A stretch of DNA of 41,006 nucleotides from a virus: IMG/VR virus record IMGVR_UViG_3300050821_004847, positions 1 through 41,006 of that record, one strand, 5' to 3'. Shown here in pieces: positions 1 to 41,006 of the stretch. The translations under genes and the position numbers were made by a program. Within the stretch, counting starts at the first letter, position 1, and every line of letters starts with the position of its first letter. The notes below the pieces were generated by a model. The model searched no databases and was not told where the DNA came from. It saw only the letters and a program-made list of their open reading frames with translations.

Positions 1-1220
1 CTTTCAAGCGATGCCGTGACTTGTTTCCAGTTTTTGAGCGCCAAATCAATGTCGTCAGGGTGCAAATTGGCGATCGTGTAGCGGCCCGATAGTATGTCGT
101 CATTGGTTGCGGTGCCGGCGCAATTAAAATGCCGCATCCGCAACAGGAATTGTTGCCGGCTTAGTTTCTCCTCATCGATCCGCTTTAAAAGTTCGGTGTG
201 TTCTTTGGTTAGGTTGACGGCCTCGGGATCGGTCGTTGGCGGCGCTTGCGGCGCTTGCGGCGGTTTTGGCGGGGTTTGTGGCGGATTCGCTGGCTTTGTC
301 TCGGGCGGCGCCGCCGGCGCCTCAGGCGAGGCCGTAGGGCCCTCGGCGGCCGACTTAGATTCGCCTCGTTGCGCCGCTAATTCCGCCGCATCCGGTGCAC
401 CCATCCTAATTTCGGGCTCTTTCCGCGGGCGGCCAGGCCCGCGTTTAACCGGCTCGGGCCCCGATTCACTGCGCACCGGTCGCATGACGTTCGGCTCGGC
501 AACCTCGGTCTTTTCCGGCGCCGGCCTGATCTCGAGCCCCGGCCCATTCGGTAAACCGGCCGGCGCCGCGGTGCGCCCGTCAAAATTCGGTTCCACAACC
601 CGGCCCTCGGCAACTTTCGCCTGGCCGAATCCCGGCTCGCCAAACCGGTCGTCGAGCTCGGCGATCGCGCAACCTTTCAAAACGTCGCCAAAATTGTCGC
701 GCAGGTTAAAACCCCGGGCCCGGAAAAGCAGCATCCGCTTTGGTGCGGTCACCCAGGGCGTTGCCTTTCCCTCTTTGCCTCTCTTGTCCCAAAGGCCGGC
801 AATCTTCGCGTCGGCAACCGAATAGTCGGTCACTAGTTCGGCCTCGCCTTTGCGCTTGGTCGTGACAATGCAAGTGTAATTGTCCTCGAATGGTTGGCCG
901 GTAAATTTCTGTGTGTAGCTCTCACAAAGCCCGCTCGCCCGCACCAGGCCAAGCGGCATGTCACCGAAAATCGTCGCCCGATTATTAACAATATAGGTCG
1001 ATTGCAAAGCGGCCATCGGCGACATTCCGACCTCGAGGCCGTTGGCAATAACAATAAAACAATCGGTTTCGCTAAAACCGGGCGGGCAGAATTGCGATTT
1101 ATTTATGGCTTTCGCAAACCGAAAAATGTCGTCCATATTCGACAGCACAATTCCGCGGTTCCCAACTGGCACCGAGCCGAGCCGGGACATTAAAGAAACG
1201 TTTTGGTTTTCGTCGTTCAT
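1..1220 (-). CDS. recT: RecT-family single-strand annealing protein, N-terminal part (cut by the window edge)
   Basis: Minus-strand frame from ATG at 1220, open to base 1 (406 codons plus two bases). Residues 29-190 match the phage RecT family: an F-R-F-A-K-A-I segment, a CPPGF turn at 45-49, GLEVGMSPMAALQS at 61-74, and a conserved RMLLFRARGFNLRDNFGD stretch at 162-179. RecT proteins anneal single-stranded DNA in phage recombination and replication. A Pro/Ala-rich linker (about 210-332) carries an AT-hook-like RGPGRPRK at 260-267. The start is supported by an ATGA overlap with the upstream 51-aa ORF. The reading frame continues exactly into the frame at the right edge (40604-41006), which would give a protein of about 540 aa if the molecule is circular. 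The family assignment is confident; the function of the C-terminal extension is unknown. Confidence 0.85.
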   Translation of the reverse strand, partial: MNDENQNVSLMSRLGSVPVGNRGIVLSNMDDIFRFAKAINKSQFCPPGFSETDCFIVIANGLEVGMSPMAALQSTYIVNNRATIFGDMPLGLVRASGLCESYTQKFTGQPFEDNYTCIVTTKRKGEAELVTDYSVADAKIAGLWDKRGKEGKATPWVTAPKRMLLFRARGFNLRDNFGDVLKGCAIAELDDRFGEPGFGQAKVAEGRVVEPNFDGRTAAPAGLPNGPGLEIRPAPEKTEVAEPNVMRPVRSESGPEPVKRGPGRPRKEPEIRMGAPDAAELAAQRGESKSAAEGPTASPEAPAAPPETKPANPPQTPPKPPQAPQAPPTTDPEAVNLTKEHTELLKRIDEEKLSRQQFLLRMRHFNCAGTATNDDILSGRYTIANLHPDDIDLALKNWKQVTASLE

Positions 1221-1372
1221 CGAGTCTTAATTTTGGTTTTTGGGTGTTTGATTGGTATATCTGGCCGCGGGTCGCCCCAACGCCTGAAGCGTTTCCGATG
1301 GGCGCCACACATGCCGTGATCTGTTGCGGCGCGAAAGCATCCGCGCACTGAACAGTCTTTTACTTTCGACAT
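1217..1372 (-). CDS. Small zinc-finger protein (51 aa)
   Basis: A 51-codon ORF whose TGA overlaps the recT start (ATGA) and whose ATG overlaps the stop of the preceding 28-aa ORF (TGATG). It has a C7-x4-C12-x9-C22-x2-H25 pattern followed by KRFRRWGDP. This matches the small zinc-binding module found at the front of many phage HNH nucleases and as free small proteins. The C-terminus is Lys-rich. No nuclease motif follows, so it is probably a DNA- or RNA-binding accessory protein. Function is inferred only from the Cys/His spacing. Confidence 0.6.
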   Translation of the reverse strand: MSKVKDCSVRGCFRAATDHGMCGAHRKRFRRWGDPRPDIPIKHPKTKIKTR

Positions 1373-1458
1373 CACCGGCCTTTCGCTAACCGGTGCCCTA
1401 AAGCCATTCCCGGTGAAAACAGCGCCCGTATGATATCAAGATTAGGGTTACGTTTCAT
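1372..1458 (-). CDS. Micro-ORF, 28 aa
   Basis: An ATG lies immediately after the TAA of the preceding 29-aa ORF (TAAATG), and its TGA overlaps the ATG of the zinc-finger ORF (TGATG). The peptide is short and basic at its C-terminus (HRLAKGR), with an amphipathic middle. Only the seamless junctions on both sides support it; no family is recognised. It could be a translational relay rather than a functional peptide. Confidence 0.35.
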   Translation of the reverse strand: MKRNPNLDIIRALFSPGMALGHRLAKGR

Positions 1459-1548
1459 TTACGGTGTGATCCCCGGCATGTTGGCAATTAGCCAACCAAT
1501 CGCGACGCCCATGCTGATAGCGAACGAGACAACGAGTATTATTTTCAT
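1459..1548 (-). CDS. Single-pass membrane micropeptide, 29 aa
   Basis: ATG at 1548, six bases after the stop of the 56-aa ORF, ending in TAA directly abutting the next ATG. The peptide begins MKIILVVSFAISMGVAIGWL, one hydrophobic helix of about 20 residues with a short polar tail. Probably a membrane peptide of the early operon; no family recognised. Confidence 0.45.
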   Translation of the reverse strand: MKIILVVSFAISMGVAIGWLIANMPGITP

Positions 1549-1554
1549 ATAGGT

Positions 1555-1725
1555 TTATTTGTGGTTGATGCGGATCCATTCCCGCACGACGCGCGGGTGG
1601 CGCCGCATTACTTGGCACTGGCGCCGGCAATCGAGATAAATTGCGATGCCGAAAATTGCGAAAGCGCAACCGATCAAAATCAGGATAGCGGACAGGATAA
1701 GAGCAAAATCAAGCAAGTCGTTCAT
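1555..1725 (-). CDS. Small membrane protein, 56 aa
   Basis: Start chosen at ATG 1725, four bases after the VRR-NUC stop, rather than an in-frame ATG upstream that would overlap that gene. A hydrophobic segment at residues 5-28 (FALILSAILILIGCAFAIFG) is followed by a Cys/Arg-rich cytoplasmic-type tail (CRRQCQVMRRHPRVVREW). One transmembrane helix with a basic C-terminus is predicted. Function unknown. Its place between a nuclease and RecT is a common site for phage accessory genes. Confidence 0.55.
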   Translation of the reverse strand: MNDLLDFALILSAILILIGCAFAIFGIAIYLDCRRQCQVMRRHPRVVREWIRINHK

Positions 1726-1729
1726 AGGG

Positions 1730-2143
1730 TTAGAAAAGCGATTGGGCAATTGAGATAGCTTCAGCATAGTCACCGGTGACTAAGACTCGGAAACCGGCCT
1801 CTTTAAGCCGGCCGGTGATCTCTAGCTGTTCAGGGGAAAGGGTGTTGTTTGAAACCTTGAATTCGATAAAGAGCGTTTTGCCGCTCATAAAATGAATGCA
1901 ATAATCGGGCTCGCCGATTGTTGCCCGAGTCCGCTTGGTCGGGTTGGTATGATGGACAAGCGCAATCTTGTCCTCATGCCGTTTTAGGAAACCGCTGAAA
2001 TCGGCGTGCAACCGGCGCTCGAGCCGGTGATTGCCGCGGGCGACAGCCTCGGCCCAAGTCGGGCCCTCTTGTTTGCCATATTGTTCGCCCTCGGCCGGAT
2101 CCGCGAATCGGTCGGCCGGGATTTGTCCTGGGAGAATAGGCAT
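1730..2143 (-). CDS. VRR-NUC domain nuclease (PD-(D/E)XK superfamily)
   Basis: A 137-aa protein. The C-terminal half shows the VRR-NUC core: GEPDY at 78-82 (catalytic Asp80), then LFIEFKV with Glu94 and Lys96 (E-x-K), then SPEQLE with Gln106, and a final strand FRVLVTGDYAEAI. A candidate upstream acidic residue is Glu42. Stand-alone phage VRR-NUC proteins are small structure-specific or Holliday-junction-type nucleases. Lying in one operon with RecT, this one plausibly acts in phage recombination or replication-intermediate processing. The N-terminal 40 residues are not recognised. Confidence 0.8.
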   Translation of the reverse strand: MPILPGQIPADRFADPAEGEQYGKQEGPTWAEAVARGNHRLERRLHADFSGFLKRHEDKIALVHHTNPTKRTRATIGEPDYCIHFMSGKTLFIEFKVSNNTLSPEQLEITGRLKEAGFRVLVTGDYAEAISIAQSLF

Positions 2144-2159
2144 TGGGCGGTCCCCCCTT

Positions 2160-2402
2160 TTAAACCGCCGCTTTTTCGAGTGATTGCCGGTGCCGTTTAA
2201 TCGCCTTGATATGCTCGGCCAGTCGGTTTTCTAAGAAAATTGGTTGCCGGCTTCGACCATGACGAATGGTGCCGTCAGGCGTGATCACGTCATGGAACAA
2301 GTAGCGTTCAATAGTGTTCGTGTGAACACCGCAAGCCTCGGCTAGATCGGTGATACGGATAAAATCGGATCCGGTGGGTTTCATCGAATCGAAGTTTATC
2401 AC
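2160..2402 (-). CDS. Helix-turn-helix DNA-binding protein (MerR/excisionase-like)
   Basis: An 80-aa protein starting at GTG 2402, or alternatively at ATG 2384. The stretch IRITDLAEACGVHTNTIERY is a clear helix-turn-helix of the MerR/excisionase type, followed by a wing-like basic segment (RHGRSRQPIF). It is the first leftward gene after the control region and lies opposite the integrase and ribbon-helix-helix gene, where phages place Cro, excisionase or early activators. Neither start has a good ribosome binding site. It could control the integrase switch; this is inferred from position only. Confidence 0.65.
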   Translation of the reverse strand: MINFDSMKPTGSDFIRITDLAEACGVHTNTIERYLFHDVITPDGTIRHGRSRQPIFLENRLAEHIKAIKRHRQSLEKAAV

Positions 2403-2576
2403 GCCGTGACAAGGAGTGACAAGCTTTCTAGGAAAAATATTACGAAATAAAAAGCTTGTTGTTTTGTATTCTTAAAATATCCTTGACATCATTTTGTTGA
2501 CATGCTGACAAAATATCCTAGTTTTTATCCTATATTATTTTGTGAATAAGAGAGTCTTTCGAAGTATCGGCTCTTT
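2403..2576. promoter_or_regulatory. Divergent control region (switch candidate)
   Basis: This 174-bp AT-rich spacer separates the leftward early operon from the rightward regulator and integrase. It holds a 9-bp inverted repeat ACAAGCTTT/AAAGCTTGT (2419-2427 and 2451-2459), a tandem GTGACAAG pair just left of it, two direct copies of AAAATATCCT (2474-2483 and 2510-2519) plus a related TTTTATCCTATATT, and two TTGACA hexamers (2483-2488 and 2497-2502) usable as rightward -35 elements. No -10 box sits at ideal spacing. The layout fits overlapping divergent promoters with operators for the HTH and ribbon-helix-helix proteins. Confidence 0.6.
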
Positions 2577-2756
2577 ATGAGAAAACAGAAAGGAAACGCC
2601 ACTACGGTGAACAAAGAAGAAAAGCCAACGGTCGGGGTCCATTTCCCCGAAAGGACCATCTTTCAGAAATTGAAAGACAAGGCCAAAGCGGAAGATCGCA
2701 GCTTATCAAAGACTGCGTATCGGATCATTAAATTGGCCCTGGACGGTCAAAACTAA
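2577..2756 (+). CDS. Ribbon-helix-helix (Arc/CopG-like) regulator, 59 aa
   Basis: ORF from ATG 2577 to TAA 2756. Residues 18-57 have the Arc-type layout: a beta strand (VGVHFPERT), helix 1 (FQKLKDKAKAED), a Ser turn (RSLS) and helix 2 (TAYRIIKLAL). A basic N-terminal arm precedes it. An alternative GTG start at codon 11 has AGGA upstream. Such proteins are small dimeric repressors. As the gene nearest the control region on the integrase side, and with no CI-like repressor visible elsewhere, it is a candidate lysogeny regulator. It is absent from simple 60-codon ORF scans. Confidence 0.65.
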   Translation: MRKQKGNATTVNKEEKPTVGVHFPERTIFQKLKDKAKAEDRSLSKTAYRIIKLALDGQN

Positions 2757-2833
2757 AGGTGACCAACGGGCGCTTGCGTTCAGCGTTAGCAGGAATCGTG
2801 CCATTGCGCGATGAAAGAATTGAACTTTCCCCT

Positions 2834-2850
2834 CTTGCGTGTGAAGCAAG
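2834..2850 (+). terminator. Weak hairpin after the ribbon-helix-helix gene
   Basis: CTTGC (2834-2838) and GCAAG (2846-2850) pair across a 7-base loop and are followed by TTTCTT. The stem is only five pairs and the U-run is interrupted, so this is at best a weak or leaky terminator between the regulator and the integrase. The rest of 2757-2952 is AT-rich and holds no convincing gene; it may contain the attachment site or integrase arm sites. Confidence 0.25.
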
Positions 2851-2952
2851 TTTCTTAAAATAAAAAATAGTTAAATATTTCCTGCATTTATTACGTCAAA
2901 AGTGTTTTCTGCATTACAACCTTCTAATAAAAACCTTTACGAAACTTGCAAT

Positions 2953-3831
2953 ATGCAACGCCTAACAATCATCCCGGGGCGTTCATCTGTACACCCCCCC
3001 ACCGAAAGTCTTGAAGACTTTTTACGTTATCGTGCCACTCGCATAGGTCGGAATTTCCATCGTGATACGGCCCTCGTTCTGCGTCTATGGTTAAAGGAAA
3101 TAAAGCTCGAATCGGTCGAGGATTGCCAGACTGAACAGCTTCAAACCTGGTTCGATCACAAATGCCAATCCGTTAAACTAGCAACCGCGGCCAGTTATTT
3201 AACCTGGATCCGGGTCTATTTTGATTGGGTGATCCGGCAAGGTGTTCGCTCGGATAATCCGGCGCTCGGGGTTGAAGTTCCGCGGTTTCGCAAACCGTTC
3301 CGGAAAGTCTTTGTTTCCAAATCGACCGTCCAACGGTTGCTCGATAATTGCCGGAATCCGGAACTTAAATATTGTCTCTATTGCGGGTTTCACGCGGGTT
3401 TGCGTTTTAGTGAAGTAGTGATGAGCCGGCCGGCCTGGTTTGATCTCACCGAAGGATTATTACACGTTACGCGGTTTGAAGAGTTTGAAACCAAAGACGG
3501 CGAAGATCGCTCAATCCCATTAACTGACGATTTTCTTGGATTCTTGCGCGTCTACGGGCTCCGAGCGCCCTACATGATCGGCAACAATCGGCTCAGAGAT
3601 GGGAAACGTTATCGGTTCACTTTCCGCACCCGGTTCCTCTCTTATGTTAGAGCCCAAGGCGTTGATATTACTTTTCACGATTGCCGAAGGACGTTCGCAT
3701 CGCTTCATGCCTCGGCGGGTACGAGTATCTTTAAGGTGGCCTTTTGGTTGGGAGATGGCGTCCAGGTTGTTGAAAAACATTATGGATTTCTTGCTCCTGC
3801 CGATAAAGAAGTGAATCGAGCTTTCATATGA
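2953..3831 (+). CDS. int: Tyrosine recombinase (phage integrase)
   Basis: A 292-aa protein from ATG 2953; an in-frame GTG at 2902 would add 17 residues. Numbered from that GTG, a SAM-like core-binding domain (about 35-120) precedes the catalytic domain with Arg168 (HAGLRF), Lys198, His259-x-x-Arg262 (HDCRR), Trp282 and nucleophile Tyr294 (EKHYG). All tyrosine-recombinase active-site positions are thus present. It would catalyse attP x attB integration. The C-terminus is only about 15 residues past the Tyr. It ends 30 bp from the convergent endopeptidase gene. No attP core can be identified from one sequence alone. Confidence 0.9.
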   Translation: MQRLTIIPGRSSVHPPTESLEDFLRYRATRIGRNFHRDTALVLRLWLKEIKLESVEDCQTEQLQTWFDHKCQSVKLATAASYLTWIRVYFDWVIRQGVRSDNPALGVEVPRFRKPFRKVFVSKSTVQRLLDNCRNPELKYCLYCGFHAGLRFSEVVMSRPAWFDLTEGLLHVTRFEEFETKDGEDRSIPLTDDFLGFLRVYGLRAPYMIGNNRLRDGKRYRFTFRTRFLSYVRAQGVDITFHDCRRTFASLHASAGTSIFKVAFWLGDGVQVVEKHYGFLAPADKEVNRAFI

Positions 3832-3860
3832 TTCTTCCATTAACGAAACGATGTTCCACT

Positions 3861-4310
3861 TTAGGCCAAGGCATCGCCATTCTTTTCAAAGGCTTCACGC
3901 AACTGTGCAAGGCTCCTGCCATTGGTGACCTGGAAATGAGGAAAATCTTTAAAGCCACCGGTCCAATCGCCGCCCCACTCGATCCCGAGCCCGCGCCCGA
4001 TGGCCCCGACCTTGGCGTAATCTTTCGATTCGCCAAAGTATATTTTGCCATCCGCCGAGAAGATCCCGACATCCCAGGCGCAACCGAAATTGTGAATTGA
4101 TTGGCCGCCCTTGGCCTTGGTGACAATCATCCCGGGCTTGGTGCGCCCTTGCGCGTAGAGCTCGTTTTGCTCGGCATAGGTGCGGGTGCCGGAAATGACT
4201 TTGACGTGAACGCCGGCCGCAACCGCTTTCTCGATCAATTCTCGAGCCAACGGTTGCACCTTCGGGTTTAGGGTCCGGATATTATTTTCGCTTCGAGTGT
4301 CGACGGCCAT
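3861..4310 (-). CDS. Endolysin: M15 family peptidase (L-Ala-D-Glu endopeptidase type)
   Basis: A 149-aa protein with the M15/VanY zinc-peptidase signature: GTRTYAEQNELYAQGR at 41-56, S-I-H-N-F-G-C-A-W-D with His73 and Asp80, and FPHFQ with His125 as third zinc ligand. The length and motif order match phage L-alanyl-D-glutamate endopeptidases such as T5 Lys or Ply500-type enzymes, which cut the stem peptide of peptidoglycan. There is no signal peptide, so a holin is needed. It is the last gene of the leftward late transcript. Confidence 0.88.
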   Translation of the reverse strand: MAVDTRSENNIRTLNPKVQPLARELIEKAVAAGVHVKVISGTRTYAEQNELYAQGRTKPGMIVTKAKGGQSIHNFGCAWDVGIFSADGKIYFGESKDYAKVGAIGRGLGIEWGGDWTGGFKDFPHFQVTNGRSLAQLREAFEKNGDALA

Positions 4311-4313
4311 AAG

Positions 4314-6065
4314 TCAAGGTTTGTCAGGCACCGGCGGATTAGCCTTGATCCAATCGGATATCGAATCATTCAAGCTTTTCGACCAAGTGTCATAGGTTGG
4401 ATTGGACGGGTTCGGCGGGGTCGGTTCCGGTTCTGGTGTCGGGGTCGGTGCAGGTTCACCGATCTCAAAATTGTTGTCGCCGGCCCAACCGCTTACGCCA
4501 CTATCGAAATTAAACTTGTACCATTGCCAGGTTTCACCATTCAGATCGGCCGCGGTCGGCCCCTCGACCACGGTTGCCGTCGAGCCCGCGGGTTGTGTCC
4601 CGACTAACGCGCCGGCCGGTGTCGCCCGAATATTGGTCGTTGCCGGAATAGTGACGACTCGATCGCCTGATTGAAATTTTGGAGTAAGCGGCGGCGGGGT
4701 CGCGCTCGGGCCTGGTGTCGCGCTCGGTGCGGGCGTTGGCGTCGGTGCCGGCGTCGGCGTTGGCGTCGGTTGCGGCGCATTGGCCGCGTAAACATAGGCG
4801 CCCATGTCCCAGGTTGCGCCCCAAGTGTTGCCGTCGATATCAACGTTGTACGGCGCCGGCAAACGTAGCCCCGAGCCGATCGCCCTGGCGCCGGCCTTTA
4901 GCCGGAAATCATCGCGCGCCTTATTGACGAACGGATCAGGGCCGCCACTGATCGAGGCCGGATCCGACCGGGTTTGCGAATAATAGTTATTGGTGCACGT
5001 CCACCCGTCTTTCGTGTTCAAGGTGCACCCGAAAACGATGTTATTTCGAAATTCGCAATTGCTAAAACCGGCCTCGGGCCGCCCCATCGGCAACCCGATC
5101 GGCAGATCAACAAACACGTTATTATAAACTTTGATTCTCGTATTGCCTACTCTGTTAAACTCGAGGGTGCGCCCGCTAGATCGATTCTCGCTGCCCTGGT
5201 AGAAAAGGTTTCCGTACACCTCCACGTCGGTATTGTTCGGGTCGTTAAAAAAGAGTCCTTCAACCCCGATATGATAGACTTTGTTATAACGGAAAACGAA
5301 ATTCTTCATCGTCCCGCAATAAATCTCGTTGTCATGGTACGCGGCCGAATTGATCGCCCTGGCACCATGAAACGAGCAAAATTCAACCAGACATTTGTCG
5401 CACCCGCCGGCGCTCGCGAAATAACAGCTTGAATCCCCCGACTCGGACGCTTCACAGTCGATCATAACAACGCCGGTCATCCCAATCCCGTTGGTGCCCA
5501 GGGCGCTCGGGGTCAGATCCCAACCGCGACAGTTGCCGGTCTGGGTGATCTTGCCAGGCCCGATGGTCTTGATATGATAAAAATTGACATAGCTCGAAGC
5601 CGGCCCGTCAATCTCGACGCCTTTCCCTTGGCCACCGTTACCGTACTTCGCAATGATGCCATTAGTCACCCGACCATCAAAAGTGAGATAATTGCACTTG
5701 TCGTACATGTAGATGGCGACCTCTCGCGACGGTGCGTTAAAGGTGACGGTTGAATCATAGGCATTATTCCAACCGGCACCGGGATCGCCTACGCGAGCCC
5801 GAACAAAGCTAATCGGGCCCGCGGCCGTGCCGCTAAAGAGCCGCGGCGGCCGTAACGCACTGTAAGAACCGCCGGCAAAATAGACGGTATCACCGGGCTT
5901 GATACTGGCCCAATTGATCGCCGGGCAATCGTTCCAGGCGCTCGACCAACTGGTGCCATTGCCGCCCGAGCTCGCGCCGGCCCGTACGAAAAAATTAGCG
6001 GCCAAACATGGCCCGACCAGAAAGAGAAAACCAAGGTACGCGATAGATTTGCAGAATGTTTTCAT
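4314..6065 (-). CDS. Secreted parallel beta-helix protein with SH3-like domain
   Basis: A 583-aa protein. Residues 1-23 form a Sec signal peptide (basic start, hydrophobic core, probable signal peptidase I cleavage near CLAA). A right-handed beta-helix of pectate-lyase type spans about 25-430, with many short N/G-turn repeats. It is followed by a Pro/Thr/Ala linker of PTPTP repeats, an SH3b-like domain (VTIPATTNIRATPAG ... GVSGWAGDNNF) and a second Pro/Glu linker. A signal peptide is unusual for a virion protein, so it may be a lysogenic-conversion or cell-surface factor, or a secreted depolymerase. No catalytic residues can be assigned. Confidence 0.7.
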   Translation of the reverse strand: MKTFCKSIAYLGFLFLVGPCLAANFFVRAGASSGGNGTSWSSAWNDCPAINWASIKPGDTVYFAGGSYSALRPPRLFSGTAAGPISFVRARVGDPGAGWNNAYDSTVTFNAPSREVAIYMYDKCNYLTFDGRVTNGIIAKYGNGGQGKGVEIDGPASSYVNFYHIKTIGPGKITQTGNCRGWDLTPSALGTNGIGMTGVVMIDCEASESGDSSCYFASAGGCDKCLVEFCSFHGARAINSAAYHDNEIYCGTMKNFVFRYNKVYHIGVEGLFFNDPNNTDVEVYGNLFYQGSENRSSGRTLEFNRVGNTRIKVYNNVFVDLPIGLPMGRPEAGFSNCEFRNNIVFGCTLNTKDGWTCTNNYYSQTRSDPASISGGPDPFVNKARDDFRLKAGARAIGSGLRLPAPYNVDIDGNTWGATWDMGAYVYAANAPQPTPTPTPAPTPTPAPSATPGPSATPPPLTPKFQSGDRVVTIPATTNIRATPAGALVGTQPAGSTATVVEGPTAADLNGETWQWYKFNFDSGVSGWAGDNNFEIGEPAPTPTPEPEPTPPNPSNPTYDTWSKSLNDSISDWIKANPPVPDKP

Positions 6066-6119
6066 AAGGAATTACTGGCGCCGGGCCACCAGCACCCGGC
6101 GCAATTTGTAATCAAGTGT

Positions 6120-6635
6120 TTAAAAAGCCCGCTTTGGCTCGCGTTCCGGGTGTTCCGGCGGATCCACTTCGGGCTGTTCACCTTCGGGCAGGTTAATGTC
6201 GGGCGGTTTTCCCGGTCGTGAATCCAGGTCGACCACAACCCAATGAGCTTTGTACCCTTTGCCTGGAATCCATAGCAAAGCGGCCACTAGATACTTATTC
6301 CCGAAATCGGGCGGGAATTCCGGCCGGATCGGCGGCCAAACTGTTCCCGGCGGCAATTCCGGCAAATGCCCTGGTTTCTCGCCCTGCGGCGGTACTGGCA
6401 CCATTGGATAATCTGGTGTCGGCGGGATCGGCAACCCAACCCCAGGTTTTAGCCACGGTGGCAAGCTCGGAAAGATCGGGTGCGCGGGTCGATCCGGTCG
6501 GCCTGGCAGACCTTGATCGATTTCGCCGCCCTCCTCTAATCCCCAGTCGGGCGGATATCCTTCATCGGGTGCCCCCGGCAATTCTGGCCGGGAAGCTACT
6601 CTTAACAGTCCTGATTTGATACGTACAAACGGCAT
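6120..6635 (-). CDS. Proline-rich protein of unknown function
   Basis: A 171-aa protein with an AAAGGA ribosome binding site before ATG 6635. About a quarter of residues are Pro. The only non-repetitive part is residues 113-136 (KYLVAALLWIPGKGYKAHWV), which resembles a short hydrophobic segment found in other Pro-rich phage proteins near fibre genes. It is probably extended and surface-exposed. It sits between the fibre/lysis membrane protein and the secreted beta-helix protein. Confidence 0.55.
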   Translation of the reverse strand: MPFVRIKSGLLRVASRPELPGAPDEGYPPDWGLEEGGEIDQGLPGRPDRPAHPIFPSLPPWLKPGVGLPIPPTPDYPMVPVPPQGEKPGHLPELPPGTVWPPIRPEFPPDFGNKYLVAALLWIPGKGYKAHWVVVDLDSRPGKPPDINLPEGEQPEVDPPEHPEREPKRAF

Positions 6636-6642
6636 ATGTCCT

Positions 6643-6981
6643 TTAGTTTTGTTTTGGGGTTGGTGAAGCTTGCTGCTCGAGTCGTTTAATCGATTCGAGA
6701 ATAGCTTGCTGGTTGAGAATCGCGATCTTTAGCTGCGCGTCTAATTGTTTTTGTGTCTCGATCGCTTGTTTGTAACCGCCGGCGATCGCGTGGATTTCGT
6801 TAATCGCTCGATCGAAATCCTCGCGGGTTTCCTGCTCGGCCTGGTGCCCTTGCCAAAGGTTGCCGCCGCCGGCCAATACGATAAGCGCCATGACAATTTT
6901 TTGGCCGTTGTCGCCTTTGAGTAGTGTGGTCAGGATTCCGTCGCTACGGTTTCCTTGAGCCGGCCGAGCATCCGAGTCCAT
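6643..6981 (-). CDS. Membrane protein with coiled coil (holin or spanin candidate)
   Basis: A 112-aa protein. One hydrophobic segment at 29-41 (IVMALIVLAGGGN) is followed by a long Gln/Glu-rich coiled coil (about 43-105). It overlaps the end of the upstream fibre gene by 52 bp; a shorter start at the Met before ALIVLAG would remove the overlap. Position just before the lysis genes and the single membrane helix make it the best holin or accessory lysis candidate in the genome, but no holin family is recognised. Confidence 0.5.
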   Translation of the reverse strand: MDSDARPAQGNRSDGILTTLLKGDNGQKIVMALIVLAGGGNLWQGHQAEQETREDFDRAINEIHAIAGGYKQAIETQKQLDAQLKIAILNQQAILESIKRLEQQASPTPKQN

Positions 6982-7754
6982 AAGCTTTTATCCTTGGTTT
7001 TGAGCTCTATCATTTGCTCTTCAAAAACCTGAAAGGCATTTTTGAACGCAATGAAAAGGGTTAAATCAAAAATCTCGTTAAAATAAAAAGCTAGGGTTGC
7101 TTGCAGAACGAGCACTTCTAAAAGCCCATTGCTTTGCAGTCTTAACGCTACATTCGAAAATTGATTCGGCGTCACCGGCGCCCCGAGCGCAATCCGATAT
7201 TGAATCGATGATAAAGGCCGCACATCGGCCGGCAACGTGCCGACCGGCACCCAAGCGCCAGGTTGCACTTCGTTTCCAGTTAAGCGCCGCAATTCGCCAA
7301 AGACTTCCAATTGATCGCCAAAGTGCAAAGTCCGATAAGCGAGTTGAGCCAAAAACCATCCGCCGGCCGCGGGAAATGTTTGCGGTACGCCCGCGGCCCG
7401 CATCCAGACGCCATTGCGCCGGCCGTAAACCTGGCCATCTTGCGGCGCCTCTTCGATTCCCGCATAGGCCGCCGGCAACCGTTGGTTGGTGTCCAGGCAA
7501 TAGGTGAGCGGCCCCTCGGCCGCAAGCGAGATTTCCATATAACGCGGTGCGCTCACGTTATCCGTGAAGGAAAAGCCGGCCTGTAACCGGGTCGAATTAA
7601 CAGCGCCTGGCGCCGCCGCGGATCCGGAATAATTGAACCAAAGCGTTGCCGGCCCGTAGTTCACAATCGACCATTGATCGCCCCGGGTGTACCACTCGAG
7701 CGTTTCGGTTTGCAGGGTGCCCAGTTGTCGCGTGTTTTGCCGGCTTGCTTGCAT
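6930..7754 (-). CDS. Tail fibre/tip protein sharing an N-terminal module with the fibre at 10277-12310
   Basis: A 274-aa protein; start at ATG 7754, two bases past the upstream stop. Residues 1-115 are clearly paralogous to the start of the 677-aa fibre (QASRQNTRQL vs QANRQNTRQL, WSIVNYGP vs WSILNYGP, FTDNVSAPRY vs FTDSASAPRF, YGRRNGVW vs YGRRNATW). The middle resembles the C-terminal receptor-binding part of fibres (a YRIALGAPVTP stretch), and the end is helical. It likely attaches to the same site as its paralogue. Receptor specificity cannot be deduced. Confidence 0.65.
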   Translation of the reverse strand: MQASRQNTRQLGTLQTETLEWYTRGDQWSIVNYGPATLWFNYSGSAAAPGAVNSTRLQAGFSFTDNVSAPRYMEISLAAEGPLTYCLDTNQRLPAAYAGIEEAPQDGQVYGRRNGVWMRAAGVPQTFPAAGGWFLAQLAYRTLHFGDQLEVFGELRRLTGNEVQPGAWVPVGTLPADVRPLSSIQYRIALGAPVTPNQFSNVALRLQSNGLLEVLVLQATLAFYFNEIFDLTLFIAFKNAFQVFEEQMIELKTKDKSLWTRMLGRLKETVATES

Positions 7755-7756
7755 AG

Positions 7757-10120
7757 CTATTGTGGCCCCTGATCGCACAGAGATAATTGCGTACGGTGAG
7801 CGGTAACACCCGCACTGCCAACACCAAGAATTATCATAGTGTCCGGCCCCGAGAGAAGCCGGGTTTGTATCGTGATCGTCGGATTGGTGCCGGAAACTAG
7901 TATCGTGAACACCACGGCGCCGCCACTGATATCCTCGGGTACACCGGTCGTTTTCGTGTGTAGAGTTTGCCGCAAGCGGTTGTTACTGTTGCAATCCCAT
8001 TGAAACAACCAAGACGTATTAACTGCCGAGCTCGAATAAAGCGCCGGCACAATCACCACCTCGACAAATGAATTGCCGCCGCGAGGAATGGCAAAAGCGC
8101 CTGTCCATAGCGTTTGCCAACCGGTCGTTAAGGTGAGTTGGTTGGGCTCGATGAGCCTGGTCGTCCCGCGGCGTTGATCAACATAGAGTTTATTCGTTAA
8201 ATGATCGTTCGCGGTCGGCGCCGTTGGAACATGGATACCCGTATTGCTGACCTCCGCAACCGGGGTTGTACTGGTGCCGGCTTGGAACCCGATGCGGTTT
8301 GTGTTCGCGTTCGCCGCGATAATATTAATATGGCCGGGCGTAATATTTATCCCGAACCCGGTTGTGCCGCCGCCCCATAAAGCAATGTGTCGCGAAATGT
8401 CGCGCGGATCACTCTGTGCGAGCGAGCCAAAGCTAATCGAATTAAATATCGTCAAAACACCCGTAGCCCGAACAGCATTAAAAACCTGTCTGACAGTTCC
8501 GCCGGCGTCAATCGCATCGAGCGAAAAGCCTGTTTCCCCGGAATTTCTGAACAAATGAAAATGGTCTTGGGTAGTAGATCCAAAGGCTAAAGTCACCCGG
8601 CCAGTAGTAGTGCCGAGGAGTTTACTTATTAATGTATTACCTTGGATGATGAGCGCCCCGGTCATGGTGTCGCCGGCTTTGCGCACCCCATTATTAGCGT
8701 CAAGAATCGGGCGCCGATTGGTGCCGTCGTTGTTTTCGATTTGCGGTTGGGTATTGACTGAATGGCAACGAATAATGATTCCGGTGCCAACCGCTTTATA
8801 AATTCGGCCGCCACTAAAAAACGTCACCCCGAGCCCATCGGTCGTAAACCCGAGCTCGCCGGCCATCGAGTCGCCGTTGCGGTTGACCGTACTTTGCAAC
8901 CCGGCTTGCACGTTATTTTGACCGTGTACTTGCGGGCTCAAAGCAACTTGGCTCGCCAAGATCGTCACCGTTCCGCCAAGCGCCAAGCGGTTCCAATGAA
9001 GCCCATCGCTTAAAATCATATCACCTACATTGAAAGAAAGCCCACCAACGTCAGGCGTTCCCGGTGGCCAGTTGCCGCCCACCTCAACGATCAGATATTC
9101 ACCTACTCTCGCTTGATCGGCCGGAAATAACGCGGTGCCGGTGTACCCGCTCCCAGGCGTATAGCGCACCGTGCCGGCCGGCGCATTAGCCGCCCCAATC
9201 AAATGCAAATCGTGAGCGAAAAGCCGGTCAACATAGTTTCGGGTTGCTGCTTGATTAGGCGCCTCGGGATCCCTGAAAAGCACTAGGTCACCGGTCATCG
9301 GCCTGGATCCGTCCCGCGGCAGTAGCGGGTCAAGGTCGGCCGGCGGGATCGCGGCAATTTCAAGGTCGACATATTCTTTACTGGCCGCGTGCTCATCGTC
9401 GGTCGGCAAGCCGGCCAAGGTTAGGTCGCCGGTCATCGGTCGGGAACCATCCCGCGGCAAGAGCGGATCAAAATCGGGCGCCGGCGGTACTGGGATCGCC
9501 GAAATAGACTCGTCAACGTATTGCCTCGAGGCCGCGTGAACGCTTTGCGTAGGCAAGCCGGCCAGAGTTAGATCGCCAGTCATTGGCCGGGATCCGTCCC
9601 GCGGCAAGAGCGGATCAAAATCAGGGTCCGGCGGCAACGGAATCAAGGCAATCGAATTGTCAACATACAGTCTCGAGGCCGCGTGCCCGGGTTGCGTCGG
9701 TAAACCGGCCAGGGTTAGATCACCGGTCATGGTGTCGCCGTTGCGGTTCACTGTGCTCTCGAGCCCGTCCTGCACGTTATCCTGGCCGTGTACTGGCGGA
9801 TCGACCGTAACGTTGCGGGCAAGCACCGGTGCCCCGCCGAGTAAGATTCGATTCCAGGCGCCACCGTCACTGATAATCCAATCGCCTTGATTAAACGGTT
9901 GATTGCCGATCGGCCCGGCCGGCGGCCAGGTTCCCCCGATCTCGACTATTAGGTAGTCGCCCACCCGCACTTGATCCGGCGGCAAAATAGCGGTGCCGGT
10001 GTACCCGCTCCCAGGCGTATAGCGCACCGTGCCGGCGAGCGCATTAGCCGCACCAATCAGGCGTAAATCTGTGCTCGGCGCACTAACCCCGCCACCAAAA
10101 CCGCCTCTAGGTCTTGCCAT
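7757..10120 (-). CDS. Large repetitive tail fibre protein
   Basis: A 787-aa protein; ATG 10120 is preferred over an upstream in-frame ATG because a coupled 55-aa ORF ends just inside it. After a Gly-rich start, a module of about 110 aa (19-130) recurs at 305-420. Between the copies lie four repeats of about 45-50 aa built on R-P-M-T-G-D-L-T-L-A-G-L-P-T...H-A-A-S-R-x-Y-V-D, the GDTMTG-type repeat common in phage fibres. The C-terminal part (about 430-787) is a typical trimeric fibre shaft plus tip. It is a probable host-range determinant. The repeats make length variation by recombination likely. Confidence 0.75.
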   Translation of the reverse strand: MARPRGGFGGGVSAPSTDLRLIGAANALAGTVRYTPGSGYTGTAILPPDQVRVGDYLIVEIGGTWPPAGPIGNQPFNQGDWIISDGGAWNRILLGGAPVLARNVTVDPPVHGQDNVQDGLESTVNRNGDTMTGDLTLAGLPTQPGHAASRLYVDNSIALIPLPPDPDFDPLLPRDGSRPMTGDLTLAGLPTQSVHAASRQYVDESISAIPVPPAPDFDPLLPRDGSRPMTGDLTLAGLPTDDEHAASKEYVDLEIAAIPPADLDPLLPRDGSRPMTGDLVLFRDPEAPNQAATRNYVDRLFAHDLHLIGAANAPAGTVRYTPGSGYTGTALFPADQARVGEYLIVEVGGNWPPGTPDVGGLSFNVGDMILSDGLHWNRLALGGTVTILASQVALSPQVHGQNNVQAGLQSTVNRNGDSMAGELGFTTDGLGVTFFSGGRIYKAVGTGIIIRCHSVNTQPQIENNDGTNRRPILDANNGVRKAGDTMTGALIIQGNTLISKLLGTTTGRVTLAFGSTTQDHFHLFRNSGETGFSLDAIDAGGTVRQVFNAVRATGVLTIFNSISFGSLAQSDPRDISRHIALWGGGTTGFGINITPGHINIIAANANTNRIGFQAGTSTTPVAEVSNTGIHVPTAPTANDHLTNKLYVDQRRGTTRLIEPNQLTLTTGWQTLWTGAFAIPRGGNSFVEVVIVPALYSSSAVNTSWLFQWDCNSNNRLRQTLHTKTTGVPEDISGGAVVFTILVSGTNPTITIQTRLLSGPDTMIILGVGSAGVTAHRTQLSLCDQGPQ
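9221..9742 (-). repeat. Tandem coding repeats in the fibre gene
   Basis: Four units encode the motif M-T-G-D-L plus H-A-A-S-x-x-Y-V-D, the inner three highly similar at DNA level and separated by a Pro-rich P-D-F-D-P-L-L-P-R-D-G-S linker. Outside them, an exact 47-bp direct repeat (9132-9178 and 9990-10036) marks the two copies of the flanking module. The pattern is coding and in frame, so it is a protein repeat, not a CRISPR array. Confidence 0.8.
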
Positions 10121-10274
10121 AAAGCCAATCCGGAATTTCCGCGGTGCCCTCGATCGTTTTGATTTGTGTTTCGGCCGCGGTTTGTTCCTCGGTCGTGATT
10201 CTCGAGCTCGCCGGCGCATGAAAGCCAAACCCGGCGCCCGGTCCAAACTCTGTGATTTTAGAGGAAAACGGCAT
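10107..10274 (-). CDS. Small protein between fibre genes, 55 aa
   Basis: ATG 10274 follows the stop of the 677-aa fibre by two bases (TAACGATG). The ORF ends in TAG 14 bases past the start of the 787-aa fibre, so the three genes are translationally chained. The peptide starts MPFSSKITEFGPGAGFGF and ends IPDWLYGKT. No family is recognised. It could be a small fibre accessory protein, or a leader whose translation opens the next start. Confidence 0.45.
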   Translation of the reverse strand: MPFSSKITEFGPGAGFGFHAPASSRITTEEQTAAETQIKTIEGTAEIPDWLYGKT

Positions 10275-10276
10275 CG

Positions 10277-12310
10277 TTAGTTCATGGTTAGACTAAAAAT
10301 GTGCGAAATATAAATTGCTTGCGTGCCGTGAACCCCACCCGTCACCGGGATCCGCGTAAACAAATCAAGAGCACCCGAACTACCGAGTTGTAAATATCCT
10401 TGATCTAATTGTTGAATGGCGGGTGTATTGGTATCGGCCTCGGCAACACACGGACACAATTGCATCTGTGATAAGGTCAATGGCCGATAACCCACCGGCA
10501 AAATGCACAATTGCGTCGGTAGTACGGTTGGCGGGTTATATGGCGGCAAAGAGGCCCCGGCCGCTCGTTGGAGTTGCCCGATAATTTGGACCAGGCCGCC
10601 GCCCTGCAAATGCCGATAGCGTAGAGTCGCGGTGCCGGCCCACCCGGCTCCTTGAACCGAAATCGTTTGAATCGGCCCCGGCCCGATCACGGTATCAACG
10701 TAATCGCGCCGGGTTAAATGTTCATTGGCCGTAGGTTGCGCGGTTGCGCTAATATTTCGGCCACGGATATCGAGCGGATTATTGGCAATCGCTTCCTTGA
10801 AAACTAATTCGTCGGCCGTTTGATTCAAAGCTAATCGGCCAATGCGAAAACCGCCATTGCCGGGTGTGTTGTGATTAATGAAAACAATCGTGCTTTCACC
10901 CGGGGTCAACGTTTGATTGTTTCCCGGCTCGGCATGAGCCAAAATTACATTTGCCAAATTCCACGTCGAGCCATTTGGCCGGGTGATTTCAAAGCGGCCA
11001 CCGGCAAGCACCGTGTCGCCGCGGATAATGGCCCCGCCCTCCATTTCCACCCGCCCGTCGCCGTGCGATAAAAACAAAGCCTCGCCCAAGACTTGGCCCC
11101 CGTTCATTCGGTAAAAGTAAAGCCCGGGCCCTTTCGGCGCCGTTGGGATATACTGCCCAACGATGGACCACCGGCCACTGTCGTTTTCGCTGAAAGATAT
11201 TTCGGCGTTTTCGCTGGTCGGTCCATTGATCCGAAATGCTGTGCCGGCAACATCGCCAGTCACAACCAAGCCCCGAACCGAAACCCGGCCGTTGGTTGGA
11301 TCAATGAAGAAATCGCGAATTGGTGTAAATGGCGGGCCGCCTCGAGTAATTGCGAACCCGGTTTGCGCTCCGGCAAATGCCGCGCCGAGCGTAAAACGAA
11401 CCGTGTTAGTACCATCAACAAGAAGAATCAATGAAGCTTCACCGGCTTCCATACGGATCACTGCGTCACCAAAAGCTGGAGGAGCGAATTGCCTGATGAT
11501 AAGGCCGCCGCCCTCGATCCGTAGCGTCCCGGTCATCGTGTCGCCGGTTAGGAGTACGGCCATTCTCGTCGGCGAGCTCTCAAGAAAATGCCGGGTGACG
11601 TATTCATTCGGCAAGGCAATGTCGAGATTGCCCGTTTTATAGGCCGCCTCGCACTCCGTCTCATGCAGAACACAATGACCATCTGGGCGCCGGATCGAGA
11701 ACGGAAAATCAAGAATCGCGCTGCCATCACTGTTCATTCGCGCGAAATAAAGCCCATTCGGCCGATCTGGTAGAGCTAGGTGCGCTGCACCTAAGATCCA
11801 ACGCGGTTCATTGAATCGTCCAAGAATAATCGCGCAAATCTCTTCACCATTTAAAGCGAACACCGCTTGCGGATCGCTATTGATAATCAACGGGCCGGTC
11901 ATGGTGTCGCCGAGAATATTAACCGCTCGTTGCCAGGTCGCGTTGCGCCGGCCATAGAGCACCCCGTCAAGCGGCGCCTCTTCCACGTCGCCGGTGCCCC
12001 CGCCCGGCGGTAAAGAGCCGGCCCCGTAGCGTTGATTGGTGTTCAGGCAATAGGTCAGGCCGCCGGCTTCTGACGTGAGCGAAAGTTGCAAAAACCGCGG
12101 GGCACTGGCCGAATCGGTGAACGAATAGCCGGGCTCGAGCTTGGTCGATTGCACCTCCCCGGGCGACGCATCAACCCCGGGCGTATAGGAAAACCAAAGG
12201 ATTCCCGGGCCATAGTTGAGAATCGACCACTCGGCCCCTTGAGTGAACCACTCCATGATTTCTTGAGCGCCGGCGGCCAGTTGCCGGGTGTTTTGGCGAT
12301 TCGCTTGCAT
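10277..12310 (-). CDS. Tail fibre protein
   Basis: A 677-aa protein. An N-terminal attachment module (1-120) is shared with the 274-aa fibre at 6930-7754. At least two G-D-T-M-T-G repeats (NILGDTMTGPLIIN and LLTGDTMTGTLRIEGG) precede a beta-rich shaft. The C-terminal 110 residues (from ISVQGAGWAGTATLRYR) form a separate small tip domain. The start lies seven bases after the preceding gene. A fibre role is inferred from these repeats and position downstream of gpI and gpH-like genes. Confidence 0.72.
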   Translation of the reverse strand: MQANRQNTRQLAAGAQEIMEWFTQGAEWSILNYGPGILWFSYTPGVDASPGEVQSTKLEPGYSFTDSASAPRFLQLSLTSEAGGLTYCLNTNQRYGAGSLPPGGGTGDVEEAPLDGVLYGRRNATWQRAVNILGDTMTGPLIINSDPQAVFALNGEEICAIILGRFNEPRWILGAAHLALPDRPNGLYFARMNSDGSAILDFPFSIRRPDGHCVLHETECEAAYKTGNLDIALPNEYVTRHFLESSPTRMAVLLTGDTMTGTLRIEGGGLIIRQFAPPAFGDAVIRMEAGEASLILLVDGTNTVRFTLGAAFAGAQTGFAITRGGPPFTPIRDFFIDPTNGRVSVRGLVVTGDVAGTAFRINGPTSENAEISFSENDSGRWSIVGQYIPTAPKGPGLYFYRMNGGQVLGEALFLSHGDGRVEMEGGAIIRGDTVLAGGRFEITRPNGSTWNLANVILAHAEPGNNQTLTPGESTIVFINHNTPGNGGFRIGRLALNQTADELVFKEAIANNPLDIRGRNISATAQPTANEHLTRRDYVDTVIGPGPIQTISVQGAGWAGTATLRYRHLQGGGLVQIIGQLQRAAGASLPPYNPPTVLPTQLCILPVGYRPLTLSQMQLCPCVAEADTNTPAIQQLDQGYLQLGSSGALDLFTRIPVTGGVHGTQAIYISHIFSLTMN

Positions 12311-12317
12311 AGTGGTT

Positions 12318-14117
12318 TTAGGCGGGCAAAAGGGTCGCTTCCAAATCGGTCGCCGCGGGTGGTGTAATTTGGATTAGTCCTCTCGCCGTTAAAGTATCAA
12401 TGTTGGGTAGAGCCGTCCCGTATTGAATGCCAGGGGCTCTTCCCACGGTTATATGTCCTAAATCGGTGACGTATAAATCAGTCGTTGTATTGGCACGAAA
12501 ATCTAGATTACCTGGTCCAATGCCAGCAACTAAACCACCGTTGGAAGCGTAAGCCCCAAACCCCGTATTATATAGAGCTCCTCCAAAACCCATGAGAATG
12601 GTGCTGTCAAAAATCGCGGCAAGTCCCACTCTATTGTTCATCGCAAGACAATATCCGGTGAAAACGATTTTACCGCCATTTTCAACCAAAAACCCATAAC
12701 CGCTGCTAATAAGATTTCCTGGACTAAAAGAAGCGGCACACTCACTGCAATTCAAAAACGCTCCGCGCGGAACCCTGAAACCGTTTCCGCATTGATTTAC
12801 CCTAACAAGATTAAAATTATGTGTACCAAAATATACAATCACGGCATCAGAAGTATCATCCGTAAATCTGGCGATACCAACGAAATCAATGGTTGTTGAC
12901 CTAAATGAATCAAGAGTAAGTCCAATTCCGATCGTATCGCCGATAATAGCAAAATTTTGTAATAAGCTTAATCCCGAAATTTCAAAACCCGTGATACCAG
13001 AAACAACATTAAGAACACTCCTGAATTTAATCATTGTTCCTTGATTAACCGCAGTTAAATCAAAAGCGATCGAGGCCGGGAAATTAATGGTGATAACCTG
13101 CCCCACTACATTGGCAACTTGAAAAGTATTATTGAGAGTCGCATGAGGAGCGGTTGCAATCGTTACGTTTACTCCGTCAATCATCACCCAATCGCCGACG
13201 ATGATGTCGATGGCACCCGTAATAGTTATCGGAACTGTATAAGCGCGACTAACTCCAGTAGTTGGACCCACGCTTGTGATATTATGAACTATTCCCAGGC
13301 TGCCAATTATCCGAATTTGCTGGGCCTGAGGGTGATTCACCACTATCGGCGCAATAATCGGATCAAGATTGGTATCGACATTAATCGTAGCGAAGAGATT
13401 GGGCGGAATATAAGTTTCGGCTAAACTATCTAAAGCTTCTGAAATGGTTTGGAAACTGGTATCTGGTGCCCCCCCTGGATGGCTCAATGGTACATAGAGA
13501 TCTAGATTGAAACGCAAAAACTTTTGCGAAATCGTAACACTAAACGGGTCAAGCGAATCTTCTATAAGTTCAATCCCGTCCCCGGCCACTGCCCGCTTAA
13601 ACCGCAGGGTGTTGGCGATCTTTTCATGGAACCAACCCGGGCCGACCGTTTCGGCCCCAATATTCTCGGCCAGGATATCGCCGCTTGCCCCAACGATTAT
13701 GGTTGGTGGTTGCGACCGATCAACCATTACCTTGATTTTGAAAGCGTGAATCGATTGAACGGCCGGGTCCACGTTATCGGCGCCCGTCGCCATCACGTTA
13801 GAGGCCGTATATAGCCGGTCGGCCTCGGTCCCGATATGCGCCATCACCCCGAGCTCGCGAAGTAGGAAAGCAACGGGCGCCTGGCTTGAATTAAAGGCCG
13901 CATCGATCAGGAAAACGCCGTCACCCTGGTCAACCTGTTGGGTGATCGCGACATCCATCACATGATTTATTAGCCCGGTGAGCGGAAAAATATCGTCCGG
14001 TGCGGTCGCCTGGCCACTGCCAACGACAACGGTAGTAATCACTAATTGTTCGCCGGCTTGAGCTCGGCCCAACATATCGCGGCCAACGTTGGTCCAAATT
14101 TGCTGGTTGATACTCAT
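12318..14117 (-). CDS. P2 gpH-like tail fibre with beta-helix C-terminus
   Basis: A 599-aa protein. The N-terminal 180 residues (starting SINQQIWTNVGRDMLGRAQAG) match the phage tail-collar/fibre N-terminal domain found in P2 gpH-type fibres that dock on gpI/gpJ baseplates (LRELGVMAHIGTEADRLYT, VKVMVDRS-type core). From about residue 185 the sequence becomes an extended parallel beta-helix with many I/V/N turns. Base composition drops sharply to AT-rich over the same stretch (about 12320-13560), a sign that the tip was acquired separately. The start overlaps the preceding 42-aa ORF (ATGA). Confidence 0.75.
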   Translation of the reverse strand: MSINQQIWTNVGRDMLGRAQAGEQLVITTVVVGSGQATAPDDIFPLTGLINHVMDVAITQQVDQGDGVFLIDAAFNSSQAPVAFLLRELGVMAHIGTEADRLYTASNVMATGADNVDPAVQSIHAFKIKVMVDRSQPPTIIVGASGDILAENIGAETVGPGWFHEKIANTLRFKRAVAGDGIELIEDSLDPFSVTISQKFLRFNLDLYVPLSHPGGAPDTSFQTISEALDSLAETYIPPNLFATINVDTNLDPIIAPIVVNHPQAQQIRIIGSLGIVHNITSVGPTTGVSRAYTVPITITGAIDIIVGDWVMIDGVNVTIATAPHATLNNTFQVANVVGQVITINFPASIAFDLTAVNQGTMIKFRSVLNVVSGITGFEISGLSLLQNFAIIGDTIGIGLTLDSFRSTTIDFVGIARFTDDTSDAVIVYFGTHNFNLVRVNQCGNGFRVPRGAFLNCSECAASFSPGNLISSGYGFLVENGGKIVFTGYCLAMNNRVGLAAIFDSTILMGFGGALYNTGFGAYASNGGLVAGIGPGNLDFRANTTTDLYVTDLGHITVGRAPGIQYGTALPNIDTLTARGLIQITPPAATDLEATLLPA

Positions 14118-14242
14118 GCGATTGGTTCCTCAACGGTCACGTATTTCCAAGATAGGCTCACGACAGCAACAAAGACGGCCAAGTTTGATTCGGTAGGACC
14201 GACCGTGAAAATCAAAACGTTCGTATCGGCCTTGGCTTTCAT
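14114..14242 (-). CDS. Small ORF (42 aa) carrying a duplicated gpI C-terminal motif
   Basis: The ATG overlaps the stop of the TIG ORF (ATGA at 14242-14239), and the TGA overlaps the fibre start (ATGA at 14117-14114). Its end, VSLSWKYVTVEEP, repeats VSLPWKYVTSEAP in gpI; the match also holds at DNA level (14136-14154 vs 15049-15067). It looks like the displaced original 3' end of gene I after insertion of the TIG array. Whether the peptide has its own role is unknown. Confidence 0.5.
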   Translation of the reverse strand: MKAKADTNVLIFTVGPTESNLAVFVAVVSLSWKYVTVEEPIA

Positions 14243-14814
14243 TTCTGGGCTTGTTCTTTGGCAGGTCGAGAAGTCAAAGGTGTCGGGGTTTCGAATCGCG
14301 GATCCGTTACATATACGGGCACCGCACGCGCGGCCGTCCCAACATCTAACGGTAGAGTCGTGTGAATTTCTGCACTGTTGACGAAAGTTGTGGCCACCGG
14401 GGCCCCCTCCCAGACAATAACCGAAACCGGCAAAAAGTTCTGACCGATAACCGTTAAGATAGGCAACACATGATTCGCCTGTGAGATATTCGGAATCAAT
14501 TGCGTGATGATAGTTTTAGCCGTGACCGCGAAGTTCACTTGATTGCTATCGAGTGTCCCTGTCCTAACCAGCACCGGAACGTTCCTCGGCAAACCAACGG
14601 CGAGTAAATCGTCAGCATCCAAATGGTTGGCACTGACGAAAGTTGTGGCCAATTCAACGCCATCAAAGACAATCACGCTGGTCGATTGAAAATTGAACCC
14701 CTCGACAGAAAAGGAAATTTCTTCTCCTTCGAGTGAAGTATTTGGAATCAATAGAGCTAAAATCGGATTGATCTCAATTGTGACAATAAAGTTGAGTGAA
14801 TTGGAGTCGGCCAT
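14239..14814 (-). CDS. IPT/TIG Ig-like domain array (probably the frameshifted extension of gpI)
   Basis: A 191-codon ORF encoding two IPT/TIG Ig-like domains, recognisable by I-x-x-L-I-P-N, V-E-G-F-N-F / V-I-G-Q-N-F, S-V-I-V-F-D-G and L-P-x-x-V-P-V-x-V. The same frame is open upstream of its ATG to the T10 tract at 14940-14949, encoding most of one further domain (VIYFDGNPIPTTFLDSQHL...VYVRTN). It therefore reads as the C-terminal part of a 474-aa gpI-TIG fusion made by a -1 shift rather than a separate gene, although ATG 14814 could also start a stand-alone product. Ig-like domains on phage baseplates or fibres usually aid weak surface binding. Confidence 0.65.
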   Translation of the reverse strand: MADSNSLNFIVTIEINPILALLIPNTSLEGEEISFSVEGFNFQSTSVIVFDGVELATTFVSANHLDADDLLAVGLPRNVPVLVRTGTLDSNQVNFAVTAKTIITQLIPNISQANHVLPILTVIGQNFLPVSVIVWEGAPVATTFVNSAEIHTTLPLDVGTAARAVPVYVTDPRFETPTPLTSRPAKEQAQK

Positions 14815-14876
14815 ATTTGTCCTTACATAAACGGGTTTGGTGCCTTCGGTGCCTACGTTGAAAGGGTTTGTACTGG

Positions 14877-15662
14877 TCAGGTGTTGACTATCGAGAAAGG
14901 TTGTAGGAATTGGATTGCCATCAAAATAAATGACGCTAGAAAAAAAAAATTGGTGCCGATCACTTCCAAGCTTATGTCGGCCCCCGGCACAGCACTTGGC
15001 GGGTTAATCGCGTTGACAATCGGTGTCCCGAGCTCCGGCGCCTCGCTAGTCACATATTTCCAAGGTAACGAAACCGCCGCCCACCAAATTTCTAGATCAC
15101 TTCGCCGGGCCCGAATTATCCCCTCATCCCATCGGGTCAACGGTTTATAAGCTCGGACGATTTGTGCAACCCGGGCCTCGGCCACCGGGTCGATCACTTC
15201 TTGATCAATTAAAATCCGGAACCTATATCGGTCGTGCCAGTTCCACCCGTTAGCGTCCGGCGTTTCGTCCGGATAATTCGGCGGGAAAGGAATCTTGTAT
15301 TCAAACCATTCTTGAACCGTCGCCGAGCCCGGCGGGAAAAACTGGTCGCAAACGTCTTGGATCAGTTGCACGGTGCCTTTGCGGGTGTGCCAATCCAGGC
15401 TCGATTTTATCACCAGTTGTTTCAGGGCGACGGGTGCGGCCGCGTCGAAGAAATCTACGTGAAACTGCCATGCTAACAAATCCAAAAGCTTGTCGTTGGT
15501 GATCGTATCAATGGCCGGCAAAATGATGGTCTGATTGATATCGTCGATGAGCTCGCGGAATTGCCGGTCAAGCGCCTCGCAAATCGCTTGCACGTTCACG
15601 TCGTCGGCAATCGATGGCGGGCAGGCATCGATCAAACGGCTTTGTCTGATCGGTACGCTCAT
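14877..15662 (-). CDS. I: P2-type tail protein I (baseplate)
   Basis: The ORF encodes 261 aa; its start overlaps the gpJ stop (ATGA). Residues 1-195 are typical of P2 gpI (a RLIDACPPSIADD start, I-D-x-L-P-I-like helices, LAWQFHVDFFD, HTRKGTVQLIQ). gpI caps the wedge and connects J to fibre proteins. At about residue 217 a TIG domain begins (TPIVNAINPPSAVPGADISL) and is broken after VIGTNFFF by the T10 run. In the zero frame the last 20 residues are unrelated hydrophobic sequence, while the -1 frame completes the domain. The zero-frame product would be a truncated form. Confidence 0.85.
   Translation of the reverse strand: MSVPIRQSRLIDACPPSIADDVNVQAICEALDRQFRELIDDINQTIILPAIDTITNDKLLDLLAWQFHVDFFDAAAPVALKQLVIKSSLDWHTRKGTVQLIQDVCDQFFPPGSATVQEWFEYKIPFPPNYPDETPDANGWNWHDRYRFRILIDQEVIDPVAEARVAQIVRAYKPLTRWDEGIIRARRSDLEIWWAAVSLPWKYVTSEAPELGTPIVNAINPPSAVPGADISLEVIGTNFFFLASFILMAIQFLQPFSIVNT
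14940..14949 (-). other. T10 slippery tract: frameshift or transcript-slippage site in gene I
   Basis: Ten consecutive T on the coding strand fall exactly where the gpI frame must shift by -1 (equal to reading 11 T) to join the TIG array. With 11 T the loop between N-F and S-V-I has three residues, as in the two downstream TIG domains; with 8 T it would have two. The joined frame has 475 codons from 15662 to 14239. Either programmed ribosomal or RNA-polymerase slippage, or a homopolymer deletion or sequencing error, explains it. Confidence 0.7.
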
Positions 15663-16882
15663 AAATCCTCGAATCCGCGGAACGTCACGGTTTTTTGCCC
15701 GGGTGCGTTGACGGCCAATTGATTAAAGGCGAGCTCTTGATAAGCCGGGATCACCGGTACAAAGGCCCCGGGCGCCGAGCCGGTGCCGGCCACCCGTTTG
15801 GCGCCGGCCTGGATCACCCGGCGCACGAGTTCGTCGGGAATAATGTCGGCGCCGATCGCGCCGCGTTCCCATAAAATCCAGTCGTCCACGGCCTGGTTTA
15901 CTTTGTCGGTGATTTCGGCAATCACGATTTCGTTTTCGCGCAACGCCCACCAATCCAGGCCCACCGGATATTCAACCGTGTCCGGTGTAAATACGCTCAC
16001 GTAGTCGGCCACCGGCCGCATCCGCCGCGGGTTGCAAGCGGCCAAGACATCGGCCAGGATTTCCGGCGGCGGGATTTGGCCCCCGCGCAAAAGCGGATAT
16101 AGCCAGGCCTCGCCGGCGATCGCGGGTGCCGAGTGTACGACACATTGAATGATATCTGGGTGCGCCCGCAAAGCCCAGTAGCGGTATGCATCCTCGGGCC
16201 CGCACGTTGAAAAACTTTCCGGGGTTAGCCAGGTTCGGTATCGGTAACGGTCGTCGTTTTCGTCGTCGGCCCCGCCGGCGGTTTCGTTAATGTTGCGAAC
16301 ATTGACGCCGAAAGGTTGATTCCAGTTGACCAAGGCCGAAACCTGGCCGGCAACGTAACCGTTTCCAACCCGGCCTTGCGTTAAGCATTTGGCCGGGCTC
16401 GATCCGCTCAAGGTTAGAGCCGGGATCACAATCGTTTCGGTCGTTTCGAAAACGAGCTCGTTGATTGTCTGGGCTTGCGCCCCAGGCGAAATCACGGCGT
16501 CAATGGTCATTGTCGCGGTCAAGGTAAACTCGAGCGTAGTTGCCGCGGGTTGTGCCGGAACCCGGTCGGCTCGCGGCCCATACAGGGCGGCCAAGGCGGT
16601 GAGGAAATCGCCCACCGAGTATTTGAGCAAATTCATTTTGCACCCCTGATCAATCAAAACCCGCAATTGAACGATCAGTTGACAAACGGTCAAAAGCAGC
16701 ATCCGCACCGGATCCGCGGGTGCCAGGGTTTTCGCAATGTTAGTCAGGGCCAAATAGGCCTCTTCATAGTCGGCGATCGCCTCGGCTTTGATTATTTCCG
16801 GATTTTTTTGGGCGAATTCAACATCCGGCACATGGGCCAAAGAGGGTGGGTACGTAGGCTGATATATGGCGCCGTTGCTCAT
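15659..16882 (-). CDS. J: Baseplate protein J
   Basis: A 407-aa protein of the P2 gpJ / Mu gp47 baseplate wedge family: Pro-rich start, ISPGAQAQT (about 132-140), a central AGGADDENDDRYRYRTWLTPESFSTCGPEDAYRYWA block that is the family hallmark, and HPDIIQCVV. It overlaps gpI by four bases and gpW by four bases, as in P2-like operons. It forms the outer part of the baseplate wedge with gpW and gpI. Length is slightly longer than P2 gpJ (302 aa), the extra sequence being N-terminal. Confidence 0.9.
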   Translation of the reverse strand: MSNGAIYQPTYPPSLAHVPDVEFAQKNPEIIKAEAIADYEEAYLALTNIAKTLAPADPVRMLLLTVCQLIVQLRVLIDQGCKMNLLKYSVGDFLTALAALYGPRADRVPAQPAATTLEFTLTATMTIDAVISPGAQAQTINELVFETTETIVIPALTLSGSSPAKCLTQGRVGNGYVAGQVSALVNWNQPFGVNVRNINETAGGADDENDDRYRYRTWLTPESFSTCGPEDAYRYWALRAHPDIIQCVVHSAPAIAGEAWLYPLLRGGQIPPPEILADVLAACNPRRMRPVADYVSVFTPDTVEYPVGLDWWALRENEIVIAEITDKVNQAVDDWILWERGAIGADIIPDELVRRVIQAGAKRVAGTGSAPGAFVPVIPAYQELAFNQLAVNAPGQKTVTFRGFEDL

Positions 16883-17274
16883 TGATAGGAATAGCTAGGT
16901 TGTGAAGCGTACGGGGTTCGGGTGCCATAGATCACGTTGCGGATCCCGAGTTTGATGGTCGGCACCAGGCGGCCGTTTTCACCGTCGCCGGCAAAGGTCA
17001 CGTCAAGAATTTCAACCCGGTTCTCCCAAAAATGAATAACCTGTAATATTTCGGCGTGAATAAGATCGGGCGCCTCGTTGATCGGCGCATCGATCACGTT
17101 GCTTTCAAAACCCATTGAACGCTCGAGCGGCACCGAAAGCCGCGGGGTCAACATGAGCCGATACACATTTTGCAAAATTTCTTTGGTGCCGGCGGCGCCG
17201 AAATCGATCTCCGCAAAATCGGCCATCGTGTACGGGTACGGTTGGCCGTCCGGGTCAATGAAATTGACATCCAT
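16879..17274 (-). CDS. W: Baseplate wedge protein W (gp25-like)
   Basis: A 131-aa protein of the gpW/T4 gp25 lysozyme-like baseplate family: AGTKEILQNVYRLMLTPRLS at about 28-47, R-S-M-G-F-E-S, then VIHFWENRVEILDVTF. The fold is wedge-forming and not enzymatically active in phage tails. Its ATG overlaps the gpU stop (TAATG), and its own stop overlaps gpJ. Confidence 0.88.
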   Translation of the reverse strand: MDVNFIDPDGQPYPYTMADFAEIDFGAAGTKEILQNVYRLMLTPRLSVPLERSMGFESNVIDAPINEAPDLIHAEILQVIHFWENRVEILDVTFAGDGENGRLVPTIKLGIRNVIYGTRTPYASQPSYSYQ

Positions 17275-17699
17275 TAGGCGGCCCCCCGGTTAATGATCGG
17301 CTCGTACTCGGTGAACGATAGGCCGAGCTCGACGCGCAACGGTTCGCCGCCGCGGTGCCACTTGGTTTCGGTTGCGCTCAAGGTCCGCAAGGAAAACATG
17401 CTCGCCCGCGGGCCCATCGCTTTCCCGCCGAGAATCAAGGTGCCGGCCAGGCCGTTGCGTTCATAGGCTTGCAGTTGGGCAATGATCGTCCGTGGATCCC
17501 CGCACGAATTCGCGTCGAGACACATCTTGATTTCGAGCTCGATCAGTTGCGGGCCGCCATATTCGCTCCGGGGTTTGTTGAGCCAAACCGCGTGATCTTC
17601 GTATCGGCCGGCCTCGGTGCGGGTCACCTCATAAAAGGTTTGCCAGCGGCCAACCAGTTTGCCGAATAGGAACGAACCGAATATGCCAACGGTGCCCAT
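17274..17699 (-). CDS. U: P2 gpU-like tail protein
   Basis: A 141-aa protein; ATG 17699 lies one base after the gpV stop and is preferred over a longer in-frame start inside gpV. The sequence MGTVGIFGSFLFGKLVGRWQ opening, followed by R-x-A-W, matches the gpU tail-completion family (also called phage tail protein P2 GpU). Placement between V and W is unusual: in P2 itself U lies with X-D after the tape measure. Assignment rests on the N-terminal strand pattern and context. Confidence 0.78.
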   Translation of the reverse strand: MGTVGIFGSFLFGKLVGRWQTFYEVTRTEAGRYEDHAVWLNKPRSEYGGPQLIELEIKMCLDANSCGDPRTIIAQLQAYERNGLAGTLILGGKAMGPRASMFSLRTLSATETKWHRGGEPLRVELGLSFTEYEPIINRGAA

Positions 17700-17700
17700 T

Positions 17701-18354
17701 TCAAGAATTATCAGTTGAACTACCGTCAACGTTTTCCATTCGCGGATTAGCCCGAGGCCAAGGTCCGGCCTCTGGTTGAATGGTATCAACGAAAAGCACT
17801 TTTCCCGCGGGAATATGCACATCTCCATTGAGTATGATTTGCGGCGCCTCGACCGTGACTTGGGCGGCGCCCTCGACCGTAACCTGGCCGGCGCTCTTAA
17901 CTAGAACGGCGCCCTCGGCATCGATCGTCGCCGGCCCAACGGTCTTAATATTAACCGGGCCCTTGAAATCTAAGAGAAAATCTCCGGTTGCCGGATCGAT
18001 CAGCACAAAAGAGCCGTCGTCAAATTGTAGGCCAACTTGGTCAACCGTGGTTTGCAGCGGCGGCGGATTGGTCGGCGTGTAAATGCTCGCCATCACAACC
18101 CCGTCCTCGATCGAATTACTCAAATGGTTAACAAAGACCTCTTGCCCGATCCGGAAACATGAAACCGAGCGCATCCCGCCGGCGCCAGGTTGGCCAACCG
18201 GCAACCATTTGGTTATCAAGTCTTGCCGGTCAGGATAAATCACCCTAACAAAAACCCCGGTATCATCTTTCTTGCGGTCAACCACCCGGCCAACCCGGTT
18301 CAAGTTTTTTACCAGGCCGTCAGTGTCGCGGCGTTCACGATCGGCGAGTTGCAT
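17701..18354 (-). CDS. V: Baseplate spike / assembly protein V
   Basis: A 217-aa protein of the P2 gpV spike family. An N-terminal OB-fold (about 18-95; RVVDRKKDDTGVFVRVIYP, then GQEVFVNHL) is followed by a triple-stranded beta-helix whose repeats are visible as regular V-x-V-x-G-A-A-Q-V-T-V strips at about 140-180. The last 35 residues (PEAGPWPRANPRMENVDG) would form the tip. It pierces the outer membrane during contraction, which implies a Gram-negative type envelope if used like P2. Confidence 0.85.
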   Translation of the reverse strand: MQLADRERRDTDGLVKNLNRVGRVVDRKKDDTGVFVRVIYPDRQDLITKWLPVGQPGAGGMRSVSCFRIGQEVFVNHLSNSIEDGVVMASIYTPTNPPPLQTTVDQVGLQFDDGSFVLIDPATGDFLLDFKGPVNIKTVGPATIDAEGAVLVKSAGQVTVEGAAQVTVEAPQIILNGDVHIPAGKVLFVDTIQPEAGPWPRANPRMENVDGSSTDNS

Positions 18355-19512
18355 CTAGTAGCCTTTGCTGGCGAGCTCTTTGTGCATTGAATAGGTCGTT
18401 ACATAGGGCGTCGTTTTGTGCGTCACCTTTTCCAGAAAATAAATCCCATCGAAAGCGCCCCACCCATCGAGCACCACGGTTTGCCCGGTTGCGGCCTCGG
18501 GGTTGCCGATCACTTGCACTTGTATCTTGTCCCGGTGCTTGTTCGCTTTGCGCAATTTAGCCTTGGCTTTCTTAGTGGCCTTGGCTTGCAAGCCGGCGCC
18601 TTTGCCGGCGTTTTTATCCGGCGTGTTGTTGTGAAAATCGGCATCAATCAAAGGCGGCGGATCGGCCAGGCGTTGAACATTGAACGGCGCCCGCGGATCC
18701 GGTAACAAATCCGGATCACTTTGCGGGTTGTCGTAAGAGCGGATCTTGCGAGCGTTTTTAAGTTTCGGATCATTATCGGTCGCCTTGGCTTTTGTTACCT
18801 TGCCGGTTTCCGGATCCAGAAATTCAACCGAGGCCTCTTTGGCCGTGTCGGCCGTTTTAGTGGTAAAACTCCACGATAAGATTTCATCCGAGCCATAGCG
18901 CACCGTGAACGCCGGCGGACGCTTCTCATACTCGGCCCCGGCAAAAACTTTGAGCTCATTGCGCTTGATCTTGATTATCAAGCCGGCCTCTGTGCACTGC
19001 GCCTGTAAAAACTCTAAATCGGTTTGGTCGTTTTGATCGATCCGTTTAAACCGCGGGTTTTCTTCCGTGTCCCAATTAAGCGTCAATTCGTTTTCGCCTG
19101 AGATATCCTCGGCGATTTGCTGCAATGTTTTGCCTTCCCAGGCCCGCAATTTATTTTCGCCCTTTGCGGTCACCGCAATCGGAATTGAGTTGCCTTTGAT
19201 TAGAACGCTGGCCGGCGGCCCTTTGTGCAAGATCGAGTCGATTTGAAACGTGCCACAATCCAACCTTTGCGTTGCGCCTGGCCAGGCGAAATGTTCCGGC
19301 ACGATGGCCGCCTCGATAGTGACCGATCCCTTGGCCGGGAACGAATCACTAATCCAACGGCGCTCAAGGTCGTTGAGCTCTATTTTCAGGTCGTCGGCTT
19401 TGTCCAGATTGTCGGAATAGACAAAGCTTAAAAGGTCGGGCTCGAGCTCGGGATAATAATCCCGGCCGTTTATCATGAGTTCAAACCGCGCATATCGAAC
19501 CGGCGTAATCAT
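18355..19512 (-). CDS. D: Late control protein D / baseplate hub
   Basis: A 385-aa protein of the P2 gpD / Mu gp44 hub family. Hallmarks are D-D-L-K-I-E-L-N-D-L-E-R-R-W (about 40-53), GTFQIDSI, the K-G-N-S-I-P conserved stretch, W-E-G-K-T-L-Q-Q-I-A (123-132), and an N-Q-T-D-L-E-F-L-like strip with AQCTEAGL. An internal Lys/Ala-rich region (about 310-345) replaces a loop. It forms the hub that carries gpV and binds the tape measure end. Confidence 0.9.
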   Translation of the reverse strand: MITPVRYARFELMINGRDYYPELEPDLLSFVYSDNLDKADDLKIELNDLERRWISDSFPAKGSVTIEAAIVPEHFAWPGATQRLDCGTFQIDSILHKGPPASVLIKGNSIPIAVTAKGENKLRAWEGKTLQQIAEDISGENELTLNWDTEENPRFKRIDQNDQTDLEFLQAQCTEAGLIIKIKRNELKVFAGAEYEKRPPAFTVRYGSDEILSWSFTTKTADTAKEASVEFLDPETGKVTKAKATDNDPKLKNARKIRSYDNPQSDPDLLPDPRAPFNVQRLADPPPLIDADFHNNTPDKNAGKGAGLQAKATKKAKAKLRKANKHRDKIQVQVIGNPEAATGQTVVLDGWGAFDGIYFLEKVTHKTTPYVTTYSMHKELASKGY

Positions 19513-19515
19513 GTG

Positions 19516-19725
19516 TCAGGTCCAAGGCACAAGCGGTTCGCGGGCGACGGGCCCCGGATCCGGAACGTTCAAGGTGAGATTGGCGCTTAGTTCTTTAAAG
19601 CCCGAGAGGGTTAAATTGGCCTCGAGTAAATGCGCCATTTGGTGTTCGTCGCCGCGCCGGCGGCCGTAGGCCTGGTAAGCAACCAGATCCCACCAATCAC
19701 CTTGGTTTGTGCGCACCGTTTTCAT
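19516..19725 (-). CDS. X: Tail protein X (LysM-like)
   Basis: A 69-aa protein; ATG 19725 overlaps the tape-measure stop (ATGA), so the longer upstream start is rejected. G-D-W-W-D-L-V-A-Y-Q-A-Y-G followed by L-L-E-A-N is the gpX/LysM-like signature. gpX links hub protein D to the tail tube in P2-like phages, and the order tape measure-X-D is conserved. Confidence 0.88.
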   Translation of the reverse strand: MKTVRTNQGDWWDLVAYQAYGRRRGDEHQMAHLLEANLTLSGFKELSANLTLNVPDPGPVAREPLVPWT

Positions 19726-21521
19726 GAAAAGGCGAGCCGGCGCTCCTCCTCTTGCGCCTGGTTCCATTGGGAAAGGAAATCATCGGCCAGGTCGCGTAAT
19801 GACCGGTCGAGCTCGGCGACGGTATCCTGGCTCGCGTTGCCGGCAATCGTCACATTCGGCGAGAAATTGAGTGTGCTTCGTGCGCCGGCGCCGCCGGATC
19901 GGCCGGGCATCCCGCCTCCTATTGCGGCCGCGGCCTGGCCTAATAGCCCCTGTGAGCGTTCGGAACGTTTTAAGGGTATGACGGCCTCGGGTACGCCGGC
20001 CTCGGCAATTTGGCGCACTTGTGGACGCGCGAAAATTCCACCGTATTGGGCGCCGGGCGGTTTGCCACCAGATCCGCCCATCCATCCAGGCCGATTTGAC
20101 CAGGCCTCGCCGATCTTGGCCCCGATATCCGGCATTTTGAACCCGGTGATTGCCGCCACTAATGCGTCCCATGCTTTTTTTATCGCGTCGATTGCGTCTA
20201 GGAATGGTTTCTTTATTGCCTCGGTCACCGTGTTCAAGGCGGATCCGATCGGCCCGGCCAGGCCGCTAAAAAACGCCGGCGCCTTGGACCAAATGTCTTT
20301 GACCTTTTGCAAGGCATCGCTAAAAGGCCCGGTGATCGCCGGCCCGACCACGTTAAAGGCGTCACCGATCCCCTTAATCACTTTAGCCGTGCCCTCAATT
20401 AAGCCGGTGAAATCTTTAATCGTTTGAGTGATTTCGTCGGTGAGAATTTTGGCAAAGGTCCGGCCCTCTTGCCCGGTCGAGCCAAAAGCACTGGTCAACG
20501 GTGCAAACGCGGCGCCCAGGCTATTGAAAGCGTCACCAAGCTCTTTAATACCGCCACTGAATTCGGACCCTGTGAAAAAGGCGGCCAGGTGTTGAATTGC
20601 CGGCACCACGATCTCGGTTGCGAATCTCGCGGTGTCGCCCATCGCATCCGCAATAGCCTTAAAAACGTCTTTGGCGATCGGCTCAATTTCCGGCAAGGTC
20701 TTGGTCCAGAATTCGGCCAGTCTGGCTTGCATCGGAATCATTGCCAAACCGATCGTTTCGCTAAAACCGGCCATCATGTTTTGAAACCGCTGGATCTTGC
20801 CAAGATCGGTATCGACGGCCGCCGCGTTGGATTCCCTATATTTCTGGGTGAGGATTTCAACCAGTTTGGTTTGGCGTTGCAACGGTGTTGCCGCGGCAAA
20901 CGCTTTCTTCTGGTTCTTATCCATCATGATTCCGACCTCGGCCAACGCTTTGACCTGGCCCGTACCGATCGCTTTGGTGACGCCCTTGGTCAGATTATCC
21001 ATGTCCTCGACCGACGCGTTGACGCCCTTTACCGCAACAAGTGTGTCGCCCAGAACGGGCAGCATCGCCGCGATGGTCTTCGGCCCCATGCCGTAGAGCG
21101 CCAGGGTCCGGCTCGCCTGTTCGAAATGATCCGAGTGAATCACCCCTTGCTTGCCGAGCTCGGCCGAAACCTGTTGCAATGCCAAAACCTGGCCCTTGAT
21201 CGCGTCGGTCCCGAGCTTTTGTAATTCCGGGTTTGCCGTGAGCGCCGCGGTTAATTGTTGGGTACGTTTAAGCGCATCTTTGGCCGCTTGTTCGGCCCCG
21301 CCGAAAATGTTCTGAAAAATCTTGGTCAACCCAAAGGCCGCCAGGCCACCGAGCGCCAACCCAAAACCGCGGAATACGGTCCCGAAAACTTTGCCAACCG
21401 CTTGGGCAGCTTTGCCCAGGCTTTGCATTTGGCGCTTGGCCGCGTTCATGGCGCCGCCAAAACTCGATTGGAGTTTGCCGCCTAGTGCGAGTATTGCCTC
21501 ATATTCCTTTTTCGCCGCCAT
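19722..21521 (-). CDS. Tail tape measure protein
   Basis: A 599-aa protein from ATG 21521, preceded by GAGAAG and overlapping the chaperone ORF by 23 bp. Long, Ala/Lys-rich, mostly helical, with hydrophobic segments (FGLALGGLAAFGLTKIF and a later IGLAMIPMQARL region) and a Gly/Pro-rich C-terminus ending in a SLRDLADDFLSQWNQ helix. Tape measure proteins set tail length; at roughly 0.15 nm per residue this would give a rather short tail of about 90 nm. Place between chaperones and gpX is canonical. Confidence 0.85.
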   Translation of the reverse strand: MAAKKEYEAILALGGKLQSSFGGAMNAAKRQMQSLGKAAQAVGKVFGTVFRGFGLALGGLAAFGLTKIFQNIFGGAEQAAKDALKRTQQLTAALTANPELQKLGTDAIKGQVLALQQVSAELGKQGVIHSDHFEQASRTLALYGMGPKTIAAMLPVLGDTLVAVKGVNASVEDMDNLTKGVTKAIGTGQVKALAEVGIMMDKNQKKAFAAATPLQRQTKLVEILTQKYRESNAAAVDTDLGKIQRFQNMMAGFSETIGLAMIPMQARLAEFWTKTLPEIEPIAKDVFKAIADAMGDTARFATEIVVPAIQHLAAFFTGSEFSGGIKELGDAFNSLGAAFAPLTSAFGSTGQEGRTFAKILTDEITQTIKDFTGLIEGTAKVIKGIGDAFNVVGPAITGPFSDALQKVKDIWSKAPAFFSGLAGPIGSALNTVTEAIKKPFLDAIDAIKKAWDALVAAITGFKMPDIGAKIGEAWSNRPGWMGGSGGKPPGAQYGGIFARPQVRQIAEAGVPEAVIPLKRSERSQGLLGQAAAAIGGGMPGRSGGAGARSTLNFSPNVTIAGNASQDTVAELDRSLRDLADDFLSQWNQAQEEERRLAFS

Positions 21522-21693
21522 GTATCTTCTCGCAAACAGCTTTGATGTCTTCAGCCCAATCAAAGAGCTCGATTAGCGGCACCGTGTCCCATGAAGCCGG
21601 GGTTGTGCCGGGCAATGCTAAACAAAGCCCGATCACCACCCGCCGCATCACCCGTTCCGGGTCGTCTTCATGTCCAGCGATTCCGCTAACCAT
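21499..21693 (-). CDS. Tail assembly chaperone, second frame (P2 E'-like)
   Basis: Frame -1 relative to the 128-aa chaperone and open from 21825, overlapping its last codons. If started at ATG 21693 it encodes 64 aa (starting MVSGIAGHEDDPERVMRRVV). In P2, lambda and Mu-like phages this pair is expressed as E and E-E' by -1 frameshifting. No canonical X-XXY-YYZ heptamer is present in the overlap; the best weak candidates are GGTTTTG (near 21743-21749) and GGCTTTC (near 21700). Independent initiation is possible. Confidence 0.65.
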   Translation of the reverse strand: MVSGIAGHEDDPERVMRRVVIGLCLALPGTTPASWDTVPLIELFDWAEDIKAVCEKIHGGEKGI

Positions 21694-22034
21694 CTGAAAG
21701 CCTTCCCATAAAGGCCGATCTGGTCGGCCGGTTGTAAGGCCCGCAAAACCGCCACCGATATTTTGCCGGCCCGAGCCAGATAGAGCTCTTGGAAATCTTC
21801 GTCGTCGATTGCTGACGTTGCCCATTCGTTCGGGTGCAACCGTTTCCAGGCTTTTTTGATTTGGTTATGTTCGGCCCGGGTGATTGACGCAAAGTCGAGC
21901 GTAAATTGGGTGTGTGTCACTCCGTCAACGGTCACCGGGAACCGCAATTTAACCGTCACCGGTTCCCGCAAAATATCCGGCGCCGGATCCGCCGGCTCGC
22001 CCGTTTCGATATCGACAACCTTTTCCGCTTCCAT
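21648..22034 (-). CDS. E: Tail assembly chaperone (P2 gpE-like)
   Basis: A 128-aa protein between tube and tape measure, where all contractile and long tails place the assembly chaperone. The sequence has a beta-rich start (VTVKLRFPVTVDGVTHTQFTL) and R-A-E-H-N-Q-I-K-K-A-W, typical of tail assembly chaperones, and a helical C-terminus. It would coat the tape measure during tube assembly. Its stop lies within the second-frame ORF. Confidence 0.75.
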   Translation of the reverse strand: MEAEKVVDIETGEPADPAPDILREPVTVKLRFPVTVDGVTHTQFTLDFASITRAEHNQIKKAWKRLHPNEWATSAIDDEDFQELYLARAGKISVAVLRALQPADQIGLYGKAFRWLAESLDMKTTRNG

Positions 22035-22038
22035 AGCT

Positions 22039-22560
22039 TTAGGCTCGGCCGATCTTTTGCCGGATCCTGGCCGCGTAATCGACGCCCTTTATCTTGCAGA
22101 TAAAATTATCTTTATCGATGTGAAACTCTTCCACGTCTTCGTAAAGGCCGCGGAAACTAACAACCTCGAGCTCGGTTGAGGCCGCGCCGGCGGCGCCCAC
22201 TTCCATGTTTCCGAAATTGATTCCTTTCGGCATCCCGCCGATAAAAAAACGCCAACCTTTGTATTCGGCCCGGTTCGTGCCACTGTCCCGGCCCTGGTGG
22301 CAGCACCAGATATCCAGATTCACCGAATCCTGTACCGCTAGGCGCATCGTGTTTTCGTCCGGAACGTGCCAGTTGAGCACAATTGACATTGGCCCAAAAT
22401 GGCAATGCGTCGGCGCATCGATTGATCCCATCACGCCGGCGCCTTTGATTTCGTCGGAAAGCGGGGTTGCGTTCGGTAAGGTGCAATCGGCCAAGCCGAG
22501 CAAATTATATTCCTCGAGGAAAACACTGTAGTTCGATATGCGTTGGGGCCAATAAGGCAT
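22039..22560 (-). CDS. FII: Major tail tube protein
   Basis: A 173-aa protein with ribosome binding site AAAGGA eight bases before ATG 22560. It matches the P2 FII tube family: N-Y-S-V-F-L-E-E-Y-N-L-L-G-L-A-D-C-T-L-P opening, G-A-G-V-M-G-S-I-D, R-A-E-Y-K-G-W-R-F-F, and G-x-A-S-T-E-L-E-V. Tube subunits stack as hexamers inside the sheath. In other P2-like phages it directly follows the sheath gene; here a homing endonuclease separates them. Confidence 0.92.
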   Translation of the reverse strand: MPYWPQRISNYSVFLEEYNLLGLADCTLPNATPLSDEIKGAGVMGSIDAPTHCHFGPMSIVLNWHVPDENTMRLAVQDSVNLDIWCCHQGRDSGTNRAEYKGWRFFIGGMPKGINFGNMEVGAAGAASTELEVVSFRGLYEDVEEFHIDKDNFICKIKGVDYAARIRQKIGRA

Positions 22561-22575
22561 GGTAGTTTCCTTTCG

Positions 22576-23580
22576 TTAAGCGGCCATTTGAAACGGAATA
22601 ATTCTCCGAAGTCTAAGGACCATTGTCTTAAACTTGTCGGCTCGCTCTTTCTTTCTCGAAAGCGCGGGGAATCCATCAGGATAAAGAAGCTTGGCAAGCT
22701 CTATCGCGTATTTTGAATGAACATTAACCGAATAGAAGTCATTACCATATTTCGTAATGCTCTTTCTCAATATCGGTTTTGCGTCTGTAAACCGTTCAAT
22801 AAATGTTTTGTATTGCTGAATGAACAGCAAAGAAGCACTGACTAGCCTAATTGTTGGTTGATTCTTACCCATCATTCCCAAGCTGCCGTCGCCATCTATC
22901 GCGCCGCGCCAAAAATGAAGGTTGTTCGCCAATTCTTCCGATACTTGCAAGGTGTGCGTTTTTCGTTGTGTTATTCCGTAACCCTTCAATTTTTCGGCCA
23001 TACTTCGCGAAACAATTTTCATTACCGCATAGGATGAGATTCCACTCGGGCGATCATAAAATCGTACGCGATGCTCGGCTTTCAGGAATTTTCTGAATTC
23101 TTCAAGGTGCGGTGCGTCATGTTGCTGTAGCACAATCGAAATAGCGTTTTGGCTGTTAACGCATCCATCGGTTGCCAACATCCCGAGCCAATAAGCACTT
23201 TCGTCGTTCAACTGATCGAAAACCCTGGAATCAAAAGGAAGTGGGCTTCTCTTATCGGTTATTTCTACGCCATTCCTCCGTAGGATAAAACCAACCCCAG
23301 TTTGCGAACATCCGAACAGGTTAGCTATTTCGGATTGACTCAACTTCTCCTTGGTGTATGCGCGAATCATTTCCGCTTCTTGTTCGGGCGAAAACATTTT
23401 TGGGCACGATTTCTGGTTCGGTCTTTCCTTCCTCGTGGTCGCCCTAATCCCTTTGCGTTTCAGCAAACGTCCTATGGTTTGCTGAGAGCATCCACAAAGC
23501 GAAGCAATAGCTTTTTGCGGCATACCACGCTCGGTATATGCGCTAATAACAAAGGAAACATTTAAACGGTTTTGAATCAT
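22576..23580 (-). CDS. LAGLIDADG homing endonuclease with two N-terminal helix-turn-helix motifs
   Basis: A 334-aa protein inserted between sheath and tube genes. Two LAGLIDADG motifs are visible: WLGMLATDG at 131-139 (Asp138) and WRGAIDGDG at 224-232 (Asp231), spaced as in a single-chain, two-motif enzyme. The N-terminus has two helix-turn-helix units (PQKAIASLCGCSQQTIGRLL at 21-40 and SQSEIANLFGCSQTGVGFIL at 81-100). Its ATG overlaps the sheath stop (ATGA), so it is co-translated. Base composition is more AT-rich than the flanking structural genes. It would cut an allele lacking the insert and spread by repair. Confidence 0.88.
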   Translation of the reverse strand: MIQNRLNVSFVISAYTERGMPQKAIASLCGCSQQTIGRLLKRKGIRATTRKERPNQKSCPKMFSPEQEAEMIRAYTKEKLSQSEIANLFGCSQTGVGFILRRNGVEITDKRSPLPFDSRVFDQLNDESAYWLGMLATDGCVNSQNAISIVLQQHDAPHLEEFRKFLKAEHRVRFYDRPSGISSYAVMKIVSRSMAEKLKGYGITQRKTHTLQVSEELANNLHFWRGAIDGDGSLGMMGKNQPTIRLVSASLLFIQQYKTFIERFTDAKPILRKSITKYGNDFYSVNVHSKYAIELAKLLYPDGFPALSRKKERADKFKTMVLRLRRIIPFQMAA

Positions 23581-25088
23581 GCTACTGCTAGTTCGGCCGT
23601 TTCCCCTTCAAATAAAGTAGAAAGATACGATTGATCAACCTCGAGTAGCCCCTCGATCCATTCGGCCGGGCTCGGGGTAAGTGAGAAAATGTGAAACCGA
23701 TAAACACCGTCCAGCAAATCCTCGCGCGGGTTATCCTCATGGCGGAATTCTACTCGGCCGCCAAGTAGAGCTCCCGAGGCCGCCAGGCCGGCCAACCAGT
23801 TATTAAACGAATTGACAACCAGATCGATTAGGCGCCGGTTCCCGGGCCAATCAACCCGGTCTTGCAACGTCAAAACAAAGATATTACCAATCCAATCGTT
23901 CATCCGCTTTTGCGGAATCCAAATATCTTTGTAATCGCTCGAGGCGCCGCCGCCGGCCGCGGTGCGGTTACCCCAACTTTTCCAACCGTAAATCGACCAA
24001 TTAAGCGCCGTGACAACGCCCGACCGGTTCAGATTATTCGCCTGGAAAATCGAGAGTTTGAGCTCGGTTCCATCGGCTAAATATGTCCCGTTGCATTTGA
24101 GCGGTTTATTGCTCGGTGACCAGTAGGGAACACCTCCGCCCTTGGTCGCGTCGGTATGCATTTGCAACGGGCCCCATTGGCTCGAAAAATGATAGCGCAG
24201 ATCGCCAAGGCCTGGATACAAAAAGCAAACGTCTTGCCGCGGATCCATCATGTTATTAGCAACTTTCCACGGCAAGACATCGATCACGCTAGTGATCGAA
24301 TCGTCAACGTCGATCGCACATCGGCACTTGAAACAACCGTTGATATCCTCGGCTTTAGTGGCCAGTACCGCGGCAACCTCCGGGTTACTGGAAAACCCGG
24401 GCGCCAGCAATATCCCGGGAATCAAACCGGTTTGCGGGAATACTTGTTCGACAACCTCAATTCCTGTCTCGGCCCCGGTATTGACATCTATTCCGCCGAT
24501 AATGTGAGCCGCGGTCACGCCGGCGGGGTTGATCACAAAACCGACAATCTCAATTTCGGAGTCATCGTCCGGAATCGCCCCGGTCGAAATCCGGGTGATA
24601 ATTACAGAAAGGTCTTCAGCGAAACTCAGCACATAGTCAACATCACGCTCGTACTCGACGGCCGGCGTTGCCCCCGGTTCGCGCACCACCAGGTTCCTAA
24701 CAATAATCCGGTTGTTGTTCGTGTTTACCGTCCCGTCCACAAGGTCCAAGGTCGTCGCAACTAACGGGGTCCGGTGCGCCGGCAAAGCTGGATTTAAAAC
24801 GTTGATATAACAGACAGGCGAAACCCCGAATTTCCGAAAGGCCGAGTCCATATGCTCGCAAAGCGTGAATGCGGCCCAATTGGGCGAATAACCCAGATAA
24901 TCGACGCAATCTTTGAATGATGTGCAAAGAATCGGCCGGTTGACGAACCGCTCGAAATCGTCAACCAAATGCACCGGTGCGCTGCCGATCGGTACATTAA
25001 GCCCGCTTCGGGCAATGAGCAGATTTAAAACCGGGGTCGGCAATTCGCGGAACGAAACGCCATGCCAACCCATCGTTGTAATAGCCAT
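23577..25088 (-). CDS. FI: Contractile tail sheath protein
   Basis: A 503-aa protein with AAGGA upstream of ATG 25088. P2 FI/Mu gpL-type sheath features: F-V-N-R-P-I-L-C-T-S-F-x-D-C-V-D-Y-L-G near 50-70, a long barrel domain, then the conserved C-terminal half with P-S-N-K-P-L-K-C-N-G, AANNLNRSGVVTALN, G-W-K-S-W-G-N-R-T, and D-R-V-D-W-P-G-N-R-R-L-I-D. It drives tail contraction. A clear myovirus marker. Confidence 0.92.
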   Translation of the reverse strand: MAITTMGWHGVSFRELPTPVLNLLIARSGLNVPIGSAPVHLVDDFERFVNRPILCTSFKDCVDYLGYSPNWAAFTLCEHMDSAFRKFGVSPVCYINVLNPALPAHRTPLVATTLDLVDGTVNTNNNRIIVRNLVVREPGATPAVEYERDVDYVLSFAEDLSVIITRISTGAIPDDDSEIEIVGFVINPAGVTAAHIIGGIDVNTGAETGIEVVEQVFPQTGLIPGILLAPGFSSNPEVAAVLATKAEDINGCFKCRCAIDVDDSITSVIDVLPWKVANNMMDPRQDVCFLYPGLGDLRYHFSSQWGPLQMHTDATKGGGVPYWSPSNKPLKCNGTYLADGTELKLSIFQANNLNRSGVVTALNWSIYGWKSWGNRTAAGGGASSDYKDIWIPQKRMNDWIGNIFVLTLQDRVDWPGNRRLIDLVVNSFNNWLAGLAASGALLGGRVEFRHEDNPREDLLDGVYRFHIFSLTPSPAEWIEGLLEVDQSYLSTLFEGETAELAVA

Positions 25089-25091
25089 AGG

Positions 25092-25385
25092 TTATTCCTT
25101 TTCTTTCAACGCTGTCGCGTGCCGGCGCCGGGCGTCACCTCGCAACCAGGCGCTCACCGCACTATGTAGCCCGGCAATCCGAGAGTTTGGATCCTTCAGT
25201 TGCACCCGGGCTTTGCCAACTTCGGGTTTATCCGGCCTGACCGGCACAAACAGATCACGCAAGGCCGGTATTTGGGTTCGCAATTCGGCGGCCATCGGCG
25301 GCAACCCGCCTATGTAAACGGCGCCGTGCCTCAAGGCCCCTTTCGGGAAACTCGGGCCAAGATATATCCATTGCTCGTCGCTCAT
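25092..25385 (-). CDS. Hypothetical neck/tail protein (97 aa)
   Basis: A small protein directly upstream of the sheath gene, separated by three bases. It has a compact start (SDEQWIYLGPSFPKGALRHG), a central FVPVRPDKPEV segment and a very basic C-terminus (RGDARRRHATALKEKE). Mu-like phages carry a small uncharacterised gene (DUF2635) at this position, but the sequence is not convincingly that family. Confidence 0.55.
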   Translation of the reverse strand: MSDEQWIYLGPSFPKGALRHGAVYIGGLPPMAAELRTQIPALRDLFVPVRPDKPEVGKARVQLKDPNSRIAGLHSAVSAWLRGDARRRHATALKEKE

Positions 25386-25388
25386 ATT

Positions 25389-26039
25389 CTAGGGATCCGG
25401 TACGTTATAGAACGGGTTTCGGGTGAAAGGTTCGGGCACTCCAATTTGAAAGGTTACGGTCAAGAGCCCGAAAAAATGCGGCCAGGCCGCCGGGATCATT
25501 CGCCAACTAAACGGCGAGCCCTGGTCTTTACGGGCCAGAACCGCGCCGCCGCCAATATCAGGAAATTGGAAAAACGCGGTGCGCATCGCACTTACCATGT
25601 TGAGCACATCGAGCCGGCCGGCCCGTTCGGGTGACCGGTCCCAAACCCCGGCCAGGATTTGTACATCGAGCGCCCCCATTTCGAACATGTCGACACCGCT
25701 CGAGCAGGCAATCACGATTGACGGGTAATCGGGCAAAGCGTCCGGATCAATTTCGCCGGTGATGCTCAAAGGAATTGCGCCGGCGTAAATCCGCGGTGCA
25801 ATCTTTCCCCACAATGAGCGGATCCGGTGCCGGCCCATGCCGTCCATGTCCTCGGCCGCCGGCGACGGCTCGGGCGGCAGGTTATCGATTGCCTCGTTGT
25901 CGAGCCTGGCGTGCTCGAATAGCCGGCCGATAAACTTGACCAAGGCGAGCTCAATCTCGCCGTAATCGGTCGGGCCGATCGGCTCGGCCCGTAGCCTGGC
26001 CCGAGATAAGCGGCCACTATCGAAATCGCGCCCGTTCAT
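25389..26039 (-). CDS. Probable tail terminator (Mu gp37-like)
   Basis: A 216-aa protein; ATG 26039 chosen because it overlaps the upstream membrane-protein stop (ATGA). The pattern I-E-L-A-L-V-K-F-I-G-R-L-F near 30, P-D-Y-P-S-I-V-I-A-C-S-S-G, DVQILAGVWDRSPERAGRLDVL and a terminal beta-strand run (LLTVTFQIGVPEPF) are consistent with the Mu gp37 tail-terminator group. The place just upstream of the sheath agrees. Assignment is a moderate inference. Confidence 0.6.
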   Translation of the reverse strand: MNGRDFDSGRLSRARLRAEPIGPTDYGEIELALVKFIGRLFEHARLDNEAIDNLPPEPSPAAEDMDGMGRHRIRSLWGKIAPRIYAGAIPLSITGEIDPDALPDYPSIVIACSSGVDMFEMGALDVQILAGVWDRSPERAGRLDVLNMVSAMRTAFFQFPDIGGGAVLARKDQGSPFSWRMIPAAWPHFFGLLTVTFQIGVPEPFTRNPFYNVPDP

Positions 26040-26221
26040 CGCAACCGTAGCACCCCCAAATGATCGAACAGATAGACAATCAGAATAACGACCAGGATTA
26101 AAACCAAGAGGCCGACTATCCCGCCCGGATTCGATCCATACCACCCGCGGCCATACCCGTAGTAGCCGAAACCACCACCGAAAATGACGATCAAAATAAT
26201 CACTATCAATAAAAGGCTCAT
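26036..26221 (-). CDS. Small glycine/tyrosine-rich membrane protein (DUF3309-like)
   Basis: A 61-aa protein with two hydrophobic helices (LLLIVIILIVIFGGGFG and VGLLVLILVVILIVYLF) around a GYYGYGRGWYGSNPGG loop, resembling the DUF3309 family of short bacterial membrane proteins. It overlaps genes on both sides by four bases. A membrane protein in the middle of the neck genes is out of place for virion assembly; it may be a lysis or superinfection factor, or a cellular gene captured by the phage. Confidence 0.65.
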   Translation of the reverse strand: MSLLLIVIILIVIFGGGFGYYGYGRGWYGSNPGGIVGLLVLILVVILIVYLFDHLGVLRLR

Positions 26222-26766
26222 GCGCTTGCTAGTAGCCGGCCGATTTCGTGATCCATCCGTTTTTGAAAAACCTCGTTCATTTTCTCCATTGCCGGCTCGG
26301 CGACGGGTTCCTGGCTAATCATGATAGGCGCCGAAATCGCCCACAATTCGCGGATCGGTAACCGCTTGTCGGTTGCCCGGGCGAAAACGCCGGCGTGCCC
26401 CGATTTCATTTGGCCGACAAACGCCCGGCCGAGCGTGCCGCCGCCGCCTTTCTTGACGGCCGCGTGCAAGAGCCGGCCAGAAAACGCCCGTTTCGGTTTC
26501 ACTTGGAAATCGTATAGCGGCAACATGCCAACGTGTTTGGATCGCACCTCGGCCCGCATCCCGGCCGTGCGGGTCGAAATAGTGGCGTCAAGGTCGCGTT
26601 TCTTTATCAGATAAATCGCCCGGGCTTGTTTGCTGACCTCGGTTTTGCCGCTCCGCACCGTGCGGTTTAACGCCAACGACATTGCCTTGGGCGCCCCGCC
26701 CTTGATCTTGTCCAGGCGCCGCGCGTGCCGTTTCAATGCTTTGGCGTCGATGGCAACTTGGATCAT
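26218..26766 (-). CDS. Z: Phage minor tail protein Z-like
   Basis: A 182-aa basic protein matching the prophage tail gpZ family: A-L-K-R-H-A-R-R-L-D-K-I, A-M-S-L-A-L-N-R-T-V-R-S-G-K-T-E-V, I-K-K-R-D-L-D-A-T-I, and a conserved C-terminal PIRELWAISAPIM-like P-x-R-E-L-x-G-P motif. gpZ works at the tail-head completion step. It follows the connector gene as in lambda-like neck modules. Confidence 0.82.
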   Translation of the reverse strand: MIQVAIDAKALKRHARRLDKIKGGAPKAMSLALNRTVRSGKTEVSKQARAIYLIKKRDLDATISTRTAGMRAEVRSKHVGMLPLYDFQVKPKRAFSGRLLHAAVKKGGGGTLGRAFVGQMKSGHAGVFARATDKRLPIRELWAISAPIMISQEPVAEPAMEKMNEVFQKRMDHEIGRLLASA

Positions 26767-26942
26767 GGCCCGTTTATTCTAAGGTGTTCAGCAACCGCGA
26801 CGGCCGCCCCTACCCATCCAAGTTTGATGTGCAGCAAAACGTCGTCCCATTGCGGCAACGGTTCGCCGGCGAACGATTTCCAACCCACGCTTTCGCAATA
26901 GGCGTTGTACGCAATTCGGCCAAGGTCGTCGGATTCCATCAT
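26763..26942 (-). CDS. Small conserved phage protein, 59 aa
   Basis: Start ATG 26942 (or the second ATG three bases later) overlaps the upstream TGA, and the stop overlaps gpZ (ATGA). The motif I-A-Y-N-A-Y-C-E...F-x-G-E-P-L-P-Q-W-D-D-V...A-W-V/G-A-A recurs in many small proteins in phage head-tail regions. Function unknown. Below the length usually reported by ORF finders. Confidence 0.6.
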   Translation of the reverse strand: MMESDDLGRIAYNAYCESVGWKSFAGEPLPQWDDVLLHIKLGWVGAAVAVAEHLRINGP

Positions 26943-27286
26943 TGGCTCGGGGCCCGGTTGCGGTTAAGAGCGATTTGATAGCGGCCCTCGAGCTCGATCA
27001 CCTCGCCGATTAGCCAGGCTTGATTGCGCGGATAAAACAAGAGCTCGCCGGTGAGCGGCCGCCGCGGCAAATTTTCGCACCGCACAACCAATGTTGCCTC
27101 GGCACTGAAAACCACATCGCTCCCGAGTAACGTTTTCGGCGCCGTGACATCCTCATACCAGAAACCTTTTAACGTGATCGGTTTCAGAAAATCTTTGCCG
27201 CCTTTGATCCACAATTGCATTTCACGGCCGGCCCAAGGCACGAACCGGTCAAAGGCCTCTTTAAAATTATCTGCAACCGTTCTCAC
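26939..27286 (-). CDS. Probable head-tail connector
   Basis: A 115-aa protein between capsid and gpZ. Beta-rich (LKGFWYEDVTAPKT, F-S-A-E-A-T-L-V-V-R-C-E-N-L-P-R, GELLFYPRNQAWLIGEVIEL), consistent with an OB- or FII-like joining protein, but no family is certain. Start is GTG 27286, whose GTGA overlaps the stop of a 41-aa ORF. Confidence 0.55.
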   Translation of the reverse strand: MRTVADNFKEAFDRFVPWAGREMQLWIKGGKDFLKPITLKGFWYEDVTAPKTLLGSDVVFSAEATLVVRCENLPRRPLTGELLFYPRNQAWLIGEVIELEGRYQIALNRNRAPSQ

Positions 27287-27408
27287 CGTTCTTGGATCCG
27301 TCGTTTTAAATCGTCCTCTCGGGTTTCCTTGCCGGGTACTTTTAGCGCCTTACTTTTTGGCCGTGAGCGTCGGCGGCGGCCCTCCGTTGGGTCCTTTTTC
27401 TGGTCCAT
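27283..27408 (-). CDS. Small basic protein overlapping the capsid gene end, 41 aa
   Basis: ATG 27408 lies inside the last codons of the protease-capsid gene in another frame, and the TGA overlaps the GTG of the connector (GTGA). The peptide is highly charged (DQKKDPTEGRRRRSRPKSK start, EDDLKRRIQER end). No family is recognised. The exact coupling to the next start supports translation; the dual-coded part is only about 60 bp. Confidence 0.42.
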   Translation of the reverse strand: MDQKKDPTEGRRRRSRPKSKALKVPGKETREDDLKRRIQER

Positions 27409-29383
27409 TGTCTTTCGCTAGGAATGGGAAAAACCCGGGCGGATAGCCGGGATCGGTCGAAACCGCAAAGGCCTCGGGATAACGCACGTTGCAATCGAAA
27501 AATTGCAAAACCACAATCCGAATAACCGCGTTGTGTGCCCGCGTGTATGGATCAACGATGATATCCATTCCGTCCCACTGGCCGATCAGTAAATCCGACC
27601 AATTGCCGAAAAATACTAGTCCCTCGTTTGGTCCGGTGTTCGGGATTTGCTGCGTCGTCAAATAACGATAGCCGAGACAGGTTCCCAACCCGAGCCCGCC
27701 GCTTTCAATGACGGTTATTCCGGTGTTAGGGAATTTCGGCGTCGAGATACCACCACCCCACGATCGCGGGCTTGATAGCCAGGCCGGCGTCGATAGGTTT
27801 ACTCTCGAATCATCGATTGAAACCACTGCCCGAACATAGGCCTCGAAAAGCGGATCGGTGCCGAACGTGAAACGGTTGATCCCAACTTGGTTGAGAATTC
27901 CCCGAGGCACCGGCGCAACACCCGTTCCGAATAGGGCCGTGAAATCGAGCATCGCGGCAACGGTCGCCATTAGATCGGCCCGAATAACCGCTTCAATATC
28001 CGGCGCCGATTGGATCACAATTTGTCGGCTGTATTCGGTCATTGCGCTTAACCGTCTCGGCGTCAAAGGCACTTGTGCAAAGGCCTGATCCGATGGTGTA
28101 ACGGCCGAGATTTCAGGTAACCAGTAAGCCGTTGCCCCGCCGGTCTGTTTCGGAAAAGCAATGTTCCCCGATAAGCCTGGCAAGAGCGTTGCCCCGCATT
28201 GAAAGACCATTAGCCGATTGCGCAAGAGCTCGATCATCGGCAAAAGCAATTCGTTTGGAACCAAGTTAAACCCGGTTGTCGTCGGCGGCGGCGGGGTCAC
28301 CGTCACCTCACGAAATTGCGGCCGCATCCGGGTGATTTCCGGCGGTACGAAAAACCCTTCTGGTTGCCGTTTCAAAAGCTTGGCCATTGCCGCCGAGGCC
28401 TCGGCCTCAAGCCCGGTCAACCTCGGGCCCGCGTTAATATCGGATAGTTCCCGAATCGCTTTCAGAATCGAGTATTGCCGCATTTCCGGCTTGGAAAGCC
28501 CCAAATCTTGATTGGTCGCCACCGGTTGCGCGTTGCACCGCTCGGTCAAAACCCATTGCTGGAAATCGCCAAGCGATTGGTTTTCATCGATTGCTTTTTG
28601 CGCCTCGGCCTGGCAATTGAACCGGGCCCCGAGCGCCAGCATCCCGCGCACCCGCTTGGTTTCGTCGTTGCGCGTTTGTTCGCGCACGATTTCGACGTTC
28701 GTTTCGTTGGCCGGCGGATCACCGTTTGCGTTTCCGTTCGCGGGCGCCGGATCATTATTTTGACTTCGAGTCGCCATATGTCTTAACTGTCTTTTCTTAC
28801 TGGTTTGCGTGCCGGCTTTCATGCGCACGGCGTAAAGTGTTCCGCCCTCATCTTGCTGGCGGCCGAGGCCAACGCTGGCATCGGCGGGCACCGCAACGAT
28901 TGAAATTTCGTGCGGGGTCCAACGGGTAACTAAAACGTTGTCGAGCTCGTCCTCTTGGCCCTCTTCAGGGTCGAGCAATTCGTATTCGTCGAGCACATAT
29001 CCAACGCTCACGTTGCGTTTGATTTCGTTGACGATATCGCGCCAAACTTCCATTGGATGCGGGTTGTCGGAAAACCTGGCCCGCGCCCAGGCCCGCTCGT
29101 TTTTCTCAACCCAAACTTTCTCGATGATGCCAATGGTCGTTGCACTTGACCATTCGTGATCCTCCAAAAGCGGCAACGCTTTTTGTGAGGCCCGGCTTGT
29201 GTCAATCGCGCCCGGTTCGTGCGAGAGAATTTCGTTGCCGTACCATCGGGCAACGGGTGTTGTGGAGGAAAACGGAAATTCGACGGTTAGGTTCTTGGTA
29301 TTAATCCATTCCCGTTGAATCTCGAGGCCGCGGTATTGTACTGGCAGCTTGTCGGGTAAACGTTGGTTCGCTGGCTTTGCCAT
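27350..29383 (-). CDS. Fused prohead protease and HK97-type major capsid protein
   Basis: A 677-aa protein. Residues 1-200 are an HK97-type prohead protease (U35/S78) with H77 in LLEDHEW, S126 in NVSVGYV, and W-A-R-A-R-F-S-D-N-P. Residues about 200-330 form the delta/scaffold region with a Asn/Pro-rich linker. From about 330 on is the HK97 coat fold: P-x-x-I-x-R, N-L-V-P-N-E-L-L-L, Q-T-G-G-A-T-A-Y-W-L-P-E, and L-T-P-R-R-L-S-A. Protease-capsid fusion is known in some phages and is expected to self-cleave after assembly. The lack of a separate scaffold gene fits. Confidence 0.88.
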   Translation of the reverse strand: MAKPANQRLPDKLPVQYRGLEIQREWINTKNLTVEFPFSSTTPVARWYGNEILSHEPGAIDTSRASQKALPLLEDHEWSSATTIGIIEKVWVEKNERAWARARFSDNPHPMEVWRDIVNEIKRNVSVGYVLDEYELLDPEEGQEDELDNVLVTRWTPHEISIVAVPADASVGLGRQQDEGGTLYAVRMKAGTQTSKKRQLRHMATRSQNNDPAPANGNANGDPPANETNVEIVREQTRNDETKRVRGMLALGARFNCQAEAQKAIDENQSLGDFQQWVLTERCNAQPVATNQDLGLSKPEMRQYSILKAIRELSDINAGPRLTGLEAEASAAMAKLLKRQPEGFFVPPEITRMRPQFREVTVTPPPPTTTGFNLVPNELLLPMIELLRNRLMVFQCGATLLPGLSGNIAFPKQTGGATAYWLPEISAVTPSDQAFAQVPLTPRRLSAMTEYSRQIVIQSAPDIEAVIRADLMATVAAMLDFTALFGTGVAPVPRGILNQVGINRFTFGTDPLFEAYVRAVVSIDDSRVNLSTPAWLSSPRSWGGGISTPKFPNTGITVIESGGLGLGTCLGYRYLTTQQIPNTGPNEGLVFFGNWSDLLIGQWDGMDIIVDPYTRAHNAVIRIVVLQFFDCNVRYPEAFAVSTDPGYPPGFFPFLAKDNGPEKGPNGGPPPTLTAKK

Positions 29384-29415
29384 CTCGAACCAAAAAATAT
29401 TTAATGGGGTTTAGT

Positions 29416-31131
29416 TTAAAAAATCTTTTCCCCATTCAATTGCCCGTTCTTCGAGGAAATTTTATCAACGTTGAAACGATAGCTTCGACGGTAGCGGGGT
29501 TCGTTTGGGGTTTCCCATTCTTGTTCGATGACAAGCGTCGCTTGATTATTTCCATTCGCGCCCGTTTCAGGCGGCGGCCCATCGGTGCCGCCGGATCCAC
29601 CAGGATCACCGCCGCCGGCCGGCTTGCCCTGGGTGCCAACCGGCGTCAAATCGAGGCCGTGTTTTTCGGCCAAGTCGTTCTCGTATTCGAGCGTTTCAAA
29701 AACGTCTTCGATATCTTCGCCGCGCCGCGCCAAAACTTCGGTGCGCGTTTCTAACTTGTTATTAATTTGTAATAGATCCGCTTGCGAATCTTTTAATGGG
29801 TCTATATAATGGAAACCCCGCGGGTTCCATTTCACCGCTTTTTTCACGGTAGGGATATCCTCAAAACCGAACCCGTCAACCTTGATCCGGCCGCTCAAAA
29901 TCGACATTTCCAAAAATGCCGTAAAAACCCGCCACCGAACCACCGAAATAAACCATTGTTGAATTTCGCGATAAACCTCGACGTCATCCTTTTGACCGTG
30001 CCGCAAACTCGAATAATTGACGCCCTCAAGGTCAGAGGCCAGGGCGTTGTAACCGACATCAAAAGCGCACGCAATCCCGCGCAAAAACGCTTTACGAAAT
30101 AAACTAAACTCACTCTTCGGTTGCCCTGGATCGAATGGGACAAACTTTTGTCCGGGGTCGAGTAATTCAATTACGCCACTTGCGACCTCACTCACCAGGT
30201 TCCCTTGTGAGTCCTCCTCGGCCCCGGTGTAGGCAACCGAATCCATTTCGCGCTCGATAAATCCCATCTTTGCAGATGTTACCCGGGCCGTGATCACCTC
30301 GGCGCTTTGATATTCGCCAAATTGCCTCAAGTCATTGATCGCCGCCACAATCCAAGGCACGCATCTTGACTGCGGTGATCTTTCGAAAATTCCAAGGTGA
30401 ATGATATCCTCGGCCGGGATCCGGATCCGCCGGGCCGTCTGGCCGGTCGCATACGGTGTTTTTTCTTCATTGATCCAGTACGCAACGGGCCGATTCCACG
30501 AATTAAACTCGATCCCCATTCGGATCACGTTGCCATTGTTGAGCCGTTCCTGATAACCAAGGTCGATCCAATCCGCTTCGACAAACTGTACCGCGAAATG
30601 CCAGGGGTTATCGGGAAACCCGCGCACCAGGCGAATAAAGATTTCGCCATCGGTCACGCATCGGCGCAAAGCAAAAATGTCACCGGTGCGGCAACTAAAT
30701 TTGCCCGTCACGTCATAATTGCCGAGCTCGGAAAACTCCTCCCATTCGTCCTGTATCGCGTCGTTGAGCTCTTCGTGCGGCCGATCCCGCCGGCGTTCGT
30801 GCCGGCACTGGCACTCAATTCGGATCCCGCGGTAACCGAAAACGTAAACTTTTAAGAGCGTCAGAAAGCGACGAAAATAAGGATTCTCCCGCTCCAAGCT
30901 TCGGCACTTGTTCCGCAACCGCACGCCGGCGCCCTTGATCGCCTCATCGGCCGTCATGTTGGTGGCGCCGAACCAATCGGCATTTAAATGGCTCGGTTCG
31001 GCGGCCTCGTAATGGCGGGCCTTAGAGCCAACGACAATCGCCCGCGGCCGGCGGGTCGGCTCGATCGGGCGAGAATAGGCATCGAAAAGCTTTGGCGCCG
31101 CGCTCATGCGCTCAAAGCTTGCCGCACTCAA
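29416..31131 (-). CDS. Portal protein (lambda gpB family)
   Basis: A 571-aa protein starting at TTG 31131 (TTGA overlap with the GIY-YIG gene), or at ATG 31107. Lambda-type portal features: N-P-Y-F-R-R-F-L (about 83), G-D-I-F-A-L-R-R-C-V-T-D-G-E, Q-F-V-E-A-D-W-I-D, I-P-A-E-D-I-I-H-L-G-I-F-E, and N-Y-S-S-L-R-H-G near 390. The C-terminus has a Gly/Pro linker. It forms the dodecameric DNA gate at one capsid vertex. Confidence 0.9.
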   Translation of the reverse strand: MSAASFERMSAAPKLFDAYSRPIEPTRRPRAIVVGSKARHYEAAEPSHLNADWFGATNMTADEAIKGAGVRLRNKCRSLERENPYFRRFLTLLKVYVFGYRGIRIECQCRHERRRDRPHEELNDAIQDEWEEFSELGNYDVTGKFSCRTGDIFALRRCVTDGEIFIRLVRGFPDNPWHFAVQFVEADWIDLGYQERLNNGNVIRMGIEFNSWNRPVAYWINEEKTPYATGQTARRIRIPAEDIIHLGIFERSPQSRCVPWIVAAINDLRQFGEYQSAEVITARVTSAKMGFIEREMDSVAYTGAEEDSQGNLVSEVASGVIELLDPGQKFVPFDPGQPKSEFSLFRKAFLRGIACAFDVGYNALASDLEGVNYSSLRHGQKDDVEVYREIQQWFISVVRWRVFTAFLEMSILSGRIKVDGFGFEDIPTVKKAVKWNPRGFHYIDPLKDSQADLLQINNKLETRTEVLARRGEDIEDVFETLEYENDLAEKHGLDLTPVGTQGKPAGGGDPGGSGGTDGPPPETGANGNNQATLVIEQEWETPNEPRYRRSYRFNVDKISSKNGQLNGEKIF

Positions 31132-32042
31132 GCGGCAATCTCAAGATTCAATTGCGGCCCGCCGGTGTCGAGGCCGAGCACATCGCACACGAAAAGCTCA
31201 TCATTGCCGGCTCGCGACAGGATTTCGGGTCCGTAGTATTGGTCAAATGCATTTTCACGCAAAACTTTTTGCTCAAATGTGTAAGCATCGAAACCGTTGG
31301 GAAAATTCCAAATTTTAAGGATCGTAATTTTGCCCATATCCATTCGGAATCTTCTCGCTACTGTACCGTTGGTGATTCCGATTTTGTAAAGCGGCCCGGC
31401 CGGCGTTGCGATTCGCAAATAATAAGCAATGGCTGGCTTGTTACGTCTGAATCCGTATTCGACACAATTCGGGCAACCACCATTTAAAAATAAACTATCG
31501 GCTGTAGGTGCCCATTGATGTCCACATTCACAGCGGACTTCTAATTTGGAGTGCGTGTTTTTATACTGGCCAATGACGGTAATTTTACCGCCAGATTTTG
31601 CAGTGATTCGCGAAACCACTTCATCATGAGTCAATCGTTTTAATTCAGCCAGTTTTCGGCCTTTGCATTTTGTGCAACCTTGCCCATTTAAGAGATAACT
31701 TGCCACAATTCCCCATTCATGTCCGCATTCGCAACGGACTAAAAGAGGATCGCAGCGTCGAATGTATCGGCCAATAACGGTAATTCTACCGCGAAAAATC
31801 TCAGCAACTCGGGCAACTACCTCATCGTGAGTTAATCGGTTTAGAATAGTTAGCCTTTTGAATAAACATTTGCGGCAACCTTTTCCGTTCAAGAGATTAT
31901 TTGCCCTCGGTGCCCATTGATACCCACATTCACAGCGCACGGCAATCGGTTGAGAATGTTGAATGTATGGGCCGATAACCGTGATTTTGCCACCATGAAT
32001 CTTTTCGATTCTGGTTACTACTTCATCGTGCGTGAGTCGCAT
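31128..32042 (-). CDS. GIY-YIG-type nuclease with three zinc-ribbon repeats
   Basis: A 304-aa protein. Three tandem units of about 66 aa (1-60, 69-127, 136-194) share L-T-H-D-E-V-V, K-I-T-V-I-G-x-Y and two Cys pairs: Cys37/39 with 56/59, Cys104/106 with 123/126, Cys171/173 with 190/193. These are treble-clef fingers like those (DUF723-type) in phage homing nucleases. The C-terminal 100 residues start AYYLRIATPAGPLYKIGIT with Arg230, the core of a GIY-YIG/T5orf172-like nuclease. It lies between terminase and portal genes. AT-richer than neighbours. Confidence 0.75.
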   Translation of the reverse strand: MRLTHDEVVTRIEKIHGGKITVIGPYIQHSQPIAVRCECGYQWAPRANNLLNGKGCRKCLFKRLTILNRLTHDEVVARVAEIFRGRITVIGRYIRRCDPLLVRCECGHEWGIVASYLLNGQGCTKCKGRKLAELKRLTHDEVVSRITAKSGGKITVIGQYKNTHSKLEVRCECGHQWAPTADSLFLNGGCPNCVEYGFRRNKPAIAYYLRIATPAGPLYKIGITNGTVARRFRMDMGKITILKIWNFPNGFDAYTFEQKVLRENAFDQYYGPEILSRAGNDELFVCDVLGLDTGGPQLNLEIAA

Positions 32043-32045
32043 TAT

Positions 32046-32408
32046 TTAGCCCTTTCGATAGTTGGTTCCGTTCCATCGGGCGCCGGCCGCGATGTTCTCG
32101 GCCGCCACTTGCGGGAACAGATTTTTATAATTGAAAGCGGATTCGGCCTGGCCGGGTAAAGTCAAGTGATAGCTTGCCACCGGGCGGATATGGCCAACGT
32201 GCCAATACTCCGGGTAATTATCCCAGGTCATGCCGCGTTTGAATTGAAATTCAAGGTGCGAGAGCAGTTCGGCCTTGGTGCAACCAAAACGGGTCATTGC
32301 GTGCAAGGCCTGACCGGCCAGGCCGCGCCGATAAAGAGGCCGCAAGCGCCGTGAATAGGTCGAGCTCGACCGGAGTAGCGTCGGGCATTGCGTTGAGGAA
32401 ATCGCCAC
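32046..32408 (-). CDS. HNH homing-endonuclease-like protein
   Basis: A 120-aa ORF, N-terminus uncertain. From residue 27 it follows a known phage HNH layout: F-G-C-T-K-A-E-L-L-S-H-L-E-F-Q-F, G-M-T-W-D-N, W-H-V-G-H-I-R-P-V-A-S-Y, Y-K-N-L-F-P-Q, A-A-E-N-I-A-A-G. The usual H-x-D-H is H70-V-G-H73, so the Asp is replaced by Gly, and activity may be lost. The first 25 residues overlap a well-coupled 66-aa ORF in another frame, which suggests a truncated or shifted 5' end. Confidence 0.65.
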   Translation of the reverse strand: MAISSTQCPTLLRSSSTYSRRLRPLYRRGLAGQALHAMTRFGCTKAELLSHLEFQFKRGMTWDNYPEYWHVGHIRPVASYHLTLPGQAESAFNYKNLFPQVAAENIAAGARWNGTNYRKG

Positions 32409-32451
32409 CGTTAAAGGCGACGATATAGGAAATGAATTCGGTTTGTGTCAT
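32251..32451 (-). CDS. Candidate 66-aa ORF overlapping the HNH gene
   Basis: ATG 32451 overlaps the stop of the 26-aa membrane peptide (ATGA). The first 40 residues (TQTEFISYIVAFNGGDFLN...) read like a real protein with codon use like the neighbours, but beyond about 32330 the HNH frame looks more natural. The two ORFs overlap by 158 bp. A frameshift that split one gene, or a short real gene overlapping the HNH start, would explain this. Confidence 0.4.
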   Translation of the reverse strand: MTQTEFISYIVAFNGGDFLNAMPDATPVELDLFTALAASLSARPGRSGLARNDPFWLHQGRTALAP

Positions 32452-32528
32452 AGAAATAAACAAGCGATCGCGAGAGTTGCGATCGCTATGATAATGATGA
32501 TGGCAAGGCGGTTGGCCTGGTCGTTCAC
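32448..32528 (-). CDS. Single-pass membrane micropeptide, 26 aa
   Basis: GTG 32528 overlaps the stop of the DUF2283 gene (GTGA), and its TGA overlaps ATG 32451 (ATGA). The peptide is NDQANRLA followed by an uninterrupted hydrophobic helix (IIIIIAIATLAIACLFL). The double stop/start coupling argues for translation. Probably a membrane micropeptide; function unknown. Confidence 0.42.
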   Translation of the reverse strand: MNDQANRLAIIIIIAIATLAIACLFL

Positions 32529-32722
32529 TTGATCTTACAGTTAAGAATTTCCACGCCGATCAGTGAACCGTTTTCGGCGAAATCCAGATTGGCTATTGGC
32601 CCGCGGCCCTCGCCCTCGGGTTGATATGGTATCGTGTAAGCGATTCTGATGCCCTCTTGGACGTAGATATAAACCGCCGAAATTTCTTCATCGAATGTCA
32701 GTCGTGCGTTTTGTGTGCTCAT
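32525..32722 (-). CDS. DUF2283 family protein
   Basis: A 65-aa protein with AAAGGA before ATG 32722. Pattern R-L-T-F-D-E-E-I-S-A-V-Y-I-Y-V, then G-P-I-A-N-L-D-F-A-E-N-G-S-L-I-G-V-E-I-L, is the DUF2283 signature (small alpha/beta proteins common on mobile elements; no biochemical role established). It lies downstream of a DUF4258 gene; DUF4258/DUF2283 pairs occur together in bacterial genomes, often discussed as possible toxin-antitoxin-like pairs. Confidence 0.75.
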   Translation of the reverse strand: MSTQNARLTFDEEISAVYIYVQEGIRIAYTIPYQPEGEGRGPIANLDFAENGSLIGVEILNCKIK

Positions 32723-32781
32723 TTTTTCCTTTATGTTTTGGCCGAATTGGCCGATTGAAACTGTGGCGGTTGTCGGCTTGA

Positions 32782-32855
32782 TACTGGTGGCGGGAATCGA
32801 ACCCGCATCTTGGATTTCGGCAAAACCCCGGCTCTATCCGTTGAGCTACACCAGC
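32782..32855 (-). tRNA. tRNA-like gene, probable anticodon GCC (Gly)
   Basis: A 74-base cloverleaf can be drawn: acceptor GCTGGTG with CACCAGT (first pair G-T), D-stem GCTC/GAGC with GG in the loop, anticodon stem GGGTT/AATCC with loop TTGCCGA, T-stem GCGGG/CCCGC with loop TTCGATT. Two bases instead of one join D and anticodon stems, and discriminator A with no encoded CCA is atypical for glycine. It lies in a gap between DUF2283 and DUF4258. It may be a functional phage tRNA or a remnant usable as an integration or nuclease target. Confidence 0.65.
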
Positions 32856-32882
32856 ACCAAGCGGCAACCGCCTCTGTTCTTT

Positions 32883-33161
32883 TTAGCGGCGGATCCCCTT
32901 ATTGAATCCGAGCCAATAAACCGTTAAAACCTCAACCTCGGGCGTTGGCCGGTTGGCCGTGCCTTTGGTTACGTCAGCAATCACGCGCAGAGTGTCCTTG
33001 CCGAACTTGCGCTCGAGTTCCCAAACTATGCCGTCAAGCCCGTTGCCACTCTTGCGAAATGCGGTCGGGTGATTGATGGCGTCCACCACCTCGCGGCGGT
33101 TGGCGTTGCGCTCAATCATCCGCTGTTCCGCATGTTGAGAGAACCGGATGATTTTTGTCAT
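32883..33161 (-). CDS. DUF4258 family protein (RelE-like fold candidate)
   Basis: A 92-aa protein; ATG 33161 is preferred over an upstream in-frame ATG because GGAGG lies nine bases before it. F-S-Q-H-A-E-Q-R-M-I-E-R-N-A, R-E-V-V-D-A-I, then L-R-V-I-A-D-V and E-V-L-T-V-Y-W follow the DUF4258 layout, related to small toxin-like proteins. Upstream is the bidirectional spacer with the perfect palindrome. With DUF2283 nearby it could form a regulatory or toxin-like pair. Confidence 0.7.
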   Translation of the reverse strand: MTKIIRFSQHAEQRMIERNANRREVVDAINHPTAFRKSGNGLDGIVWELERKFGKDTLRVIADVTKGTANRPTPEVEVLTVYWLGFNKGIRR

Positions 33162-33429
33162 TGTGTGTAACCTCCATACTGCCAAGCGCCGGCCGGTCGT
33201 TGCGGGCCGTGCGCGGGCAGGATTGGAAATTGCCGTGATGCAATTTTGTTTTTGTTTGGACTAGAGCTTTTCGTGCTCCGGCGGCCGGTTCCGCGAGGCC
33301 CGAGCTCATCCCGCTCAGGCGTTGGGTTTCTGTCTACGGTTTGAATATTAAATGATATTCAAACGAGCGCAACAAAAATCGAAATAATTTTTAACAATGA
33401 TTCAATATCGCCGTATAGTTCCTCCATAA
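33162..33429. promoter_or_regulatory. Divergent spacer between DUF4258 and HNH-RHH genes
   Basis: A 268-bp spacer with no gene. The left part is GC-rich with a small GAGC/GCTC hairpin (near 33265-33280); the right 100 bp is very AT-rich and contains the palindrome annotated separately. It must hold promoters in both directions, but no canonical -35/-10 pair at proper spacing can be picked with confidence. Confidence 0.45.
33339..33364. promoter_or_regulatory. Perfect palindrome, operator candidate
   Basis: GTTTGAATAT and ATATTCAAAC form a perfect 10-bp inverted repeat with a 6-base centre (TAAATG), 65 bp upstream of the HNH-RHH gene. It is not followed by a T-run, so a terminator is unlikely. 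As the downstream protein has a ribbon-helix-helix domain, which usually binds such palindromes as dimers, autoregulation is a reasonable inference. Confidence 0.6.
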
Positions 33430-33831
33430 ATGAGTAAATCGAACGCTAATGCACTAGTGCGAAAGGCACTCAAAAACGGAACGTTGGAAAAGCAACGTTG
33501 CACGGTTTGTGGGAGTCCTAAAACCGTTGCGCACCACGATGACTACAACCAGCCGCTAAATGTGATTTGGTTGTGTCACAGTCACCATAGGTTGCTTCAC
33601 GGATTGATGACGCCAAAACCTCTCAAACCCCCGAAAGCTTCTAATACAAAAAAGAGGAAATCCGATCGCCGCGGCGGTGCCCGGCCTGGTGCCGGTCGGC
33701 CGACCGATGCAGTACGCGTAACGGTCACAACACGCATCAAGGAAACAGCTCATGACCGGCTCAAGGACGAGGCCCGAGCCCGCAACACAAGCGTTTCAAA
33801 GGTGATCGCCGATCACCTCGAGAATCCCTAG
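33430..33831 (+). CDS. HNH-like zinc-finger protein fused to a ribbon-helix-helix domain
   Basis: A 133-aa protein, the only rightward gene in the structural half. Residues 8-58 are an HNH-like zinc module: C24-x2-C27, AHHDDY at 34-39, L-N-V-I-W-L-C-H-S-H-H-R-L-L-H with Cys49 and His52/53/57. A basic linker with GARPGAGRP (83-91) leads to a CopG/Arc-type domain at 97-131 (RVTVTTRIKETAHDRLKDEA, then S-V-S-K-V-I-A-D-H-L). The combination suggests a DNA-bound nuclease or a regulator built from a nuclease. No ribosome binding site is visible. It converges on the next gene with overlapping stops (CTAG). Confidence 0.7.
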   Translation: MSKSNANALVRKALKNGTLEKQRCTVCGSPKTVAHHDDYNQPLNVIWLCHSHHRLLHGLMTPKPLKPPKASNTKKRKSDRRGGARPGAGRPTDAVRVTVTTRIKETAHDRLKDEARARNTSVSKVIADHLENP

Positions 33832-34370
33832 ATTTTGCGAAACCGGGTGTAAACCAATTTCCGGTTTCCTTGCCCGGGCGGCGGTTCTTCGCCGGCAATC
33901 TCATCCTCGAGCCGGCGGATCGCCCGATCGAGTTGTTCCAAATTCGCCATCGTGTATTGGTGCCCTTGAAACGTGCTTTGATGGATCGGCGAGCTCATCA
34001 CCACCAGGCGACATTGCAAAGCCTCATCGAGCGTTTGCCGCTTGATCGATCGCGGTTCGATCGGCGCCCCGGTGTGCGGGTTAGGCAACATCTCGACCTT
34101 GCCAAACTCGGCCGTCGTCGGGTTAGTGCCCTCGGTGCAGACAATCCAGTAGAGCCATTGCCCGGGCGGCACCGCTCGCACGGTTTCGGTCGGCGGGAAC
34201 AGATAGAGCCATTGCTCATCGGCTTCGCCCCGGGCGCCGGCAACGTTTATTCGGACGGTCCCTAGGGCAAAAAACAATTCGCTCGAATAGCCATCCACTT
34301 CCCGATAGTGAGCGGTATCCCAGGTTATCGCCCAAAAATCGCCGGCGACTAGCTGACGGGGAATTGCCAT
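33828..34370 (-). CDS. Hypothetical head protein between terminase and portal
   Basis: A 180-aa protein. The N-terminal two thirds is beta-rich (SELFFALGTVRINVAGARG, ADEQWLYLFPP, G-Q-W-L-Y-W-I-V-C-T), followed by a helix typical of gpW-like joining proteins (MANLEQLDRAIRRLEDEIAGE) and a basic end. In lambda the small gpW joining protein sits at this position; a gpW-like C-terminal piece with an added beta domain is plausible but unproven. Confidence 0.55.
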   Translation of the reverse strand: MAIPRQLVAGDFWAITWDTAHYREVDGYSSELFFALGTVRINVAGARGEADEQWLYLFPPTETVRAVPPGQWLYWIVCTEGTNPTTAEFGKVEMLPNPHTGAPIEPRSIKRQTLDEALQCRLVVMSSPIHQSTFQGHQYTMANLEQLDRAIRRLEDEIAGEEPPPGQGNRKLVYTRFRKI

Positions 34371-34393
34371 TTGTGCACAGTATCAAATTCCAC

Positions 34394-36376
34394 TCATCGC
34401 CGCCAATTGTTCCATGTAGAACGTGGCCGTTGCCGCGGGGTCGGCCCCGGCGCCGGCGGGCTCGAGCTCTCGGCCCCTTGCTCTTTGGCCTCTTTGAATT
34501 TTTCGCTCGGGATCCGCCGCGGCCCGGCAATATCGAAATCAATGTGAGTCAAGAGCATCGCGGCCAACCCGTAAACGAAACAATCGAGCCGGTGATTCTC
34601 TAGGTGCATGTGCTTGTGCCAGGTATAAACCGGATAACCGTTGACCATTTTCTTGCGCCGATACTCGGCCGTGAATTCGGCGATTGCATCCAGATCAAAC
34701 CCGCGCACTTCCTCGCCGGTTTGCCCGCAAGGAAAATGTACAATCCCGGGCCCGCTCGGCTCTTTGCGGATTAGCATTGTCCCAATGGCCGTTTTGGCCG
34801 CGTCAACGTCAATATTTTGAATCGGCACCTTTAACGCTTTGTCGAAGTAAACGTTGCGAATAATGCTCGCCTTTTGCTGCGTGCTCTTGCGCTTGTCGGC
34901 GCCCAGGCCCCGCATGGCCCGCAATCCCTTGGCCGCATTCAAGCGAACGAATTGCAAGCATCGCTCGTAATGATCCCCTTGCACGTCCAGGCCGGTCAAA
35001 AGCGGCCGATACCCGTTGCCCTCCCTGTCGTACCATAGGCGCCGGAAAAGCCCCGCCAGTTCGGCCCAAGGCCCCTCGGTCAATTGGGCGCTCATGTCGC
35101 CCACAATCGAGCCGGTTTGGATCAACCAAACCTCGTGCCGGCGGCCCCATCCGCAAAGCAACCACCGAAACCCATCGGTTTGCGTGTCGGCCCCGAGCGT
35201 TAGCCCGATAATTCCATCCGGTATTTCCGCTTCGCCGAAATAAGATCGTCGGTCGTACAATTGGCTTACCTCGATTTTGTATTCACCGAAAGCGCCGCTC
35301 GGCTCGCCTAATCGCGAATTTTGAAAAACGCTCATTAGCGACGGGTCGCCCTCCTCTAAGGCCTCTTGCGCCTGTTTGAATTCCTCAATCAAGGTTTCCC
35401 AGCGGATAAACGGGTTGAACAAGGCCGAGAGTTGAAAACTCTTGTGCGTCGGGTGCGGGATCGCTTCGCGCGGTTCCCCTGGTTGATTTAGCCACGTGTT
35501 CTGATCGGCCCCGCGGCCGCAATATTCGCAATAGCCGCGGGCGTCCTCGAAATGAATATGCGCCCAACGCAAGTTTACAAACTCACCGCACTCCGGGTTC
35601 GGGCACTGTAAAAACCATCGGGTTTGGCTGCCCCGCAAGAAATGACGGTTGATCCGGCTCTTGTCCTCGGTTGTCGGTTTGCTGAATCGCAAGACCATCC
35701 CGCCGGTTTCCGAAAAGGTTGTGATCCGTTTGGCAACCAACGCATCGGCGTCGCCTTCCCTCGGCAAATGGCGCAGCTTGTCGGCCTCGTCGATGATGAC
35801 AAACTTGACCGTGCGCACCGCCAATTGCGTGGACGAACCGCCGCCCACAAAGGTCACTTGGCCGCCCTGGAAAGTCTTGCGCCGAATGCTATTCGAGCCC
35901 TCGCGCCTGGTCTGGCTCGCCACCTTGCGCCGCAACCGCGTGCTTTGCCGAATCATCGGGTCAACCTCATCGGCGACGAAATCCTCCATAGCGATTTTAC
36001 TCGGCAATACCCAAAGCACCCCGGCCGGTTGCCGGTCCATGATGTAGCCCAGGATGTTCGTTGCGATCGTCGATTTCCCGATCCGCTCGGCCGCCATCAC
36101 CGTGATTTCGCGCACCCCGGGAATCGTGAACGAGTCTTGAATTGCCCGTTGATACGGCAACCGGCCGGCGACGTAGCGGCCAGGTTCGCTTGCCGTTCCC
36201 GGCAAATAGCGGTTGTCGGCCGCCCAGTCGGTCACGCTTTGAAAGCTTTCCGGTGCGAACCGGATCCGGATCAATTGAATGACGGCCCGCCGAAACGCCG
36301 TGCGCCGTCGCGCCGCCAGGTCGGCGTATTTGTCGAGCTTTAGCGCACCGTCAACCGTCTTGTCCCTCTTGCTCAT
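34394..36376 (-). CDS. Terminase large subunit (lambda GpA type)
   Basis: A 660-aa protein of the GpA family. Y-L-P-G-T-A-S-E-P-G-R-Y near 58-69 is the family lead motif; Walker A is AAERIGKST (95-103, a variant of Q-S-G-K-T/S), Walker B VIIDEAD (193-199). A cysteine cluster (C-P-N-P-E-C-G...C-E-Y-C-G) around 255-285 matches the GpA zinc-like insert, and L-G-A-D-T-Q-T-D begins the RNase-H nuclease domain. It cuts concatemers and packages DNA at cos-type sites. It overlaps the small subunit by 26 bp. Confidence 0.93.
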   Translation of the reverse strand: MSKRDKTVDGALKLDKYADLAARRRTAFRRAVIQLIRIRFAPESFQSVTDWAADNRYLPGTASEPGRYVAGRLPYQRAIQDSFTIPGVREITVMAAERIGKSTIATNILGYIMDRQPAGVLWVLPSKIAMEDFVADEVDPMIRQSTRLRRKVASQTRREGSNSIRRKTFQGGQVTFVGGGSSTQLAVRTVKFVIIDEADKLRHLPREGDADALVAKRITTFSETGGMVLRFSKPTTEDKSRINRHFLRGSQTRWFLQCPNPECGEFVNLRWAHIHFEDARGYCEYCGRGADQNTWLNQPGEPREAIPHPTHKSFQLSALFNPFIRWETLIEEFKQAQEALEEGDPSLMSVFQNSRLGEPSGAFGEYKIEVSQLYDRRSYFGEAEIPDGIIGLTLGADTQTDGFRWLLCGWGRRHEVWLIQTGSIVGDMSAQLTEGPWAELAGLFRRLWYDREGNGYRPLLTGLDVQGDHYERCLQFVRLNAAKGLRAMRGLGADKRKSTQQKASIIRNVYFDKALKVPIQNIDVDAAKTAIGTMLIRKEPSGPGIVHFPCGQTGEEVRGFDLDAIAEFTAEYRRKKMVNGYPVYTWHKHMHLENHRLDCFVYGLAAMLLTHIDFDIAGPRRIPSEKFKEAKEQGAESSSPPAPGPTPRQRPRSTWNNWRR

Positions 36377-36908
36377 TGCTTGCGCCTGGTAAGGCTCGCA
36401 ACTTTGGCGCCTCTAAATCTTCCGGCGCAATCTTGCGCAATTCATCGAATATTTCGCCGCCCAGGTTCTCTATCCGCTCGAGCGCATTGGCCAGGCTCGA
36501 GGCCCCGTATGCTTCCCGGGCCATCCGCGGAAAGACGGTTTGGATCTTGGCCCGCACCCGCAAAAGCAATGAATCGATCGCTTCTAACACCGGTCCGAGT
36601 TCAATCAAGTCGCCACTCAACCGCTTGACTTTGATTTCGCTCACGGCCGCCGCCGCGATATCTCGCCGAGCTCGGGCGTCATGGTAGGGATTGGCCTGGC
36701 GTTTCAAATAGGTGACGTAATCGGCGACGGCCTGGTTGAGCAAATACTTGCCGCCCATCGGCATCCCGGATAAATCCCGTTCGTTGTGCAAAACGTTCCG
36801 GTGTGTGAGTGCAATCAATTTCGACGAGCTCATTTGCAAAAGCGCCGCGGTTGCCGTCGTCCCGAGCGGAATAGCCAAATCAACCGGCGGTTCGGCGGTA
36901 CGCGACAT
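36351..36908 (-). CDS. Terminase small subunit (Nu1-like)
   Basis: A 185-aa protein from ATG 36908, two bases after a 55-aa ORF. It has a short DNA-binding start (TATAALLQMSSSKLIALTHRNVL), then G-K-Y-L-L-N-Q-A-V-A-D-Y-V-T-Y-L-K, and a helical C-terminal half with R-A-R-A/D-I-A-A-A-A-V-S-E-I-K-V-K-R-L-S-G-D-L, as in Nu1-type subunits. It recognises the packaging site. Context before GpA is decisive. Confidence 0.85.
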   Translation of the reverse strand: MSRTAEPPVDLAIPLGTTATAALLQMSSSKLIALTHRNVLHNERDLSGMPMGGKYLLNQAVADYVTYLKRQANPYHDARARRDIAAAAVSEIKVKRLSGDLIELGPVLEAIDSLLLRVRAKIQTVFPRMAREAYGASSLANALERIENLGGEIFDELRKIAPEDLEAPKLRALPGASNEQEGQDG

Positions 36909-36910
36909 TT

Positions 36911-37078
36911 TCAGTTCCAAGCAAAATAAGCCGGTGGGTAACCAGGCCAACGAATCAGAATTCCGTTTGTCCTGGCCGCCAACGTCCAGCCCAACGCTTT
37001 CCGCGGCGCAAAACCGTTTCGCAAAAATATGGCGAACGTCTCGGCCGCCGGCCGCATTTCCACCTTAAAACCCGGCAT
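36911..37078 (-). CDS. Small ORF before the terminase, 55 aa
   Basis: ATG 37078 overlaps the end of the 44-aa ORF by 14 bp, and the stop is two bases before the terminase small subunit start. The peptide (starting MPGFKVEMRPAAETFAIFLR) has a Trp-rich end. No family is recognised and no ribosome binding site is visible; support is the chain of close junctions. Confidence 0.4.
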   Translation of the reverse strand: MPGFKVEMRPAAETFAIFLRNGFAPRKALGWTLAARTNGILIRWPGYPPAYFAWN

Positions 37079-37199
37079 AAAGTCTAGCCCGAAAATTTTT
37101 CACTGCTCTCCGTTTTCTGGGAGTGTCTCCACCCGCAATCAAAGACTCGGCGGAAGGACCCGGCCGCCGATTTTTTTTGCCGCTGTTTTTCTTTTTCAT
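37065..37199 (-). CDS. Small basic protein, 44 aa
   Basis: ATG 37199 overlaps the stop of the 107-aa gene (ATGA). Lys/Arg-rich throughout (starting MKKKNSGKKNRRPGPSAE, then TPRKRRAVKNFRARL). It would bind nucleic acid or simply be charged. Unrecognised; the exact overlap supports translation. Confidence 0.45.
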   Translation of the reverse strand: MKKKNSGKKNRRPGPSAESLIAGGDTPRKRRAVKNFRARLYAGF

Positions 37200-37519
37200 C
37201 CCTGGCCAAGCTTGCGTCGTCGATAGTTAATGCGTTGTCGTTGGTTGCACCGCTCCCGATAGATTTCCTCTTGCAAGACACGCACCGAATCGACGGCCGG
37301 CCATTGAAACGGTTGCTCGAGCCAAGCGCCGCACCATGAGCGGCAAACTCGCATGACGAACGGCCGTTGATCGGGTCGATAGGCTGAGACAAAGCCCGAG
37401 ACAAGAGAAGCAAACTCACGTTCGGCTTGTGCGAGTTCGCGGGTGATGGGCGATTGGTGGCGAGGGTCCACGTTTGTCAAGCGTTTGCTTATGTACTGCG
37501 TTTGCAAGGGTTTCGTCAA
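37196..37519 (-). CDS. Hypothetical protein, 107 aa
   Basis: Start is TTG 37519, overlapping the preceding TGA (TTGA), a junction style used elsewhere in this genome. Mid part FVMRVCRSWCGAWLEQPFQW is Trp/Cys-rich; the end is basic (CNQRQRINYRRRKLG). Not recognised. It precedes the packaging genes. Confidence 0.55.
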   Translation of the reverse strand: MTKPLQTQYISKRLTNVDPRHQSPITRELAQAEREFASLVSGFVSAYRPDQRPFVMRVCRSWCGAWLEQPFQWPAVDSVRVLQEEIYRERCNQRQRINYRRRKLGQG

Positions 37520-37701
37520 GCTTTGTGCATCCGTACCCAGATTTCTAACAGGGTAACGATCTCCTCTTGCATGGCAATTTCGTCGTCAGCTTGGGCTTTG
37601 CTGATCACGGCCCGAGCGACCATCCGCGGATAGTCACGTTTCATTTCGATAAGCCGGCGGCGGGTGAATTGAGCCAGGTCAATCATTGGGTGTTTGCTCA
37701 T
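37516..37701 (-). CDS. Small phage protein, paralogue of 39805-40002 (61 aa)
   Basis: Start ATG 37701 is chosen because it matches the start of its paralogue. The core R-x-x-L-x-x-x-K-R-D-Y-P-R-x-V-x-x-x-x-x-x-K-A-Q-A-D-D-E-I-A-M belongs to a short helical protein family widespread in phages (Y-P-R-x-V...A-D-x-E-I-A-x-M), of unknown function, often near replication genes. The gene lies directly downstream of the origin-like intergenic region. Confidence 0.62.
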   Translation of the reverse strand: MSKHPMIDLAQFTRRRLIEMKRDYPRMVARAVISKAQADDEIAMQEEIVTLLEIWVRMHKA

Positions 37702-37876
37702 AAGACTTGAGGGTTTGAGTTGTTGGCCAGTACCGTTTGGCCTAAAACCATCCCTTGAATTGTCTCTGAGTTTTTCCCCACCCCCCGTATACTCTGAAAG
37801 AGTACGGGGTGGGAAAGAACTCAAATTCAAGTTCTTGGCCAGTTGTTGGCCGCTGGCCTAAAACCTGGCCTAAAAC
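37702..37876. other. Repeat- and hairpin-rich spacer: replication origin or regulatory candidate
   Basis: No ORF fits here. Three direct copies of TGGCCTAAAAC (37738-37748, 37854-37864, 37866-37876) and three of TTGGCC (37723, 37835, 37846) flank a long imperfect inverted repeat (about 37755-37830) centred on GAA near 37795, whose inner arms are CCCCGTACTCT-like with two dinucleotide insertions and whose outer arms contain CTTGAATT/AATTCAAG. Iteron-like repeats plus a cruciform next to the RepA-like ATPase gene suggest an origin. A promoter or attenuator for the late operon is the alternative. Confidence 0.55.
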
Positions 37877-38973
37877 TAAGATTTCGGCTTGTTTCGGCAT
37901 ATTAAAGTTTGTGGTCGCCCCTCACCATTCGGAGAAGCCCGAAACTCATAAAGCCGGCCGTCGTCGATCGCATCGGCAAGTAAAACTTCGAATCGGCGCC
38001 GAGACATTTTCCTTTCCATACAAATGGATTCGAGCAGGCTTTTGCGCATCGATTGCGTGAAATGGACATTGGTGACTACATCGTCAATCGTAAACTCTTG
38101 CTGGTTTTGGGTTTTTGCTTTTGCTTCGTTGCTTCGTTTCCCGAGTCGTTTTAAATCGGTCGGGTCAAGATCATCATCACGGACTAGCAGAGGGTGAACC
38201 CATCGAACCACGAATGGCTCGAGCGGTGCGAAATCCCGCAAGGTGAACTCGACCGAAAACGCTTGTTCGGTGTTGTGCCGGGTCAAGGTCACTAAGCTGT
38301 CGGGATCGCGACTAATGGCGCCGCCGCCCGAGATTCGGTCAATCGATTCGGTGCTCGCCTGGTTGCCTTTGGTGAAATGCGCCGAAAAAACGATGGTGGC
38401 CCCGGTGATGCGGTTGATCTCATCAAAGGCCGCCATGATCGGATTAATGGTCGCCGAAACCCGTTCATCTTGAGCGCCTAAGAGTTTGTAAAATGGATCG
38501 ATGAAAACGACCAAAATATTCAAATCTCGAATCCGCTTTAGCAGTTCGTTTTTGAAAGCCTCGAGTTGCATTTCAAACCCGCGCAAATTCCAAACGAGCA
38601 AACTATCGGCGATTTTGCCAACCCCTTTGGCTTGTTCGATCGCTAGTAACCGCCGGCGGAAATTGTATTTTCGGTTTTCGAAATTCACGTACAAACAAAG
38701 CGATTGAAACGTTGGAAAACCCCAAAACGGAACGCCGGAATTGATCGAAAGGGCCATATCACTCATTGCCCAGGTTTTATAGGTTTTCGCGCCGCCACCG
38801 AAAATCATGCGTGAACTATCCTCGAGTAAATGCTCGACAATTAACCGCGGTTTTTCGATGAGCTCGGTTTTGAATTTGCCAAACGTCGTGATTTCCGGCC
38901 AGGCCGGGAACGTCGGCAAGTCGGCCGGTCCAGGCCGGTTTAACTGAGCCCGTAGATCGGTCCATTCGTTCAT
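37876..38973 (-). CDS. RepA-like AAA ATPase / replicative helicase
   Basis: A 365-aa protein; ATG 38973 overlaps the upstream stop (ATGA). RecA-fold ATPase with Walker A GGGAKTYKT (59-67), Walker B ILVVFID (153-159) and a sensor-like FSAHFTKG (about 196-203), as in RSF1010 RepA/KaiC-type hexameric helicases of the AAA_25 group. The C-terminal 90 residues contain a winged-helix-like segment (MSRRRFEVLLADAIDDGRLY). It probably unwinds the phage origin. Its gene borders the repeat region. Confidence 0.82.
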   Translation of the reverse strand: MNEWTDLRAQLNRPGPADLPTFPAWPEITTFGKFKTELIEKPRLIVEHLLEDSSRMIFGGGAKTYKTWAMSDMALSINSGVPFWGFPTFQSLCLYVNFENRKYNFRRRLLAIEQAKGVGKIADSLLVWNLRGFEMQLEAFKNELLKRIRDLNILVVFIDPFYKLLGAQDERVSATINPIMAAFDEINRITGATIVFSAHFTKGNQASTESIDRISGGGAISRDPDSLVTLTRHNTEQAFSVEFTLRDFAPLEPFVVRWVHPLLVRDDDLDPTDLKRLGKRSNEAKAKTQNQQEFTIDDVVTNVHFTQSMRKSLLESICMERKMSRRRFEVLLADAIDDGRLYEFRASPNGEGRPQTLICRNKPKS

Positions 38974-39308
38974 TTCCGGTTTTGTGGTAAAAGGGCAATG
39001 CGTAGTTTTCCATTTTTGGAAATCCAACCGGCGGCCCGATAAAAGCGGCCGGCAACATGGCCGGTGCCGGTTATGTCAGGGTCGGAAGAATCCTTTTTTT
39101 TGTAAGGGTAAAGCTCGAGGGTGCCGCGCGGGTTATCGAGGCCGGTTTTCTCACGCTCGAGCTTGACGAGCTCGCGGATCAGATCGCCCATGCGCTCGGT
39201 GTCGCGCCGGATGTCTGGGCTCAATTCGAGAATCAATTGCTGCAATTTTTCCTCGTCGATAATGAGGAAACGCCGGCCCAAAACATTGGAATTTTGCGGT
39301 GCTCTCAT
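38970..39308 (-). CDS. Hypothetical early protein (112 aa)
   Basis: The N-terminal half is helical (I-D-E-E-K-L-Q-Q-L-I-L-E-L...R-E-L-V-K-L-E-R-E-K); the C-terminal half (SSDPDITGTGHVAGRFYRAAGWISKNGKLRI) follows the D-x-T-G-x-x-x-V-x-G-x-x-Y-x-x-x-A-W pattern of short beta proteins found in plasmids and phages beside replication genes (DUF736-like). Possibly a single-strand-binding accessory protein; unproven. Confidence 0.55.
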   Translation of the reverse strand: MRAPQNSNVLGRRFLIIDEEKLQQLILELSPDIRRDTERMGDLIRELVKLEREKTGLDNPRGTLELYPYKKKDSSDPDITGTGHVAGRFYRAAGWISKNGKLRIALLPQNRK

Positions 39309-39314
39309 AAGGGT

Positions 39315-39734
39315 TCATAGCGGTTCGTCGTCCTCCTCATCTTGGCTTTCGTAATAAGCCTCGGGGTCGTTTTCCGCTTCGATCGCCTTGTCTCGTTCAA
39401 TCTCTTTGCGGATCGCGGCCTTGAGCGTTGGCAATTCAAAAGCCAGGATCGGCGAGGCCCCGCGGTTGAGGCCGTCCCGGGCTACGGTCACGGCAACCTC
39501 TTGTGAGCAGGGGTTGATAGCGTAGATGGCTGCCGGCGATAAAATCCGACTAAAAGCCAATTGCCCATTTTCGTCGAGCGCATCGACTCGCAAAAGGGTG
39601 CCGTCGCCGAGCTCGTCAAACGCGGTCACCCGACCGACCATGCGGTTATGTCCCATAAGCTCGACCAGGGCCCAATATTCCGGCTTGTAATATTCTATTG
39701 TGCCGGGTCTGGTGTTAATTTCGTCTTTATCCAT
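39315..39734 (-). CDS. Conserved phage protein of unknown function (139 aa)
   Basis: Start ATG 39734 chosen over an in-frame ATG at 39761, because the longer start would overlap the 20-aa ORF. Y-W-A-L-V-E-L-M-G-H-N-R-M-V-G-R-V is the core of a small family found in many temperate phages near replication genes (typical V-E-L-M-G-H-x-R-x-A-G). The C-terminus is very acidic (EAYYESQDEEDDEPL). Function unknown. Confidence 0.62.
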   Translation of the reverse strand: MDKDEINTRPGTIEYYKPEYWALVELMGHNRMVGRVTAFDELGDGTLLRVDALDENGQLAFSRILSPAAIYAINPCSQEVAVTVARDGLNRGASPILAFELPTLKAAIRKEIERDKAIEAENDPEAYYESQDEEDDEPL

Positions 39735-39745
39735 AGTTTTTTTTG

Positions 39746-39808
39746 TTAGGCGGTTTTCCAAATCCAGATCACGACCACGACCAGGAAAAATAAAATTGCT
39801 AAGTTCAA
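39746..39808 (-). CDS. Membrane micropeptide, 20 aa
   Basis: TTG 39808 overlaps the stop of the 65-aa gene (TTGA). It encodes NLAILFFLVVVVIWIWKTA after the start, a single hydrophobic helix. Short length means it could be chance, but it resembles the membrane micropeptides at 1459-1548 and 32448-32528 in junction style and composition. Confidence 0.3.
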   Translation of the reverse strand: MNLAILFFLVVVVIWIWKTA

Positions 39809-40002
39809 AATAGCTTTGGCTCCTTCATGTCTTCGAAATGCTCTGTAATGGCCCGCATCATGGCAATTTCGCGGTCGGCCTCGGGTTGCTTCATGTAGCC
39901 ATCACGAACCCACCGCGGATAAGCCCTTTTTCGTTTGGCGAGCTCGCGCCTGGCGCACGCGGTCAGGTCGGTGATTGTAAAACCGTTAATTATTGGTTCC
40001 AT
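39805..40002 (-). CDS. Small phage protein, paralogue of 37516-37701 (65 aa)
   Basis: The frame is open from 40155, but ATG 40002 is preferred: residues from here (I-T-D-L...A-R-R-E-L-A-K-R-K-R-A-Y-P-R-W-V...K-Q-P-E-A-D-R-E-I-A-M-M) align along their length with the 61-aa protein, and codon use in 40003-40083 fits the -1 frame better. Function unknown; same Y-P-R...A-D-x-E-I-A family. Confidence 0.6.
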   Translation of the reverse strand: MEPIINGFTITDLTACARRELAKRKRAYPRWVRDGYMKQPEADREIAMMRAITEHFEDMKEPKLF

Positions 40003-40155
40003 TGCCGGGCACCAAGTTGAGTTTGATTTGGTCCGGATCCTCAATAACCCGCTCGACGGTTTGCTTGTGGCGGCGGCCGGATAGTTTTTATTGAGTAGAT
40101 CGCGCACGGCGTCGAGTATTTGCGCGATATCGTGTTCGTAGTTTGGTCGGATCAT
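39986..40155 (-). CDS. Candidate small gene with an internal -1 frameshift (56 aa)
   Basis: ATG 40155 overlaps the upstream stop (ATGA). The first 24 codons (starting IRPNYEHDIAQILDAVRDLL) look coding. After the A5 run at TAAAAAC (40084-40090) the zero frame turns into rare-codon, low-complexity sequence, whereas the -1 frame reads LSGRRHKQTVERVIEDPDQ... with neighbour-like codons to a TAA at 39986 inside the next gene. Either a real frameshift, an indel, or two overlapping reading frames. Confidence 0.4.
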
Positions 40156-40622
40156 TTGTAATATCCCCCCGGATTGTCGAATAGGCGTTGTAACAAAACG
40201 GCAATTCGATCATTACAATTTGCCTCGGATTTGTAGTGGGCTACGCTTTCAGGAATTTCCAGGCGCTTAATACGCCCTTTTCCATAAAGCGGTTTGTAGG
40301 CTTTTTTAGATGGGACATAAACCGCGATGCGGTTTATTTCGACGATGATTTCAGCTTGATCTTGAGGAACATGCCAAAGAAGCAATTGCTTCAAGTCGGG
40401 TTTTGATTTTTTAGATCCTGACCCCTTCAGGATATTGCACGTTTCGTCATAAATGATCGTATAAAGACCTTCGAACAAATCTCCGTGCGTGAATTCATGA
40501 TCGATTAAAACGACATCGAGAACGTGACGGGCGATAGGTGCCGGTTCTCTTTCCCCTTCCCATTCACCAATTGTTTTATGGATTGCCGCTCGAAGGAACG
40601 ATCTCAAATTTTCTGAGTACAT
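40152..40622 (-). CDS. Hypothetical early protein (156 aa)
   Basis: ATG 40622 lies 19 bases inside the end of the recT-frame ORF. Mixed alpha/beta sequence with a basic middle (KGSGSKKSKPDLKQ) and LWHVPQDQAEIIVEINRIAVYVPSKKAYKPLYG, and an AT-richer base composition than the structural genes. No family recognised. Part of the early leftward operon downstream of RecT. Confidence 0.5.
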   Translation of the reverse strand: MYSENLRSFLRAAIHKTIGEWEGEREPAPIARHVLDVVLIDHEFTHGDLFEGLYTIIYDETCNILKGSGSKKSKPDLKQLLLWHVPQDQAEIIVEINRIAVYVPSKKAYKPLYGKGRIKRLEIPESVAHYKSEANCNDRIAVLLQRLFDNPGGYYK

Positions 40623-41006
40623 AGTTTTTTTATTTCATCGATATAACTTGTTAATATCAAAACTGCTTTTTCGGCTTTCTGAGAATCTCCCTTTTGCCAA
40701 AGCGCATATTTAGCCGCAATCCTAGCGTTCCACTCGGGCATTTCTAAAATACGATCAATAGCCCCGTTAAGTGTTAGCCAATTTTCGCACCAACCAGGCC
40801 CGGTCATTAGTTGAGCCTCGGTTAGCGGAGGGTCGGCAGGATCCATTTCAAGAATTGGATTATGAGCTAAATGATCGCGGGTTGCATCGGCAACGGCCCG
40901 CTCGATTGTCTTGGCGATTTGCTCGACTTGTGCCGCGGTTGGTTTCGGATTGGTCGCGGTCGCCGCCGCCCATGCTTGCCGTTGTTGCTCTGGCTCGAGG
41001 CCGGCC
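40604..41006 (-). CDS. C-terminal part of the RecT-frame protein (continues across the window edge)
   Basis: The frame enters from the right edge and stops at 40604: 133 residues plus one base, which completes the codon left open at base 1. The segment (AGLEPEQQRQAWAAATATNP start; helical; E-M-P-E-W-N-A-R-I-A-A-K-Y-A-L-W-Q) has no ATG until residue 53, so it is not a normal gene start. Joined to 1-1220 it gives a RecT protein of about 540 aa with a helical C-terminal extension. If the molecule is not circular it is a truncated unknown gene. Confidence 0.6.
   Translation of the reverse strand, partial: AGLEPEQQRQAWAAATATNPKPTAAQVEQIAKTIERAVADATRDHLAHNPILEMDPADPPLTEAQLMTGPGWCENWLTLNGAIDRILEMPEWNARIAAKYALWQKGDSQKAEKAVLILTSYIDEIKKLCTQKI

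Follow-up and report, generated by a model that had tools for sequence, protein, structure and literature searches.

The stretch of viral DNA analysed here, hereafter the window, is the full 41,006 nucleotides of IMG/VR record IMGVR_UViG_3300050821_004847, and its minus strand carries a run of P2-like tail genes: a gpD-like hub gene, a gpV-like gene, gpU, gpJ, gpI and a tail fibre gene (positions of features at this locus refer to the minus strand unless marked otherwise). The upstream neighbour of gpI is gpJ (15659..16882; Baseplate_J, PF04865, E 1.2e-43). As written, the gpI ORF (14877..15662) encodes 261 aa: a baseplate wedge protein, half of a TIG domain and then a tail read out of frame. 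Residues 28-173 are a Tail_P2_I domain (15144..15581; PF09684, E 3.5e-16), which at 59.8 bits is far above the family cut-off of 20.6 and which also gives a profile match to the R2-pyocin baseplate protein PA0619 (PDB 6u5b; E 4.7e-5). With gpJ on one side and a fibre gene on the other (12318..14117; PHROG 7037, tail fiber, E 6e-20), the identification as gpI made in the first-pass annotation is supported. Between the end of the gpI ORF and the fibre gene is an ORF with its own ATG (14239..14814, 191 aa) that encodes the end of a first TIG domain and the whole of a second and a third.

The body of gpI leads directly into TIG domain 1 (ELGTPIVNAINPPSAVPGADISLEVIGTNFFF), which is interrupted at a run of ten T (14940..14949), read in the gpI frame as AAT TTT TTT TTT CTA (14949..14940, minus strand). 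Beyond the run the gpI frame continues for about 20 unrelated residues to a stop (14877..14939). The -1 frame instead gives about 235 codons (FFSSVIYFDG...VYVRTN) that pass the ATG at 14814 and stay open to the stop at 14239, and the wrong frames of the same stretch contain 2 to 5 stops. An HMM of the TIG repeats matches domain 1 in two pieces that lie in different frames, the N-terminal part (14940..15038) in the gpI frame and the C-terminal part (14776..14946) in the -1 frame, just as had been supposed at first reading. Domains 2 (14518..14778) and 3 (14299..14523) are supported by the alignment and the HMM, and domain 3 by a Pfam TIG match (E 6.2e-6) in the -1 frame ORF as well, so that the count of three domains holds. 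Pfam TIG scores are 26.5 bits for the window (-1 frame) and, for the relative described below, 28.5 bits, against a gathering score of 20.9. When the halves of domain 1 are joined they align without a gap at the corresponding loop, which reads NFQSTSV in domain 2 and NFLPVSV in domain 3, and the equal loop length noticed earlier is thus real. No other run in the window exceeds 8. Taken alone, however, a T10 is unremarkable: given the base composition, some 0.9 A/T runs of length 10 and above would be expected in the window. An antisense ORF over the run (14881-15150, plus strand) was considered and rejected, as its translation diverges and its frame shifts in the relative.

In IMG/VR, gpI as query gave nine loci, one of which, L006 (IMGVR_UViG_3300050821_003152), has a gpI about 57% identical to that of the window and a TIG part that is 86% identical. 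There gpI and all three TIG domains are encoded by a single 482-aa ORF (653..2101), and its Pfam TIG match (residues 222-273) spans the run. Frame continuity past the T10 is therefore not a matter of chance: the wrong frames have stops, and an uninterrupted ORF for this protein exists in an independent relative. The earlier proposal that gpI and the TIG array form one protein is borne out by L006, and on this comparison the normal form of gpI-TIG3 is a single protein; the window copy of the gene lacks one base. The frame of L006 is continuous because the window has one base fewer than L006 at the T10. In the comparison of homologues for 10 versus 11 T suggested by the first-pass annotation, L006 is one base longer at the junction and is in frame, with a run that is itself T10.

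Among 28 long gpI homologues a TIG match is found in one, L006, and of 116 gpI loci taken from viral and bacterial contigs, that of the L006 contig alone has TIG. A/T runs of at least 8 in those 116 loci comprise the T10 of the L006 contig and otherwise A8. Queries with the TIG array, as single sequence and as profile, had the L006 contig as their sole match; INPHARED phages yielded no match to the TIG part and distant matches only to gpI, and a search of viral contigs for the exact junction pattern, with variable run length, gave no match.

For the L006 TIG1 taken alone, with the repeats as alignment, AlphaFold predicts 8 strands (pLDDT 78), with the T10 encoding the loop after strand 2 of the 8; a model of the whole L006 fusion was set aside as its TIG part had pLDDT below 50. 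Fold matches include the TIG domains of EBF3, EBF1 and CAMTA1, at Z 4.5-5.2 and rmsd 2.2-2.3 (about 60 residues), level with other beta sandwiches, and Foldseek with TIG1 gave no match at E <= 0.001. Since the run is inside TIG1, the unshifted product would consist, past the wedge protein, of a domain fragment and a stray tail.

Divergence between the window and L006 differs along the gene; the values are pairwise, from two sequences. The gpI body has dS 2.4 and omega 0.15. Omega is 0.86 for TIG1 before the T10, 0.35 from the T10 to the ATG at 14814 (p 0.013 against 1) and 0.051 for the TIG ORF, where dS is 1.2; the difference in pN between the stretch from that ATG on and the stretch just before it has p 0.0003. 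These substitution patterns mark the TIG part as coding for protein in the -1 frame. Its lower synonymous divergence compared with gpI is in keeping with a module that has been swapped among gpI lineages. Within the module, TIG1 (window 14815-15050) has a pS of 0.39 versus 0.60 in TIG2-3 (p 0.01) together with high amino-acid divergence, a pattern in keeping with diversification of this domain or with its having recombined separately. Synonymous conservation around the T10 was dismissed as a signal, as it is equally low elsewhere in the gene and not significant.

The close gpI relatives L002-L005 (85-86% identity) are without TIG; their gpI ends in ...SLTWKYVTSEAPPPPWNL and overlaps the fibre start. 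In the window the TIG module is flanked by an imperfect 19-nt direct repeat (89%), one copy of which (15049..15067) encodes the WKYVT motif of gpI and the other (14136..14154) the WKYVT motif of a 42-aa ORF. Recombination across this repeat would be expected to yield a TIG-free gpI. The 42-aa ORF (14114..14242) overlaps both the TIG stop and the fibre start, and its end is similar to the SLPWKYVTSEAP motif of gpI; in both the window and L006 the C-terminal half of the ORF that follows the TIG array (SLSWKYVTVEEP) resembles the TIG-free gpI C-terminus. This ORF between TIG and fibre is conserved (window 14114-14242; L006 from 2098), and in L002-L005 there is no module between the WKYVT motifs.

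The account favoured here, to which a probability of about 0.62 is given, is that a mobile module of three TIG domains was added to gpI, that the two are normally in one frame, and that the window carries an accidental indel at the T10 with no dedicated signal. On this account gpI would have gained the Ig-like module C-terminally, and a gene in one frame would give a single gpI-TIG3 protein; the hypermutable run would then have slipped, presumably by accident, to leave the window copy with its frame off by one base. Set against two relatives (35 and 37 kb), the window has no other split gene, and 20 runs of 6 or 7 inside assigned ORFs leave those ORFs unbroken, and so the window sequence is not generally indel-prone; the sole break coincides with the longest run, where sequencing and replication fail most. 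The missing base is either a homopolymer error of assembly or a natural indel in the phage population. If it is natural, RNA polymerase slippage on the U10 may rescue a minority of full-length fusion. Slippage rescue by E. coli RNA polymerase on T7 or T8 is 5-10%, with T preferred (PMC6260861); insertion climbs steeply with run length (PMC5574713), and A11 in Citrobacter tssM1 gives about 20% slippage, with the A9 of Yersinia tssM3 its in-frame counterpart (PMC4256274). From such published slippage it follows that a real T10 would leak some full-length fusion without a dedicated signal. By the same token the T10 of L006 would leak some truncated protein, at rates that, coming from other systems, may not be those of the host.

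What counts against an accident is that the T10 is kept in both phages despite a 24-32% difference in the surrounding DNA (four conserved third bases at the run are not significant), and its presence in both also speaks for the first-pass proposal that the run is a slippery tract from which plain and Ig-decorated gpI are both made. The route would be +1 transcriptional slippage or -1 ribosomal slippage on T_TTT_TTT. As a functional switch, whether by slippage or by reversible change of run length, it would set by the ratio of the two forms how many gpI copies per baseplate bear the three Ig-like domains; no description of such control of decoration on a contractile baseplate wedge protein was found. 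The T10 has the length that transcriptional slippage needs (about 9 or more A/T on the coding strand), slippage on comparable runs is documented, frameshifting adds Ig-like domains in other phage virion proteins (PMC5009743), and in the TIG frame the stretch after the run shows purifying selection (the omega of 0.35). Yet in programmed frameshifting onto Ig-like domains the break would be expected at a domain boundary, so that both products fold, while here it comes after strand 2 of 8. The slippery heptamer for -1 ribosomal frameshifting has no accompanying 3′ RNA structure: in neither the window nor L006 does a stem after the T10 exceed shuffled expectation (z -0.5, -1.0, 0.8, 1.0). U_UUU_UUU is moreover far less shift-prone in E. 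coli than A_AAA_AAG (PMC5009743), and an upstream Shine-Dalgarno stimulator was rejected as weak and not conserved. A second frameshifted case was not found among more than 100 gpI homologues, and the out-of-frame arrangement is not conserved, the sole module-bearing relative, L006, being in frame. The two-form proposal is for these reasons not borne out in its dedicated form, an accidental indel at this error-prone run being the likelier reading, and a functional switch at the T10 is regarded as rather doubtful.

Were the TIG ORF instead a separate protein started at the ATG at 14814, with gpI ending early and the TIG part now a gene of its own, the AAGGA at 14820..14824 could be its ribosome-binding site; the site (duplex energy -5.8 kcal/mol) is conserved in L006, and the constraint is far stronger from this ATG on than before it (0.051 versus 0.35, with the pN difference given above). 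However, an equally strong site precedes 27 of 232 internal ATGs, the ATG is near the last strand of TIG1, its L006 counterpart is internal to one ORF, and the jump in constraint may reflect merely a divergent domain 1, all of which makes a separate protein distinctly unlikely. Least probable is decay, that is, loss of TIG decoration by frameshift with the TIG part a young pseudogene. The unshifted gpI is indeed similar in extent to the TIG-less gpI genes of L002-L005, but the TIG region carries no lesion apart from the frameshift and has an omega of 0.05, and a neat loss could have used the flanking repeat instead.

Phage Ig-like domains are usually guessed to bind weakly to cell-surface glycans. 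The gpI of a contractile baseplate, beside the fibre attachment, joins the virion proteins able to carry mobile Ig-like domains. For Ig-like additions, Fraser 2006, as cited in PMC5009743, is the source for the T3 coat protein, Lactobacillus A2 and Listeria PSA/A118, and chance landing of such modules in or out of frame is described (PMC5009743). As there, the module is C-terminal and mobile, in frame in one phage (L006) and out in the other (window); unlike there, the carrier is baseplate gpI, its domains belong to the TIG type, and the frame is lost within domain 1. The literature search found no papers to the point on gpI with Ig-like or TIG domains. In having a long A/T run the locus resembles Citrobacter tssM1 (A11), Yersinia tssM3 (A9) and Thermus dnaX (A9) (PMC4256274, PMC1088944), and as with the tssM3/tssM1 pair one relative is in frame and the other out; in contrast to these cases, the short form predicted for the window ends in a broken domain. 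Like PA0619 of R2-pyocin and Tri1 of diffocin, the window gpI is a baseplate wedge protein by gpJ and a fibre gene, whereas, apart from it and L006, the gpI members found here lack TIG domains. The diffocin triplex has a single Tri1 (CD1372), with a C-terminal region that leads to the tail fibre (PMC10996793). From gene order CD1372 is probably the gpI counterpart, and by its position the TIG domains would be on the fibre side of the baseplate. The window and L006 form a matched pair at the same T10, one in frame and one a base off, in which functional recoding could be distinguished from slippage rescue and from an accidental indel; production of both forms would offer a simple means of setting partial baseplate decoration.

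Elsewhere in the window, an ORF at 22576-23580 resembles LAGLIDADG homing endonucleases and has a helix-turn-helix domain; on one side of it is the tail tube gene (22039-22560) and on the other a large ORF (23577-25088), located where a sheath gene would be. Downstream of the fibre, the genes at 6930-7778 and 10277-12310 have an alike N-terminal part (MQA.RQNTRQL...); both sit closer together in the relatives G001 and G002, and so the intervening stretch differs. The ORF at 31128-32042 adjoins the portal gene and has matches to CapR homology and DUF4379 treble-clef zinc-finger domains.
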